This document shows, piece by piece, positions 1-64,000 of a stretch of DNA of 64,000 nucleotides (within the stretch, counting starts at the first letter, position 1; the number at the start of each line of letters is the position of its first letter). Location of the stretch: the NCBI GenBank assembly GCA_026168455.1, contig CM047426.1:3961501-4025500 (forward strand). The letters are read 5' to 3'. Made by a program: the position numbers and the translations under genes. The notes under the pieces were generated by a model. It had not been told where the DNA came from. It saw only the letters and a program-made list of their open reading frames with translations, and searched no databases. The stretch comes from Theocolax elegans (taxonomy: Eukaryota > Arthropoda > Insecta > Hymenoptera > Cerocephalidae).

Positions 1-3000
1 TATTTGACATTGCCTCAATAAAAAAATTTTAGTAAAATTTGTAACAGTCATAGCCACATCGTATAAATTAAGTTTAAAATGCGTGGACTAGAATTCGCTA
101 CAATTTAATGATAAAGATTCTAATTGTTCAGTCATTTGGCTGTATGAAAAAATAGTAGAATTCTATAGGAACAATATAATAGAGTAAAAAATATGTTATA
201 CAGACTAAATTAAATGTAATGTAATCCGTCGTCAACGAAATGTTCAATATATACGCATTAACCAGAATTCCCGATTATTTTATGGTGAATGATTAATCAT
301 TCAGGCATATTCTAACGAAATATCCAGCTTATGGCCGACGTAAGTTCATATGATCCGTTTAAATGTTTAAGCCATGATTTTGAGGTTAAAGGTATTTAAA
401 ATAGTAAAATTTAATTATGAAAAAAATCTGTATTATTAAAAAATGATGAACAAGCATTTATAATTATTTAAACTAAAATCTCTTGAAAAGTTCTTCTATC
501 GTTAAAATTATTTGTTATTAACAAATCACCATGAAATTTATCGAATTAGAAAATTTTTTGAAATTAATTATTCGTTATGTCATTAAACTTTTTCGATAAA
601 TTTTTCTACGATAAATCACGGATATTAATGAGCAATTATTATATCTACCTAATAAATACAAAAAAAAAACAATTAATCACTAAATTTTCTATTTATTATC
701 TATAATTATCAAAATTATGCATATGTAACAGTTGATAAAGGAATACACACACGTGCTCATTATAATTGCAATTATATTGAATTTAATTAAGTTAAATATA
801 TTATATTCGATCGGACTAATATTACTATATAAAATCCAAATGGAATCCTATTTCCGAAGCAAATGCGCGTGACGTTTTTATTGAACAAACAAACCGATGC
901 CATTGATTTCATCAATTATGTATATATATATTATTATTTTAGAAAGAGGGAGAAAGAGAAAATGATAATAAGTAATTCAATACATCTTACTTCTTTTAAT
1001 AAAACGTATATAATATGAAATATCATATTGAATTATGTCATCGGATATTTAAAGTTTTATGATGTCGTATATATATATATAGAAACTGTTTTTACCTTCC
1101 TTTTCTCTCTTTGTCTTTTAATATGGGTTTTGTTTCCATCAACGTTCAGATTTATGGCATAAAAGCTCAAAAGCTACAAAATTTCCATATTTTTACGAGT
1201 TTCGCCATTTTTAAACGGTAAAGTGATATCTTAATTTGGATTCCTAATTACTCTAGTGAAAATTCAACATTTGAAGGTTAAATAAAACTCTAATTTTGCC
1301 ATTTATTGGGCATTTATTTGGTATTTTATGACACTTGGCCATTTTTTGGCTTAAAAAACGTTACATTTATGATCAGATTTCTAAAAGGGTGATATCACTG
1401 ATAATTCCGAACCTTGTTATTTTTTTAATTAATTTATTTATCAATTATACATTAATTACTAATTATTACTTTTCTTGACTTTGATTGTTTTTCTAATATT
1501 TTAAATTAAATAAATAGTTCTCAATTAATCATTAATTATTAATTATTGCTTAAATTTATCACTATTCTAAAGATGATATTTAATGATCAAATACTGAATT
1601 ATTTATTAATTATTAATTATGTTTACTTTGATTAATTAATAAAAAAAAAATGAAATATTTTATTAATGCGAAACGAATACTTTAATAATATTTAAAACGT
1701 AATTATTTATTTAGAACTATGTAAATATTATTTATTATTCATTATTATTTTTCACATTTCGATATTTCGTACGCAATTAAAATATAAATGACAAAATGTT
1801 TTAATATTAACATATATATATGCGGGTATTATTAGTTCACCTAGGCCGAAGTACCACCAGAAATACCTTAAATTCAATCTGACTGCTCGGTCATTGAACA
1901 TCTATAAATATTCATGTATAACTTTATAACGCCCATATTATAATATACATGGACGTAAATAGATTTTTACAGTAAAATGAAAATAAGAAACAATCTATAA
2001 AATTTTTATTTATTTATCTATATTTATTTATTGTACTAATTTGAATTTATTTATATATTTAATTAAAATTTTTTTATACTTTTTATTAGTAAAAAAATTT
2101 ATGTGTGTGTGTACTATATGTATGCAGTACTTCGATAATTTAAAAAAAATGGAAAATTGTGATTTTCCGTATAAATTTACACAGAAAAATCCTAAGCAAT
2201 TTAGACAGTAATGAAAATAGTTACATTTTATACGAAAATTAGAAATTATTGACGAAAGTACGTAAATCTAGAGTATTATACCTTCTCATTAAAATTACCG
2301 TGACACAGATTGTAAATTTTAATAATGATGATCTATGAATATTTATAAGGTATGGAGTTCTATTATACTTGCTGTATAGTTTTGTTAACTCACTAAAAAA
2401 TTTTTTGACTGCTATAGATGTAAATTAAATTTGGGTAAGTATATTTTATACTGTTTTTGAGAATTTTTTTGCATCGGAACGAAGAGTAAAAAAGCAAAAT
2501 ATTAGACAGCTCGAAATGAAACCGATAAACTTATAGAATTAAATATTCTCGATCAGCTGATCACTTTGATGTTTTTTTTTGTAACATTGTCATTCTTAAG
2601 TTTTTCCCATAAAATTCGATGATGTTAAAAATTTATTATTTTTTTACTGACGTACAGCTTTTTAATTTGCTGTTTTTTAATTTTCATTCATAATTTTTAT
2701 AAATTATTTATAACATGCATGATTTGTGTTTTAAGTAAATTTACGCGGAATTACATATTGTAGATCACATTGATTATTTTTTCTTACATTTTCAGTAATG
2801 CTGGTTACATAATTTGCTTTATCGAAATTTGATTAAAACCACGCGTGTTCATCGAAAATTGAGTTAATACAAAGATCCATGATGTATGTAGAGTAATTAA
2901 AGTGATTTGCAACATGTCAAATTTAGAAAATAACCATTTTATTTATTATTTGTTTTACAATTTTTTAAAAATACCTTGCGATTAAGGATATTGCACTTAT

Positions 3001-5235
3001 TTTCAATTTATCTGTATAAATAGAATTTTTTGCGACTATCGATTATCGTGTCAATATGATTGAACTATCGTTGTTTACTAAATTTTTATTAGTAATAAAA
3101 AACAGTTTTTTTTAAAGTATATTTTACTAATTCATATTTATTTATATTGCAATTTTTAATTCAATGTTTATAAACTATTTATGAATTAATAAAGATAGAT
3201 CCATGTAATTTGTATTTAAACTGTGCATTTTTGAATGAAACCGCGAATTTTTCAAAATAATTAATTTTTCCTCCACAACCATTCGTTATAAAATCGAAGT
3301 TTACTAGCACTTGAACATTTCAATCAATTACAAAAGAGCAAAACTATATCATTATATATAAAGTGAATAATGACTTTAATTTTTGGAGACGACATTTCCT
3401 TAAAAATAATTATAAAATATTACCATCGGTGTTAAATATTTTTTTACAATTATTGTTAAATATAAAGTTAATGTCTTTATATAAAGAAACTGATACTTTT
3501 TAATCAATAATAAAAAGGTTTTTTTTACGTTCTCATTAATTGTAATAATTTGTATGTATTTCCCATTTTTAAAATTAACTAACAATACAATTTAATTGTC
3601 TAAACGAAATGGCAATATCCACACACAAAAAATTTTAAAACGTATCTAAATCCGTCGTATCCACGATATAAACTTCACAATTAACTCATTCGACTGATAT
3701 TAATGAACGAGCAATGAAAAGCGCGTAAAATTGGCTACTAGTCATTCTTCCGTAAAACCCACAAACTTTGTACAATTAGAGGGGTGCTGTTTGTCGACCT
3801 CGATACCCATTATAAAAATAAAATTCGACATTATCATATTCTCTTATATAAATTTCGCAACTTTGTACAATAAACTAAATTTCGTTAGATAATTATAAAC
3901 CGATTAAAAGATTTCGCGAAGAGCACTATCTACTTTAATTTCGAAGGGAGATATAAAGAAAAATCTCGAGCACGTTTTCCTTCTTTTAAATTAAGAAATT
4001 CAAGTTAGAATGTCAAAGCGACAAGCTCAAAGTAAAGAATTTCGATTCAAAAGTTTTTTTTATAAAAAAAAGCTTATTAACTTGACTGATACAGTCGTGT
4101 TTACAGAAAAAAATTGCTTGTAAAATAAGAAAGTATCATTAGCTTCGTATCTCGTTTATCGATATACTGCCTATTAAAATTGACGTGATTTCAACAAATA
4201 TATATATCTTTTCGAAATTTTATAATTATACACTTTGTTATACGGTATTTCGAGTTTGAAAGATTTTTTCTTTATGGACGTAATTTTTAGTTGAAACGTA
4301 ACAAGCGCCAGTAATAATAGATTTAGTATTAGTCAAAAATACGATTAAACGAAATGTATGTTAAAATTCTTTAAAAAATTGTATTATTTTCTTTTATTAA
4401 TTATACAATCTTTAATAAAACGAAAATAAATTTTGCAATTGTTGCGGAAGAAAATACAATTTTGACATATATAGTCGGCAAAATATTAAATTGCGCTCCA
4501 TAAATAAGACACGACAGATGTAAATAAAAGTAAATTATTTATATATTAACATAAATATTTTATTTTTACTTTAAATATTTATTAATTAATATATAATAAT
4601 AACATTATATATTAACATAATTTATGTTATTACTTTATTTTATTATTTATTGTTTTAATTGTTTGTAATTTATTAAGGCAACTAAGTGAATTTCCATGTC
4701 TAAACATCGAAATAAAATATGTTTGATAAATAAATATGCTTTAAAAATCATTAATACGATGTAAAAGTTACATTATAGGGATCTACCTTGAAAAACTTAT
4801 AAATTATAAGTATAAATTATGAAATTAAAAATCTGAATATTAAATACATACAATGATGTAGATAAAGCTTATACAGCAAGATTTTTAGGTTTATTCAGGA
4901 TTAAAAAATTAGAAAAAAATTATTAGATGATATTCCAAACGAGTAGAAGAGCGTTATAGATTAGCGCCTTCATTTAAAATACACACATTAACTCATTTTT
5001 CATTCAATTTGCATATTTGTGTGAGTTAAGGTACATTGTCTAATGTGCAACAACTATGTGTGCGCTAAAAAAATTTAGAAAAAATGAAAATTAAAATCTA
5101 TATTTGAAAAATCAAGTGTTAAATCTGCAATCTGTACGGACTCCAGGAGGTGGCATACACAATGGTCACCGACCGAGTAGATAAAAATAATGATTACATT
5201 TATTTAAAAAAAAATGTAATAAATATCTTTTCAAA
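1..5235. other. AT-rich noncoding DNA, downstream side of the PKI exons
   Basis: I see only AT-rich sequence with homopolymer runs, short (TA)n tracts (for example near 915 and 1069-1080) and a local ttaacata repeat near 4540-4630. No convincing exon was found. A terminal PKI exon could be hidden here or beyond the left edge; the less AT-rich patches near 1840-1890, 3775-3815 and 5130-5165 gave no convincing acceptor plus PKI-like tail. Confidence 0.6.
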
Positions 5236-5422
5236 AATTATTAAAAATTATCTTTACAAAAATAATTTTATTCCAAAAATAAAGCATTTAGTTCGGAAAG
5301 ACCGATAATTATATATAAATATCTTTTCTTTTTTCGGTCGTTCGTTATGTAATTCCGTTAAAACTAAAAATACTACATTACGACTATATAAAATGAATAT
5401 ACGCAGAGAAATATCGACTAAC

Positions 5423-5680
5423 CAGTTGTGAGGGCTTCGAGTCTTTCGGGTAAATCGGATATGCCGGTCTCGGCATGCTGTCCGAGTATGTCCGGCATGG
5501 CGTTCCTACGTCCTGTCCGACCAGTCGACAGGAACTCCTGCGAGCCTTCGCCGTTGATGAAGCCCCCAGGCGTTACGGGCTCGGTGCTCCCGCTACTACC
5601 CGCCACTGCGACCTCACCTTTGCACCCGCTGGACTCACCACCAACTGACTCGGTATGGGACTCTTTTTGCATCCTCACGA
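5423..5680 (-). CDS. cAMP-dependent protein kinase inhibitor (PKI) coding exon, copy 2 (downstream copy)
   Basis: PKI proteins bind the catalytic subunit of PKA as a pseudosubstrate and also promote its nuclear export. Read on the minus strand, the exon starts after a good acceptor (tract of T residues, ctaataac branch-point-like sequence, then tgttgcag) and ends at ACTG|GTTAGT. It is 258 bp, entering and leaving in the same phase, so it is frame-neutral. ATG at 5672-5670 (A at -3) is a likely start if the upstream exon is noncoding. Counting from it: acidic/Gly/Ser-rich N-terminus (1-44), then EFLSTGRTGRRNAMPDIL (46-63) with Phe47, Arg52, Arg55, Arg56 and pseudosubstrate Ala58, matching vertebrate Phe10, Arg15, Arg18, Arg19 and Ala21. 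A Leu-spaced stretch DLPERLEAL (73-81) lies where PKI has its nuclear export signal. The C-terminal exon was not found and may lie outside the window. The N-terminal extension is longer than in vertebrate PKI. The opposite-strand ORF is a shadow. Confidence 0.88.
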
Positions 5681-5794
5681 CTGCAACACATCGTACAATA
5701 CATTTTACAAATGTTATTAGAATTGAAAAAAAAATTTTTTTTTGGTTATATACGGATACGTATATTTGCGTTGGTTAGTTCAAAAAGAGCTTAA

Positions 5795-6038
5795 CCCTTA
5801 ACTGTCATTTTCTCATAAAAGCGGAAAAGCTTCGTTTGCGTGGTTGTTATCTTTTTTTTCTCGGCAATTCATTAATGAAATTTGTCTTGAAATAAATCAC
5901 TTAGTTGTTTAGTAGAGACCTCAAAAAATTATGCAAAAAAATTTAGAACCAAAACGTTACAGACGTTAATATATGATGGGGTCTGATATATCCCCCTGTG
6001 ACACTTGTGTTATAATCTGGAAGTGTGACAGTTATGGG
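5795..6038. mobile_element. piggyBac-like MITE in unit A
   Basis: TTAA at 5791-5794 and 6039-6042 flank a 244-bp element with inverted ends CCCTTAACTGTCA and TGACAGTTATGGG. TTAA targets with CCC...GGG ends are the piggyBac pattern. No coding capacity. It lies in the intron just upstream of the PKI exon in the direction of transcription. Confidence 0.7.
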
Positions 6039-6865
6039 TTAAAATTAAAAAACGAAAAGAAAAATGTTTAGAGGTAGAGTATTGGTTTTTAAAAAATACT
6101 ATCGAGTACTTTTCATAGATTGAAATACACTACATAAAAAAAGAAGATACAGTTAGACTATTGGAAAAGTATATATTTTAAATAAAAATTTATCACATTT
6201 TTTTATTCATTGGATGTGTAACAAAACGCCAAACGCCAAACTATTTTGTTATTAAATAAATACATTGTTAGGTTTTTTTTTAAGTAGCGATATGGCTTAT
6301 AAAAAGAATGCCAGGTAACAGTATTTATTGGAGAGTATTTGTTTCTAACAATTAATTAAAAAATTAATATAAGTACAAATATTGTTTATTAAATCTTTTT
6401 CTGTTTTAGTTAATCTCATTTGTTTGTTGTATAATATTTAAAAAAAAAACCAACATTTTTTTAATTTGAGAAAAATCACATGATACTGTTGTCAAAGATT
6501 TTATAAAGTAAAGCAGATGCATTTTTTACTATTAAACTATTTGGAAATGATTTATAATAAAAAAGACACGACAAGAGTATTGATTAGTATCTATTTTTTT
6601 TTTCAAACATTTTTCATCAAATATTCACTTTAATATATACATTAGTATTTTTCATCAAACAAACATATTTCTTGCAGAAATTATTAAAAATTATCTTTAC
6701 AAAAATAATTTTATTCCAAAAATAAAGCATTTAATTCGGAAAGACCGATAATTATATATAAATATCTTTTCTTTTTTCGGTCGTTCGTTATGTAATTCCG
6801 TTAAAACTAAAAATACTACATTACGACTATATAAAATGAATATACGCAGAGAAATATCGACTAAC

Positions 6866-7123
6866 CAGTTGTGAGGGCTTCGAGTCTTTCGGGTAAATCG
6901 GATATGCCGGTCTCGGCATGCTGTCCGAGTATGTCCGGCATGGCGTTCCTACGTCCTGTCCGACCAGTCGACAGGAACTCCTGCGAGCCTTCGCCGTTGA
7001 TGAAGCCCCCAGGCGTTACGGGCTCGGTGCTCCCGCTACTACCCGCCACTGCGACCTCACCTTTGCACCCGCTGGACTCACCACCAACTGACTCGGTATG
7101 GGACTCTTTTTGCATCCTCACGA
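6866..7123 (-). CDS. cAMP-dependent protein kinase inhibitor (PKI) coding exon, copy 1 (upstream copy)
   Basis: This is the second copy of the PKI exon, 1443 bp upstream of the other in the direction of transcription. The exon, both splice sites and the branch-point-like sequence look identical to the copy at 5423-5680, including the Phe, Arg and Ala contact residues. The encoded 85 complete codons are the same. Both copies begin with two bases completing a codon and leave one base over, so splicing copy 1 to copy 2 would keep the frame and give a protein with two PKA pseudosubstrate segments. Using only one copy would give a normal inhibitor. What I see is the duplicated exon with intact splice sites; which isoforms are made is unknown. 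It could also be an assembly duplication of one locus, because the intron around the copies differs mostly by short indels. Confidence 0.85.
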
Positions 7124-7239
7124 CTGCAACACATCGTACAATACATTTTACAAATGTTATTAGAATTAAAAAAAAAATTTTTTTTTTTGGTTATACACGG
7201 ATACGTATATTTGCATTGGTTAGTTCAAAAAAAGCTTAA

Positions 7240-7504
7240 CCCTTAACTGTCATTTTCTTATAAAAGCGGAAAAGCTTCGTTTTGCGTGGTTGTTATCTTT
7301 TTTTTTCTCGGCAATTCATTAATGAAATTTGTCTTGAAATAAATCACTTAGTTGTTTAGTAGAGACCTCAAAAAATTATGCAAAAAAATTTAGAACCAAA
7401 AGTATTTGTTGGTAAAGCTTTTTTTACAGACGTTAAATATGATGGGGTCTGATATATCCCCCTGTGACACTTGTGTTATAATCTGGAAGTGTGACAGTTA
7501 TGGG
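7240..7504. mobile_element. piggyBac-like MITE in unit B
   Basis: Same element as at 5795-6038, flanked by TTAA at 7236-7239 and 7505-7508. It is 265 bp because of small insertions. It was evidently present before the tandem duplication and copied with it. Confidence 0.7.
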
Positions 7505-8644
7505 TTAAAATTAAAAAACGAAAAGAAAAATGTTTAGAGGTAGAGTATTGGTTTTTAAAAAATACTATCGAGTACTTTTCATAGATTGAAATACACTACA
7601 TAAAAAAAGAAGATACAGTTAGACTATTGGAAAAGTATATATTTTAAATAAAAATTTATCACATTTTTTTATTCATTGGATGTGTAACAAAACGCCAAAC
7701 GATTTTTGTTATTAAAAATAAATACATTGTTAGGTTTTATTTGTTAAGTAGCGATAGGGCTTATAAAAAAAAGAAAATGCCAGTAACAGTATTTATTGGA
7801 AGAGTATTTGTTTCTAAACAATTATTAAAAAATGTAAATATAAGTACAAATATGTGTTTATTAATACTTTTCTGTTTAGTTAATCTCATTTGTTTGTTGT
7901 ATAATATTTAAAAAAAACCAAACAATTTTTTTAATTTGAAGAAAAATGCACATGATAATGTTGTAAAAGATTTTATAAGTAAAAGCAGATGCAGTTTGAC
8001 TATTAAACTATTGGGGAAATGATTTATAAGAAGAAAAGACACGACAAGAGTATTGGATTAGTATCTATTTTTTTTTCAAACATTTTTCATCAAATATTCA
8101 CTTGTAGAATATATACATTAGTATTTTTCATCAAACAAACATTATTTCTTGCAGAAATTTAATTACTAAACGTACTTTCGGCACGTCAGTAAGGAATGCA
8201 AGTTTTCTACTAAGAAACTAGGAAAAACAGTGCAAGCTCATTTCTTCGCATTTATTAAAAATATTAAAAGCTTGTCATATAAGTATTTGTCACCTTCTAT
8301 TTTAAGCTTAGAATCGAGAGTCTTCATACTAAGGATTCATGCATAAACAGGTAAAAAAATATCATTAGACATATTAATTACCACAAGAAATTGCTAAACA
8401 TTACTTATTAGTCAATAAAAATAAATATGTTAAACTAAATTAATTCATTCACCTTTAACTATACATGGTCAATTAATTAGTTTGAATATAATTAATTGTT
8501 GTTTTAGTAATTAATTAAGTTACTCATTAACAACTAATTATTATTCAATTAATTATTCATTGTCCCTTTTTTCATTAAAATAAAATAATATAATTCATTA
8601 AAAAAATTAAACAATAGTGTAAACAACAACTAAATAATTTTTTT

Positions 8645-8908
8645 AAATAAACATTTAGACTTTAATTGATATCCTGCGGTAAGTCCATTATGGAAAAAAT
8701 CAGTATACGGAGATTCATAATAAATTAAAATATTTATGTTTCATAAATAAATTAGTTAAAAAAAATCAAAATACAAATTAATTATTTTGTAATTACATTA
8801 AGCCAAATGATTTATTTAAAAAATTGACATATATTTATAATTATTGAGAAAAAGGTTATTAATTGTTAATATAATTGGATATTTCAATTTAAACCCAGGC
8901 TTGTCCCC
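8645..8908. mobile_element. single arm of a TTAA-type foldback element
   Basis: Matches the right arm of the foldback at 26597-27293, including gatatcct, tattatgga, the tacggag...cataat stretch, and the end acccaggcttgtcccc followed by TTAA (8909-8912). The other arm is missing, so the copy is truncated. Confidence 0.6.
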
Positions 8909-8912
8909 TTAA

Positions 8913-10200
8913 ATAAAAATAATAATAAAATTAAATAATATAAATTGGATACTGCTTTTTATATAATTTAATTATTCTATAAATAAAAAGTATTTAACGC
9001 GTACTTAAAATAAATAAAGAACAATGCAATATTGTATTTTTAAGTTCAGCTGAGCATATACGCGTCGAAGCTTAGATTCAATAAAAGTAAGAACATTTTA
9101 AGAAAATTGTAAAAATAGTTGTATTTTTTTTTATTATCTTCATCCACTTTGTTGTTTCTCTTATATATCGACGGTGTTTCCAATTAAACCTCTCGCGCGT
9201 CTCCTCCACTTTCATTGTTCAACGCGAAATTCTCCGAGACGTTCGCACCTGACTTATTAAAGGAAACGTTATATTGGCTATTTTTTTATCTCCCTTTTTT
9301 CGCGAATTTAAGAAATTTTCATTAAATTAAAATACACACCCTGTTGCTATTATACTCGAATTCTTTTAAACTTTGTGAGCGAAGAATGCCGATTATTACA
9401 TTTTCTATTTTTCTTCGTTTGTCGATATTAGATTTCGCGAATGAACGGAAACAATTTCTTATTTTTTACGTTAAATTATTTTTTTTTGTTCGCACAATCG
9501 CGTCGACAGTATGGAAGTACGACTGAAACATATCGAAATGTAAGCGTATTGTTTAAAAAAAAAAACTTAATCGTGTAATTGTCAGCGAATTGATACGAAG
9601 GCCTCTTTATCGTTATCGGTAACGTATAACAAATAAAACAGAACAAAAAAAATACGTAACGTAATGAAATTCGTTAAATATCCTAACGATAACGTTATTA
9701 TTTGAAATTCGAGCTCTTGACGGCATTATCAATTAAACGTATCGTTTAATTTTATGCACGTAGGATCGAGAAAGGAAAGCGAAAAAAAAAATAAATAAAT
9801 AAACAAGCAACCAAAAATCTGTTAAAATTGGAGTTCTTTGATAAAATATTGGAGGGAAGGTAAAAAAGAATAGAATTATCGAAATCTCGTTAAAAGCGAT
9901 TCGATATCACGCGATTAATCAAACATGGTATTATGTATCGAGTTTCGAATGTATATACTGTCGTAACGAAAATTCGATCCAGAAATTTGATTATACTCTT
10001 ATGAAAGAAAAAAAATAGATATATATTTTTATTTCCTTTTGTATCTTTTACTTTTGAGTTTTTCGGTTCAGTGGATGAACGGCACTTTATATAAAACATT
10101 TTTCTTTTAAAATTTTAATATAAATAAAAATACACGTTATTTTAAAAAATTTTTTATTTTAATTACAGAGATCTACTTCCAAAATTATGTTTATATGTAT
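8913..10200. other. noncoding DNA
   Basis: AT-rich with a slightly CG-richer patch at 9160-9260 (ctctcgcgcgtctcctcc). No ORF with splice sites or recognisable domain. Confidence 0.5.
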
Positions 10201-11070
10201 TGGATTGAAGGTTTTTTAAAAACGATAAGGATAATCTAAATACTTGATACAATGTTGCTTTGTGAATAAAATCGATTTCTCAGATAAAAAATCTTAAAAA
10301 ATTTACAAAAAAAGGTTAAATATACTTTAAAAAACCGGATATACAAAATTTTCCAAGAACGAATTATTGGTTTTAATAAAAATTGTATGAATGATACTCG
10401 GTCGGTAATAAAAAATCTATAAACATGCCTTGTCGGTAACTTATATTCACATTTTTGGTTATTTAAAAATTTAAAAGGAAATTACATAGTTTAAAATATC
10501 TGAACCGAGTTATTTTATAAGAAAAAAAATTAATGTTTACATAAAAATTGGAAGACTTTACTCGGGGCATAATATTAAGTTAACAAATGTCGAAACCTCA
10601 TAAAAAATTATTCACACTGATGACATAAAATTCTAAAAAGAATTACAATAATCGTGTGGATAAAATATTGTGTAAAAAAAATTTTTTAAAAAAGAATTCA
10701 TTAAATAACACTTGGTCGGTAATAAAAAATCCATATACATGCCTTGTCAGTAACGTATTCATATTACTGATTATTAAAAAATCTAAAAACAATCACACAG
10801 ACACTTTAAAATATGTCGTCGGCAAAGCTGACGAAGGTATTTATTAAGAAAAAATATAAATTTTTTAAAAAACTGTATCTACAACATTCTGTTGGTAATT
10901 TAAAGTCAAAATAAAGAGACACGGTCAATAACCAAAATGTGACATTAATAAGAATGCAAGAATTTATGAATACAGTTTAGACCATCTATAGAAGAACAAT
11001 TTGTAACTATTTTTTAAGAAAAAACCATTATATTTATAATGAACGACGCCTTGCCGGTAATTTAAATTCT
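10200..11070. repeat. degenerate repeat cluster sharing the ggtcggtaat motif
   Basis: Similar blocks recur at about 10398-10442 and 10711-10756 (tcggtaataaaaaatc...catgccttgtc), with weaker matches near 10885 and 11047. The ggtcggtaat core is also internal to the 380-bp TTAA MITE family (for example near 40152), so these look like old, diverged copies or relatives. Confidence 0.45.
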
Positions 11071-11509
11071 TGCAAAATTTATTATTATATATTTTTATTC
11101 TTAATTTATTATTTATAATAAAACTTAAAAAAAATATTAGTTTAAAAAATCATAATAAAAAAAGGAAAATTAAAATCATTCAAATTAAAACTACGATAAC
11201 CTAAAAAAAGATGAAAAAGTAATCATTAATAAAATCATACACAATGAAACTAATTTTTGATCAAAATATATCCTTTTATCTTCCGAGTATATCCTAAAAG
11301 AAAACTCGCATACTCATATACATTAAATTTAAATTAATCACTCCACTATCCAGATGACGAATGATTACCTTCAAAATAAAAAATCGCACGCAGAACTTTC
11401 TCAAATGTCATTATAAAAGTAAAAATTATTATTAGTCATAGCGGATCGAATAATTTCATTTTACGACAACTTTCAATCACAAATCTATTCGAGATAAAAA
11501 AAAAATTTT

Positions 11510-11720
11510 TCATAACAATGTTAGTACGTCATTACGATCGAGGGGAAAGTTTATTATCGAGACGTATAGTGCGCCTCGACGTCGTCAGGGAAATTCACCA
11601 TGGTTTATTATGCGTAGCAAAGTATATCAACCTCATGGTTAAGGTAACATCCAAGTTAAATTTGATTTTGTTACAAGTTTCGCAACTTCCAAGATTGCTA
11701 AGTAGGAAAGCTTGTTAAAT
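11510..11720. other. unassigned less AT-rich island
   Basis: About 200 bp clearly less AT-rich than its surroundings. The plus strand is open for 66 codons from an ATG at 11518. The minus strand has a short frame MVNFPDDVEAHYTSR ending in TAA. Neither resembles a family I know. It may be a transposon remnant, an untranslated exon or regulatory DNA. Confidence 0.3.
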
Positions 11721-13690
11721 CACTGATACACATCACCGAAAAGAAAAATACGTGTATCGAGTTTAAATGAAATTTAAATTTAAGTACACCTGATAGAAAA
11801 TTTGACACGAAGTTTTTTTGTTAGGTACATTGTTGTAGAAATTAGGAAAATTGTATAGATTATGATTAATTAAGGGGAATGTCATCGAAAGTTCGCGAAA
11901 AATTATTTTGAAATCGAATAGTGAATAAATTATGTAATTGTTAGATGTATTCAAACAAAAGTGACTTAAAAATTATTTAGTTTGAATAATTAATACATTA
12001 CCCAATTTTTACCTAAATTTCAAAGAAAAGCACGTAAAAATTAGTCAATTTAGAATAATTAATAAATCACCGAATTTTTAATATTTTTTTAATTGTTCAA
12101 AGAGGTATAAACCACTAGTATCTTAAAAAAATCGAACAAAAGTTTCTTTATTGAATTGTAACTTTTATATCGATCTGAAGGAGGCCAATAGTAGGATGAT
12201 GAAATTCCCAAAAAAATTCAGCTTTTGATAAGCGACGTTTCGTAAATTTTTTGCGTTTGTGTTTTTTCTAACCACATACACAATTTTTGCAAAAAAATTA
12301 AAAATTATTTAATATACCGACCATAACTACTTTCTATCGAAATTTTACTGATTAATGATTCTATTTTTAAAATTATGAGAGCTATTTTAGCGTTTTAGTA
12401 GAAAATTACGTTGAGCTAATTTTTTGTCTCATAAATCAGTAAAAATATAAACAAAAAAAAACAAATATATAAGAAAAGTTATATTTATTACCAATTAATA
12501 CGAACACTATATTTTTGTCGCTAATAAAACGATGATTATTATAGTCTCATAAGTGTTTAAATCGTTTCTATAAACTTCACCTAAGATTTCATAAAAAATG
12601 ATACGTTAAAATGATTTAGCAATTATAAAGAATTATTTGTTATACTTTAAATAAATTATAAAGCTTTTTTTATTAAACTTTGAAATTCAGTTGAATAATT
12701 AAAATTATTCTTTTTTTGTACACAAAAGTAACCAAGTATAATTCTTATCCTAGTTTAACCTAATTTTTAAGCTACTCCAAAAAAAAATGTTATTATCAAT
12801 CTTTTAAAATTAACTGAATAAATGCAAATGATTTATCTTCATAGAAACAACTATAAATATATGATTTTTATCCGAATTTATAACTGAAATTCTTAGCTAA
12901 ATATCATGACCTACTTCGTTAAATTTCATCCAATTGCTTATCTAATAATTGCCTAAAAATCCATATCACTATTATTTTACATTTAACTTAGCAAACTCTA
13001 TTATTTAATATTGAAAGAAAAGGGAACATTTTAAACACTCATTTTATTATTTACACTGCACACACCGCACAAAAAGAAAACTCATGCAAAATCCCATTCA
13101 AACACTACTTACGCATTTAAAAAAAAAATTCTTATTAATCGCCTCATCAACATTAGTAATCACAATGCGTAATCCGCTACGTTATAACGAGATATACACA
13201 ACGCATATCTCTCAAAACTAGGGCATATTAGAACAAACGCTGATATAACTAAAATCGCATTTATCTACCTAATGCGTCAAAAATTTTCCTCTTTTATTGC
13301 ACGAGTATATATATATATATTATTAATATAATTTTGTAAAATTTTATTATGTTACGTAATAAAAGCAAAAAAAAGCAATTTTAACATTTTCTATCAAGAG
13401 AGATCAGCTGATTGATAAGGCGATTAACGGCTTGAAAGCGCCTTTAAAGTGGATGAAACGTTATTAACTCTACAAAACTATAGATAGTCAAGTGAGATTT
13501 TTATTTATTTCGTACTTCGCTGGATTACCGTCTAATTCGATAGCAGAGCATTCTTATCGACATAATTAAAAGATATGATAATAAATATATACGTCATTTG
13601 TCGTGATTATTACAGCGGCATTGGAGTACTGATTACTGATATGGCATTTTAAGGGACCAAGACACCGTTTTTGATCTGGGAAATTCGTTG
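11721..13690. other. noncoding AT-rich DNA
   Basis: Nothing beyond AT-rich sequence and short (TA)n near 13304-13321. Confidence 0.5.
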
Positions 13691-13729
13691 AAAAATTTTA
13701 ATTAATAAAGTTTGATTAAATGTGATATA

Positions 13730-14265
13730 AAATGTGGGCATTGGTTTCGGGAACATTTTGAAATTTAGTTAGAAAAATTGGCAATATAAATTTGGTTCAG
13801 CGAAGAACCCAAAATCAAAAATATAAAATTTCAATTGAATTTTAATTAATGGTAATAAAGATTATATTAATGTATCTAATGCATTGGTGAAAATTTTGAA
13901 ATTTTAATTAGATAAATTGACAAAATAGGTCAATATCAGAATCCTATAAAATACTATAAAACTCAAATATTTCTTTGTTTAATAACAATAAATTCACGTT
14001 TTTATAGTTCTGTTTCACTTACTTACTAACAATTAATTTAAAAGAAATTTTCTTCACAATTTCAGGGAAATCCAAAAAAAAAAACTCAAAAATAAACCAT
14101 ACGATGAGTGAGTACGAAAACTGATTTTGGGTCCTTTGCTGAACCAACGATTTTTATGGTTCTATTTTCTCAATTTATCTCGCCAAAAATTCAAAATTTT
14201 CACAAAAAAAATATGTATATTAATATAATCTTTACTTAATACCATAAATTATTTTCGATTGAAAA
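13730..14265. mobile_element. diverged inverted-repeat (foldback-like) element
   Basis: ggttcagcgaagaaccc (about 13796) recurs inverted as gggtcctttgctgaacc (about 14128). The blocks aagattatattaat and gtgaaaattttgaa (about 13858-13900) recur inverted at about 14180-14240. The block order is partly shuffled, so this is an old foldback or nested pair. Confidence 0.45.
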
Positions 14266-15701
14266 AATTTATTTTTAAGGATTTTATAGGTAAAACAGTG
14301 TTTGGTACTATTATTTTCAAATTTTGATAAAAATTAATTTGTTTTGTATCCTCATCCTAGTAGTTTAATCAAGGATTTTAAGGTTAGTCGCAGCGATTTT
14401 TTGGCCATTAATTATATAGATTTATTGACCAGTTTGTAGCCAGTAATTACAAACACTTATTTGAGAACTTTCGTCGAAAAAAAACGTTTCCTAAATTTAT
14501 GACGTTGATCCTTCTTTTATTATAAATCAATCAACATTTCAAACATTTAACAATGAAAATATTACGTATATATTTGGTGAACTGATATACTCTTTTTCCT
14601 GTCTTTTTCTAATTCGACCGTTTTTTTTGTTCACAGTGGAAATAAAAACGAACAATGCGAAAGGAAAGAAAGAATTTAATTTATTTGCGTAACTTAATTG
14701 AATACAGTACGCGAATAAAAAAAAGGATTGACCTTTTAAGGTTCTTTGAAAAAAAAAAAATAAAATAAAATAGAATACAATAAAATGTTATTTTTAAATT
14801 GCGAGTAGTGTAAGGGCACCTAGCGATTAAAATTTTTATTTTCATCATAATAGATTACTGAAGTGTTTAAAGTGATATTTTTAATTATTCTTTTTATAGA
14901 CGTTGTGTAATAATTTTTTTTCAATATTACAACCTCAATTATAGGTTAAACGAAGCTTCTTTTTGATGAACATTTTTATATTTTTTTCGTGATCAATGTG
15001 TTTTTGAACGATGTTGAATAAGTTTTAAATTCCAAATATGCTTTCACCTAACCTCAAAATGCTTAATTGAAAGTTTAAACAGAATTCCAAACGTTTCATG
15101 GAAAACCATACGCTACCAACTATTTATAGTGATGAGTGTGTATGTTCCAAGTGTATAAAATGTAATAAATGACGCGTCGAAAATGTATGTATAAAATATA
15201 TTTTTTCACGCAAATTTGTTACACTTCGCGTGTTTAGAAAAAGGTTATTTAAACAGGAATTATCTTACGTGTATACAAATATCAACGTTTTATAAAGAAA
15301 AGAAAACTTGAAGAAATACGAAAAAACATTTTTTATGCATAAAAAAGCATGTTATAAAGAGGTTACACGGGTGAAAAAATATTTTTTATGACTTTGAAGC
15401 TATAATTCAAATGTCTTCCCTATAATGATATATTAAGTCTTAATTTATACTTTCTCAATTAAAAATATGAACGTTTACTTTAATTACTTTTCTTTAAGAA
15501 TTTCAAACTGACCAAACTCAATCAAAATGTATGCCACCATAATCATTTTCAACGTGCATTTTACATTTATTACGTAAATAACACGAGCTCGCGTAAAAAA
15601 CAGTAATTACTGATAATTGTAGTTAATATAATTATTAATATTTTCTTTATTTACACTTTTATTAATTATTTCGAATTCAGATGATTGATTTAAAGTTACT
15701 G
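14266..15701. other. noncoding AT-rich DNA
   Basis: No recognisable gene or strong repeat; homopolymer-rich. Confidence 0.5.
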
Positions 15702-15703
15702 TA

Positions 15704-15889
15704 CACTAAGAAATAATTTTTAGTAAAAATTACTATTAATAATGGTAAAAAATTGCCATTATTAATAGTAATTTTTCCAAAATAGTGGGAATTTGTACCA
15801 TTATTAATAGCAATTTTTTCAATTTTGTAAGTCTGTCCTACTTTTACCATTAAAATAGTATAAATTATACTAGCAAATTTTTCTCAGTG
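15704..15889. mobile_element. mariner-type MITE, 186 bp
   Basis: TA at 15702-15703 and 15890-15891 flank inverted ends CACTAAGAAA and TTTCTCAGTG. The centre is strongly palindromic (attactattaataatgg / ccattattaatagtaat). TA target and CACTRAG ends fit a Tc1/mariner-derived non-autonomous element. Confidence 0.65.
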
Positions 15890-16555
15890 TACTAATATTT
15901 TGATTTCTTGTTTCAATTATAAATATTTTTAAAGAAAACTTTTCATTTAATTATTTCATTTTTATTATGCTCAAAATTGTAAAAGTTTATTTAACATTGA
16001 AAATGGAAAATAATTTATTTGATTATTCATATTACACGTATCTGTTATTTCATACTTTTTTGACGCGTATTTTACGTTTATTACGTGACACGTTAGAATA
16101 TAAAAAATACAAATAACCGTTTGAGAAGATTGTAAAATATTTTGATGAATTAGTAAATGAAAAATAATACATTACATTTCTTTAAAAATAGTTACCTACT
16201 TGATTTTAGCAAAAAATTATGGATCCCAAGTTTTTAAAATTTTGGTAATAATTAATACAAAATTTAATAGATAAAATTTAAGTAATACAATTAAGTGCAA
16301 TATTATTTTTTAAAAAAATTTAAATTATCAAAAACTGTTGTTTTTGTAAATTTTAATTAACAGCTTTCTAATTTGGAGAACAACAGAACATAACAAATAT
16401 CACCAATCCCATATAATTCTCACTAATTTCCCTAAAATTCCAACAAAAAATTATATAACCTCTCCCACACCCACATTTTGATAATTGTTTTTTATCAAGA
16501 ACACCAAGAAAAGTATATAACAATAAAAAGAAAACAACATGGTATAGGTACATCT
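15890..16555. other. noncoding AT-rich DNA
   Basis: No supported feature. Confidence 0.5.
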
Positions 16556-17050
16556 CGATTTTTATTTTCTTGTCAATTAGAAAGACGAAGGTGCGTCGCG
16601 ACACCGAGACAAAGCGAAGAAAAAGAAAGTGATCTTTGAAGCTGTACGCAGCTGCACCGAGAGACTGATTAATTTCGAACGAAAAAGGAAAATTGGCTGA
16701 GCGAACGCGCGCTTGACAAATACAAGGAGGACAACAAAAGAAAACTAAAGAAAGCGAGATGGCAAAAAAATTTCACGGAAACGAGGAAGAAAAACGAAAG
16801 GAAAATGATGGCATATCGAAAGAAGAATTACGTTTTTCCTTTTTTTTCTTCTTCCTTCAACAATTTAAAGGTCGCAAATGTATAGCGTTACGTGTGTAAA
16901 ATATCGATTTGCTGTGTACGCCTGTACATCGAGAGAAAAATACGTAAATACGCGTTTGACTTTTCCGTAAATATATGAATAATAATTTTCCGATTTTACT
17001 CGCGCATTCATTGACGGAGGAAAAAGAGAAATGTCGCGTGATAAACAACG
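16556..17050. other. unassigned CG-richer island
   Basis: Contains gcgtcgcgacaccg and gaacgcgcgcttgac patches in otherwise AT-rich DNA. On the minus strand a gccaat box and an AATCAGTCTC initiator-like sequence precede a CG-rich stretch, so it could be a promoter or untranslated exon. No protein match. Confidence 0.25.
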
Positions 17051-19036
17051 ATGAACCGTATTTTATTTCAGTAAGAAAAAAATTTTTAGTGCGTTTCTAA
17101 TTTCAAATGTTGTATTGAAGAGAGAATCATTGTATGATTTTTTTTTTCATTATTCAAAATTATCAAAACTCTGTAAAGTAAAAAAAAAGAAAGTTATTGT
17201 TAGTCGAGTAATGAAAAAATTATTAGTACAAATTGACGTATTACAATTATTGTTTTATTGACGTTGGATGTATCTATTTATATATACATGCTTTTAAAAC
17301 ATTAAAAGGATGAAAAAGATTGATCAAGCTCCTAGTCGAAACAATAAAATACGAGCAAAATCATTTTTAGTAATTGGAGATAAAATATTTTTGGTATTTA
17401 TATTGAAAATAATTAATTTTAACAAATTTAAATATTTAAATAGTATTGCACTTCATTTTTTATAATACCTACGTTATCGATCTTTTAAAATTGGGGATAA
17501 TTGATAAAAAGGATTAATTAAGAGTTCATTGCTCTTCGTTTACTAATAGTCAAAAAAATGTTTTTTAATTTAATTTAATTTTTATTTATTATAAAATTTT
17601 ATTATATTTTTTTTATTTTTTCTTAAATTGCGTTTATATTTTTAATCTAAATATAAAATAAAACGTTTTTTTTTTTAAATAGATAGAAAAGAGTTCCTTA
17701 TGGGCTATAAAATAACCATACTCTTAATCTTAAGACATTACAAATGAGACAAATTTTCTCAATTATCAGTATCTTTTAAACTCATCAAAGTGAAAAATGA
17801 TTTTCCTTCAAATAAACTACTGCCTTAAATAATCAAACATAACCTCAATATGTATGAAAGTTATCGTAAGTTTTTTGCTAAGGAGCAGTTTTAGAGGATC
17901 GATCAATAAAATTAATTAGCTCCATAGATTATTAATAACCACCGGAGAGCAATGAACTTACCGAATTGGATTATTTAATGTTTCTATTTAATTACGTTGT
18001 ATTTTACGCGCGGCTTTTCCGGTCGATAATGCTCGTCTACGATAAAATTCGACAGAATGAAAATTAAGATTTCAGTAGAAAAAATATTGTGTATTTTTAA
18101 GTGAATCATATTTTTAATTTTCCGAACATAACCTCAAAATTATAATAATATTCTTCTAGAGGTAATTGTGAAGGATTATTTAATAAAATTAAGTAGATTT
18201 TAATGTTTTGATATAAGAAATATCTGATTTTTGGTTGTAACTAGCCATTTTTTACTATATTTTATACAATATTTTATGCCTAAAAAATAGTTTCATTTTC
18301 TAGGAAGAGATTTAAAGAGTTTTAATAACAAAGGACAACGAACATTCCAAATTAATCCTTACTAGAAATTAGAGCATTAATATATTAATATATATTTTTT
18401 TTATCAGATTCAGAATTACAATTAAAGTATTTAAGATATTCATGGTTAAAAACTGGCCAATAAATATCAGTAATCAATTACCAAAAACGGATCAATAAGT
18501 ATTCATAATTAATAGTCAAAAAACTGATCAACGAATTCGCAATTAATGCACAAACTAACCTCAAGATCACCAATTACATTAAATTTTCTCGGTTTTACCT
18601 GATCGATAAAGTGTAGGAAGGGTGTTTATAAATAAAAAATAAACGTCTCTGCAATCGAAATACTGTTATCGATAAATCTAAATAAAGCTGGAATAATCTC
18701 ACAAGACGAGTAAAATAAACGATCGCGATTAATTCGATATAAATTAGTCAAATCAATCCGACAGCCTCGTCTTCCGTTAAATCACGTGCAGCTTCTTCTC
18801 CTCTTCTTTTTTTTTATTCATTTCCGGTACAAAACGACGATTAACCAAATCTACAATAAAATTCCAATGTTATAAAGGAATATCCGACGGTGTATAAATC
18901 ACTTGAGCATTTCCGCGATTCCGAATCCCTGCAATATAAAAGAGAACAAAGGAAGAGCGAAAGAAAGGAATAAAAAGAAGAAGGTTAATCTCACGATTTT
19001 ATATATATATACATTAAAGCGAGCGAGAGAGAAAAA
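17051..19036. other. noncoding AT-rich DNA
   Basis: No supported gene. Mildly CG-richer at 18001-18060 and 18710-18900. Confidence 0.5.
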
Positions 19037-19084
19037 TTAAAAAAAAATATAAAGAATTATTAGCCAGGTTGCAAGGTAATACCT

Positions 19085-19232
19085 TGATGGGTACGTATCA
19101 GCTTCTGCCTTCGTTCGATTTTTGATTTTTGTACATTTTCTTTTCTGCACATCCTCGATTTGGCGGACACGGGGATGCCAACGGCGTTCCTCGAGATTTT
19201 CCGCTGCTTCACCTGCGGCCCTCGTTATCATT
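19085..19232. other. coding-like island, unassigned
   Basis: Both strands are open and balanced in base composition. The minus frame from the ATG at 19213-19211 reads MITRAAGEAAENLEERR and runs towards a CAAG|GTATTA donor-like site near 19078. A plus frame reads FLEIFRCFTCGPRYHC. I recognise neither. It may be an exon, a decayed transposon or conserved noncoding DNA. Confidence 0.3.
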
Positions 19233-20739
19233 GTGTTACATTATTTACTTTTTCTTTTTTACCGCTTGGGTATAGTGTATAACTTTTTGTTTTTTAATTT
19301 TATATACGATTTTTTTTTAGTTTCTCAATTTTTTTTGTACTTGGTTTTGAAAGACTAAGTGCAGTCGGTCTTTTAACACATTTTATGCGTTTGTAGTTCT
19401 TTTTCGTTTTTTTGAGTGGGAGGCTATATGTACCTTTTAAGGTAAATGCTTGGATTTTTCTAGTTTCCAGAGTTAATTAAGAGAGATTATGTTTATGATT
19501 TTTATTTTAGGGGAGGCACTTGGGTTGAAATGTAGGAAATATTATTTAATGTAAATATAATTATTAATATAATGTACGATAAATTCTTAATTTTTTGATA
19601 GATATTATCTTATCGTTGACTCTTTTCCAAAAATGTTTCATCGAATTAGCTGAAATTTTAATAGCCTTCAAATAATTCCTAATTTTCTTTACAAATTTTA
19701 TTGTTGCTAATTTTTATACAAAATTTATTTTGAAGAATAATTCTATAATCACTTATGACTCTTCGAACCATGATTTATTTTTAAATGTTTCACAGAAGAA
19801 TATTTTAATTATTAAAAATAAATTATTAATAAGTAATTAGTTTAATTCTTAATTTTTAAAAAAAAATTTCATTATTGTTAATTTTAATTAAATAACTATT
19901 TTAAAGAATAATTATTTAATCATTTTTGAATTTCGTAAAATTTTAATAAAACATGATTCTAATTCAGTTAATTAAAATAAAATTTTAAACAATTGCAATA
20001 AATAAAATTCATTTGTAAGGTAACTGTAGAAATGTTAAAAAATTATATGATAATTATTATTTTAAAGTTTTCACTAAAATTTTTATTTTATAGTTAAAAA
20101 TTTATGTAGTAATTTTTTTAATAAATTTTTCAAATATCTACAATAAATAATTATAATTTAACAAACGTCTATAAATTCTTTAAATACATTTAAATTAAAA
20201 ATGAACAATTTCAAAAAATTCACGCAAAAAATGTAAAACACTCAGAACAATCCAACGAAATTGTATACTTAAAAAAAGAATAGTTTTCTTAATTAAAATT
20301 ACATAAACATTGCTTTGACGATAAAGATTATGGCCACCCGACCAGATTATAATAATTAAAAATTTCCATGCATTGCTTGAAACACCTAAGTATAAAAGAA
20401 TATATCAAAAAATTATTCCCACCACAAATTAAAAAAATAGAGAACGATCAAACCATTTACGTATCGACGTATATCCTTTTAAATATTCGTCATGACCCAG
20501 CCACTGTTCGGACAATTTTAAATTACCAATATCAAATATTCTAACTATTTTCGGACGAAGTGCACACATATTAATCATTTACAGAAACTTCTCGAGCATA
20601 ATATTTTAATGTATATATAGAATTTATGTAAAAATTGAAATCCCATAAATTATGCATATTTTCACTTTGAGAGCCGATTGAAGCTTCGCTGAAATCTTGT
20701 GTTAAAAATGGAAAGGATTTTCCCAAAGAGTGTTTTTAT
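19233..20739. other. noncoding AT-rich DNA left of the LINE
   Basis: No supported feature up to the LINE target site. Confidence 0.5.
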
Positions 20740-20761
20740 AAAGATAAAAAAAAAAAAAAAA

Positions 20762-20798
20762 TGCAGTCGCTCACGAACCTTACTAGCGAGTAGACGTG
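20762..20798 (+). promoter_or_regulatory. LINE internal promoter: initiator plus DPE
   Basis: tgcAgtc gives an initiator-like sequence with A+1 at 20765. AGACGTG lies at 20792-20798, exactly +28 from that A, the standard position of a downstream promoter element. This arrangement is known from TATA-less insect LINEs and implies the 5' end is complete. Confidence 0.65.
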
Positions 20799-20900
20799 TT
20801 GATAAACAGAGCACTAAGATCGCGAGTATTTAAAAGTAAGTAAGTGAGTGGTGAAATTACACTGTGAACGGTGCCAAGCACCGATTAAAGGTGAGTGAAT

Positions 20901-22361
20901 ATGGAAGGAAATGAAAAAATAACTATAAACACACAAAACTCAGAAAGTGCCACTGAAAAAACGATAAATCAAGTACAACAAAATACACAGAACCCTCAGC
21001 TAAGCAGACCACAGGAACAAGTAAACTACGCCAATGTAACGAAAAACCGATCATACCCTAAACGTGACCAAGCAATAGTAATCGATTCAGTCGAAGGAAG
21101 TACAATCAACGAATATGTAAGTCAATTAATAAAAATAATTCACCCGTCCGAAATGAGAAGCATCTCCAGAGTATCGAATAATAGAATATGTCTGTACCTG
21201 TCATCAAAAAAACTAGTTGATGAATTAATTGAAAATAAAAAGTACATTACGATTGCTAACAACCGACTTATAATTAGACCACTAATATCGCGAGCAAAAA
21301 GAATTATTTTATCAAATGTCTGGTCAGAAATTCCTAACGAAGAAATTGAAAATTTTTTTAACAAATTAAATATAAAAAGAGAATCTAGAATTACACACTT
21401 AAGAGCCGGAATTTCAATCCCTGGATTGACCCACCTAGAAAGTTTTAGAAGACAAGTCTATATAAGCCCCGAAGATGTAACAAAAATTCCGGAATCCTTT
21501 CGTATTACACATGATAATACCGCATATTGGATCTTCACATCAGGCGAAGCTTTGACATGCTTCATCTGCAAAAGTGAGGGTCATCTAGCCAAACAATGCC
21601 CAAACACAAACACTCAATTCCAAGAAGAATGTATCACGCAAACGGATGATAGCTACAATCAAATACAGACACCAACAACATCAAATAACCGAAATAATAA
21701 TAAATCTCCATTAAATTACACTCAACTATTACCGCTACCTACAGTAAACGAAAACAAGGAACCTTACAATAGCACATATGACCTAAGCAAAGTAAACCAA
21801 TTAAAATCTCGCGATATACCAAATAACATAACACAAATAAGTACACACACAGAGATGCAAAACTTTACTGAATTTTTATCACCTATGGAAGTATTAAATA
21901 ATTCAAATAAAAGAACACTTGAACAAGCAAACATCGACCCGTCACTAACGACTAGTGAACCTCAAATAGTAGAAACCGATTTCGAATTCAGCACCGAATC
22001 TAATATAGCCTCAACCGAAGAGCAAAGCGATGAAGAAACAATCAACGCAAAAAAATCAAAAAAGAAAAGGAAAGTAAAAAAAATGGAGGTAACAAACAAT
22101 ACAGATCTAGACCTTATGTTAAGTCCCGCAAAAAAATTATTTGCAGACAACGAGAACAATTATCCAATAAACTATGAAGATTTTAAAAATTTTATAGACA
22201 AAGCTCGATCCAATACACTGGCTGCCAAAATCGCGAAAGATCACGTCCAAGACACAAAAACTCTATCTAAAATAATGAGGGAAATATATCCCAATCTAAC
22301 AGAAAAAAGCATAAAAAATCAATTCACCAGAATCTTAAAAAAACTAGAAAAATTAGAATAA
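20901..22361 (+). CDS. LINE ORF1 protein (nucleic-acid-binding, gag-like)
   Basis: 486 aa from the ATG at 20901; an in-frame GTG six bases upstream is not a plausible start. ORF1 proteins coat LINE RNA and form the ribonucleoprotein for reverse transcription. The N-terminus (1-45) is Gln/Asn-rich. Residues about 55-200 alternate predicted strands and helices like the RRM-type folds of other ORF1 proteins. One CCHC zinc knuckle, CFICKSEGHLAKQC, lies at about 220-233; many relatives have two or three. The following segment to about 380 is low-complexity and polar. A basic run SKKKRKVKK near 385-393 looks like a classical nuclear localisation signal. The tail (about 420-486) is charged and helical. 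Only one knuckle is visible, so assignment to a named clade is uncertain. Confidence 0.85.
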   Translation: MEGNEKITINTQNSESATEKTINQVQQNTQNPQLSRPQEQVNYANVTKNRSYPKRDQAIVIDSVEGSTINEYVSQLIKIIHPSEMRSISRVSNNRICLYLSSKKLVDELIENKKYITIANNRLIIRPLISRAKRIILSNVWSEIPNEEIENFFNKLNIKRESRITHLRAGISIPGLTHLESFRRQVYISPEDVTKIPESFRITHDNTAYWIFTSGEALTCFICKSEGHLAKQCPNTNTQFQEECITQTDDSYNQIQTPTTSNNRNNNKSPLNYTQLLPLPTVNENKEPYNSTYDLSKVNQLKSRDIPNNITQISTHTEMQNFTEFLSPMEVLNNSNKRTLEQANIDPSLTTSEPQIVETDFEFSTESNIASTEEQSDEETINAKKSKKKRKVKKMEVTNNTDLDLMLSPAKKLFADNENNYPINYEDFKNFIDKARSNTLAAKIAKDHVQDTKTLSKIMREIYPNLTEKSIKNQFTRILKKLEKLE

Positions 22362-22377
22362 ACAAATATAACAGGAA

Positions 22378-25300
22378 ATGCCAACCTCAATCCTCCAATG
22401 GAATATAAATGGTTTCAAACCCCGCAGAATAAATATAAATAGAATTATCAAATTAAAAAGTCCAATGTTATTATGCCTACAAGAAACCAATTTCAAAGAA
22501 GATTATTATGCAAAAATTAAAGGATATACACAAATAATAAAAAATAGGAGAAACTGTACTAATGCAAGCGGAGGAATAGCTACATACATCAAAGAAAACA
22601 TCAACTACAGTGAAATAAATCTAAATACAAAATTAGAAGCAAATGCAATTATCTGTTACTTACCTGAAAAAGTATGTATATGCAATCTATATCTGCCCAA
22701 TAGTTATGACTTCACGCTAACTGAATTAGAAGATTTAATCAAACAGTTACCCACACCACTACTACTCATAGGCGATTTTAACAGCCACAACTCTTTATGG
22801 GGAAGCAAAACCACCAACTCAAGAGGAAAAAAAATAGAAGATCTATTACTAAACAACGACAACTTAGTACTACTTAACAATAACAATATGACCCACTTTA
22901 ATCAATACAATGGAGAAGAGAGCGCAATAGATCTCTCTATAGCTTCTGCATCCCTCAGAGAAAAAATCGAATGGGAAGTATGTGACGATTTATTTGACAG
23001 TGACCACTATCCTATACTTATTAATTTCGAAGACGAAGAAAAAACAAATATTAAAGAAAAAATTTGGAACATAAAAAAAGCAGATTGGAGCTTATACAGA
23101 CAAAAAATAGAAGTAAATATAAAAAAATTAGCGACAACCAACAATTTTAACAAAGAAAAAAACATCAACGATCTCATAACTGCCCTGACATCAGCCATAA
23201 CGAAAAGTGCAGATGAATCAATACCAATTATTAAAGAGAAATCCCAAAAAAAGCAAGTTCCCTGGTGGAACAAACAATGTGAAGAGGCGTTAAAAAAATC
23301 AAAGAAAGCATTTAACAAATATAAAAAAAACAAAACTACGGAAAATAAAATAGAAAAAAATAAAACAAGAGCTATCTGCAGACAAATTTTTAAAGAAAGT
23401 GAAAGAAAAGCTTGGATAGAATTTACCCACTCGCTTAACCAAAACACTCCAAGTAGCATTATATACAATAAAATAAACCGAATAAATGGAAAAAAGAAAA
23501 CTAACAAAATAATAAATCTTTTAAACGATAATCAAGAAATAATAACAAATGACAGAGAAATAGCAAACGAGATGGCCAAAACATTTGCACAAAATTCCAG
23601 CGACAAAAACTTCAATGAAAAATTTTTAAAATATAAAAAGGAATTCCTAAAAATATCGCCAGAAATCTACACTCCTATTCAAGGAAATTATAACGATGAA
23701 ATTACAAAAGAAGAGATTGTTTATACACTAAAACTATGTAAAAACTCCAGTCCGGGTCCTGACAAAATTCCCAATGCTTTACTTAAAGAATTACCGCCCG
23801 AAGGAATTGACTACTTAAAAAACATATTTAATATAATATGGACCGAAGGAATCTTTCCAGACGCATGGAGAGAAGCGATTATCATCCCCATACCGAAACC
23901 GGGAAAGGATAGAAGCAGAGCACAAAACTACAGACCCATAGCTTTAACTTGCACTATGTGCAAACTAATGGAGAAAATAATCAATAAAAGATTAAAATCC
24001 CACCTTGAAGACAACAATTTAATATGCCCCCAACAGAATGGATTTAGAGAAAACAGATCCACCTTAGACCACCTGACATCTTTAGAAAACTACATATGCA
24101 ACGCTAAAATAAAAAATCTCCACACCATCCTAGTAAGTTTAGATCTTGAAAAGGCATATGAAATGGTTTGGAAGCAAAGAATAGTTCAATTATTATATAA
24201 TCAAAATATCCAAGGCAGAATTCTAAAATTTATCGACAATTTCCTCCAAGGTAGAACAATTAAAGTTAAAGCAAATGGTACACTCTCAAACAAAACAACA
24301 ATAGAAAATGGAATCCCTCAAGGGTCAGTTTTAAGTGTGACACTATTCCTTATCGCAATTAATGACGTAACCAATAATATTAAATCACCAGTCAAATGCA
24401 ACATCTTCGCTGATGATATAACAATATATTGTAGTGGAAAAAACTTAATTAATACTAGCAAAATCATTCAAAACACCCTAGATAAACTACACGATTGGAC
24501 TAATAAAACAGGTTTCAAATTTTCAGCAGCAAAAACACAATACATAATAATATTCAATGGCCACAAAAAACGAAACAATCAAACTCTCAAATTAGATAAT
24601 ACAAAAATCACAGAAGTTAAAGAACTTAAAATACTGGGGATGATCTTTGACAAAAAGCTAACTTGGCAAAAACATATTCAAACAATCAAACACGAATGTT
24701 ACAAAAAACTCAACATAATTAAAACTCTAGCTGCTAATAACTGGGGAGCCGACAAGAAGATCCTGACAAACACATACAAAGCCTTTATATTACCCAAACT
24801 AGATTATGGAGCCATCCTCTACGATTCAAGCCCCCATAAAAACAAATTAGAAGTAATACAGAACACTGGACTAAGAATTGCACTAGGAGCTTACCGTACA
24901 AGCCCAATCTATAGTATATTGGCCGAAACTGGAGTACTACCACTGCAAACTAGAAGAGAAAAGCTAATAATTAACTACGCATGTAAAATAACCTCAATAC
25001 CAGACAATCCAGTATACAAATTCATTTTCAGCAAAGAATATCTAGAACACTACAATAAAAACCCCTACACTCCAAAACCGGCCAACATAAGACTATATAC
25101 ATATAAGAAAAATATAAATATTAATATACCGGAAATTATCAAAAGAAAAAAGGCTCCACCACCAACTCTTGTAATTAAAATAACAAAAGACATAAATAAC
25201 AACATTAATACAATCTATCAAACGTCCTTTGTACACTCCAGAGACGGAAAATCATACAGTATAATAAAAACTAACGAACAAATTAAAACTTATGAATCTC

Positions 25301-25998
25301 CACCAGAAATTAATACACTGACAGGCACTCTCCTAACTATACTCATAACAATAGAATCAATTAAATTAGAAAATGCTGGAAATTATTTAATAACAACTAA
25401 CTCAATAACCTCATATCAAGAAATTAGCAATATCTACTCAAAAAAATCAATAACACAAACTATCCAGAAAGAAATCACAGACCTAAGGAAAAAACAAATC
25501 ATCATAAATGTTACACACAAACAAGAAGAAATAACAGCAAATAACATAGATCTTGCAAAACACTTACCACTACCAATAGGGATTCCACACGAAAACGTAC
25601 AAAAAATAATAAACAGAGTAATAATACAAAGATGGAATGAAGAATGGAAAAAGTCAAAAAAAACATCATTACACAACGTTAGAGACTGCATTACGCAAAA
25701 AAATCCATGTGATAAATTAGAAAGATCAAATCAAGTTATCCTAAGTAGAATTAGAATTGGACATACACATCTCACACACCAACATCTCCTTACTAAATCC
25801 GAACCTAACAAGTGTACAAAGTGCAATGTTATGCTAACAATTAAACATATACTATTTGAGTGTCAAGAATATGAAGAAATAAGAAGGAAATACCAAATAA
25901 ATGATCTTAAAAAGTGTTTTGAAAATAAAAAAAATACATGCTTATTAATTAACTTTATTAAAGATATAAACAGAAAAAATATATGTAAAATATACTAA
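22378..25998 (+). CDS. LINE ORF2: APE endonuclease, reverse transcriptase, RNase H-like region
   Basis: 1206 aa, starting 16 bp after the ORF1 stop and in another frame, so reinitiation is likely. The endonuclease (about 1-220) has Asn9/Asn11, Glu36, Tyr105, GDFNSHNSLWGS (132-143), Asp185 and the SDH motif at 208-210; it would nick target DNA. The reverse transcriptase (about 455-745) has NYRPIAL near 516, motif A with Asp589 (LDLEKAYE), IPQGSVLSVTLF from 646, and catalytic FADD at 677-680. The usual Pro after QGSVLS is Val654. Residues about 940-1055 align in order with the RNase H domain of I-type elements, but the TDG-type Asp956 is the only acidic site kept: the Glu position is Thr984 and the TDS motif is TNS (1007-1009). 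CTKCNVMLTIKHILFEC at 1146-1162 is the usual C-terminal zinc motif. No stops or frameshifts. Confidence 0.92.
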   Translation: MPTSILQWNINGFKPRRININRIIKLKSPMLLCLQETNFKEDYYAKIKGYTQIIKNRRNCTNASGGIATYIKENINYSEINLNTKLEANAIICYLPEKVCICNLYLPNSYDFTLTELEDLIKQLPTPLLLIGDFNSHNSLWGSKTTNSRGKKIEDLLLNNDNLVLLNNNNMTHFNQYNGEESAIDLSIASASLREKIEWEVCDDLFDSDHYPILINFEDEEKTNIKEKIWNIKKADWSLYRQKIEVNIKKLATTNNFNKEKNINDLITALTSAITKSADESIPIIKEKSQKKQVPWWNKQCEEALKKSKKAFNKYKKNKTTENKIEKNKTRAICRQIFKESERKAWIEFTHSLNQNTPSSIIYNKINRINGKKKTNKIINLLNDNQEIITNDREIANEMAKTFAQNSSDKNFNEKFLKYKKEFLKISPEIYTPIQGNYNDEITKEEIVYTLKLCKNSSPGPDKIPNALLKELPPEGIDYLKNIFNIIWTEGIFPDAWREAIIIPIPKPGKDRSRAQNYRPIALTCTMCKLMEKIINKRLKSHLEDNNLICPQQNGFRENRSTLDHLTSLENYICNAKIKNLHTILVSLDLEKAYEMVWKQRIVQLLYNQNIQGRILKFIDNFLQGRTIKVKANGTLSNKTTIENGIPQGSVLSVTLFLIAINDVTNNIKSPVKCNIFADDITIYCSGKNLINTSKIIQNTLDKLHDWTNKTGFKFSAAKTQYIIIFNGHKKRNNQTLKLDNTKITEVKELKILGMIFDKKLTWQKHIQTIKHECYKKLNIIKTLAANNWGADKKILTNTYKAFILPKLDYGAILYDSSPHKNKLEVIQNTGLRIALGAYRTSPIYSILAETGVLPLQTRREKLIINYACKITSIPDNPVYKFIFSKEYLEHYNKNPYTPKPANIRLYTYKKNININIPEIIKRKKAPPPTLVIKITKDINNNINTIYQTSFVHSRDGKSYSIIKTNEQIKTYESPPEINTLTGTLLTILITIESIKLENAGNYLITTNSITSYQEISNIYSKKSITQTIQKEITDLRKKQIIINVTHKQEEITANNIDLAKHLPLPIGIPHENVQKIINRVIIQRWNEEWKKSKKTSLHNVRDCITQKNPCDKLERSNQVILSRIRIGHTHLTHQHLLTKSEPNKCTKCNVMLTIKHILFECQEYEEIRRKYQINDLKKCFENKKNTCLLINFIKDINRKNICKIY

Positions 25999-26115
25999 GC
26001 GAACTGATGTAAAACAAATACAAAAAAAATATGTAAAATATACTAAACAATCTGATATAAAACAAATACAAATAATATATGTAAAATATACTAAGCGAAC
26101 TAATGTAAAATATCT
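25982..26115 (+). repeat. 48-bp tandem repeat in the LINE 3' UTR
   Basis: tatgtaaaatatactaa begins at 25982, 26030 and 26078, a period of 48 bp with about 2.8 copies. The first copy contains the ORF2 stop codon. Confidence 0.85.
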
Positions 26116-26191
26116 ACTGTACCGATTACAAATTATTTATTATTTAGTATGTATAAACGGTCGCTAATGACCAGAGCAGTTGATGCGACCT

Positions 26192-26222
26192 TAAATAAAG
26201 AAATTAAAAAAAAAAAAAAAAA
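26192..26222 (+). terminator. LINE polyadenylation signal and poly(A) tail
   Basis: AATAAA at about 26192 is followed by gaaatt and a run of about 20 A residues, after which the target-site copy begins. Confidence 0.75.
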
Positions 26223-26596
26223 AAAGATAAAATGATGAGCATTTCTTTTTTTTTTACGAACTACGCGTGTACATATACGTAGATTACGTTCATTAAAATT
26301 CTTTTAGTACACGTGTATATTGTAAAAAGAAAAAGTAACAAAAATAATATTAAAAAAAGATAAAATTTCTTTTCATAATTTACGATTGAACAAATTCAAT
26401 ACCACATTCTCGATCTTGATAATGCCTTTTCCTTTATCAGATTTGAAAAAAAAACTTTTCCTTTTACGTGAAATAGTAAGTCAGCGCATAAAACATTTTT
26501 CTTCTTTACAGTATTGAAATAAAATCCAATTTTTAGAGTATATATAAAATTTTATTTTTATTTTTACTTTTATTATATATATATATATGGGATTAA

Positions 26597-27293
26597 GGGT
26601 ACAAGCCTGGGTTTGAATTGAAAAAAACTATTCAACATTAACAATTAATAATGTCCATCGCAATGATCAAAAACATTTCTTAATTTTTTATACAACTTGT
26701 ATTATTATTAACTTTTATTAAAATATTTTTAGCTAATTAAATTGCAACGTAACAATTTTAATTAATTATGAAACTCCGTACTTTGATTTTTTTCCAGGAA
26801 TCACTTCATCGAATTAGACTGGAATTTTAACAGTGTGAACAAAATGTGATTTAAATCCACTCGAATAAAACAGAATTGCAAAAATATTTGAATGTTTATT
26901 TAAAGAAAATGATTTAGCTGTTTTTGACATAATTTTTTCAATTTTTTGCAATAAGTAGTCAAGTATAATTTTTTTATTACAGTGTTAACAGTTTGTTTCA
27001 TTCAAGTGGATTAAAATCATTTTTATAAATATAACTTAAAATTTCAGCCTCTATTCGATAAAAGAACTTCCCGAGATATCCTCCGGTTCGTCTATTATGG
27101 AAAAAAATAATACGGAGTCTCATAATTAATTAAAATAGTTACGTTGCAATTAAATTAGCTAAAAAAATTTAAATAAAAGTTAATTATTATACAATTGTTT
27201 ATAAAATTAACAACTATTTTTAAGCATTATGAAAAAAATTATAAATTGTTAATATATATACGGCTTATTTAATTTTAACACAGGTTTGTCTCC
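26597..27293. mobile_element. TTAA-type foldback element, near full-length palindrome
   Basis: TTAA at 26593-26596 on the left and a degenerate TCAA at 27294-27297 on the right. The end gggtacaagcctgggttt is mirrored by aacacaggtttgtctcc. Further in, gcaacgtaacaattttaatt is mirrored by aattaaaatagttacgttgc, and atttaaatccactcgaat by attcaagtggattaaaat. The arms are about 320 bp each with a short loop near 26930. No ORF. Confidence 0.7.
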
Positions 27294-27299
27294 TCAAAG

Positions 27300-28384
27300 T
27301 TTCTTTAGGACTTTAACCACACTTCGAAGAATCTCAAAATCTACTTCATTATAAATCAATAAACTATTATATAATATTTTAGGAAGATTTTTGTAAATTA
27401 ATTTATACTACATTTTTAAATACTTAAACTATTTGAAAAACATAAACTTATAAAAATCCAAAATTTTAAATGAAAACTTTACATATCCAAATGGTATATA
27501 TATCTAAGATTCGCGGTATATTTTTGTATTATAAAAATAATGAAAATTTTAACCATTAAATCCAAGATAATAAACTTCGATATTTCTTAATTTAATTGGA
27601 AATTAATTACACGCACGTATATTTTTAAATGTCAGACGATTCCGTCTAAATTATCGATGCAAAGTGACGACGAACTCGTTCATCTTGAATTAATTTATTC
27701 GTCAATGATAAAAATACAATTTACAAAATGAAAAATTCTCTCCCTCCCCCCGTCCGAAAGTTATCGAAAATCGATAAACAAACACATGGAACAAATTGCA
27801 TATTCAATAATAAATGACGATGCAATGAAATCGAGGGGTAATAAAGAAAAAACTACAAAAATTTTATACGAGAGAGGGAAGGAAAAATCAACAACCTTGG
27901 TTCACGTCTATAGGGAACGACGACGACTACGACGAAAAAGAAAAAAACTGCGTGCGGGGATCCTCTCGCTCTCTGTGTGTGAATTAGTAAAGAAGGCCGT
28001 TGGGATCGCCTTGACATACCCCCCTAATATTGTTTGATCATGAAAAATCACTGCTCATCGCTTTCTATATATTTTTCTCTTTTTATACCTTTACGCGGGG
28101 AGAGTCGGAAGGAAAAAGAAGAGGGAACATGGAGATATGGTTGATAAGTCGAGTGTTATAAAAATTTTACTGTCTGTATTTTACTTTTAATTAGAAGTCG
28201 GTAGCGCATATTTTTAGGTTTTTTGGCGTTGCATTCGCAAGAAATTTGATAATTATTGAAAATCAAAATTTTTCATTAAAAATATATGTGGATAAAAAGT
28301 GATCTAATATTTTTTTAGAGAATTTTTTTATAAGATTGTGATTAATTCTTATCTGCTTAGTTGTTTGGATGCAAATTTTTGTGT
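27300..28384. other. noncoding DNA with one CG-richer patch
   Basis: The patch at about 27725-28120 holds ctccctccccccg, a cgacgacgactacgacg run and gcggggatcctctcgctctc. A 63-codon stretch following an ATG at 27786 is low-complexity and basic (RERRRLRRKRKK) and not convincing as protein. It may be regulatory or an untranslated exon. Confidence 0.35.
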
Positions 28385-28388
28385 TTAA

Positions 28389-28766
28389 CGACATTTCGGA
28401 CTCAAATTACAGGGATTTACCCCTTCCAACCCAAAAGTTTTGTTCAAAAAAGTAATTTAAAAATTTGAAAAAATTCACAGCGAGAGTTTTAATCACTTGG
28501 GAGAGCCCAACCATTTGATTTTTAACAAAAAATCATTTTTTTTAATTACAATTCAGTAAGCGATGTTGTGTCGGTAATTTTCAATAAAAAAAATAACAAT
28601 ATGTCCAACCTAACATTTTATGTTGATATTCTTAACTAAAAATTTTGTAAAAATCAGTATATATTGTTTAAAACACGCCCGAGAGCCTGACGGTATCCGA
28701 TTTTTTAAAAATTATATTACATTTAAAAAAATTAAGAAAATTGCTATTTTAACGTCCGTCGTCCCC
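28389..28766 (+). mobile_element. 380-bp TTAA MITE family, copy at 28.4 kb
   Basis: 378 bp between TTAA at 28385-28388 and 28767-28770. It starts with cgacatttcggactcaaatt, then acagggatttacc, and ends cgtccgtcgtcccc. It shares tctgatt-type internal blocks and the gtcggtaat core with the other copies. Confidence 0.7.
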
Positions 28767-28770
28767 TTAA

Positions 28771-30342
28771 AAATCAAAATTTTGCAATGATGCAAATTAA
28801 TAATTTTATTTTTAAATAAATAATAATGATTTTAATTACATTTAAATAATTAATTATTATACCTAAATAACGTAAAATACAAGCAATTGACATTTCCCTA
28901 AAAAATAATTTCTGTTGTTTATAAAAAAAAAAAAAAAAAAATATACGCCTACTACCAAAACTCGATAACTACAATTATTAAATATTCAAATATTATTTTA
29001 TTTGTTTATATTTTTAATTTTTAAAGTAGTTCTTCCCAATTCAAACAATTTTTAATTATCCTGATCGATCGTTCGTCCGTCAATATAGTCGAGTGAAACT
29101 TGTCATACAATATTGTAACAACAATAAAATTAATTTTTAAATAAACAAAAACTTTGTTACACAGCTTCTAAACCAACAAATAAAAGATAAAGTGATGTTT
29201 ATAACAGCTCGAGAATTAGATCCAAAGTTGTTCGAAGTTATAACAGATCAATTTAAAAGGCATTAAACTGTCGAGAGTAAACGCAAGAGAGATTTTAATC
29301 CTTAGTTTATGATCTTCCTCTTACGCATACATAACCAAAAAAAATTCTTATTAAATATACCTTTACGTTTAAACAAATAATTTAAGAAAATATTTTTATT
29401 TATTTATTTATTTAATTCACGGCATATACCCTCTTATTATAAATATAATAATTAAATGTAATAATATAATATAATAATTAAAATGTAATAATTTAAAAAA
29501 ATTTTAAATTTATATAGACTATCTCAAAAAAATGTGTACTGCTCCTTAGCGTTTAACAGCGCGAATCTACTTTTTAAAAAAAAATACACACATCGTTATC
29601 GAGTAAGTTACAGTATATACGAAAAGAAATCACATCAATTTTATTATTTCATTTCATTATATCGATCACGTAAACTCTTTTTTTTCGATCGAGGCCACAA
29701 TTCAACGTGCATATACATATACACCTATAGGTTATTGTACTTCTTTATTTAAGAGGGTCAGGTGGGCTCTTCCAATTTGCAGTGACTCACGTTCTTTTCT
29801 CGTTTTTTTATCGCGCTCTCGCGATTAAATAGATATATCGGTGGGATAATATATATGTGTGTGTATTTTTTTGTGACACTCAGTGTTTTTATTGGATGTA
29901 TGATTACGCGTCGTTTTTTTGCGTTGGGTAATTATATGAATACTATGTATACTTAATGTAACGTCTTAGTAACATTGTAGTTTTGATCTTTTTTTTCTTG
30001 ATTTACTTGTAGCGCATGTTTAATAGTTTGATGGAATGTTTGAGTTATATTACAGGCATTTGTGATTATCGACGTGAAGATTATACGTTTTAATGAAAAG
30101 GAAAATTGATAGAGATTTGATGCTGTGGAAAGGTTTATTATTAGAACCAATTTTTTAAACAAATTAGTTGTTTAATAGAAAAAAATAATTGTTTAGTAAA
30201 TATTTAATAAGTAATGGTTAATCGGTGATTGGAATTAAATATTTAATAGTTCAAAAATTATGTACGACTTATATAGACTGCAAAAAATATCAGACAAAAT
30301 TATTTTATAGTCAAAGGGAAATTGGGTAGGTCCAAAAAACGA
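28771..30342. other. noncoding AT-rich DNA
   Basis: Homopolymers (poly-A at about 28923-28941), a ttattta run near 29395-29415 and ordinary AT-rich sequence; no supported gene. Confidence 0.5.
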
Positions 30343-32875
30343 TAATAAAATAAAAAAATAAAATATTTATTTAAAAAAATTTAGTAAACAATTGTGCAAA
30401 TTGTAGATTTAAAAATCTGAAATTATTCTGATACTCTTTAAAAACCAAATATACATATAGATCAAACAAAAAATTAATTTACGAAAAAAAATGTTTCCCT
30501 ATCTTTTGTATACAGTAAAAATTCGTTTATAAATATTTAATAAACACTATACTGGTTGGTAATTTTGTATCAAAAAATAATTTTAAAAAGCAGGAAAATT
30601 TCGGTTAAATACAAATACTAGAGCTTGTTAAAAATTTGTTTAAAAATATATACTTTATTTCAAAAAACAAATTTAATAATATTCGGTAATTTTGAGTTGA
30701 AAAATTCGTAGTACAAAAGTTCTGTACAAATTGTAAATTTATAAATCTAACAAGATTTTGATATCTTAAAAAACTAAATATGAATATATAATTTAAAAAA
30801 CAGATGCGCTTTTCCACTTTTTAAAAATAAAACAATTCAGTATAATTGTAAGTTAAAAGCGGTATGATGAATAATAAAATGTATAAAGCCTAGTTAAAAA
30901 AATTAATTAAAAAAAATTGCTTAATTGTTACTTTATACATTTAAAAAAATATAAAAAAAACATTACTTTCAACCCACTGTATAAAAAAATCAACGCATCT
31001 TAATAGAAAAAATATTTTTAAAAAATCACAAATAAATACGTAACCTTTCCTTCCAAATCAATGCACCACCCCATATTAAAATTCAATTTATCATAGCAAT
31101 ATTAACCAGTCATCCTGAATTCATTAACTATACTTCACGTATATTCTTCAAGAGTAATGCTAACTTCATCAAACCCATCGCAGCAAACGAACAATAAGAT
31201 ACATTATTTTCTTTTTCATTCCACACAATGTACACAATAACTAAAGTGAAAATTAAACGCATTTCCAATTTTCATATATCATCCAACAAATAGCACGAGT
31301 TCGTCTATACCAAAAAACGAAAAAACCAATATGCACTTTAATCTCGAGTTAATTAACCCGTAACGATCAATAAATTACGCACTATATATCGTTAAATTTA
31401 TATATGCATATATACTGATAATTAATCGGATACAATACGTTCCCAGAAAAAAAAAGAATAAGGATGGAAAGAATCGTATCTCTCTTTTAAAATAAAAATT
31501 TTCATTTTACACTCAACAACACAAATATCTCTCGTCGAATATTTACATCCTATTATCAATTTTCAGAATATATTAAAAGTAATAATGATTATACTCTTCG
31601 CAATAAGCGCGCGCTTGATAAAAGAAAGTTTAACCAATGATTTAACGTCGATGCGCAAAACTTTTCCAAAACTTTATTTTCACAACCGGGGGGTAATAAA
31701 AGTTTACAGAACGATCTCTCGAGTTAGATGCGAAAAATTGAATTTCAAAATGTGTGTATTTTCCCTTTTTTCTCCCACGAAAGAAAATTATAGATATTTG
31801 TTGTTGAAGAAAATGTATAAGAAATCTAGAATGTTTACGTAATTTAAGTTTTTTTTTACTCTGGGTAATGTATAATTGTTGACTGTAATAAAATAATTTA
31901 ATTTGATAGTTATTAAAGAAAAGAAATCTTCGCTGATCGCGTCGTTGTCAAAATGATTTTTAAGTTGTGTATCTTAATTTAATTTCGAAGATAAATATTA
32001 TCACTATTTGATAATTTATCCGTAACGAATGAGGGCACTGCTGATGTATGAAATAATAATTGACAAGGAGAAACATTTTGTAGTAGAAAATTACAATTAT
32101 GGAGCGTATACTATAAGATGTGATAAATTATACTATATTTTATCAGTGGAAAATTTAGTGCAAATTAAAGAAAAATTTGCGTTAAAAACTTCTACTAATA
32201 TTTTTTAGTAAGTTTGGGATATATCTGGGAAGATGAATTATTATACTATATTTTATCATAAAAATTTGTAATAAAAATGACTACATATTCTATCGTAAAA
32301 ACTTAGTTTAAACATATTAATTTTTGTTATAAAATGTTGTTTAAAAATTTTTTTAACTACCCCTTACAGAGTTTTAAATGGTTATTGCCTAATTTTCACG
32401 AATCAGCTGATTCTTAACTGATGAATTAGCTAAAAAATCATATTTAGGTCATTTCCTAGAAAAATAAATATAATATCATTATATTTATTGTTTTTAAAAA
32501 ATTTAATAACAAAATGTTATGAACAATATTTTCACACGCATATGTTTTTTGGCCAGATTCGGACATTAAAGAATAAAAAGATTTAATATCTTGTTAAATA
32601 ATAAAAAATCATCTTTCAGTAACAACAAATTGTAAATTTTGTGTTAAAAAATATTCATTGCGTTTACGTCTTTGTTAATAGTTCACAATAATGATATACA
32701 TCCGATTTTAGAAAAAAAATTAACCAAATGTAACCTAAACATTAAATATTTTCAACATCTTAACTAGAAAAAGTTAGGTTATTTTCTACTATAGATAATA
32801 GTAACTTATACAAAAAATGTCACTTTATAAATTTTCAAAAAGCTACCAAAATTTTATCAAAAAATATTCAAATAA
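30343..32875. repeat. 3.4-kb local duplication, left copy (A1+B1)
   Basis: Segment A1 (about 30343-30958) and segment B1 (about 30959-32875) recur to the right as A4 and B2 with an offset of about 3395-3400 bp. Small indels and single-base differences separate the copies. The open stretch at 31585-31842 has no recognisable domain and lies in B1. Confidence 0.85.
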
Positions 32876-34343
32876 GTAATTTTAAAAAGCAGGAAAATTT
32901 CGGTTAAATACAAATACTAGAGCTTGTTAAAAATTTGTTTAAAAATATAACTTTATTTAAAAAACAAATTTAATAATATTCGGTAATTTTGAGTTGAAAA
33001 ATTCGTAGTACAAAAGTTCTGTACAAATTGTAAATTTATAAATCTAACAAGATTTTGATATCTTAAAAAACTAAATATAATATATAATTTAAAAAACAGA
33101 TGTTTTTCCACTTTTTAAAAATAAAACAATTCAGTATAATTGTAAGTTAAAAGCGGTATGATGAATAATAAAATGTATAAAGCCTAGTTAAAAAATTAAT
33201 TAAAAAAAATTGCTTAACTGTTACTTTATACATTTAAAAAAATAAAAAAAATAAAATATTTATTTACTTATAATTATTCTAATACTCTTTAAAAACCAAA
33301 TATACATATAGATCAAACAAAAAATTAATTTACGAAAAAAAATGTTTCCCTATCTTTTATATACAGTAAAAATTCGTTTATAAATATTTAATAAACACTA
33401 TACTGGTTGGTAATTTTGTATCAAAAATAATTTTAAAAAGCAGGAAAATTTCGGTTAAATACAAATACTAGAGCTTGTTAAAAATTTGTTTAAAAATATA
33501 TACTTTATTCAAAAAACAAATTTAATAATATTCGGTAATTTTGAGTTGAAAAATTCGTAGTACAAAAGTTCTGTACAAATTGTAAATTTATAAATCTAAC
33601 AAGATTTTGATATCTTAAAAAACTAAATATGAATATATAATTTAAAAAACAGATGTTTTTCCACTTTTTAAAAATAAAACATTCAGTATAATTGTAAGTT
33701 AAAAGCGGTATGATGAATAATAAAATGTATAAAGCCTAGTTAAAAAATTAATTAAAAAAAATTGCTTAATTGTTACTTTATACATTTAAAAAAATAAAAA
33801 AAATAAAATATTTATTTACTTATAATTATTCTAATACTCTTTAAAAACCAAATATACATATAGATCAAACAAAAAATTAATTTACGAAAAAAAATGTTTC
33901 CCTATCTTTTATACAGTAAAAATTCGTTTATAAATATTTAATAAACACTATACTGGTTGGTAATTTTGTATCAAAAATAATTTTAAAAAGCAGGAAAATT
34001 TCGGTTTAAATACAAATACTAGAGCTTGTTAAAAATTTGTTTAAAAATATATACTTTATATCAAAAAACAAATTTAATAATATTCGGTAATTTTGAGTTG
34101 AAAATTCGTAGTACAAAAGTTCTGTACAAATTGTAAATTTATAAATCTAACAAGATTTTGATATCTTAAAAAACTAAATATAAATATATAATTTAAAAAA
34201 CAGATGTTTTTCCACTTTTTAAAAATAAAACAATTCAGTATAATTGTAAGTTAAAAGCGGTATGATGAATAATAAAATGGTATAAAGCCTAATTAAAAAA
34301 ATAATTAAAAAAATTGCTTAATTGTTACTTTATACATTTAAAA
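32876..34343. repeat. 550-bp tandem repeats (A2-A4)
   Basis: caggaaaatttcggtt occurs with its surroundings at 32890, 33441 and 33991 (spacing 551 and 550 bp), and once more at 30591 in the left copy. A2 is truncated at its left end, where it abuts B1. Confidence 0.88.
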
Positions 34344-36240
34344 AATATAAAAAAACATTACTTTCAACCCACTGTATAAAAAAATCAACGCATCTTAATA
34401 GAAAAAATATTTTTAAAAAATCACAAATAAATACGTAACCTTTCCTTCCTAAATCAATGCACCACCCCATATTAAAATTCAATTTATCATAGCAATATTA
34501 ACCAGTCATCCTGAATTCATTAACTATACTTCACGTATATTCTTCAAGAGTAATGCTAACTTCATCAAACCCATCGCAGCAAACGAACAATAAGATACAT
34601 TATTTTCTTTTTCATTCCACACAATGTACACAATAACTAAAGTGAAAATTAAACGCATTTCCAATTTTCATATATCATCCAACAAATAGCACGAGTTCGT
34701 CTATACCAAAAAACGAAAAAAACCAATATGCACTTTAATCTCGAGTTAATTAACCCGTAACGATCAATAAATTACGCACTATATATCGTTAAATTTATAT
34801 ATGCATATATACTGATAATTAATCGGATACAATACGTTCCCAGAAAAAAAAGAATAAGATGGAAAGAATCGTATCTCTCTTTTAAAATAAAAATTTTCAT
34901 TTTACACTCAACAACACAAATATCTCTCGTCGAATATTTACATCCTATTATCAATTTTCAGAATATATTAAAAGTAATAATGATTATACTCTTCGCAATA
35001 AGCGCGCGCTTGATAAAAGAAAGTTTAACCAATGATTTAACGTCGATGCGCAAAACTTTTCCAAAACTTTATTTTCACAACCGGGGGGTAATAAAAGTTT
35101 ACAGAACGATCTCTCGAGTTAGATGCGAAAAATTGAATTTCAAAATGTGTGTATTTTCCCTTTTTTCTCCCACGAAAGAAAATTATAGATACTTTGTTGT
35201 TGAAGAAAATGTATAAGAAATCTAGAATGTTTACGTAATTTAAGTTTTTTTTTACTCTGGGTAATGTATAATTGTTGACTGTAATAGAATAATTTAATTT
35301 GATAGTTATTAAAGAAAAGAAATCTTCGCTGATCGCGTCGTTGTCAAAATGATTTTTAAGTTGTGTATCTTAATTTAATTTCGAAGATAAATATTATCAC
35401 TATTTGATAATTTATCCGTAACGAATGAGGGCACTGCTGATGTATGAAATAATAATTGACAAGGAGAAACATTTTGTAGTAGAAAATTACAATTATGGAG
35501 CGTATACTATAAGATGTGATAAATTATACTATATTTTATCATGGAAAATTTAGTGCAAATTAAAGAAAAATTTGCGTTAAAAACTTCTACTAATATTTTT
35601 TAGTAAGTTTGGGATATATCTGGGAAGATGAATTATTATACTATATTTTATCATAAAAATTTGTAATAAAAATGACTACATATTCTATCGTAAAAACTTA
35701 GTTTAAACTTATTAATTTTTATTATAAAATGTTGTTTAAAAATTTTTTTAACTACCCCTTACGAGTTTTAAATGGTTATTGCCTAATTTTCACGAAATCA
35801 GCTGATTCTTAACTGATGAATTAGCTAAAAATCATATTTAGTCATTTCATACAAAAATAAATATAATATCATTATATTTATTATGTTTAAAAAATTTAAT
35901 AACAAAATGTTATGAACAATATTTTGAACAAGCATATGTTTTTATGCCAGATTCGTACATTAAGAATGAAAGATTTAATATTTTGTTGAATAATAAAAAT
36001 CATCTTTTCAGTTACAACAAATTATAAATTTAGTGTTAAAAAATATTTCAATGCGTTACGCTTCTAGTTCACATTATTAATGATATACATCCGATTTTAG
36101 AAAAAAAATTAACCAAATGTAACCTAAACATTAAATATTTTCAACATCTTAACTAGAAAGGTTAGTTTATTTTCTATTATAGATAATAGTAACTTATACA
36201 AAAAATTTCACTTTATAAATTTTCCAAAGCTACCAAAATT
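34344..36240. repeat. 3.4-kb local duplication, right copy (B2)
   Basis: Matches B1 from acattactttcaaccc through aagctaccaaaattt. The open stretch at 34980-35216 corresponds to 31585-31842, but an indel shifts its end, which argues against it being a gene. Confidence 0.85.
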
Positions 36241-36470
36241 TTTATCAAAAAATATTTCAAAATTATAGTAATTTTTGTCAAAAAAAAGTCTTTGAAAAAT
36301 ATTAATTTTCATTAAGTACATAATTTGTCTGTATAAATTTTCCAAAACTATGAAAATCTCTTACAACAGTTTCCAAAACTATAGTAATTTTCACGAAAAA
36401 ATATATAAATAATTATAAACATAAATAAATAAATAAATAGTCAGTATAAATCAACGTAACGTCTGTGTTT

Positions 36471-36640
36471 TTCAGAGTAAGCAATACACCAAGGTATTGC
36501 AGCTTCTTCTCGGTCGGAAAACTAGAAGGGAAGTTCGAGCGAGGAAAAAAAGAGATAGAGAAACTGAGAGACGTTCAATAAAGCTCCGAAGAGATTCCTA
36601 CGATTCCTCATCCGATGTGACAAGGAAACACGATACAAAA

Positions 36641-36671
<31 letters not shown>

Positions 36672-36727
36672 GATCGAAACATATTTTCCTTATTTTCTTA
36701 GTTCTATATACATATATAGAAAAATAA
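36471..36727 (+). CDS. candidate exon, basic SR/RE-rich peptide, unassigned
   Basis: A strong acceptor, gtctgtgtttttcag, ends at about 36475 and is followed by an open frame reading SKQYTKVLQLLLGRKTRR, then a highly charged Arg/Glu/Lys-rich stretch and RRDSYDSSSDVTRKHD, before running into a (TA)n microsatellite and a stop at 36725-36727. Base composition is less AT-rich than its flanks. No donor of good quality was found, so it would have to be a terminal exon or chance. I do not recognise a family. It could equally be a purine-rich noncoding island. Confidence 0.25.
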
Positions 36728-38105
36728 TGTAATCCGAACATTTATGACCCGAAGGTATAAAAAAAAATATAAAACTTTTCGCATAAACTTGGTGTGTACA
36801 CACAATTTTCAACCTCGTCTTATTTAAAAAAAATGAAAACGAAACGAAGGACTTGTTTGTTCTTAAAAAAAGTAAAAATCTTTTATTCCAAATTAACTAG
36901 GTACTTTATATTTTTTATTTATACAGTTTCACGATGACTTTCGACTTAAATATATACATACATGTTTGTATAATGATTTTGAAATGTCAAATTACGTCTA
37001 TGTGTGTATCCTTTTTTTCTTTAACGTAAATATTACGGTTTCTTTTTTTTTTTGTTAAAACTATTGTTTGCGGTTCGATTAACTACGCTGTTCCATGTAA
37101 AATAGTAAAATCCTTAAGTGACGCGCGTTTACGTATTATCACCTTGATTTTAGCGTTTTTTTTCTAAAAAAAAAAGATCGAAGTAAAACTTCTTTAGTTT
37201 AATTCGATTGTTCTAGTTATCTAATTCGACGTGTCGTTTCACTGAAAAACAAAATCGAACGATGTAATCGATTGTCCGTTGATTACACACCAACCGCATG
37301 TTTAGACCAAGGTCAAATTTTTTTTTTTCGTCGTTCGGTAACGAGATTTCGAATGGGACGTAACTGCGATGACATACACGCTAATGTTTAGTCAACAAAA
37401 AAATTAAAAAATTGCAAAATGTTGAATTTGTAGTTGGTGTAATGTTTCAAAACGTATAAGCAAGAGAAAAGAAAACATACATTTATTAGTAAATTAAATT
37501 CGGTCCTAAAAATGGATTTTAAATTAAAAAAGGCCCTATTTTACTCTTCGTTCAGTATGGTTGATAAAATGTTTCAAAGTATGGTCTTTTCCAAAATTCT
37601 AGGTGTTTCGTTCTCGATCTCCAGTTCTTCCAGTTGTTTATAGGCACTTATATAGATATTAAAATTTTTAGTACCCGATGAATTTTCCACTGGGAAAAAC
37701 ATGTTAATGAATTGAATGAAATATTTTGTTGAAAAAATATTCATTTCAAGTTAAAAAATATTTTATTGAATTAGGGTAAATTTTAATTAAAACACGATAC
37801 CGTATTAGAACACTACATGATATTTTTATTTTACTGAATTTACTATACTATTTTTTTCATGAAAAATTTGATTGTGGTAACCTAATACTAAATTTTTCTA
37901 ACACGGATTTCTAAGTAGAAATATTATTTAACTCATCTTTAACAATTTTTCTTACACAAACTTTTTTTTTATTTTAGACTTGATTTTAATATATCGGTTA
38001 AATGATTCTTAATGTAATTTTTAACAATTTCAGTATCACTATTTTCTTTCCGCATGATAAAATATTAAAAATCAAAACATCATTGCGACCTCGATTCGAA
38101 TTTCG
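36728..38105. other. noncoding AT-rich DNA
   Basis: Mildly CG-richer at 37080-37380 but without an exon that I can support. Confidence 0.45.
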
Positions 38106-38111
38106 TCTACT

Positions 38112-38264
38112 GAGCTAAATTTCAACACAAAAATATTGACGCATTCAAATATGACATTGGAAAGAAAAGTTGACTCGTCTAGGGTTAAAAGAAAATTGAG
38201 TGTCGAATTTTTTTCAAATGTCATTTTTTTTAATGCATCAATATTTTTTTGCGAAATTTAGCTC
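38112..38264. repeat. short inverted repeat
   Basis: gagctaaatttc...aaaatattga.gcatt...atgacatt (38112-38158) is mirrored by aatgtcat...aatgca.caatattt...gaaatttagctc (38218-38264). The arms are about 47 bp, imperfect, with a 59-bp spacer. MITE-like or hairpin-forming. Confidence 0.6.
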
Positions 38265-39966
38265 AGCGATAGATACTCAAATGAAGGGCAATCTTGTATT
38301 GATTTTTTTAAAATTAACATTTTTATTTAAGTTTTTACAACTTTAGTGCATAATCACATAAAAATAAAAATTCTCCATTGCCTTGATTGGCAAAATTTGA
38401 GTATTACATTACAAATAAGAGCAATTGTTTAGACGTTCATAGGTTTTTTTACACAATTTGTGCGCAAGTATACAAACTTGACAAATGGTGTAAAAATTAT
38501 TTTTTTTCATAGGAAAATTTACTAGATATTTATTAGTATTTCCTATACGTCTCGTAAATTTTCCTACAAAAAATAGTAGATTTTGGTATTTGTCAGGTTT
38601 GTCTCTCCATTACTAAACAACATTGTCATTACTGGAAATTTTTTCTCCGTGAAGTAGCGAATACACACATTGTTGAAAAATTGATTGCTTGATATTTCGT
38701 CATGTTGCTTAACATAAAAAAACCACACTCACAATTAAAAAATAGAATACAAAACGTTGTTAATTTACACAGGAGTTGACTTTATACGTCTAGCATTATT
38801 AAGTGCTTAAGGCTAATTTAAATTTGTATCACAGACGGTTTAATAGAATAATTCAATCTCTATTGCTGTGTCGAAAACGTGTTGTGTTAAATGTATTTAT
38901 TTCATTTCGTCGATTTGTTTTGAAATCTCGCAATTTTCTCTAGTAGAAATGTCAATCTCAGAACTACATAGTGAAAATTGGTAGTAGCAGTAGTAGTAGT
39001 AGTGTGTATATATATACTCTGTGATGAAAACTTTTTCACGCATTTTATTAGGACTTGATATAAAATTACCATAACCTCAAAATATTCTAATAACGTGTTC
39101 AGCTGTCTGCGAGCAATAAACTTAATAATCCTTACAGATTACAGATTCCGATGTCTTTTTAAGTGTAATTTAAAGCGTGTAAACGTGATTTTATTATACT
39201 TTCCATTGAACCATTTTTAATAGGATTTTAATAGGTCACACAAATAGACTCGAACGTAGTCATGTTTACAAGGTAAAATACAGTTGAAAACAAGATAATA
39301 TTTATTATTTTATCCAATAACTGAGGTTGAAAAATGTGAAAAAATCATTTTATCGAAATGCCAAATATGGTCAGATTTTTCGCCTACTTATTAAATGAGA
39401 TTCGATTTCTACTAAGATATTTTACCCGGACGTATTATCGTGAAAAATATTTACGTTTAGACACAATGTTATTATTGGTTAGAAACTTTGATTATAGGGG
39501 TGATGTTAATTTTAGAGGAAGATAGGTATTGGATGTCCTAAAGTGGTGGAAGATGAGTTTGGAGTATGTGTGAACGGTTGTAATTAGTCGGGTGCGTTTG
39601 ATCCAATTATAAAATTACATTACTTCGCTGCATCGTTACAATGGGTAAATATTCAACGGTAAAGTTGGTTGAAACCCCTGAGTTTAAAACTTTTTAAAAT
39701 TAACGTTAATCTAAGTGGAATTCTTGTTAAATGTCACTTTTAAAAAGAACATCTGGTTGCTCTAATCTGATTCTTTGGTAATTATAACTGGATTCTTCTA
39801 TAATCAACCGGAATTTTCTTTTGTAATAGAATGAGGAAATGTAACTCAAAGAAAAAGTTGATAATTTAATTTTGTATAATGTTTGTAATTTTTTTGACGA
39901 GTTAAATAAATAAAATATAATAAAATAAGTAATATTAAGTAAATTCCTGTTAATTATAGAAGATTA
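38265..39966. other. noncoding AT-rich DNA
   Basis: No supported gene; a short gtagtagtagtagtagt run near 38982-39004. Confidence 0.45.
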
Positions 39967-39970
39967 TTAA

Positions 39971-40349
39971 AGCATATATGTAGGAAAATTACAGGAATCT
40001 GCACCATTCAACCCAAAAATTGTATTTAAAATATTAAATTAAAAAATTTGAAAAAATTCATACGAATAACTTAAACATAAGCAAGAGCTTGACGTTTTGA
40101 TCTTTTTAAGAATAAATAATTTTTTTAAATAATAATTGAGTTAACAATGCTTGGTCGGTAATAATTAAATAGTCAAAAAAGGCATAAAATTTTAACCCAA
40201 ATAACGTAATCAAATTATGAATTTAAAAATCTGGAAAAATTTTGGTATACTATTTAAAACATGCATAAGGGACTGACGTTTAGGGTCTTTTTAAAATATA
40301 GATTTATTTGTTTATAAAAAAAAGTAAAAAATGACCGTTTCTGAATCCC
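39971..40349 (+). mobile_element. 380-bp TTAA MITE family, copy at 40.0 kb
   Basis: 379 bp between TTAA at 39967-39970 and 40350-40353. Internal blocks attacaggaatctgcacc, ggtcggtaat, catgcataaggg and aaatgaccgttttctga-type sequence match the other copies in order. Confidence 0.75.
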
Positions 40350-40394
40350 TTAAGGTAAATCCGCGCAAGATAGAAATACCGATAAAGATGGACT

Positions 40395-41027
40395 CACTGT
40401 AGGCTATATATATTTTACAAAGAGAGTCCACACCCTTTGGGAAACGGATCCTTACCAAATTCTAGGATATGATTTCTACTGTACAAAATATGAAGAAAGC
40501 CGAAGTTTTAAATTCCAATTCCCTTGCTTTTAATTTTTTGATTATTTATAACTCGGAAACAATTAAAGATATACACTCAAACCTAATTTTAAAAGAAAAC
40601 TGAAATCGAGTAGATACATTTCGGTCAAAAGTTATGGAAGAAATAAGAATTAGTCGAAATTTTGGTCTAAAGAAATCATCAAATTGCAATGCTAAACTTT
40701 CGATAAAATTTCGTCTAATTTTTATTTCTTCCATAACTTTTGACCAAATTAAGATATTTGAGCTTCTTTTTTTTCAAAACATATCTACTCAAGGATAATT
40801 TTCTTTTAAAATTTGGTTTGAATATATCTTTACTTGTTTCCGAGTTATAATCGATCAAAGTAATGGATTTTTTCGTCGAGATTTTTTGTTATTTGCATAT
40901 ATTTATCATAAAAAAGGACATTGGAATCTAAAACTCCGGCTTTCTTCATATTTTGTACAGTAGAAATCATATCCTAGAATTTGGTAAGGATCCGTTTCCC
41001 AAAGGGTGTGGACTCTCTTTGTCAGTG
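40395..41027. mobile_element. foldback MITE with complementary arms
   Basis: acaaagagagtccacaccc (from 40418) is mirrored by gggtgtggactctctttgt, which ends just before cagtg and TA (41023-41029). The inversion continues inwards almost to the centre near 40700 (for example ccataacttttgacc mirrors ggtcaaaagttatgg). The CACTG...CAGTG ends and TA suggest a Tc1/mariner-derived element. The left end has an extra taggctatatatatttt. Confidence 0.7.
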
Positions 41028-43020
41028 TATACTCGAAGCGATAACATTGTTGCGCAAAATATAAATATTGATTTTCTTTTATCATTTAATTAATTTCAAA
41101 ATACTTATTACGACTTTACATTTAGCTCATAATTATAAAATGCATTGTCTGAAATAAAAAATATTAAAAAATAATAATTCCCCTTTAAAATTTCACATGT
41201 AAATGTACATGTAAATGTGACTCAACGAACCAGCATAAAGAGATGTTCCCACATTATAGAGTTACGTGTGCAGTAAGGGTTTACTTGTCCAGCAAGACTG
41301 AACTATATATGGAAAAATTAGAGAGATTAGATTACGCGAGAGACAGAAATGCAACCACGAAGAGTTTCACTACGGCAAGATCTATGCTTGTTAGATTTTG
41401 GTAAATGTTGAAGTCATTGAATATTCAAATTTTTAATAAAAAATATTATTTCTTTAATATTAATTTTTAATAAAAATGTTATTAATTATCAAAAAATTTG
41501 ATATAAGTCTAATTTTAAAAGGCTATTTAGTATCTGTAGGGTTAAGTTAGTATGCAATGAAGAATTTTTTTATATAAAGAGTTACTATAATCTATGATTT
41601 TGTGTCTTTTTAACGTTCAGAAAATTTTGTGTTTCCTGCTGGATATATGTACATTTATTGTATAAAATTTATAATTCAATTACCTTGGAGTAATATACAA
41701 ATTTGTGCAGCAAATAAAAGTCTATTTCTAAAGAGATTCCCGTCTTAAAAAATATGCATATCCATTGTTATTGTCGAGATACAAGCGTAGATGTGAAAAA
41801 AATGTCGCGCGGGCTATAAGCTACAAGGGCCCTACAAGACAGAAATGAGAGACTCCCAGTCAGCCAAGTGCGCGTTTGTCTTTATTTGAACGCAAAACAC
41901 TAAATCACCTCTAACTTTTTTTCCACTGCATATTTGGACCTCAAATTTGTACACATCTTCTTAATATATTTTAAATAATACAGCAGTTTTATTTTGTCAT
42001 TTTTTAAAACTTCCCCACTCACTTTTTTTAATTAAGAAATTAGTAGCGAATTAAAAAATGTTTTTTGTTTATAATTTTTTTACGTGTTTTATAATACCTT
42101 AGTCATTTTGTAATGCGGCAGTAAGGGACTAGTACTTATAGTGTATACTCTGTAATTTTTTTGGAACGATCCATTAATTACATTGTGAGATACGGCGAGT
42201 TGAAAATAAAATAATTTTTTAATTCGATAAATCCAAATTTTTGCAGCAATAAAAGTCACCATCTTCACATCGGGCGAAATGGACAACCCGACAACTGTAT
42301 ACTGATATAAAATCATATACTTTATAAATACATATTAATGATTTACCTTCTTTTAAATGGATCTAAAAATGGTGTATAAGTACGTGCAAAAAATTGAATT
42401 AAGGCAATTAGTCAGAAGAAGATTAGAGCGTGCTATGGATACCGTTGAAAAGATACATATAAAAGTAATTCACTAAAATAATTTATACGTTTTCGTTATG
42501 GTTTTTGTATTTGAATGAAAAGTGCCTCTATTTATTAATTTTTAATAAATATACATTTTTTGTTATTTAATCGATTTTTTTTCCTAGAGTGTTATCTTGC
42601 CTGACGATTCTTAAATACTACACATTTAATCAATTTTTAATTTTTACTATGAATTATATTTAATACTTTTTTATTTTTTTGTAAGTAAAAGAAATCATTC
42701 TTATTACTTTTTATTGGATCATTATATATTTCAACAAAAATTCAAAATAATTTTAATAGAACATAGTTTATTACCGTGTAGGCTAGGTCAAACCAATTAA
42801 AAAATATAATTTAAGTACTTAGAATAAAATTAAATTTTTTCTTCTATCTAAATGTTTGAATTTACATTTGAAATAATATTATATTGAAAAAAAAGAAACA
42901 GTAATCACCAAAAAGGCAATAATATACTCATTTAAATTCCAAAATTTTTGTTGAACGATCACAAACGAAGACAACAAACTTCATAAAGCTCAAATCCGAA
43001 AACGTGCTAAACCCTGGAGT
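41028..43020. other. noncoding AT-rich DNA
   Basis: No supported gene or clear repeat. Confidence 0.45.
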
Positions 43021-43055
43021 ACCCAAAAGAGAGATGGGTGACCCTTAAAACGTCC

Positions 43056-43096
<41 letters not shown>

Positions 43097-43361
43097 AGCT
43101 GTTAATTGGATTATCTCGGCCTATAAACGTAAAAGACATAACCGATCGTCTCTACACACAGGTGTCCCAAGTTCCATATACACATCGTATTAACTCTTCA
43201 TACGTATATATCTCTCAATCCCTCATATATATATATACATACACACATCTTCCGCTTTATTATTATTCGCTTCGATAGTCGACCTTGTTCGTTGCATATA
43301 AACGCGCTTCGCGATCTCATGACTCGCGTCGTCCTTGCTCCACACTGAACTTTAATTTCAC

Positions 43362-43398
<37 letters not shown>

Positions 43399-43827
43399 GG
43401 TGGCTTTGCACACACACATATAAATACAATGTCCTAGGTTCAATCGATTTTCGAGTTACTTCAACTTTCGAGGGTTAACACTCAATTTTTACACAATGTG
43501 TGCTTCACGTTCAATCGACAATGTCTATTTTTCGTCATGACGAATGGTTTTGCAACTTATTTTTCCATCTCATTATAGGAATTGGGAAGTTTCATCATGT
43601 TTCGAGTTTTTTTATTTTTTACGTCTTATTATATATGTATATGTCTGTACAAACGAAATTATGTCAAATGTGGTAATGTATCACATATATGCGTATTTCA
43701 GATTTTCCACTTCAACCCCTACTTTTCATCCTCTTGAGAATTGCAAAATGTGAGCTAAGTTCAATAATGAATTATGCGACCCAAATGATCCACAGATACA
43801 AATTATTACCTGCTTTTTAAAATAATG

Positions 43828-43890
43828 ATAGTGATAAGTACGAATCAATGCTCAGAACACATACCGAAGTCACTTCGTACTTATCACTAT
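43828..43890. repeat. hairpin with perfect 17-bp stem (left copy)
   Basis: atagtgataagtacgaa (43828-43844) and ttcgtacttatcactat (43874-43890) are exactly complementary with a 29-nt loop. Pairing continues outwards past a one-base bulge (atg/cat). Confidence 0.8.
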
Positions 43891-45729
43891 TCATCGAAAA
43901 TACTGACTTTTGGATCAGGTAAGCAATATGTAATTAATCATTACATCAATAGCTATGGCGCTCAACTCTGATTTTGTGTGGTAAAAACTCTATTTTCTTT
44001 AAATGTCCATAATTATTGTCGAATATGAACTCAGCCTATCTGACGGCAACGCTATATCTGCTCGCAAATTTTCAGGTGGCGGATTTGTGAAGCTATTAGT
44101 ACGGACTGCCCTTAAATACTAAAATTGAGAATGAAATCGGCAATCTAAAAAATTCTTGGAAACAAATTTTGATTGTGATTTAGTTTACATCACATTTGGC
44201 ATGAAATTTGATAAGAGCCTATAATTTAATCAGTTTAACAATAACATTATATTATTTTATTCATATTTCAACTTTGAAGAAAAGTATAAGGAGCTTACTC
44301 GAAACGTAGGTTAGAAAATTTTCACGATTGTGGTTGAGATTTTCAGTGAGGGTTTAGAGTTGTTGGTGGGGATAATACTTTAAGTAGTGTGGCTTTTTAG
44401 GAGCAGATTTTTCAAGAATGTAAGTTTTTATTTTATAATTTATATTTATTAATTAATAGATTTTTTTTCAAGCCAGCCATATAAATCTACCAGGGGTGAT
44501 TATAATTCTGGGCGGTGCCAGAAATATTTTTTCCATTTTTCGTAAGTTGGTCCGATTTATTAGTAACTTTTTAGGTTTTGGGTGTTTTTAATATATTTGG
44601 CAATAAGTGTTTAATTTTAATTGTGTTTGTAAACACCGAAATAGATGGAATTGTAACTGAAATTTATAGCAATCGACAGAAGAATTGATTATTAATTATA
44701 TTTTTCTGTTAATTTTAATCTTCTTCAATTTCATTAGAAATATAATAGTATTAAATTTTAATGTAGTAAATTTAGTATTAAATATAATAAATTTCACTTT
44801 AAAAAATTCAATTTCAAAAGTAATTTCTTAAGTATAAATTGTAACTTGTAAAAAGTGTATGCTAGAGATATTTTTAACCTCAAACGTGAAAGGGCTAAGA
44901 CCTTGATTAAAACGTTTATGTAATAAATTATATTTCCAAATGTGCAATTGTCAAAAGTTTCAAAATATCGATAAAATAGGATACAGATCTCGACAATACA
45001 AGTCTCGAGAAAATATCTTTTTTTTAGTCTTCGACTTTGTGTGCACAATCAATGATTACTGCTACACGCATGACAAATAAAAATTATCCTCTTCAAGCAT
45101 TGATTAACCGCATGAAGATTCATTATTTGTGTTAGTGTGTGTGCTCGGGAGAACGATTGGAGAAAGAGAAACATTGTTTTTCGATATTATATTTGCATAT
45201 ATTGCTGATGTATATCGATTAAAATTAAATAACAATATCGAATAAAACGAATAAACATTTTAATAATTTTTCCATGAGAAGAAGAGAAAGAGAGAGGAGA
45301 TGCGTCAATTATCTTTTAATTAATAATCAGTGAACCGTTTGCGAAATGTACATTGATTTTGACTGACAGTGTTGTTGCACGCTGTATTTATTAATGCACG
45401 TATGCATATCCCCTGTTGAAATATACGATCATTCCTTTTTTCTCTCTCGATTATTTTCAGTCGAAATGTATTTTTTAATTTTATTTTACCGGAATAAAAT
45501 TACAAACATTATGTGAATATGCATGATTATATTGATGTAAACTGTCAGGAGAGATAAAATAAATTTACGATTGGCGTTTACACAATAAAATGAAAAAAAA
45601 TGGGTCTAAAATTGTTCATCCTTGGAATGCCTAAAAGTTAGATTAGACTAATGAACAAATAGATATTGAGCGTAATATTATTAATATAATTTCTAGAACG
45701 TGGAAATTTTGGAATACATCGAAAAAAAG

Positions 45730-46038
45730 TTTATAAAAAATTATAAAAAATTAGATAAAAAGTTCTAAACGTCATACCCTTTGGCATGTTTTAACAGTAT
45801 ATTCCAATTTTTTCAGATTTTTAAATCTGTGATTTAATTTTCATTTTTACATTGAAAATTGATACCTTTTTAGACCAATAATTACCGCCTGCAAATTTAT
45901 TCAATTATTACTAACAAATTTATTTTTTCTTAAAAAATCAAAACGTCATATGAATTTTTTCAGATTTTTAATTCAATATCTCCAATATAATTCTTATGTT
46001 GAAAGGTGCAGATCCCTGTAATTTGGGTCCGACCCCCG
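45730..46038 (-). mobile_element. 380-bp TTAA MITE family, truncated copy at 45.7 kb
   Basis: In reverse orientation: cgggggtcggacccaaatta follows TTAA (46039-46042). The distal end is cut off near 45730. Confidence 0.65.
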
Positions 46039-46062
46039 TTAAGAATTAACCGATTGAGGGTA

Positions 46063-46756
46063 ATAGGCCAGTCGAATTAAGGAAAAAAGTACCGTTTTGC
46101 GGAAAAATTACAAAGTCGAAAAAAAAAATATGGCGTCATAGATAACCATGTGCTGATGCTAGAAAAAAAAAAGATGTAAAATCCGCTGTACGCTAAGCTG
46201 TAAAAAAATTCCCAAAGTTGCAAAATTCAGTTTTTTGCTTAGCTATTAACAACTATTAACGGGATGGCAAATAAAAAATATACGTTAAATATGCTTCAAG
46301 AAGATCTACAAAGTAGCGTTGGTTAGATCAAGATCGGACTATTAGTTAACTTGTAAAAAATTAAAAACCCTTAAAATTGACGCTTTCTAAAATCCTTCAT
46401 AACTCGATGAAAAATGAATATATTGATAAGTTATTGAAGTGAGCAATACTACATAATAGTAGAATGAATTTCCCTTTAACACGTTTCTGTGCGATAAATA
46501 GATTACGATTAATTTAATTGTTAATTAAAAAAAGCGTTTTTTCGCTTGCAAATAATGATAAAACGAGCAGTTGCACAGTGCTATCCTTGGGCGGGAATTA
46601 AACTTCAATACTTGTATTTTAGTGTACTAAACTTATTAAATTCATTTTTATTGTTAAACACCTAAAATAAGCGTTTAAAAACAATGTTAATTTTGCAACA
46701 TCTTCAAATCATTCCCACGAGCGCAAAAGAAAGTTTAAAAAAATCGGACCCACGGC
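46063..46756. other. noncoding DNA between the duplication and the long inverted repeat
   Basis: AT-rich, not present beside the right duplicate; origin unknown. Confidence 0.4.
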
Positions 46757-48112
46757 ATTCGATTACTACTATTTTTTTACGTTTTTTAGAGCTGGATTTG
46801 TTAATAAATGTTTATTAGGTGCCGAGATACATTTTTTTTTTCAAAAAATCACAACTCGGAATCTAGTTAACATTAAGAGACGAAACCAGTCCCATTAATC
46901 GCAGCGAAAGTCATACTTTGTAAAGCAATTGTTTAATTAATTATTGCCAATGTGGTTTACGTAAACGATTGAGTTGAAGTAAACTAACTTTATTGCGCGT
47001 AAGCGAGAGCGTCTTTACGCGGAGTGGGGGAACGCATTTAGAAAAGGACAGACGATTTCAGATTCTCGTATTCGCCGCGCAACGAAAAATTGTTTCAAGC
47101 GTTCAAATTTGATTAAGTTGGTATATCTCGGTAACTAATTAATATTTTTTGACCATTCTTTTTTAATTCGTATGTACTAATAAAAATAAATATTAATACC
47201 AATACAATTTTTACAATTACCTGATAGAAAACGTCGAATTTACAAATTCATAATTTTGTAATATTGCGGTACCGATATTTATGTATTAAAAATTACTTTT
47301 CATAAATTTTACTTAATGTTATGTTAAGTGTACGCTTCCTGCAAAGTAACTGTACACAATGTATTTAATTGTATTTTAATGTATATAATAAATTTTACAT
47401 TACTTTCTATAATTATACTTCCTTTTACGGCAAAATATCTATACGTATAATTACAATAAAAATTTAAGTATTATGTTATATTAAGTACATTTATTTATTT
47501 TTAATGTATAATAGTCAAGTGTAATCACAATCGCCACCTTGAATTAACATAACATTAAGTAAAATTTATGAAAAGTAATTTTTAATACATAAATATCGGT
47601 ACCGCAATATTACAAAATTATGAATTTGTAAATTCGACGTTTTCTATCAGGTAATTGTAAAAATTGTATTGGTATTAATATTTATTTTTATTAGTACATA
47701 CGAATTAAAAAAAGAATGGTCAAAAAATATTAATTAGTTACCGAGATATACCACTTAATCAAATTTGAACGCTGAAACAATTTTTCGGTTGCGCGCGAAT
47801 ACGAGAATCTGAAATCGTCTGTCCTTTTCTAAATGCGTTCACCCACTCCGCGTAAAGACGCTCTCGCTTACGCGCAATAAAGTTAGTTTACTTCAACTCA
47901 ATCGTTTACGTAAACCACATTGGCAATAATTAATTAAACAATTGCTTACAAAGTATGACTTTCGCTGCGATTAATGGGACTGAGGTTTCGTCTCTTAATG
48001 TTAACTAGATTCCGAGTTGTGATTTTTTGAAAAAAAAAAATGTATCTCGGCACCTAATAAACATTTATTAACAATCCAGCTCTAAAACGTAAAAAATAGT
48101 AGTAGCGAATCG
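46757..48112. repeat. long inverted repeat, about 570-bp arms
   Basis: Left arm 46757-47327 and right arm 47544-48112 are near-identical reverse complements with a 216-bp spacer (47328-47543). For example taactttattgcgcgtaagc near 46986 recurs inverted at about 47866. Only scattered substitutions and indels separate the arms. No coding capacity seen. It may be a foldback transposon or a hairpin RNA source. Confidence 0.88.
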
Positions 48113-48920
48113 ATTTAAATTTGCCGTCGAGCTCACCCAAAAGAGAGATGGGTGACCCTTAAAACGTCCCGGCTATATATATATCTAAACCCAGCTGTTA
48201 ATTGGATTATCTCGGCCTATAAACGTAAAAGACATAACCGATCGTCTCTACACACAGGTGTCCCAAGTTCCCCTATACACATCGTATTAACTCTTCATAC
48301 GTATATATCTCTCAATCCCTCATATATATATACATACACACATCTTCCGCTTTATTATTATTCGCTTCGATAGTCGACCTTGTTCGTTGCATATAAACGC
48401 GCTTCGCGATCTCATGACTCGCGTCGTCCTTGCTCCACACTGAACTTTAATTTCACTACCTCTCTCTCTCTCTCTCTCTCTCTCTCGTAGGTGGCTTTGC
48501 ACACACACCTATAAATACAATGTCCTAGGTTCAATCGATTTTTCGAGTTACTTCAACTTTCGAGGGTTAACACTCAATTTTTACACAATGTGTGCTTCAC
48601 GTTCAATCGACAATGTCTATTTTTCGTCATGACGAATGGTTTTTGCAACTTATTTTTCCATCTCATTATAGGAATTGGGAAGTTTCATCATGTTTCGAGT
48701 TTTTTTATTTATTACGTCTTATATCTATGTATATGTCTGTACAAACGAAATTATGTCAAATGTGGTAATGTATCACATATATGCGTATTTCAGATTTTCC
48801 ACTTCAACCCCCTACTTTTCATCCTCTTGAGAATTGCAAAATGTGAGCTAAGTTCAATAATGAATTATGCGACCCAAATGATCCACAGATACAAATTATT
48901 ACCTGCTTTTTAAAATAATG

Positions 48921-48983
48921 ATAGTGATAAGTACGAATCAATGCTCAGAACACATACCGAAGTCACTTCGTACTTATCACTAT
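48921..48983. repeat. hairpin with perfect 17-bp stem (right copy)
   Basis: Same stem and loop as at 43828-43890, without change: arms 48921-48937 and 48967-48983. Confidence 0.8.
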
Positions 48984-50759
48984 TCATCGAAAATACTGAC
49001 TTTTGGATCAGGTAAGCAATATGTAATTAACATCCAATAGCTATGGCGCTCAACTCTGATTTGTGTGGTTAAAAACTCTATTTTCTTTAAATGTCCATAA
49101 TTATTGTCGAATATGAACTCAGCCTATCTGACGGCAACGCTATATCTGCTCGCAAATTTTCAGGTGGCGGATTTGTGAAGCTATTAGTACGGACTGCCCT
49201 TAAATACTAAAATTGAGAATGAAATCGGCAATCTAAAAATTCTTGGAAAACAAATTTTGATTGTGATTTAGTTTACATTACATTTGGCATGAAATTTGAT
49301 AAGAGCCTATAATTTAATCAGTTTAACAATAACATTATATTATTTTATTCATATTTCAACTTTGAAGAAAAGTATAAGGAGCTTACTCGAAACGTAGGTT
49401 AGAAAATTTTCACGATTGTGGTTGAGATTTTCAGTGAGGGTTTAGAGTTGTTGGTGGGGATAATACTTTAAGTAGTGTGGCTTTTTAGGAGCAGATTTTT
49501 CAAGAATGTAAGTTTTTATTTTATAATTTATATTTATTAATTAATAGATTTTTTTTCAAGCCAGCCATATAAATCTATCAGGGGTGATTATAATTCTGGG
49601 CGGTGCCCGAAATATTTTTTCCATTTTTCGTAAGTTGGTCCGATTTATTAGTAACTTTTTAGGTTTTGAAATAGATGGAATTGTAACTGAAATTTATAGC
49701 AATCGACAGAAGAATTGATTATTAATTATATTTTTCTGTTAATTTTAATCTTCTTCAATTTCATTAGAAAATATAATAGAATTAAATTTTAATGTAGTAA
49801 ATTTAGTATTAAATATAATAAATTTCACTTTAAAAAATTCAATTTCAAAAGTAATTTCTTAAGTATAAATTGTAACTTGTAAAAAGTGTATGCTAGAGAT
49901 ATTTTTAACCTCAAACGTGAAAGGGCTAAGACCTTGATTAAAACGTTTATGTAATAAATTATATTTCCAAATGTGCAATTGTCAAAAGTTTCAAAATATC
50001 GATAAAATAGGATACAGATCTCGACAATACAAGTCTCGAGAAAATATCTTTTTTTTAGTCTTCGACTTTGTGTGCACAATCAATGATTACTGCTACACGC
50101 ATGACAAATAAAAATTATCCTCTTCAAGCATGATTAACCGCATGAAGATTCATTATTTGCGTTAGTGTGTGTGCTCGGGAGAACGTTTGGAGAAAGAAAT
50201 ACATTGTTTTTCGATATTATATTTGCATATATTGCTGATGTATATCGATTAAAATTAAATAACAATATCGAATAAACGAATAAACATTTTAATAATTTTT
50301 TCCATGAGAAGAAGAGAAAGAGAGAGGAGATGCGTCAATTATCTTTTAATTAATAATCAGTGAACCGTTTGCGAAATGTACATTGATTTTGACTGACAGT
50401 GTTGTTGCACGCTGTATTTATTAATGCACGTATGCATATCCCCTGTTGAAATATACGATCATTCCTTTTTTCTCTCTCGATTATTTCAGTCGAAATGTAT
50501 TTTTTAATTTTATTTTACCGGAATAAAATTACAAACATTATGTGAATATGCATGATTATATTGATGTAAACTGTCAGGAGAGATAAATAAATTACGATAT
50601 GGCGTTTACACAAATAAAATGAAAAAAAATGGGTCTAAATTGTTCATCCTTGGAATGCCTAAAAGTTCAGATTAGACTAATGAACAAATAGATATTGAGC
50701 GTAATATTATTAATATAATTTCTAAAACGTGGAAATTTTGGAATACATCGAAAAACGTT

Positions 50760-51063
50760 TATAAAAAATTATAAAAAATTAGATAAAAAGTTCTAAACGT
50801 CAATACCCTTTGGCATGTTTTAACAGTATATTCAATTTTTTCAGATTTTTAAATCTGTGATTTACTTTTCATTTTTAACATTGAAAATTGATACCTTTTT
50901 AGACAATAATTACCGCCTGCAAATTTATTCATTATTACTAACAAATTTATTTTTTTCTTAAAAATCAAAACGTCATATGAATTTTTTCAGATTTTAATTC
51001 CATATCTCCAATTAATTCTTATGTTTGAAAGGTGCGATCCCTGTAATTTGGGTCCGACCCCCG
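50760..51063 (-). mobile_element. 380-bp TTAA MITE family, truncated copy at 50.8 kb
   Basis: Duplicate of the copy at 45730-46038, carried within the 3-kb duplication; TTAA at 51064-51067. Confidence 0.65.
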
Positions 51064-51092
51064 TTAAGAATTAACCGATTGGATTGAGGGTT

Positions 51093-51885
51093 AAGTCAAG
51101 CGGCGAATTCGATAACAATTTATGTTGTAGGAACCGAACTCTTAACCAGAAATATTCAAGTTCAGTTGATGCTACCGCCCTCTACGGAGTATACACTATG
51201 GACCTACGAAGGTTACCTCGCCACCATATTATACCCTTGGAGCACCGGGGTTTTGAAAAATTTGCAAATCGCATTTTTCTGTAGAAATGTGGTCTAAGGT
51301 CTCTAAGTTAGGGCCAAACTAAGTAAAGATGTTGGCGAGTCAGACCCCTTACGCCTAGAAGCATATTCCCGGCCGAGTACGGTGTAGCTAATGTTAAAAT
51401 TTTCCAAATTTCAAAAAACATTCGATTGCACTATTTTTTTTTAGCATTATTTATGTTTTATCTGGCCAAATAAAGTCACTTTGTATCATTATTGCTTGAA
51501 AACACTATATAGGGCGCCATCAACCGAAATTTGAGTTCCTCTCAAAACGTGAATTTTCACTCAATTTAGATGAAAAATAATGAGTAAAATTTTTTTACGC
51601 CTCTAGGCGTTTTCCGGCGCTCTAAAGGTTAATACATACTGCTAAAATAATTTGTACAATGTTTTCGAACACCTGCAACACAAAAATTGAAAAGACGTTC
51701 TAAGGTGGCGCCACTATCAAGTTTGTATATCACCTTTTTAAGTAATACAGAAGAGTTCCGAAACTTTTGATGAAGAAATACTAAACAAAACATAACGTAC
51801 AATATTTGACCTAGCTAAGCAGTACAGAGTGCAACAAAAGAATATCTCAGTGTAAAAAATAAAAACTAAGATACACCAGTATCTG
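51093..51885. promoter_or_regulatory. CG-richer island with three CTCF-like motifs
   Basis: ctaccgccctctac (51172-51185, reverse strand gtagagggcggtag), agggcgccat (51511-51520) and taaggtggcgccac (51701-51714) resemble the insect CTCF core AGRKGGCGC. An open stretch near 51084-51284 has no recognisable domain. Insulator function is inference. Confidence 0.3.
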
Positions 51886-52523
51886 AACAGACACCAGGGA
51901 ATGAACATTATATAATAAAAAATGTGGCGATATAATATATTTTATACATTTTTAGATACAGAAATGTCTTTCTTCTGTGCGTTTCCATTACAAAAGACCA
52001 CTTCCACTTTGATTGCTAAATAACTGCAATCAACCACTTAATATAACTATTGGAATTTGTTTTTAAAAGAAAACTCAGATTAAATAGACATGATTTGAAA
52101 AAGATAAGCTCAAATTTGTCTATTTAGCAAAAAATTGGAAAGAAAATAACAACTAACAAAGTTTTAGCCTAAAAAATGTAAAAATTGTGTTTCTAAATTT
52201 TGATTAAAATTCCTTACAATTTTTCTTTCTTCTACAATTTTATGCCAAATGAATAGATTAAAACTTATTTGTGTTTAAATCGTATCTATTTATTCTGAGT
52301 TTTCTTTTGATCCCAAATTCTAATAGCTATATTTAATCGCTGATTAGTTATAAGCAATCAAAGTTGAATTGGTATTTTTCGAAAATTTGGTTTGGTAACG
52401 CATAACTTTTGTAAAAATAAGCGTTAGGTTCTTAAACTTTGGCTTTCTTCATATTTATACATTAGAAAACAATTTGGATTCGATCCGTGTTCTAAAGGTT
52501 TTTGCCTCTCCTGGTGAGCAAAA
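51886..52523. mobile_element. diverged relative of the 40.4-kb foldback MITE
   Basis: Shares ttttaaaagaaaactcag, tttggctttcttcatattt, a gatccgt block and a similar internal inverted arrangement (aaaagaaaactcagatt and ctgagttttctttt) with 40395-41027. Confidence 0.5.
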
Positions 52524-55500
52524 GATTATCACGTGACCTGCTCGTTAACTGACCTTATTCGCTTATTCATTGGTAAAGTCACTCTACTTCAATCTCCAGG
52601 TAGCCGGGATGATGCTGAGCGGCATCACCTTCAGGTCAAGCCAAGTTACTATTCCGTTTCGAAATTTTTTTAGAAAAAAAAATTTTTAAACTAACACTTG
52701 GATATAATTAAAAATGTCGGCGAACTGGTAGTTAACAATCCTAATAGAAATGGTCTCACTGGCCAACTTCTGATGAAAAAAATGGTGTGTTTCAACATAT
52801 ATTGGTTAATTTCTATCAGGGTATTTATTCAAACTTAAAAAAAAGAAATATGGTGGAAAAACCCGAAATGAATTCTGTAAATAAACTTTCGATAATCTCA
52901 AACAAAATCGAAACTCGTTCTGGAAATTTTTTAATAATGAATCTTTTTTTTAGCCAAAACATACCCTAGTAACAGTTTATTCAATTTCTTTACCTAAAAA
53001 ATAGGAGTATTAAAACAGCATTATTAATACAAATTTGTATATTTATACGTGAAATTCGTCGCGTGTCGAACACGAACCTACATAGATTCAAATCCATTTA
53101 CATAAATAAGGAAAACCGAATTTTCCGTTTTCCTATCGATCGAACAAAAGTTATTCGACTTACGTGGCCATTTCCCGAATAATTTGCAAATATATTTGAT
53201 ATTCTCTTTCTCTCTCTCTCTCTTTTTCTTTGCCATTACGTCCTTGGTAAACATACGGAATTGTTATGTAAACAGTTGTCCTGGTAAAATGTGTGTGTAC
53301 CTTATTAAAACTTTTTTAATGGCCCATAAGTCAACTTTAATCAATATAACGAATATAATATAAGTGTATATGTGTTTATGCATACATATATGTAGGGACT
53401 GTTTTTCAATGTATTTTGCTTTTCGTTGCAATCTCAGTTAGTATATAAAGATGTTTTCTCAAAATGAACTTGCGTCTGTGTGCACGAAAGTGTATATGTA
53501 ATAAGAAAAATTTTATAATATTTTCTATGTGCGAGAATGTGCATTTGATGTATACGGATTTCCATTTTTATTGGATTTTGCTAGAAGGACACTCAAATTT
53601 GTGATATTATTTTTTTAACTTCGATCTTTTTATTATGAATATAGAGGATGGATTGTTGATGATTTTTTTTATTACGTCACATTGATGTATTTGTTGTTTA
53701 TTAAATTTTTGTGGTTGGCATTGATTTTTTATTCTTAAAGTGTAGTTTCAATTTTTTCCAATTTTTAGTGAGTAGGGATCTGATATAAAAATTTTTGGTT
53801 GATAAATGTAGATTTCCTGTATTTGAGTATTTAGGATCAATTGTTATCTGTTAGAGATCTGGTTTATAATCGATTTACTCTTAAAGTGCAATTGCAATTT
53901 TATATCTATAATTTATTTTTCTTCCATTTTTATAGTTCTATGGATCTGTTATAATTTTTTGTGGGTAAATGTTGATTCCTGTAATTGATTTGTTAAAAAT
54001 ACTCACAAATATAATATAACTAATATCGAACCTATAGAAGCAACTAACAAAATATTTCCGAATTCATTGTTTACTACAAAAAATACCGAAATCTACGTTT
54101 AGCAACCCAAAAATTGTGACTATCATAAATCTGAAAAGAATATCGTACACAAAGCTTAAAAAACACAGAAGAGCTTGCAGAACTTTTGAAATTGATTCGT
54201 TTTAAAATATTTAAATTAATGAGAGATAATCACTTATCGTCGGTAACGATTCGGTATATAAAATCGAACTTTACGACTACTTAAAAAAAAGTTGAGTTAA
54301 AAATAAAGTGTATACCCATTATCATTAAAAAAAACTGCCGATACCAATATTTCGAGTTAACCCTTATCTTAAATAATAAAAAAAATGGACGCACGTAAAT
54401 CACGTGAAAATTATCCAACTAAAACGCAATATCCAATTAAACTCCTTTGTGCAGGAAAATAATATTCGTACAAGATTTATTTAAAAGACCCTTCTTCCTG
54501 AATGATAAACGACGCGATAAAATGACCTCGGTAATAAAATGAAGATTAATAAAATAGAATATAAAGTGCGTGATCTTATCGTTTGCAAAATAAAAAATTT
54601 AACCTGCAATTACATCCAAAAATAAAATTTTTTATTTTTAGTTAATAACCCTAATAGAAATATTTGTCTAAATTTTTTATGGTTTTGAAATTAGAATATA
54701 CGTAATTGGCCATTATTTATTATTTTTTTTAACAAAAAATAAATGTCTCGTTATTATACCCAAAAAATTCTTATGAAAAGAACCTTTGCTTATCACAGCG
54801 GGGTAAATTTTTACCCCTGCGATAAAAATTATTATTAAGAAAAACTACTGGCTATTTTTGCTTAAAAATTTTTTTAGAATATATAGAAAGTTTGCTTTAA
54901 AAGATAGTATACTTTATTTAATTGAACACTGATTTAAATACACTCAAAATATTTTAATGTTTAAAAATGTGTATAAATAATAATATTTAATTAACTTGAG
55001 AATTGGTAACAAAAAAAAAGAAACTAAAATTCTAAAAAAAATCGCACGTAATGCCTAAACGGTATGAAAGAAGATTACAAAGTAATTTTATCGTAATATA
55101 TATAAATAATAAATAACCACATTCCGTCGGTAACGATGGGTTTATAAAATCAAGGTTTGCTCAATGACTTGTGTGTGTAAATATCATAGAAAAAATTTGT
55201 AGATAATGTTCTTTAAAAGAAACATATTTTTATTAATTTTTATATGCATTTCACAACCCTTTAAATTATATTATTTAATTTTCAATTTCAAAATACTATT
55301 TATAAACGGTGAAAATTCTCTACATTCTCAATTTGGAAATTTATCGACGATATAAAAATCGATAAATTTCCAAATGCAAGTTAAAAATCTATATTCTCTT
55401 GTACAATACACCTTCAGAATATTATTTTTTTTAAATAAAGAAACAGGTACGTAGATATTATAAAAAAAAATTAAATGAAAACGCGTATAATACGCAGCTT

Positions 55501-56995
55501 CCCCATTGTTGCACACAGAATTTTATTCCGCACCGTAGTCGTACATAATTAGGTTTTAGGATTTTTCTCAACCGTAGTTAGCTGTCGACTCGAATAAAGT
55601 TACTCCAACTGACTACTCCATTATGTACATATATATATTATATATATAATTTATTCAACCTCGACTTTCTTTCCAAGTTGATAAACTTTACTTCTTTCTT
55701 TCTTTTTCTTCTTCTCTCTTTTTTTTTGTATTGTGTCACATTTTATTTGTGTCACGTGCGCGCATGCGGTGAAAGAATGATTGTGAATATATATGTGTGT
55801 GTGTGTGTAGTTTTTTATATATATACTCGAAGAGATAAAAGGGGCCAATAAGCTAGATCATCAAAATTCGTTATCGCGAAATTTTAAGTGTTTGCAGATA
55901 ATGATTCTTTCTCTCTCGTTTTTTTTCTAATCCAATAGAGTAATCGTAACATTTTATTTTTTTGTACGCTGTATATGAAAAGTTTAACGCTATGTAAAAA
56001 GTTTTTTTATATGTTCGGGGGAATAATCAATATAACCTACTTTTTAACAAACGTTAAATTAACATTTTTTTTTGTATACAAATGGCGATAGTTTAGTTAC
56101 TATTGTATGTGTGTATGTGTATAATTTATAAAATGATCAACGATTAGGGTTTGTAAGTGTGTAGATAATAATGTATGTATGTGTTGTGCGTTCGGTATTA
56201 AGAGGGTATATACGCGTATGAGGTTATTATTTATTTATTTACAACCGTGCACGAATAATGTATACTTGGATATAATTGTTATTCGTCGCTAATAGATTGT
56301 TTTCTATTAAATCGAAGTTTTATTTGTTGGTGAAGTTGTGAATTTTTGTATAACTATGGAAATTTACTTGATTCTCGCTAATTTACACTTCGTTTTCTGC
56401 TTAAGCTAATTAAAAATTGATTAATAAGATTTTTTTTAGGTATGTAAAGAAGAAACGATGTTTCAGTACAATTTGAGTGTAAAAATTACCTCAAATTACG
56501 TAATTTATCGGTTAGAACAATGGTTTGTATTGCAAAAATATACAAAACTTTATTTCAGATTAAAAATGAAATTTTATGGTTAATAAAATTTTTGGTCTGA
56601 AGTAAAATTAAACGGCAATAGAATTTTAGTATATTTATTTATTTATTTATTTATTTAACTATAGTAAACATTTTTTCACAAAAATGAAATTCAGAGAATG
56701 TGAGTGAATAACATTGTTTAATTATGGTATTTTATGATATTAATTATTGCTAATATACTATTTTATATGAAAAGAAAATTTTGATAATTAATTTAAAAAA
56801 TTGACTTAATTTATGTAATGGTTGACATTCGTCGCAATAAAGTTATTTACCTAAAAAATGAACTTCATTTTTATTGATAATTACTAATATTGTTTAGCTG
56901 TAAAAATTTACTCAATTTTTGTAACACGTGGCCAATAATCTGAGTTTCAATTAAACACAATTTTTTCATTATGACGAATGAAATTTTAGAGTGAA
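52524..56995. other. mostly noncoding AT-rich DNA
   Basis: A CG-richer patch at 52525-52650 (gtagccgggatgatgctgag) matches nothing I know. Diverged gtcggtaacga motifs occur near 54238 and 55127. (CT)n lies at about 53206-53224, and a gggtaaatttttacccc hairpin at about 54800. No gene supported. Confidence 0.4.
55331..55375. repeat. perfect 17-bp inverted repeat with 11-nt loop
   Basis: atttggaaatttatcga (55331-55347) and tcgataaatttccaaat (55359-55375) are exact reverse complements. Confidence 0.8.
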
Positions 56996-56999
56996 TTAA

Positions 57000-57350
57000 A
57001 CGTTTGGAAACGTTGAACGCAAATTATGGGGATATATATAACTTCGAAGAAAAAAATTGTATCTAAAATTTTGAATTAAAAATCTGAAGAAATTCATATG
57101 GAAAGGTTGACCAACATTTTGATTTTTAAGAAAAAAATAATTTTTGAGAATGATAGTTGATTTTTGGTCGGTATTTTTGAGTGAAAAGGCCATAACCTTT
57201 CAACTCAAACGTCCTGATAAAATTATCGATGTAAAAATCTGGAAAAAATTAGGTTTGTTGTTTAAGCCATCATTCAGAAAATTTCAAAAGTTCATTATTT
57301 TGTTTATAAAAAAAAACTTTAAAAAATGACCATGTTCTGTATCTGACGTG
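57000..57350 (+). mobile_element. 380-bp TTAA MITE family, diverged copy at 57.0 kb
   Basis: TTAA at 56996-56999, then gcaaattatggggat, attcatatgg, ttggtcggta, ggccataacctttcaac and aaatgaccatgttctg in family order. The right end is decayed (ctaa). Confidence 0.6.
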
Positions 57351-59105
57351 TCCTAAAAAGTAAAAATTTATTCAAATCTGAACACCCATTACTTATAAAC
57401 ACTTGCAAATTTAAAATTATATATTATTTATAAAACACTGTCAATATTAAAATTTTATAAAACTAAAATCAGTAAAAATATATATACATATAATTTATTC
57501 AATATTCTCTTTTAGCAATACCGTACCTAATTAAATACATCCAATCAAATTTTTCTTGTTTATAAATAAAAATTTAATATTGCAACTTTAATAACTCAAC
57601 CGCACGTATAAAATATATATTTTATTTAAAAAAAAATGTAGAAATCTCGAATAAATAAAACACTTTCAATGGCAATAATTACTCCAATTTAAAATACCAA
57701 AATTAATATTCCTTTTTTTTTAAACAAAAGGTACGTACATACACGCGTAAAGTACACGCATTTCATTCAATACAGCTTACATTAAATTTGTTTACTTAAA
57801 AAAAAAATAATAATAATAGGACAATCAATTTTACTTGTTAAATATTTCACCGATGCGCGTATAATGCATTATTCACTACACATATATACAAATCGTTACA
57901 ACTTTATTTTTTCTTTTTACTCGATAATAATCTACATACATATAAACAAATGTTTAATTGTACATCGTGTAATTATCCGAACATAAAAAAAAATATTATA
58001 TAAAAAAAAATAATATCGAATATACACGAGACACTTGTACTAACAACGCGATAACAAAAGAAGGAAAAGAGAACAATTACCAGTCTATAATTGTGTCAAA
58101 TCCTAAATAACCTTTACGTATGTATATCCACACATACATCGACAGAGGGAGAGAGAAAGTATCCCTCTCTTGAAAACACACAAACACAATTGATCAATAA
58201 ATATAACTAGCAGTCCGACCTGTATATATCGTCATTTATTCATCATTGTGTCGTCTATTAAAAAAAATAATAATTCGCTCCACATCATCTTTTTTTTTAC
58301 TTCTCTTTTATATGTGTGTTTTTTTTCTCTTTCGTTTGCCTTCTTTTTTTTGCGCGTGACGCAAACGTTTCTTTTTTCGACATTATTAAAATATATGGGG
58401 AGAAGATTGTTAACAACTTTTTTTTTCGACGTGAAATTTAATATCGCGTTATTAAAAATATTTTGTAAGGGTTGATATATATATAAATATATAGTTTTTT
58501 TTATAGAGATATACCAGAGTTACTTTTCTTTTCGAAAAAAAAATTAAGTGAGTAAAATTGAAAATTACCGATATCTAACAAATTATTTGCAAATTACGTG
58601 TATACCGATATTAAATTGCATCTTTTTTATTATTTATGGGAATAAATGAATAGTAATAATTAAATAAAGTAGATTTAATTTTTTTTGATAAATAAACGTA
58701 TATGTACTGAATAGAAATAAATTTTTTAGGTCAATTTTAGTCGGAACTTGTTATTTAGCTATAATAATCTTAATAATGGTATATCGATTGGTTTAATATA
58801 TCGATCTCCTCTTTTAAGGACAAAATTTTTCAACAATTGCAAAACTGATAAAAATGTGAAAAATGCAGACTTTACACCTGAATGTTGACGGAGCGATTTT
58901 ATTTGGAATAATTAATTTGAAATAAATTAAAAATTTTTTCTTCACTTTTCATTCGTATAATATGATTCAGTGTAAAATTGATCATCATGGCTGCACAAAA
59001 ATCTCAATCGTTAAGTGATAAAGAATGTTGATAAAATTCACTCTCGATATTTAAAGCAAGTGAACACCCATATTGTTATGTAAAAAATAGAGATACCTGT
59101 TTTTA
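57351..59105. other. noncoding AT-rich DNA
   Basis: Homopolymer- and (TA)-rich. Frames near 58248-58475 are low-complexity Phe/Leu-rich and not credible genes. Confidence 0.45.
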
Positions 59106-59109
59106 GTTT

Positions 59110-59260
59110 GACATCTCCAATAAAGAGAACGTCATACTAAAAAAATGGTCATTTTGATATGTTTTTATAAACAAAAGTACGAATTTTTCAAAAAATCAAC
59201 GGTGTTTTAAACAATATATCCAATTTTTCAGATTTTGTAAAACTATATTAAAAAATAACT
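59110..59260 (-). mobile_element. 380-bp TTAA MITE family, partial copy at 59.1 kb
   Basis: Reverse orientation: gacatctcc, aatggtcatttt, gtttttataaac, gttttaaacaatatatcc and tttttcagatttt match the distal half of the family. Confidence 0.5.
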
Positions 59261-59999
59261 AAAAATGCGTTTTTATATTCAAGTCTTTTTAATTTTATCA
59301 TTTATTTTCTCCGTATATGTATCTTATTGCAGTAAAATGTGCATAAAATTACTTTTTTAATTTTTACTTATATATTATTGTTTTAACCATAAAAATATAA
59401 TACTTTTGTTAAAAATGATAAGACGAAAAAAAATCGTTATTATTATATAAATTATAATTTAAACAAAAGAATGGCTTTTTTTATCGTTCCATCATTTTTA
59501 ACAATTATTAAACATCCCTCTTAAGAAAAATCTACTTTGAGAAATGTAATCCCATAAATTTCCGTGTGCACATTTTTTTTGTAGGACTTGAAATAAAAAT
59601 TATAAATATTTTCTCTCCTCGCACATCTCGACGAACTTCAGAAATAAACAATTTATTAAAAATAATAATCAACATAACAAATCGCCCGTATTTACAATTT
59701 TGCCACCAAACGAAAAAAAAGAAGGAAATTCACACCAATTTCAGCAGTACCTCGAGCGTAACCAATTTCATGAATAAACAATGGATTCTCATATATAGTA
59801 TAATCATCAAAGGAACTTTAATACATAAATTATGTGTGTGTGTATAATTTTCAAAAAAAAAAAAAGAAACTGATTAAAATTATACATACACGTATATATA
59901 CGTATAAATCGTATCGATCCTTATATATATATATATTGTTACCAACAATAAAAAGTAATTGTTTAGCGTGTGTATAATACACGCGCGTTCAGAAACGAG

Positions 60000-61150
60000 G
60001 TTGACTCACTTTCACCCGAGAGTAAAAAAAAAAACAATCGATGTATATATATACACACGTACAGACACACACACGAAATATCCATACAGCGTGTATATAT
60101 AAAATACATGTGTAGGTCTGGGGCGATCTAACCTAAAAAAAAATAATAGTGAAACCAAAAAATCGATTATTTTTCGTTTCTTCCGTGTGAAATAAAGTGA
60201 CGAGAAAGGGACGATCGACGCGTCGTAAAAAAAAATAAAAGAAAAGAGGAAAGGGGGAAAGAAATGTATAGAGTCGTAACTCACCATCGAAAAAGACGTT
60301 GTTAAGATTATTTACTCGAGGAGGAGGAGGACGACGACGAGCAGTCTCGGTAGATACGAAAACGCGCACCACTCACCGCTTGTACATCTCTTACATATAC
60401 CGCACACACACACCGTCTGACGTAACAAGGCATCGGCACTCACTTTTTTTTATATTTATAATATATATATAATATATTTTTCTTCTTTTTATTTTATTTC
60501 ACACCTATATGTATGTGCACATATCTATATAAATATCTATATATATATATATCACTGTGCTGAGTAAGAAGACGATCCGCGTCGGTGTTTTATATATATA
60601 TATTTAATACACTGACATTCGTGCGTGTATATATATATATATGTATGCATAGGCTCACGCACACACACACACACACACCGAGCTTTGTTATTTCTTCTTT
60701 TATCGTTAGATATTTTTCGTCTACTCGGTATGCTCACCGACGCTACGCTCTGGCTCTACTGACGTCGCCGGCGATTTTCTCTCTCTCGTGTGTATATATA
60801 TATATACGTATACGTATGTATATATATATAAACCGGCCCGCACGCGCCCGCGCTCTGTGATGCCTTCGCTCTATCTCTCTCTCTCTCCCTCTCTCTCACT
60901 CTCGCTCTCTCACTGTATTATATGTATGTATGTAGATATGTAGTAGGAGAACGAGAGAGAGAGAGAGAGAGCGAAACGGATTCGGATATCTCGCTCGCTC
61001 TCGTTATGTTGACGCGCGCCGCTTGGGTTTTTGTGCGCCTGTGTGTGTGTGTGTGTGCTCAGTTCAGCTGTACTGGGGGTTTCTTGAATCGATAGCTACA
61101 CGCCGTTCCACGTTTTGTGTATGTATATATATATGGATGTGTTCGCGTGT
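60000..61150 (-). promoter_or_regulatory. candidate promoter / first-exon region, minus strand
   Basis: The most CG-rich part of the window outside the PKI exon, packed with (CT)n, (GA)n, (CA)n, (TG)n and (TA)n tracts. On the minus strand two GTGAGT donors follow plausible exon ends: TTCGATG|GTGAGT (last exon base 60285) and AAGCG|GTGAGT (60377), plus TCG|GTGAGC (60738). TGACGTAA at 60418-60425 and TGACGTCG at 60760-60767 resemble CRE sites. The frame ending at 60285 has no ATG and a stop upstream, so this would be an untranslated first exon. The target gene is not proved; the PKI exons are the nearest minus-strand coding exons found. Confidence 0.4.
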
Positions 61151-61557
61151 ACGTGCAAGGGATTTACTGTTAGCTGTGTGTGTGTGTGTGTGTGTGGAGT
61201 ATTTTTTTGATGGTGTTGTTTTTTTTTGTTTGGGATATAAGGTGGTTTTATTTGTTTTTTTTTTGTTTAAGTAATGTTATATTTTTTTTTGTATTATGTA
61301 AGGTTTTATTTTTTTTTATGCGTTTAAGTAATTTGTTTTTATTTGATGGGTTTGGTTTTCGGGTTGTTCGGTTTAAAAGCATTGTTTTTTCGTTTTGCAG
61401 TGATTGTTTAATTTTGTATTTTGTAGTTAAGTAAAATTTTAATTTTTTTATTCGATGGGTTTGATTGTTTTTGTTTGCATTTAAGTGTTCAAAGTATTGC
61501 TTTTTTTTGGAGTATTTTTTTTGTTCAATGAATTTGATTTTTTTTGTGTAGGGGGTA

Positions 61558-61786
61558 CGGGAGATAAAGTTTTAGTACATTTTACTAAAGTTTCAGTAAC
61601 GCGGTATACGACTACAGAAACACAAAAAATATACTGAAGTTTTTGTAAATTTTTACTGAAATTTCTATCAATTTTTAATGAGAGTACTAATTTTTACTAA
61701 ATGTGATGAGTCATTTTTTACGTTTTTACAATTTTTTAACAAGTTAGTGAAAGTTTACTAATTTTAATAAAAATTTGCTCTCCCTG
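61558..61786. mobile_element. 229-bp MITE with TA flanks
   Basis: TA at 61556-61557 and 61787-61788 flank inverted ends cgggagataaagttttagta and the reverse complement of gctctccctg; the next blocks (actaaagtttcagtaac / gttagtgaaagtttact) also mirror each other. Confidence 0.65.
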
Positions 61787-61885
61787 TAATGTTCTAATTT
61801 TTTTTATCTGATCGGCTCGAACTTTTTTTAGTGTTTAAGTATTATTTAGTTTTTGATGATTTTGGATTATATTTTTTTCCGTTAA

Positions 61886-62265
61886 CGGAATATTGGACCC
61901 AAATTACAGGGATCTACACCTTTCAATCTAAGAATTATGTTGGAAATATCGATTTAAAAATCTGAAAAAATTCATATTGGTAGTTTTAAACAAAAGTGAG
62001 GGCTTGACGTTTTGATTTTTTCAGAAAAAATAAATTTGTTAATAATAATTGAATAAACAATTTTCAATCGGTAATTATTGGTCTAAATATGCATGCATTT
62101 CAACCCAAAAATCAGAATTAAATTACGGATCTAAAAATCTGAAAAAAGTTGAATATGCTGTTCAAAACATGCCTAAGGGCATGGCATTCAGGATTTTATC
62201 AAAAATTTATTCTTTTATTTATAAAAAAATATTAAAAATGACCATTTTCTGAGTACGACATCCCC
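61886..62265 (+). mobile_element. 380-bp TTAA MITE family, best-preserved copy
   Basis: 380 bp between TTAA at 61882-61885 and 62266-62269. It starts cggaatattggacccaaatt and ends gagtacgacatcccc. With the flanking TTAA the ends pair as imperfect inverted repeats (TTAACGG..TTGGACCCA / TTAAGGGGATGTCGTACTCA). The frame at 62049-62252 is noncoding MITE sequence. Confidence 0.8.
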
Positions 62266-62269
62266 TTAA

Positions 62270-63745
62270 ATAGTATTTTATTTATTTATTTAATGCGTTT
62301 GGCGTCTTCTTTGTTTACTGTATTTGTGCAATTTAAGTGTTATTTTTTCTTTTTTGCACTCAATACGTTTAGTGGTTTTTTCTGTATTTGAATGTTTTTT
62401 TATATTACGGGTTTCAGAATTTTTTTCTGTTTTACGTAATATTTTCTTTTTTTTATATTCGAAGGGTTTAGTATTTTTTTACGTGACGTACGTGTTTCTT
62501 TTTATTAAAAGCGCTTTGTGTTTTCTTGGGGCTTATCGAGTTATTATTTTAGAGGTAACTAAATTTGTTTTATTTACGTTTTAACAAAATTTGTGATTAT
62601 TACTATTTTTTTTAAATTTGTAGCTTGATCAAATAAATTTTTTTTCGTTTGCCTTATTTAACGGGTTATTTTCAGGATTAATTCGTTTACCATAGCTTTT
62701 GTTATGGGTTATTATCCTGAAATAAAAGTTTAACAAATTCAATAAAATATTTGTTGAACGCGTTCGAAATAACATTTGATTAAAAATAAAAAAAGTATTT
62801 AGTAATTGTAAAATACATCATCTCGTTTTTTGTAGTTTAAACGTATCCAACTAAAATATATTTAGATAGATTGCAAAATTTTTGGTCAAATGATTTTACT
62901 ATTTTTTTTTACTGTTTTTCATTAATATTTTTACAATTTGTGAAGTTACTTTATTAGTATTTTAATTAGAATTATTAATTTCCTTCGTTTAACACGATTA
63001 TTGTTAATTTCTAATTGTAAAATATTAATGGGTAATAATTTTTTAAGTAACTATATTAAAAATATACTTTCGTTTTATCGAGATTTTTCATTATTTTTTA
63101 TCACGAATTAGAAGTTTATAGATGAATAAATTCATTATATCATTTTTTATTGAACAATGACTAAATATTTCGAATTTATAATTAAATGGTTATTGATTAT
63201 TTTTATCGAAAATGGTGATTATTTTTATTACAAATCATAAATTAAAGGGTTTAATGTATTTATCTCTATTATACGAGTTTTCCGTTTTTTATAATTTTAT
63301 AATTATATTTACTTATTTTATTTTTTTATTTATCGACTTTTTCGAACATCAAACATTTCATCAAGTAAAATGTCATCACTTTTTAATGCACGTTCTTTTA
63401 TATTCTTTAATCGATATCAGTATAAAATAAATATATAATTATAAAGGATAAATTGAAAATTTGAATTTCATTCTTACAGTTATCAAATTAATTCTCTTTA
63501 AATTTTCAAAAATCTTAATTATTCAATACTATAACAAAAAAACGATGCTTATTTAATTGTGAAACTTATTTTCCTCGATTTAATATTTGATACCTCAAAG
63601 TCTGCGTCTTCGAACAATCTCACACCAAAATTTTAAATTTAAAATCGTACACGTACGCGTACACACAGTTATTTAAAAAAATATAAAATATTATTATATA
63701 TTTTTTACACATTTAAATAAATATTATTATATATTTTTTACACAT
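62270..63745. other. noncoding T-rich DNA
   Basis: Long runs of T on the plus strand; the frames here are Phe-rich artefacts. No supported gene. Confidence 0.5.
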
Positions 63746-63749
63746 TTAA

Positions 63750-64000
63750 ACATTCTTTATTACATGTTGACTCAGATTACAGGGATCTACATTTTCATAT
63801 TCAAGAATCGTGTTTAAAATATTAAATTGATAATTGGGAAAAATTCATAAAAATACTACGTAACGGAAAACTCGACGTGGCGGTTTTTGAAAAAAATATT
63901 TTTTCAATTAATCTCAAGTAAACAAGATTTGATCGATTATTTCATAAGTACTATTTCTAAGGAAAAATTATATTGATGTTAACAATTTCAAAATTTACAG
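63750..64000 (+). mobile_element. 380-bp TTAA MITE family, copy cut by the window edge
   Basis: TTAA at 63746-63749, then gttgactcagattacaggga, attcataaaaatac, ctcgacgtggcggtttt in family order; continues past the right edge. Confidence 0.55.

Follow-up and report, generated by a model that had tools for sequence, protein, structure and literature searches.

In the genome assembly of the chalcid wasp Theocolax elegans, the exon that encodes the pseudosubstrate of the PKA inhibitor PKI is present twice on the minus strand, and the two copies are identical. Judging from the sequence, we lean slightly to the view that this duplication is real DNA, whether fixed in the sequenced colony or segregating there. 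To the fuller reading, in which a recent local duplication of the PKI exon, fixed or segregating, would be expressed with both copies included and would give a two-headed inhibitor as the default, we assign an even chance. The features are as follows, with coordinates counted in the window, that is, the whole 64-kb stretch that was analysed (C2:3961501-4025500).

5423-5680, minus strand: copy A of the PKI pseudosubstrate exon (258 nt, phase 1-1), the downstream one in transcription
6866-7123, minus strand: copy B of the PKI pseudosubstrate exon (258 nt, with the same sequence as copy A), the upstream one in transcription
5681-6865, minus strand: putative intron of 1185 nt separating copies B and A, if both are used
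5229-6671 (the match reaching 6682), no strand assigned: tandem repeat unit, copy 1
6672-8159, no strand assigned: tandem repeat unit, copy 2, with the junction at about 6672-6680 and a 5-bp homology, AAATT
7702-8158, no strand assigned: tail of copy 2, with many small changes against 6236-6671
19083-19212, minus strand: coding exon of this gene upstream of the PKI exons, VKQRKI...RTHQ/G, donor phase 1 (short-peptide BLAST, E 1.6e-4)

The repeat around the PKI exon runs head-to-tail with a period of about 1.45 kb, and the longest identical stretch between its units, 433 bp (5292-5724 against 6735-7167), spans the exon and its flanks. Because the exon copies are part of this repeat, their likeness is far beyond chance. 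As a preliminary description of this DNA had claimed, both copies carry the pseudosubstrate GRTGRRNA, and each has an acceptor TTGCAG, a branch-like CTAAT motif 36-40 nt upstream and a donor CTG/GTTAGT (slashes mark splice boundaries). The Pfam PKI model finds each of them well above its cut-off of 25 bits (50 and 50.2 bits, E 3.8e-13 and 3.2e-13, one value per exon copy), and in a PDB comparison the PKI alpha chains 3wyg_D and 1cmk_I align over the pseudosubstrate with a best E of 0.0012. The pseudosubstrate is of the PKI(5-24) type: EFLSTGRTGRRNAMPDIL aligns with DFIASGRTGRRNAIHDIL, having an F upstream, GRTGRRNA and then a hydrophobic residue, and these are the positions which we take to fill the corresponding roles in PKI(5-24). 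Two matches of the exon DNA occur in the assembly of 658 Mb, both at this locus (2/2 candidates scored). The donor carries an in-frame TAG, and therefore an intron-retaining message would stop just past the PKI core. Rfam and tRNA scans of the 64-kb window gave no match, and viral contigs scanned with the PKI protein gave no relative.

To what kind of gene does the exon belong? Its sequence marks it as an ordinary chalcid-wasp PKI gene, transcribed from the minus strand. Several wasp and sawfly relatives have a basic N-terminal segment (beginning with MVKQ... in some of them) that runs into ...RMLSQ, and the upstream exon matches this segment. The one base left by the donor of the upstream exon, together with TC of the PKI exon, makes V, which matches the sawfly Cephus (P0007). 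On the other side, a candidate C-terminal exon at C2:3944834-3944904, about 17 kb left of the window, reads DVPAGTSGGRSQTEPTPTQHHAG and then a stop; its match is weak (E 0.011), and its phase-1 acceptor fits. Since the upstream and the likely C-terminal exons both fit in phase, the PKI exon is symmetric (1-1), and with a phase-1 donor upstream and a phase-1 acceptor downstream, tandem inclusion of copy B and copy A would stay in frame. Splicing of copy B to copy A, from the donor at 6866 to the acceptor at 5680, would give the junction ACTG/TCGTGAGG. This symmetry and the in-frame tandem splicing that it would allow, both read from the flanking exons, go beyond the preliminary description.

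How could a two-headed inhibitor come about? The whole phase 1-1 exon may have been copied, along with its splice signals, in a local duplication that spans about 1.45 kb and shows short homology where its units join, and this duplication would be recent, and fixed or segregating within the sequenced colony. Inclusion of both exons would be the likeliest default because they are identical, have the same splice sites and would be separated by an intron of 1185 nt; in exon duplications that cause disease, both copies are usually included. If both are spliced in, the product would be an in-frame inhibitor of about 239 residues, counting a Met, with two PKA-inhibiting heads whose pseudosubstrates stand 86 residues apart, and each head would occupy one PKA catalytic subunit, as expected from the family. 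If one copy is skipped, an ordinary protein of about 153 residues would be made. The sequence shows the two exons, their identity, the flanking exons with their phases, and a single head in the relatives retrieved; we infer a duplication in real DNA, the splicing-in of both exons, and the holding of one PKA catalytic subunit by each head. That the wasp actually makes a natural double-headed PKI, with about 239 residues and places for two PKA catalytic subunits, which would be the first such protein, is a tentative and rather doubtful proposal as judged from the gene.

A doubled pseudosubstrate had been described beforehand as unusual for the family, and the comparison bears this out. All of the 155 retrieved relatives have exactly one motif of the GR.GRR.A type and no internal repeat in self-BLAST. 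They come from two protein searches (56 and 114 matches), which cover proteins of 0.55-1.75 times the query length, with a joint 215-residue query added for longer ones. From 156 proteins, the window's own upstream exon was dropped, so that 155 different relatives of 56-285 residues were counted; those with names are mostly from insects, with some from fishes. The motif was counted with a wide pattern, and a narrower one misses 16 of the relatives. Such uniformity also favours another explanation, namely that the assembler placed two pooled haplotypes, or a poorly corrected stretch of reads, in tandem, and that the gene really has one pseudosubstrate exon. The chance of such a false duplication is considerable, although it stays somewhat below even.

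The origin of the assembly gives this explanation further support. According to the excerpted text of the genome report (PMC10033727), DNA of about 150 pooled male pupae was sequenced as PacBio Sequel reads, which were treated by Falcon correction, assembled by wtdbg 1.2.8, and followed by SMRTlink error correction and Pilon polishing. With pooled haploid males, PacBio reads and wtdbg, haplotypes could therefore end up in tandem. Of three older vertebrate assemblies, 4-16% was affected by false duplications, as given in the excerpts of PMC9516828. The same genome report gives a scaffold N50 of 88.81 Mb with 91.9% of the sequence in seven chromosomes, 1.1% BUSCO duplicates, and a k-mer size estimate of 752.6 Mb, larger than the published assembly of 662.73 Mb (PMC10033727, in part); the few BUSCO duplicates and an assembly below the k-mer size argue against wholesale false duplication. 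At the locus itself, two further observations stand against a false duplication: the window contains 0 Ns, so that no assembly gap separates the copies, and the exon DNA is matched nowhere else in the assembly.

Differences between the two repeat units bear on both sides. When the units are compared with gap costs favouring indels, they differ by 15 substitutions and 40 indels. These counts depend on the alignment, since BLAST gives either 30 mismatches with 28 gap openings or 21 with 41, and MAFFT gives 59 with 21, including some flank. As far as position 6235, the differences comprise six transitions, each isolated, edge substitutions at 5231 and at 5234, and six indel events, of which one spans 21 bases. 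The six isolated substitutions of this clean part are transitions without exception (6/6) in both alignments, unlike random error, and this counts for a real duplication; the part before 6236 has the look of genuine divergence between two molecules of DNA, whether paralogues or haplotypes. The tail of about 440 bp from 6236, on the other hand, resembles long-read error left uncorrected in one of the copies, perhaps copy 2, and is a point for a false duplication. Under indel-favouring costs the tail holds 34 indels and 7 transversions (five T to G and two C to A), while MAFFT finds about 42 substitutions and 16 indels. The former alignment needs 41 events and the latter about 58, so the former is more economical, and it is there that the error-likeness of the tail is seen, less so in the MAFFT alignment. 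A base-context model gives the tail of copy 2 a slightly lower score, which weakly favours copy 1 as the cleaner one, with a difference within simulated noise. A third genomic copy that could arbitrate was not found, the matches of the tail in the assembly being the two copies only. Of the tandemly duplicated exon proposed in the preliminary description, the copies and their splice signals stand in the sequence, while its standing as an established feature is not supported, given the identity of the exon copies, the error-like tail and the pooled PacBio assembly.

Do other local repeats of this genome help to distinguish the two explanations? Outside the window 250 kb were sampled, which makes 314 kb when the window is added. 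Of the 20 stretches of 10 kb, eight adjoin the window and twelve lie at chosen positions within the initial 4 Mb of C1, C2 and C3; a further 10 stretches of 5 kb are at positions drawn at random. Near-identical local repeats are common in this sample. Long head-to-tail parallels to the PKI repeat are L016 (period 2079) and L021 (period 872), and two shorter head-to-tail repeats of period 400 come from one repeat family. The repeats at 30421-36275 and 43021-51081 were rejected as tandem duplications of the same sort, because their flanks suggest a nested array for the former and separate insertions for the latter; separate insertions are likewise suggested for another pair, some 30 kb to the left of the window. 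L016 and L021 therefore stay as the good parallels.

The duplication of 2.1 kb in L016 (839-5011) holds, as we read the sequence, a short frame with a signal-peptide-like start. At 30421-36275 there are nested direct repeats of about 2.5 kb, whose start segment of 0.4-0.5 kb occurs about four times with 96-98% likeness. The near-identical 3-kb pair at 43021-46056 and 48135-51081 has different flanks and probably represents two insertions of one element; under indel-favouring gap costs, A to C accounts for 9 of its 16 substitutions, an error-like bias. At 46757-48110 lies an inverted repeat whose arms, each about 570 bp long, enclose a loop of 216 bp. A non-LTR retroelement occupies 20895-25998 on the plus strand, with an ORF1 of 488 aa bearing a CCHC knuckle and an ORF2 of 1208 aa for endonuclease and reverse transcriptase.

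Young tandem copies in the sample are rich in indels (2 substitutions and 21 indels in L016, 2 and 4 in L021), whereas some older pairs show about two substitutions per indel (84 to 39 in L026, 29 to 13 in the outer pair of L016), and this contrast favours a false duplication. Summed over the sample, direct pairs have 302 substitutions and 356 indels and inverted pairs 50 and 50, and the window's own inverted pair has 2 and 12. Since some inverted pairs are indel-rich too, the excess of indels is not limited to tandem copies. Polishing would leave errors alike in real and in false duplications. Junction homology, computed for the PKI repeat, L016 and L021, points the other way. Under random breakpoints, the 5 bp of the PKI repeat have a P of 0.016, and the exact 13 bp found both in L016 and in L021 have a P of at most 1.8e-4 and at most 6e-5, respectively. 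Such short homology is a mark of tandem duplication between short direct repeats and is unexpected from random joins of contigs, and thus it speaks for real events and against a false duplication.

An exon-duplication control counts on the same side with little power: inspection by eye of 45 chaperonin (PF00118) and 34 tRNA-synthetase (PF00133) matches revealed 0 tandem exon copies, where about one is expected because the three long head-to-tail units make up about 1.4% of the sample. Outside the window, the bacterial-looking contigs C834 and C232 carry six of these tRNA-synthetase matches; five of the six contain internal TGA and are free of TAA and TAG, and the sixth has none of the three stops inside. 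The pattern is as in a bacterium reading TGA as tryptophan, perhaps a Mollicutes-like associate.

It is improbable that the duplication is real but keeps the protein one-headed through the use of one copy at a time, as in alternative or mutually exclusive exon pairs. Duplicated exons that are used alternatively are known, for example from U2AF1 in the excerpts of PMC5224494 and PMC6821156, but nothing seen here forces exclusion, with an intron of 1185 nt and a symmetric exon. Whereas a mutually exclusive pair is expected to consist of copies that differ, the copies here are identical, so that a choice between them gives no new protein.

What would follow if the recent local duplication, with both exons included, is real and expressed? 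The wasp protein would stand alone among the 156 compared as a PKI that bears two inhibitory heads, and the dose or the valency of an inhibitor would have been altered through a single in-frame exon duplication. If the duplication segregates in the colony, a direct comparison of wasps with and without it would be possible. If it is false, it makes a useful warning that an exon may be perfect by sequence and that reads alone can tell.

A literature search on insect PKI, PKI evolution and PKI with two pseudosubstrates, made with limited terms, found no doubled PKI. Compared with the PKI family (PF02827), the wasp gene is alike in that each copy is above the Pfam cut-off and its phases agree with the joined sequence of the relatives from wasps and sawflies; it is unlike in that the T. 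elegans assembly has the exon twice, against one pseudosubstrate in each of the relatives, a single pseudosubstrate being usual for the family though it does not define it. Near-identical copies, a long-read assembly and a mixed sample are shared with the false assembly duplications in the excerpts of PMC9516828, while the PKI copies differ from these in having no gap between them and a short homology at the junction. The duplicated exons of U2AF1, as far as the excerpts of PMC5224494 and PMC6821156 go, are likewise neighbours within one gene; their alternative use gives two different isoforms, unlike the identical copies of the wasp PKI. A likeness at the protein level is Inka1, which in the excerpted text of PMC4674680 is a single inhibitor protein that carries a kinase-inhibiting motif twice. 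Inka1 inhibits PAK4, a different kinase, and belongs to a different family; peptides of both its boxes have been assayed, whereas the wasp PKI copies are identical and are known from the sequence of the gene.
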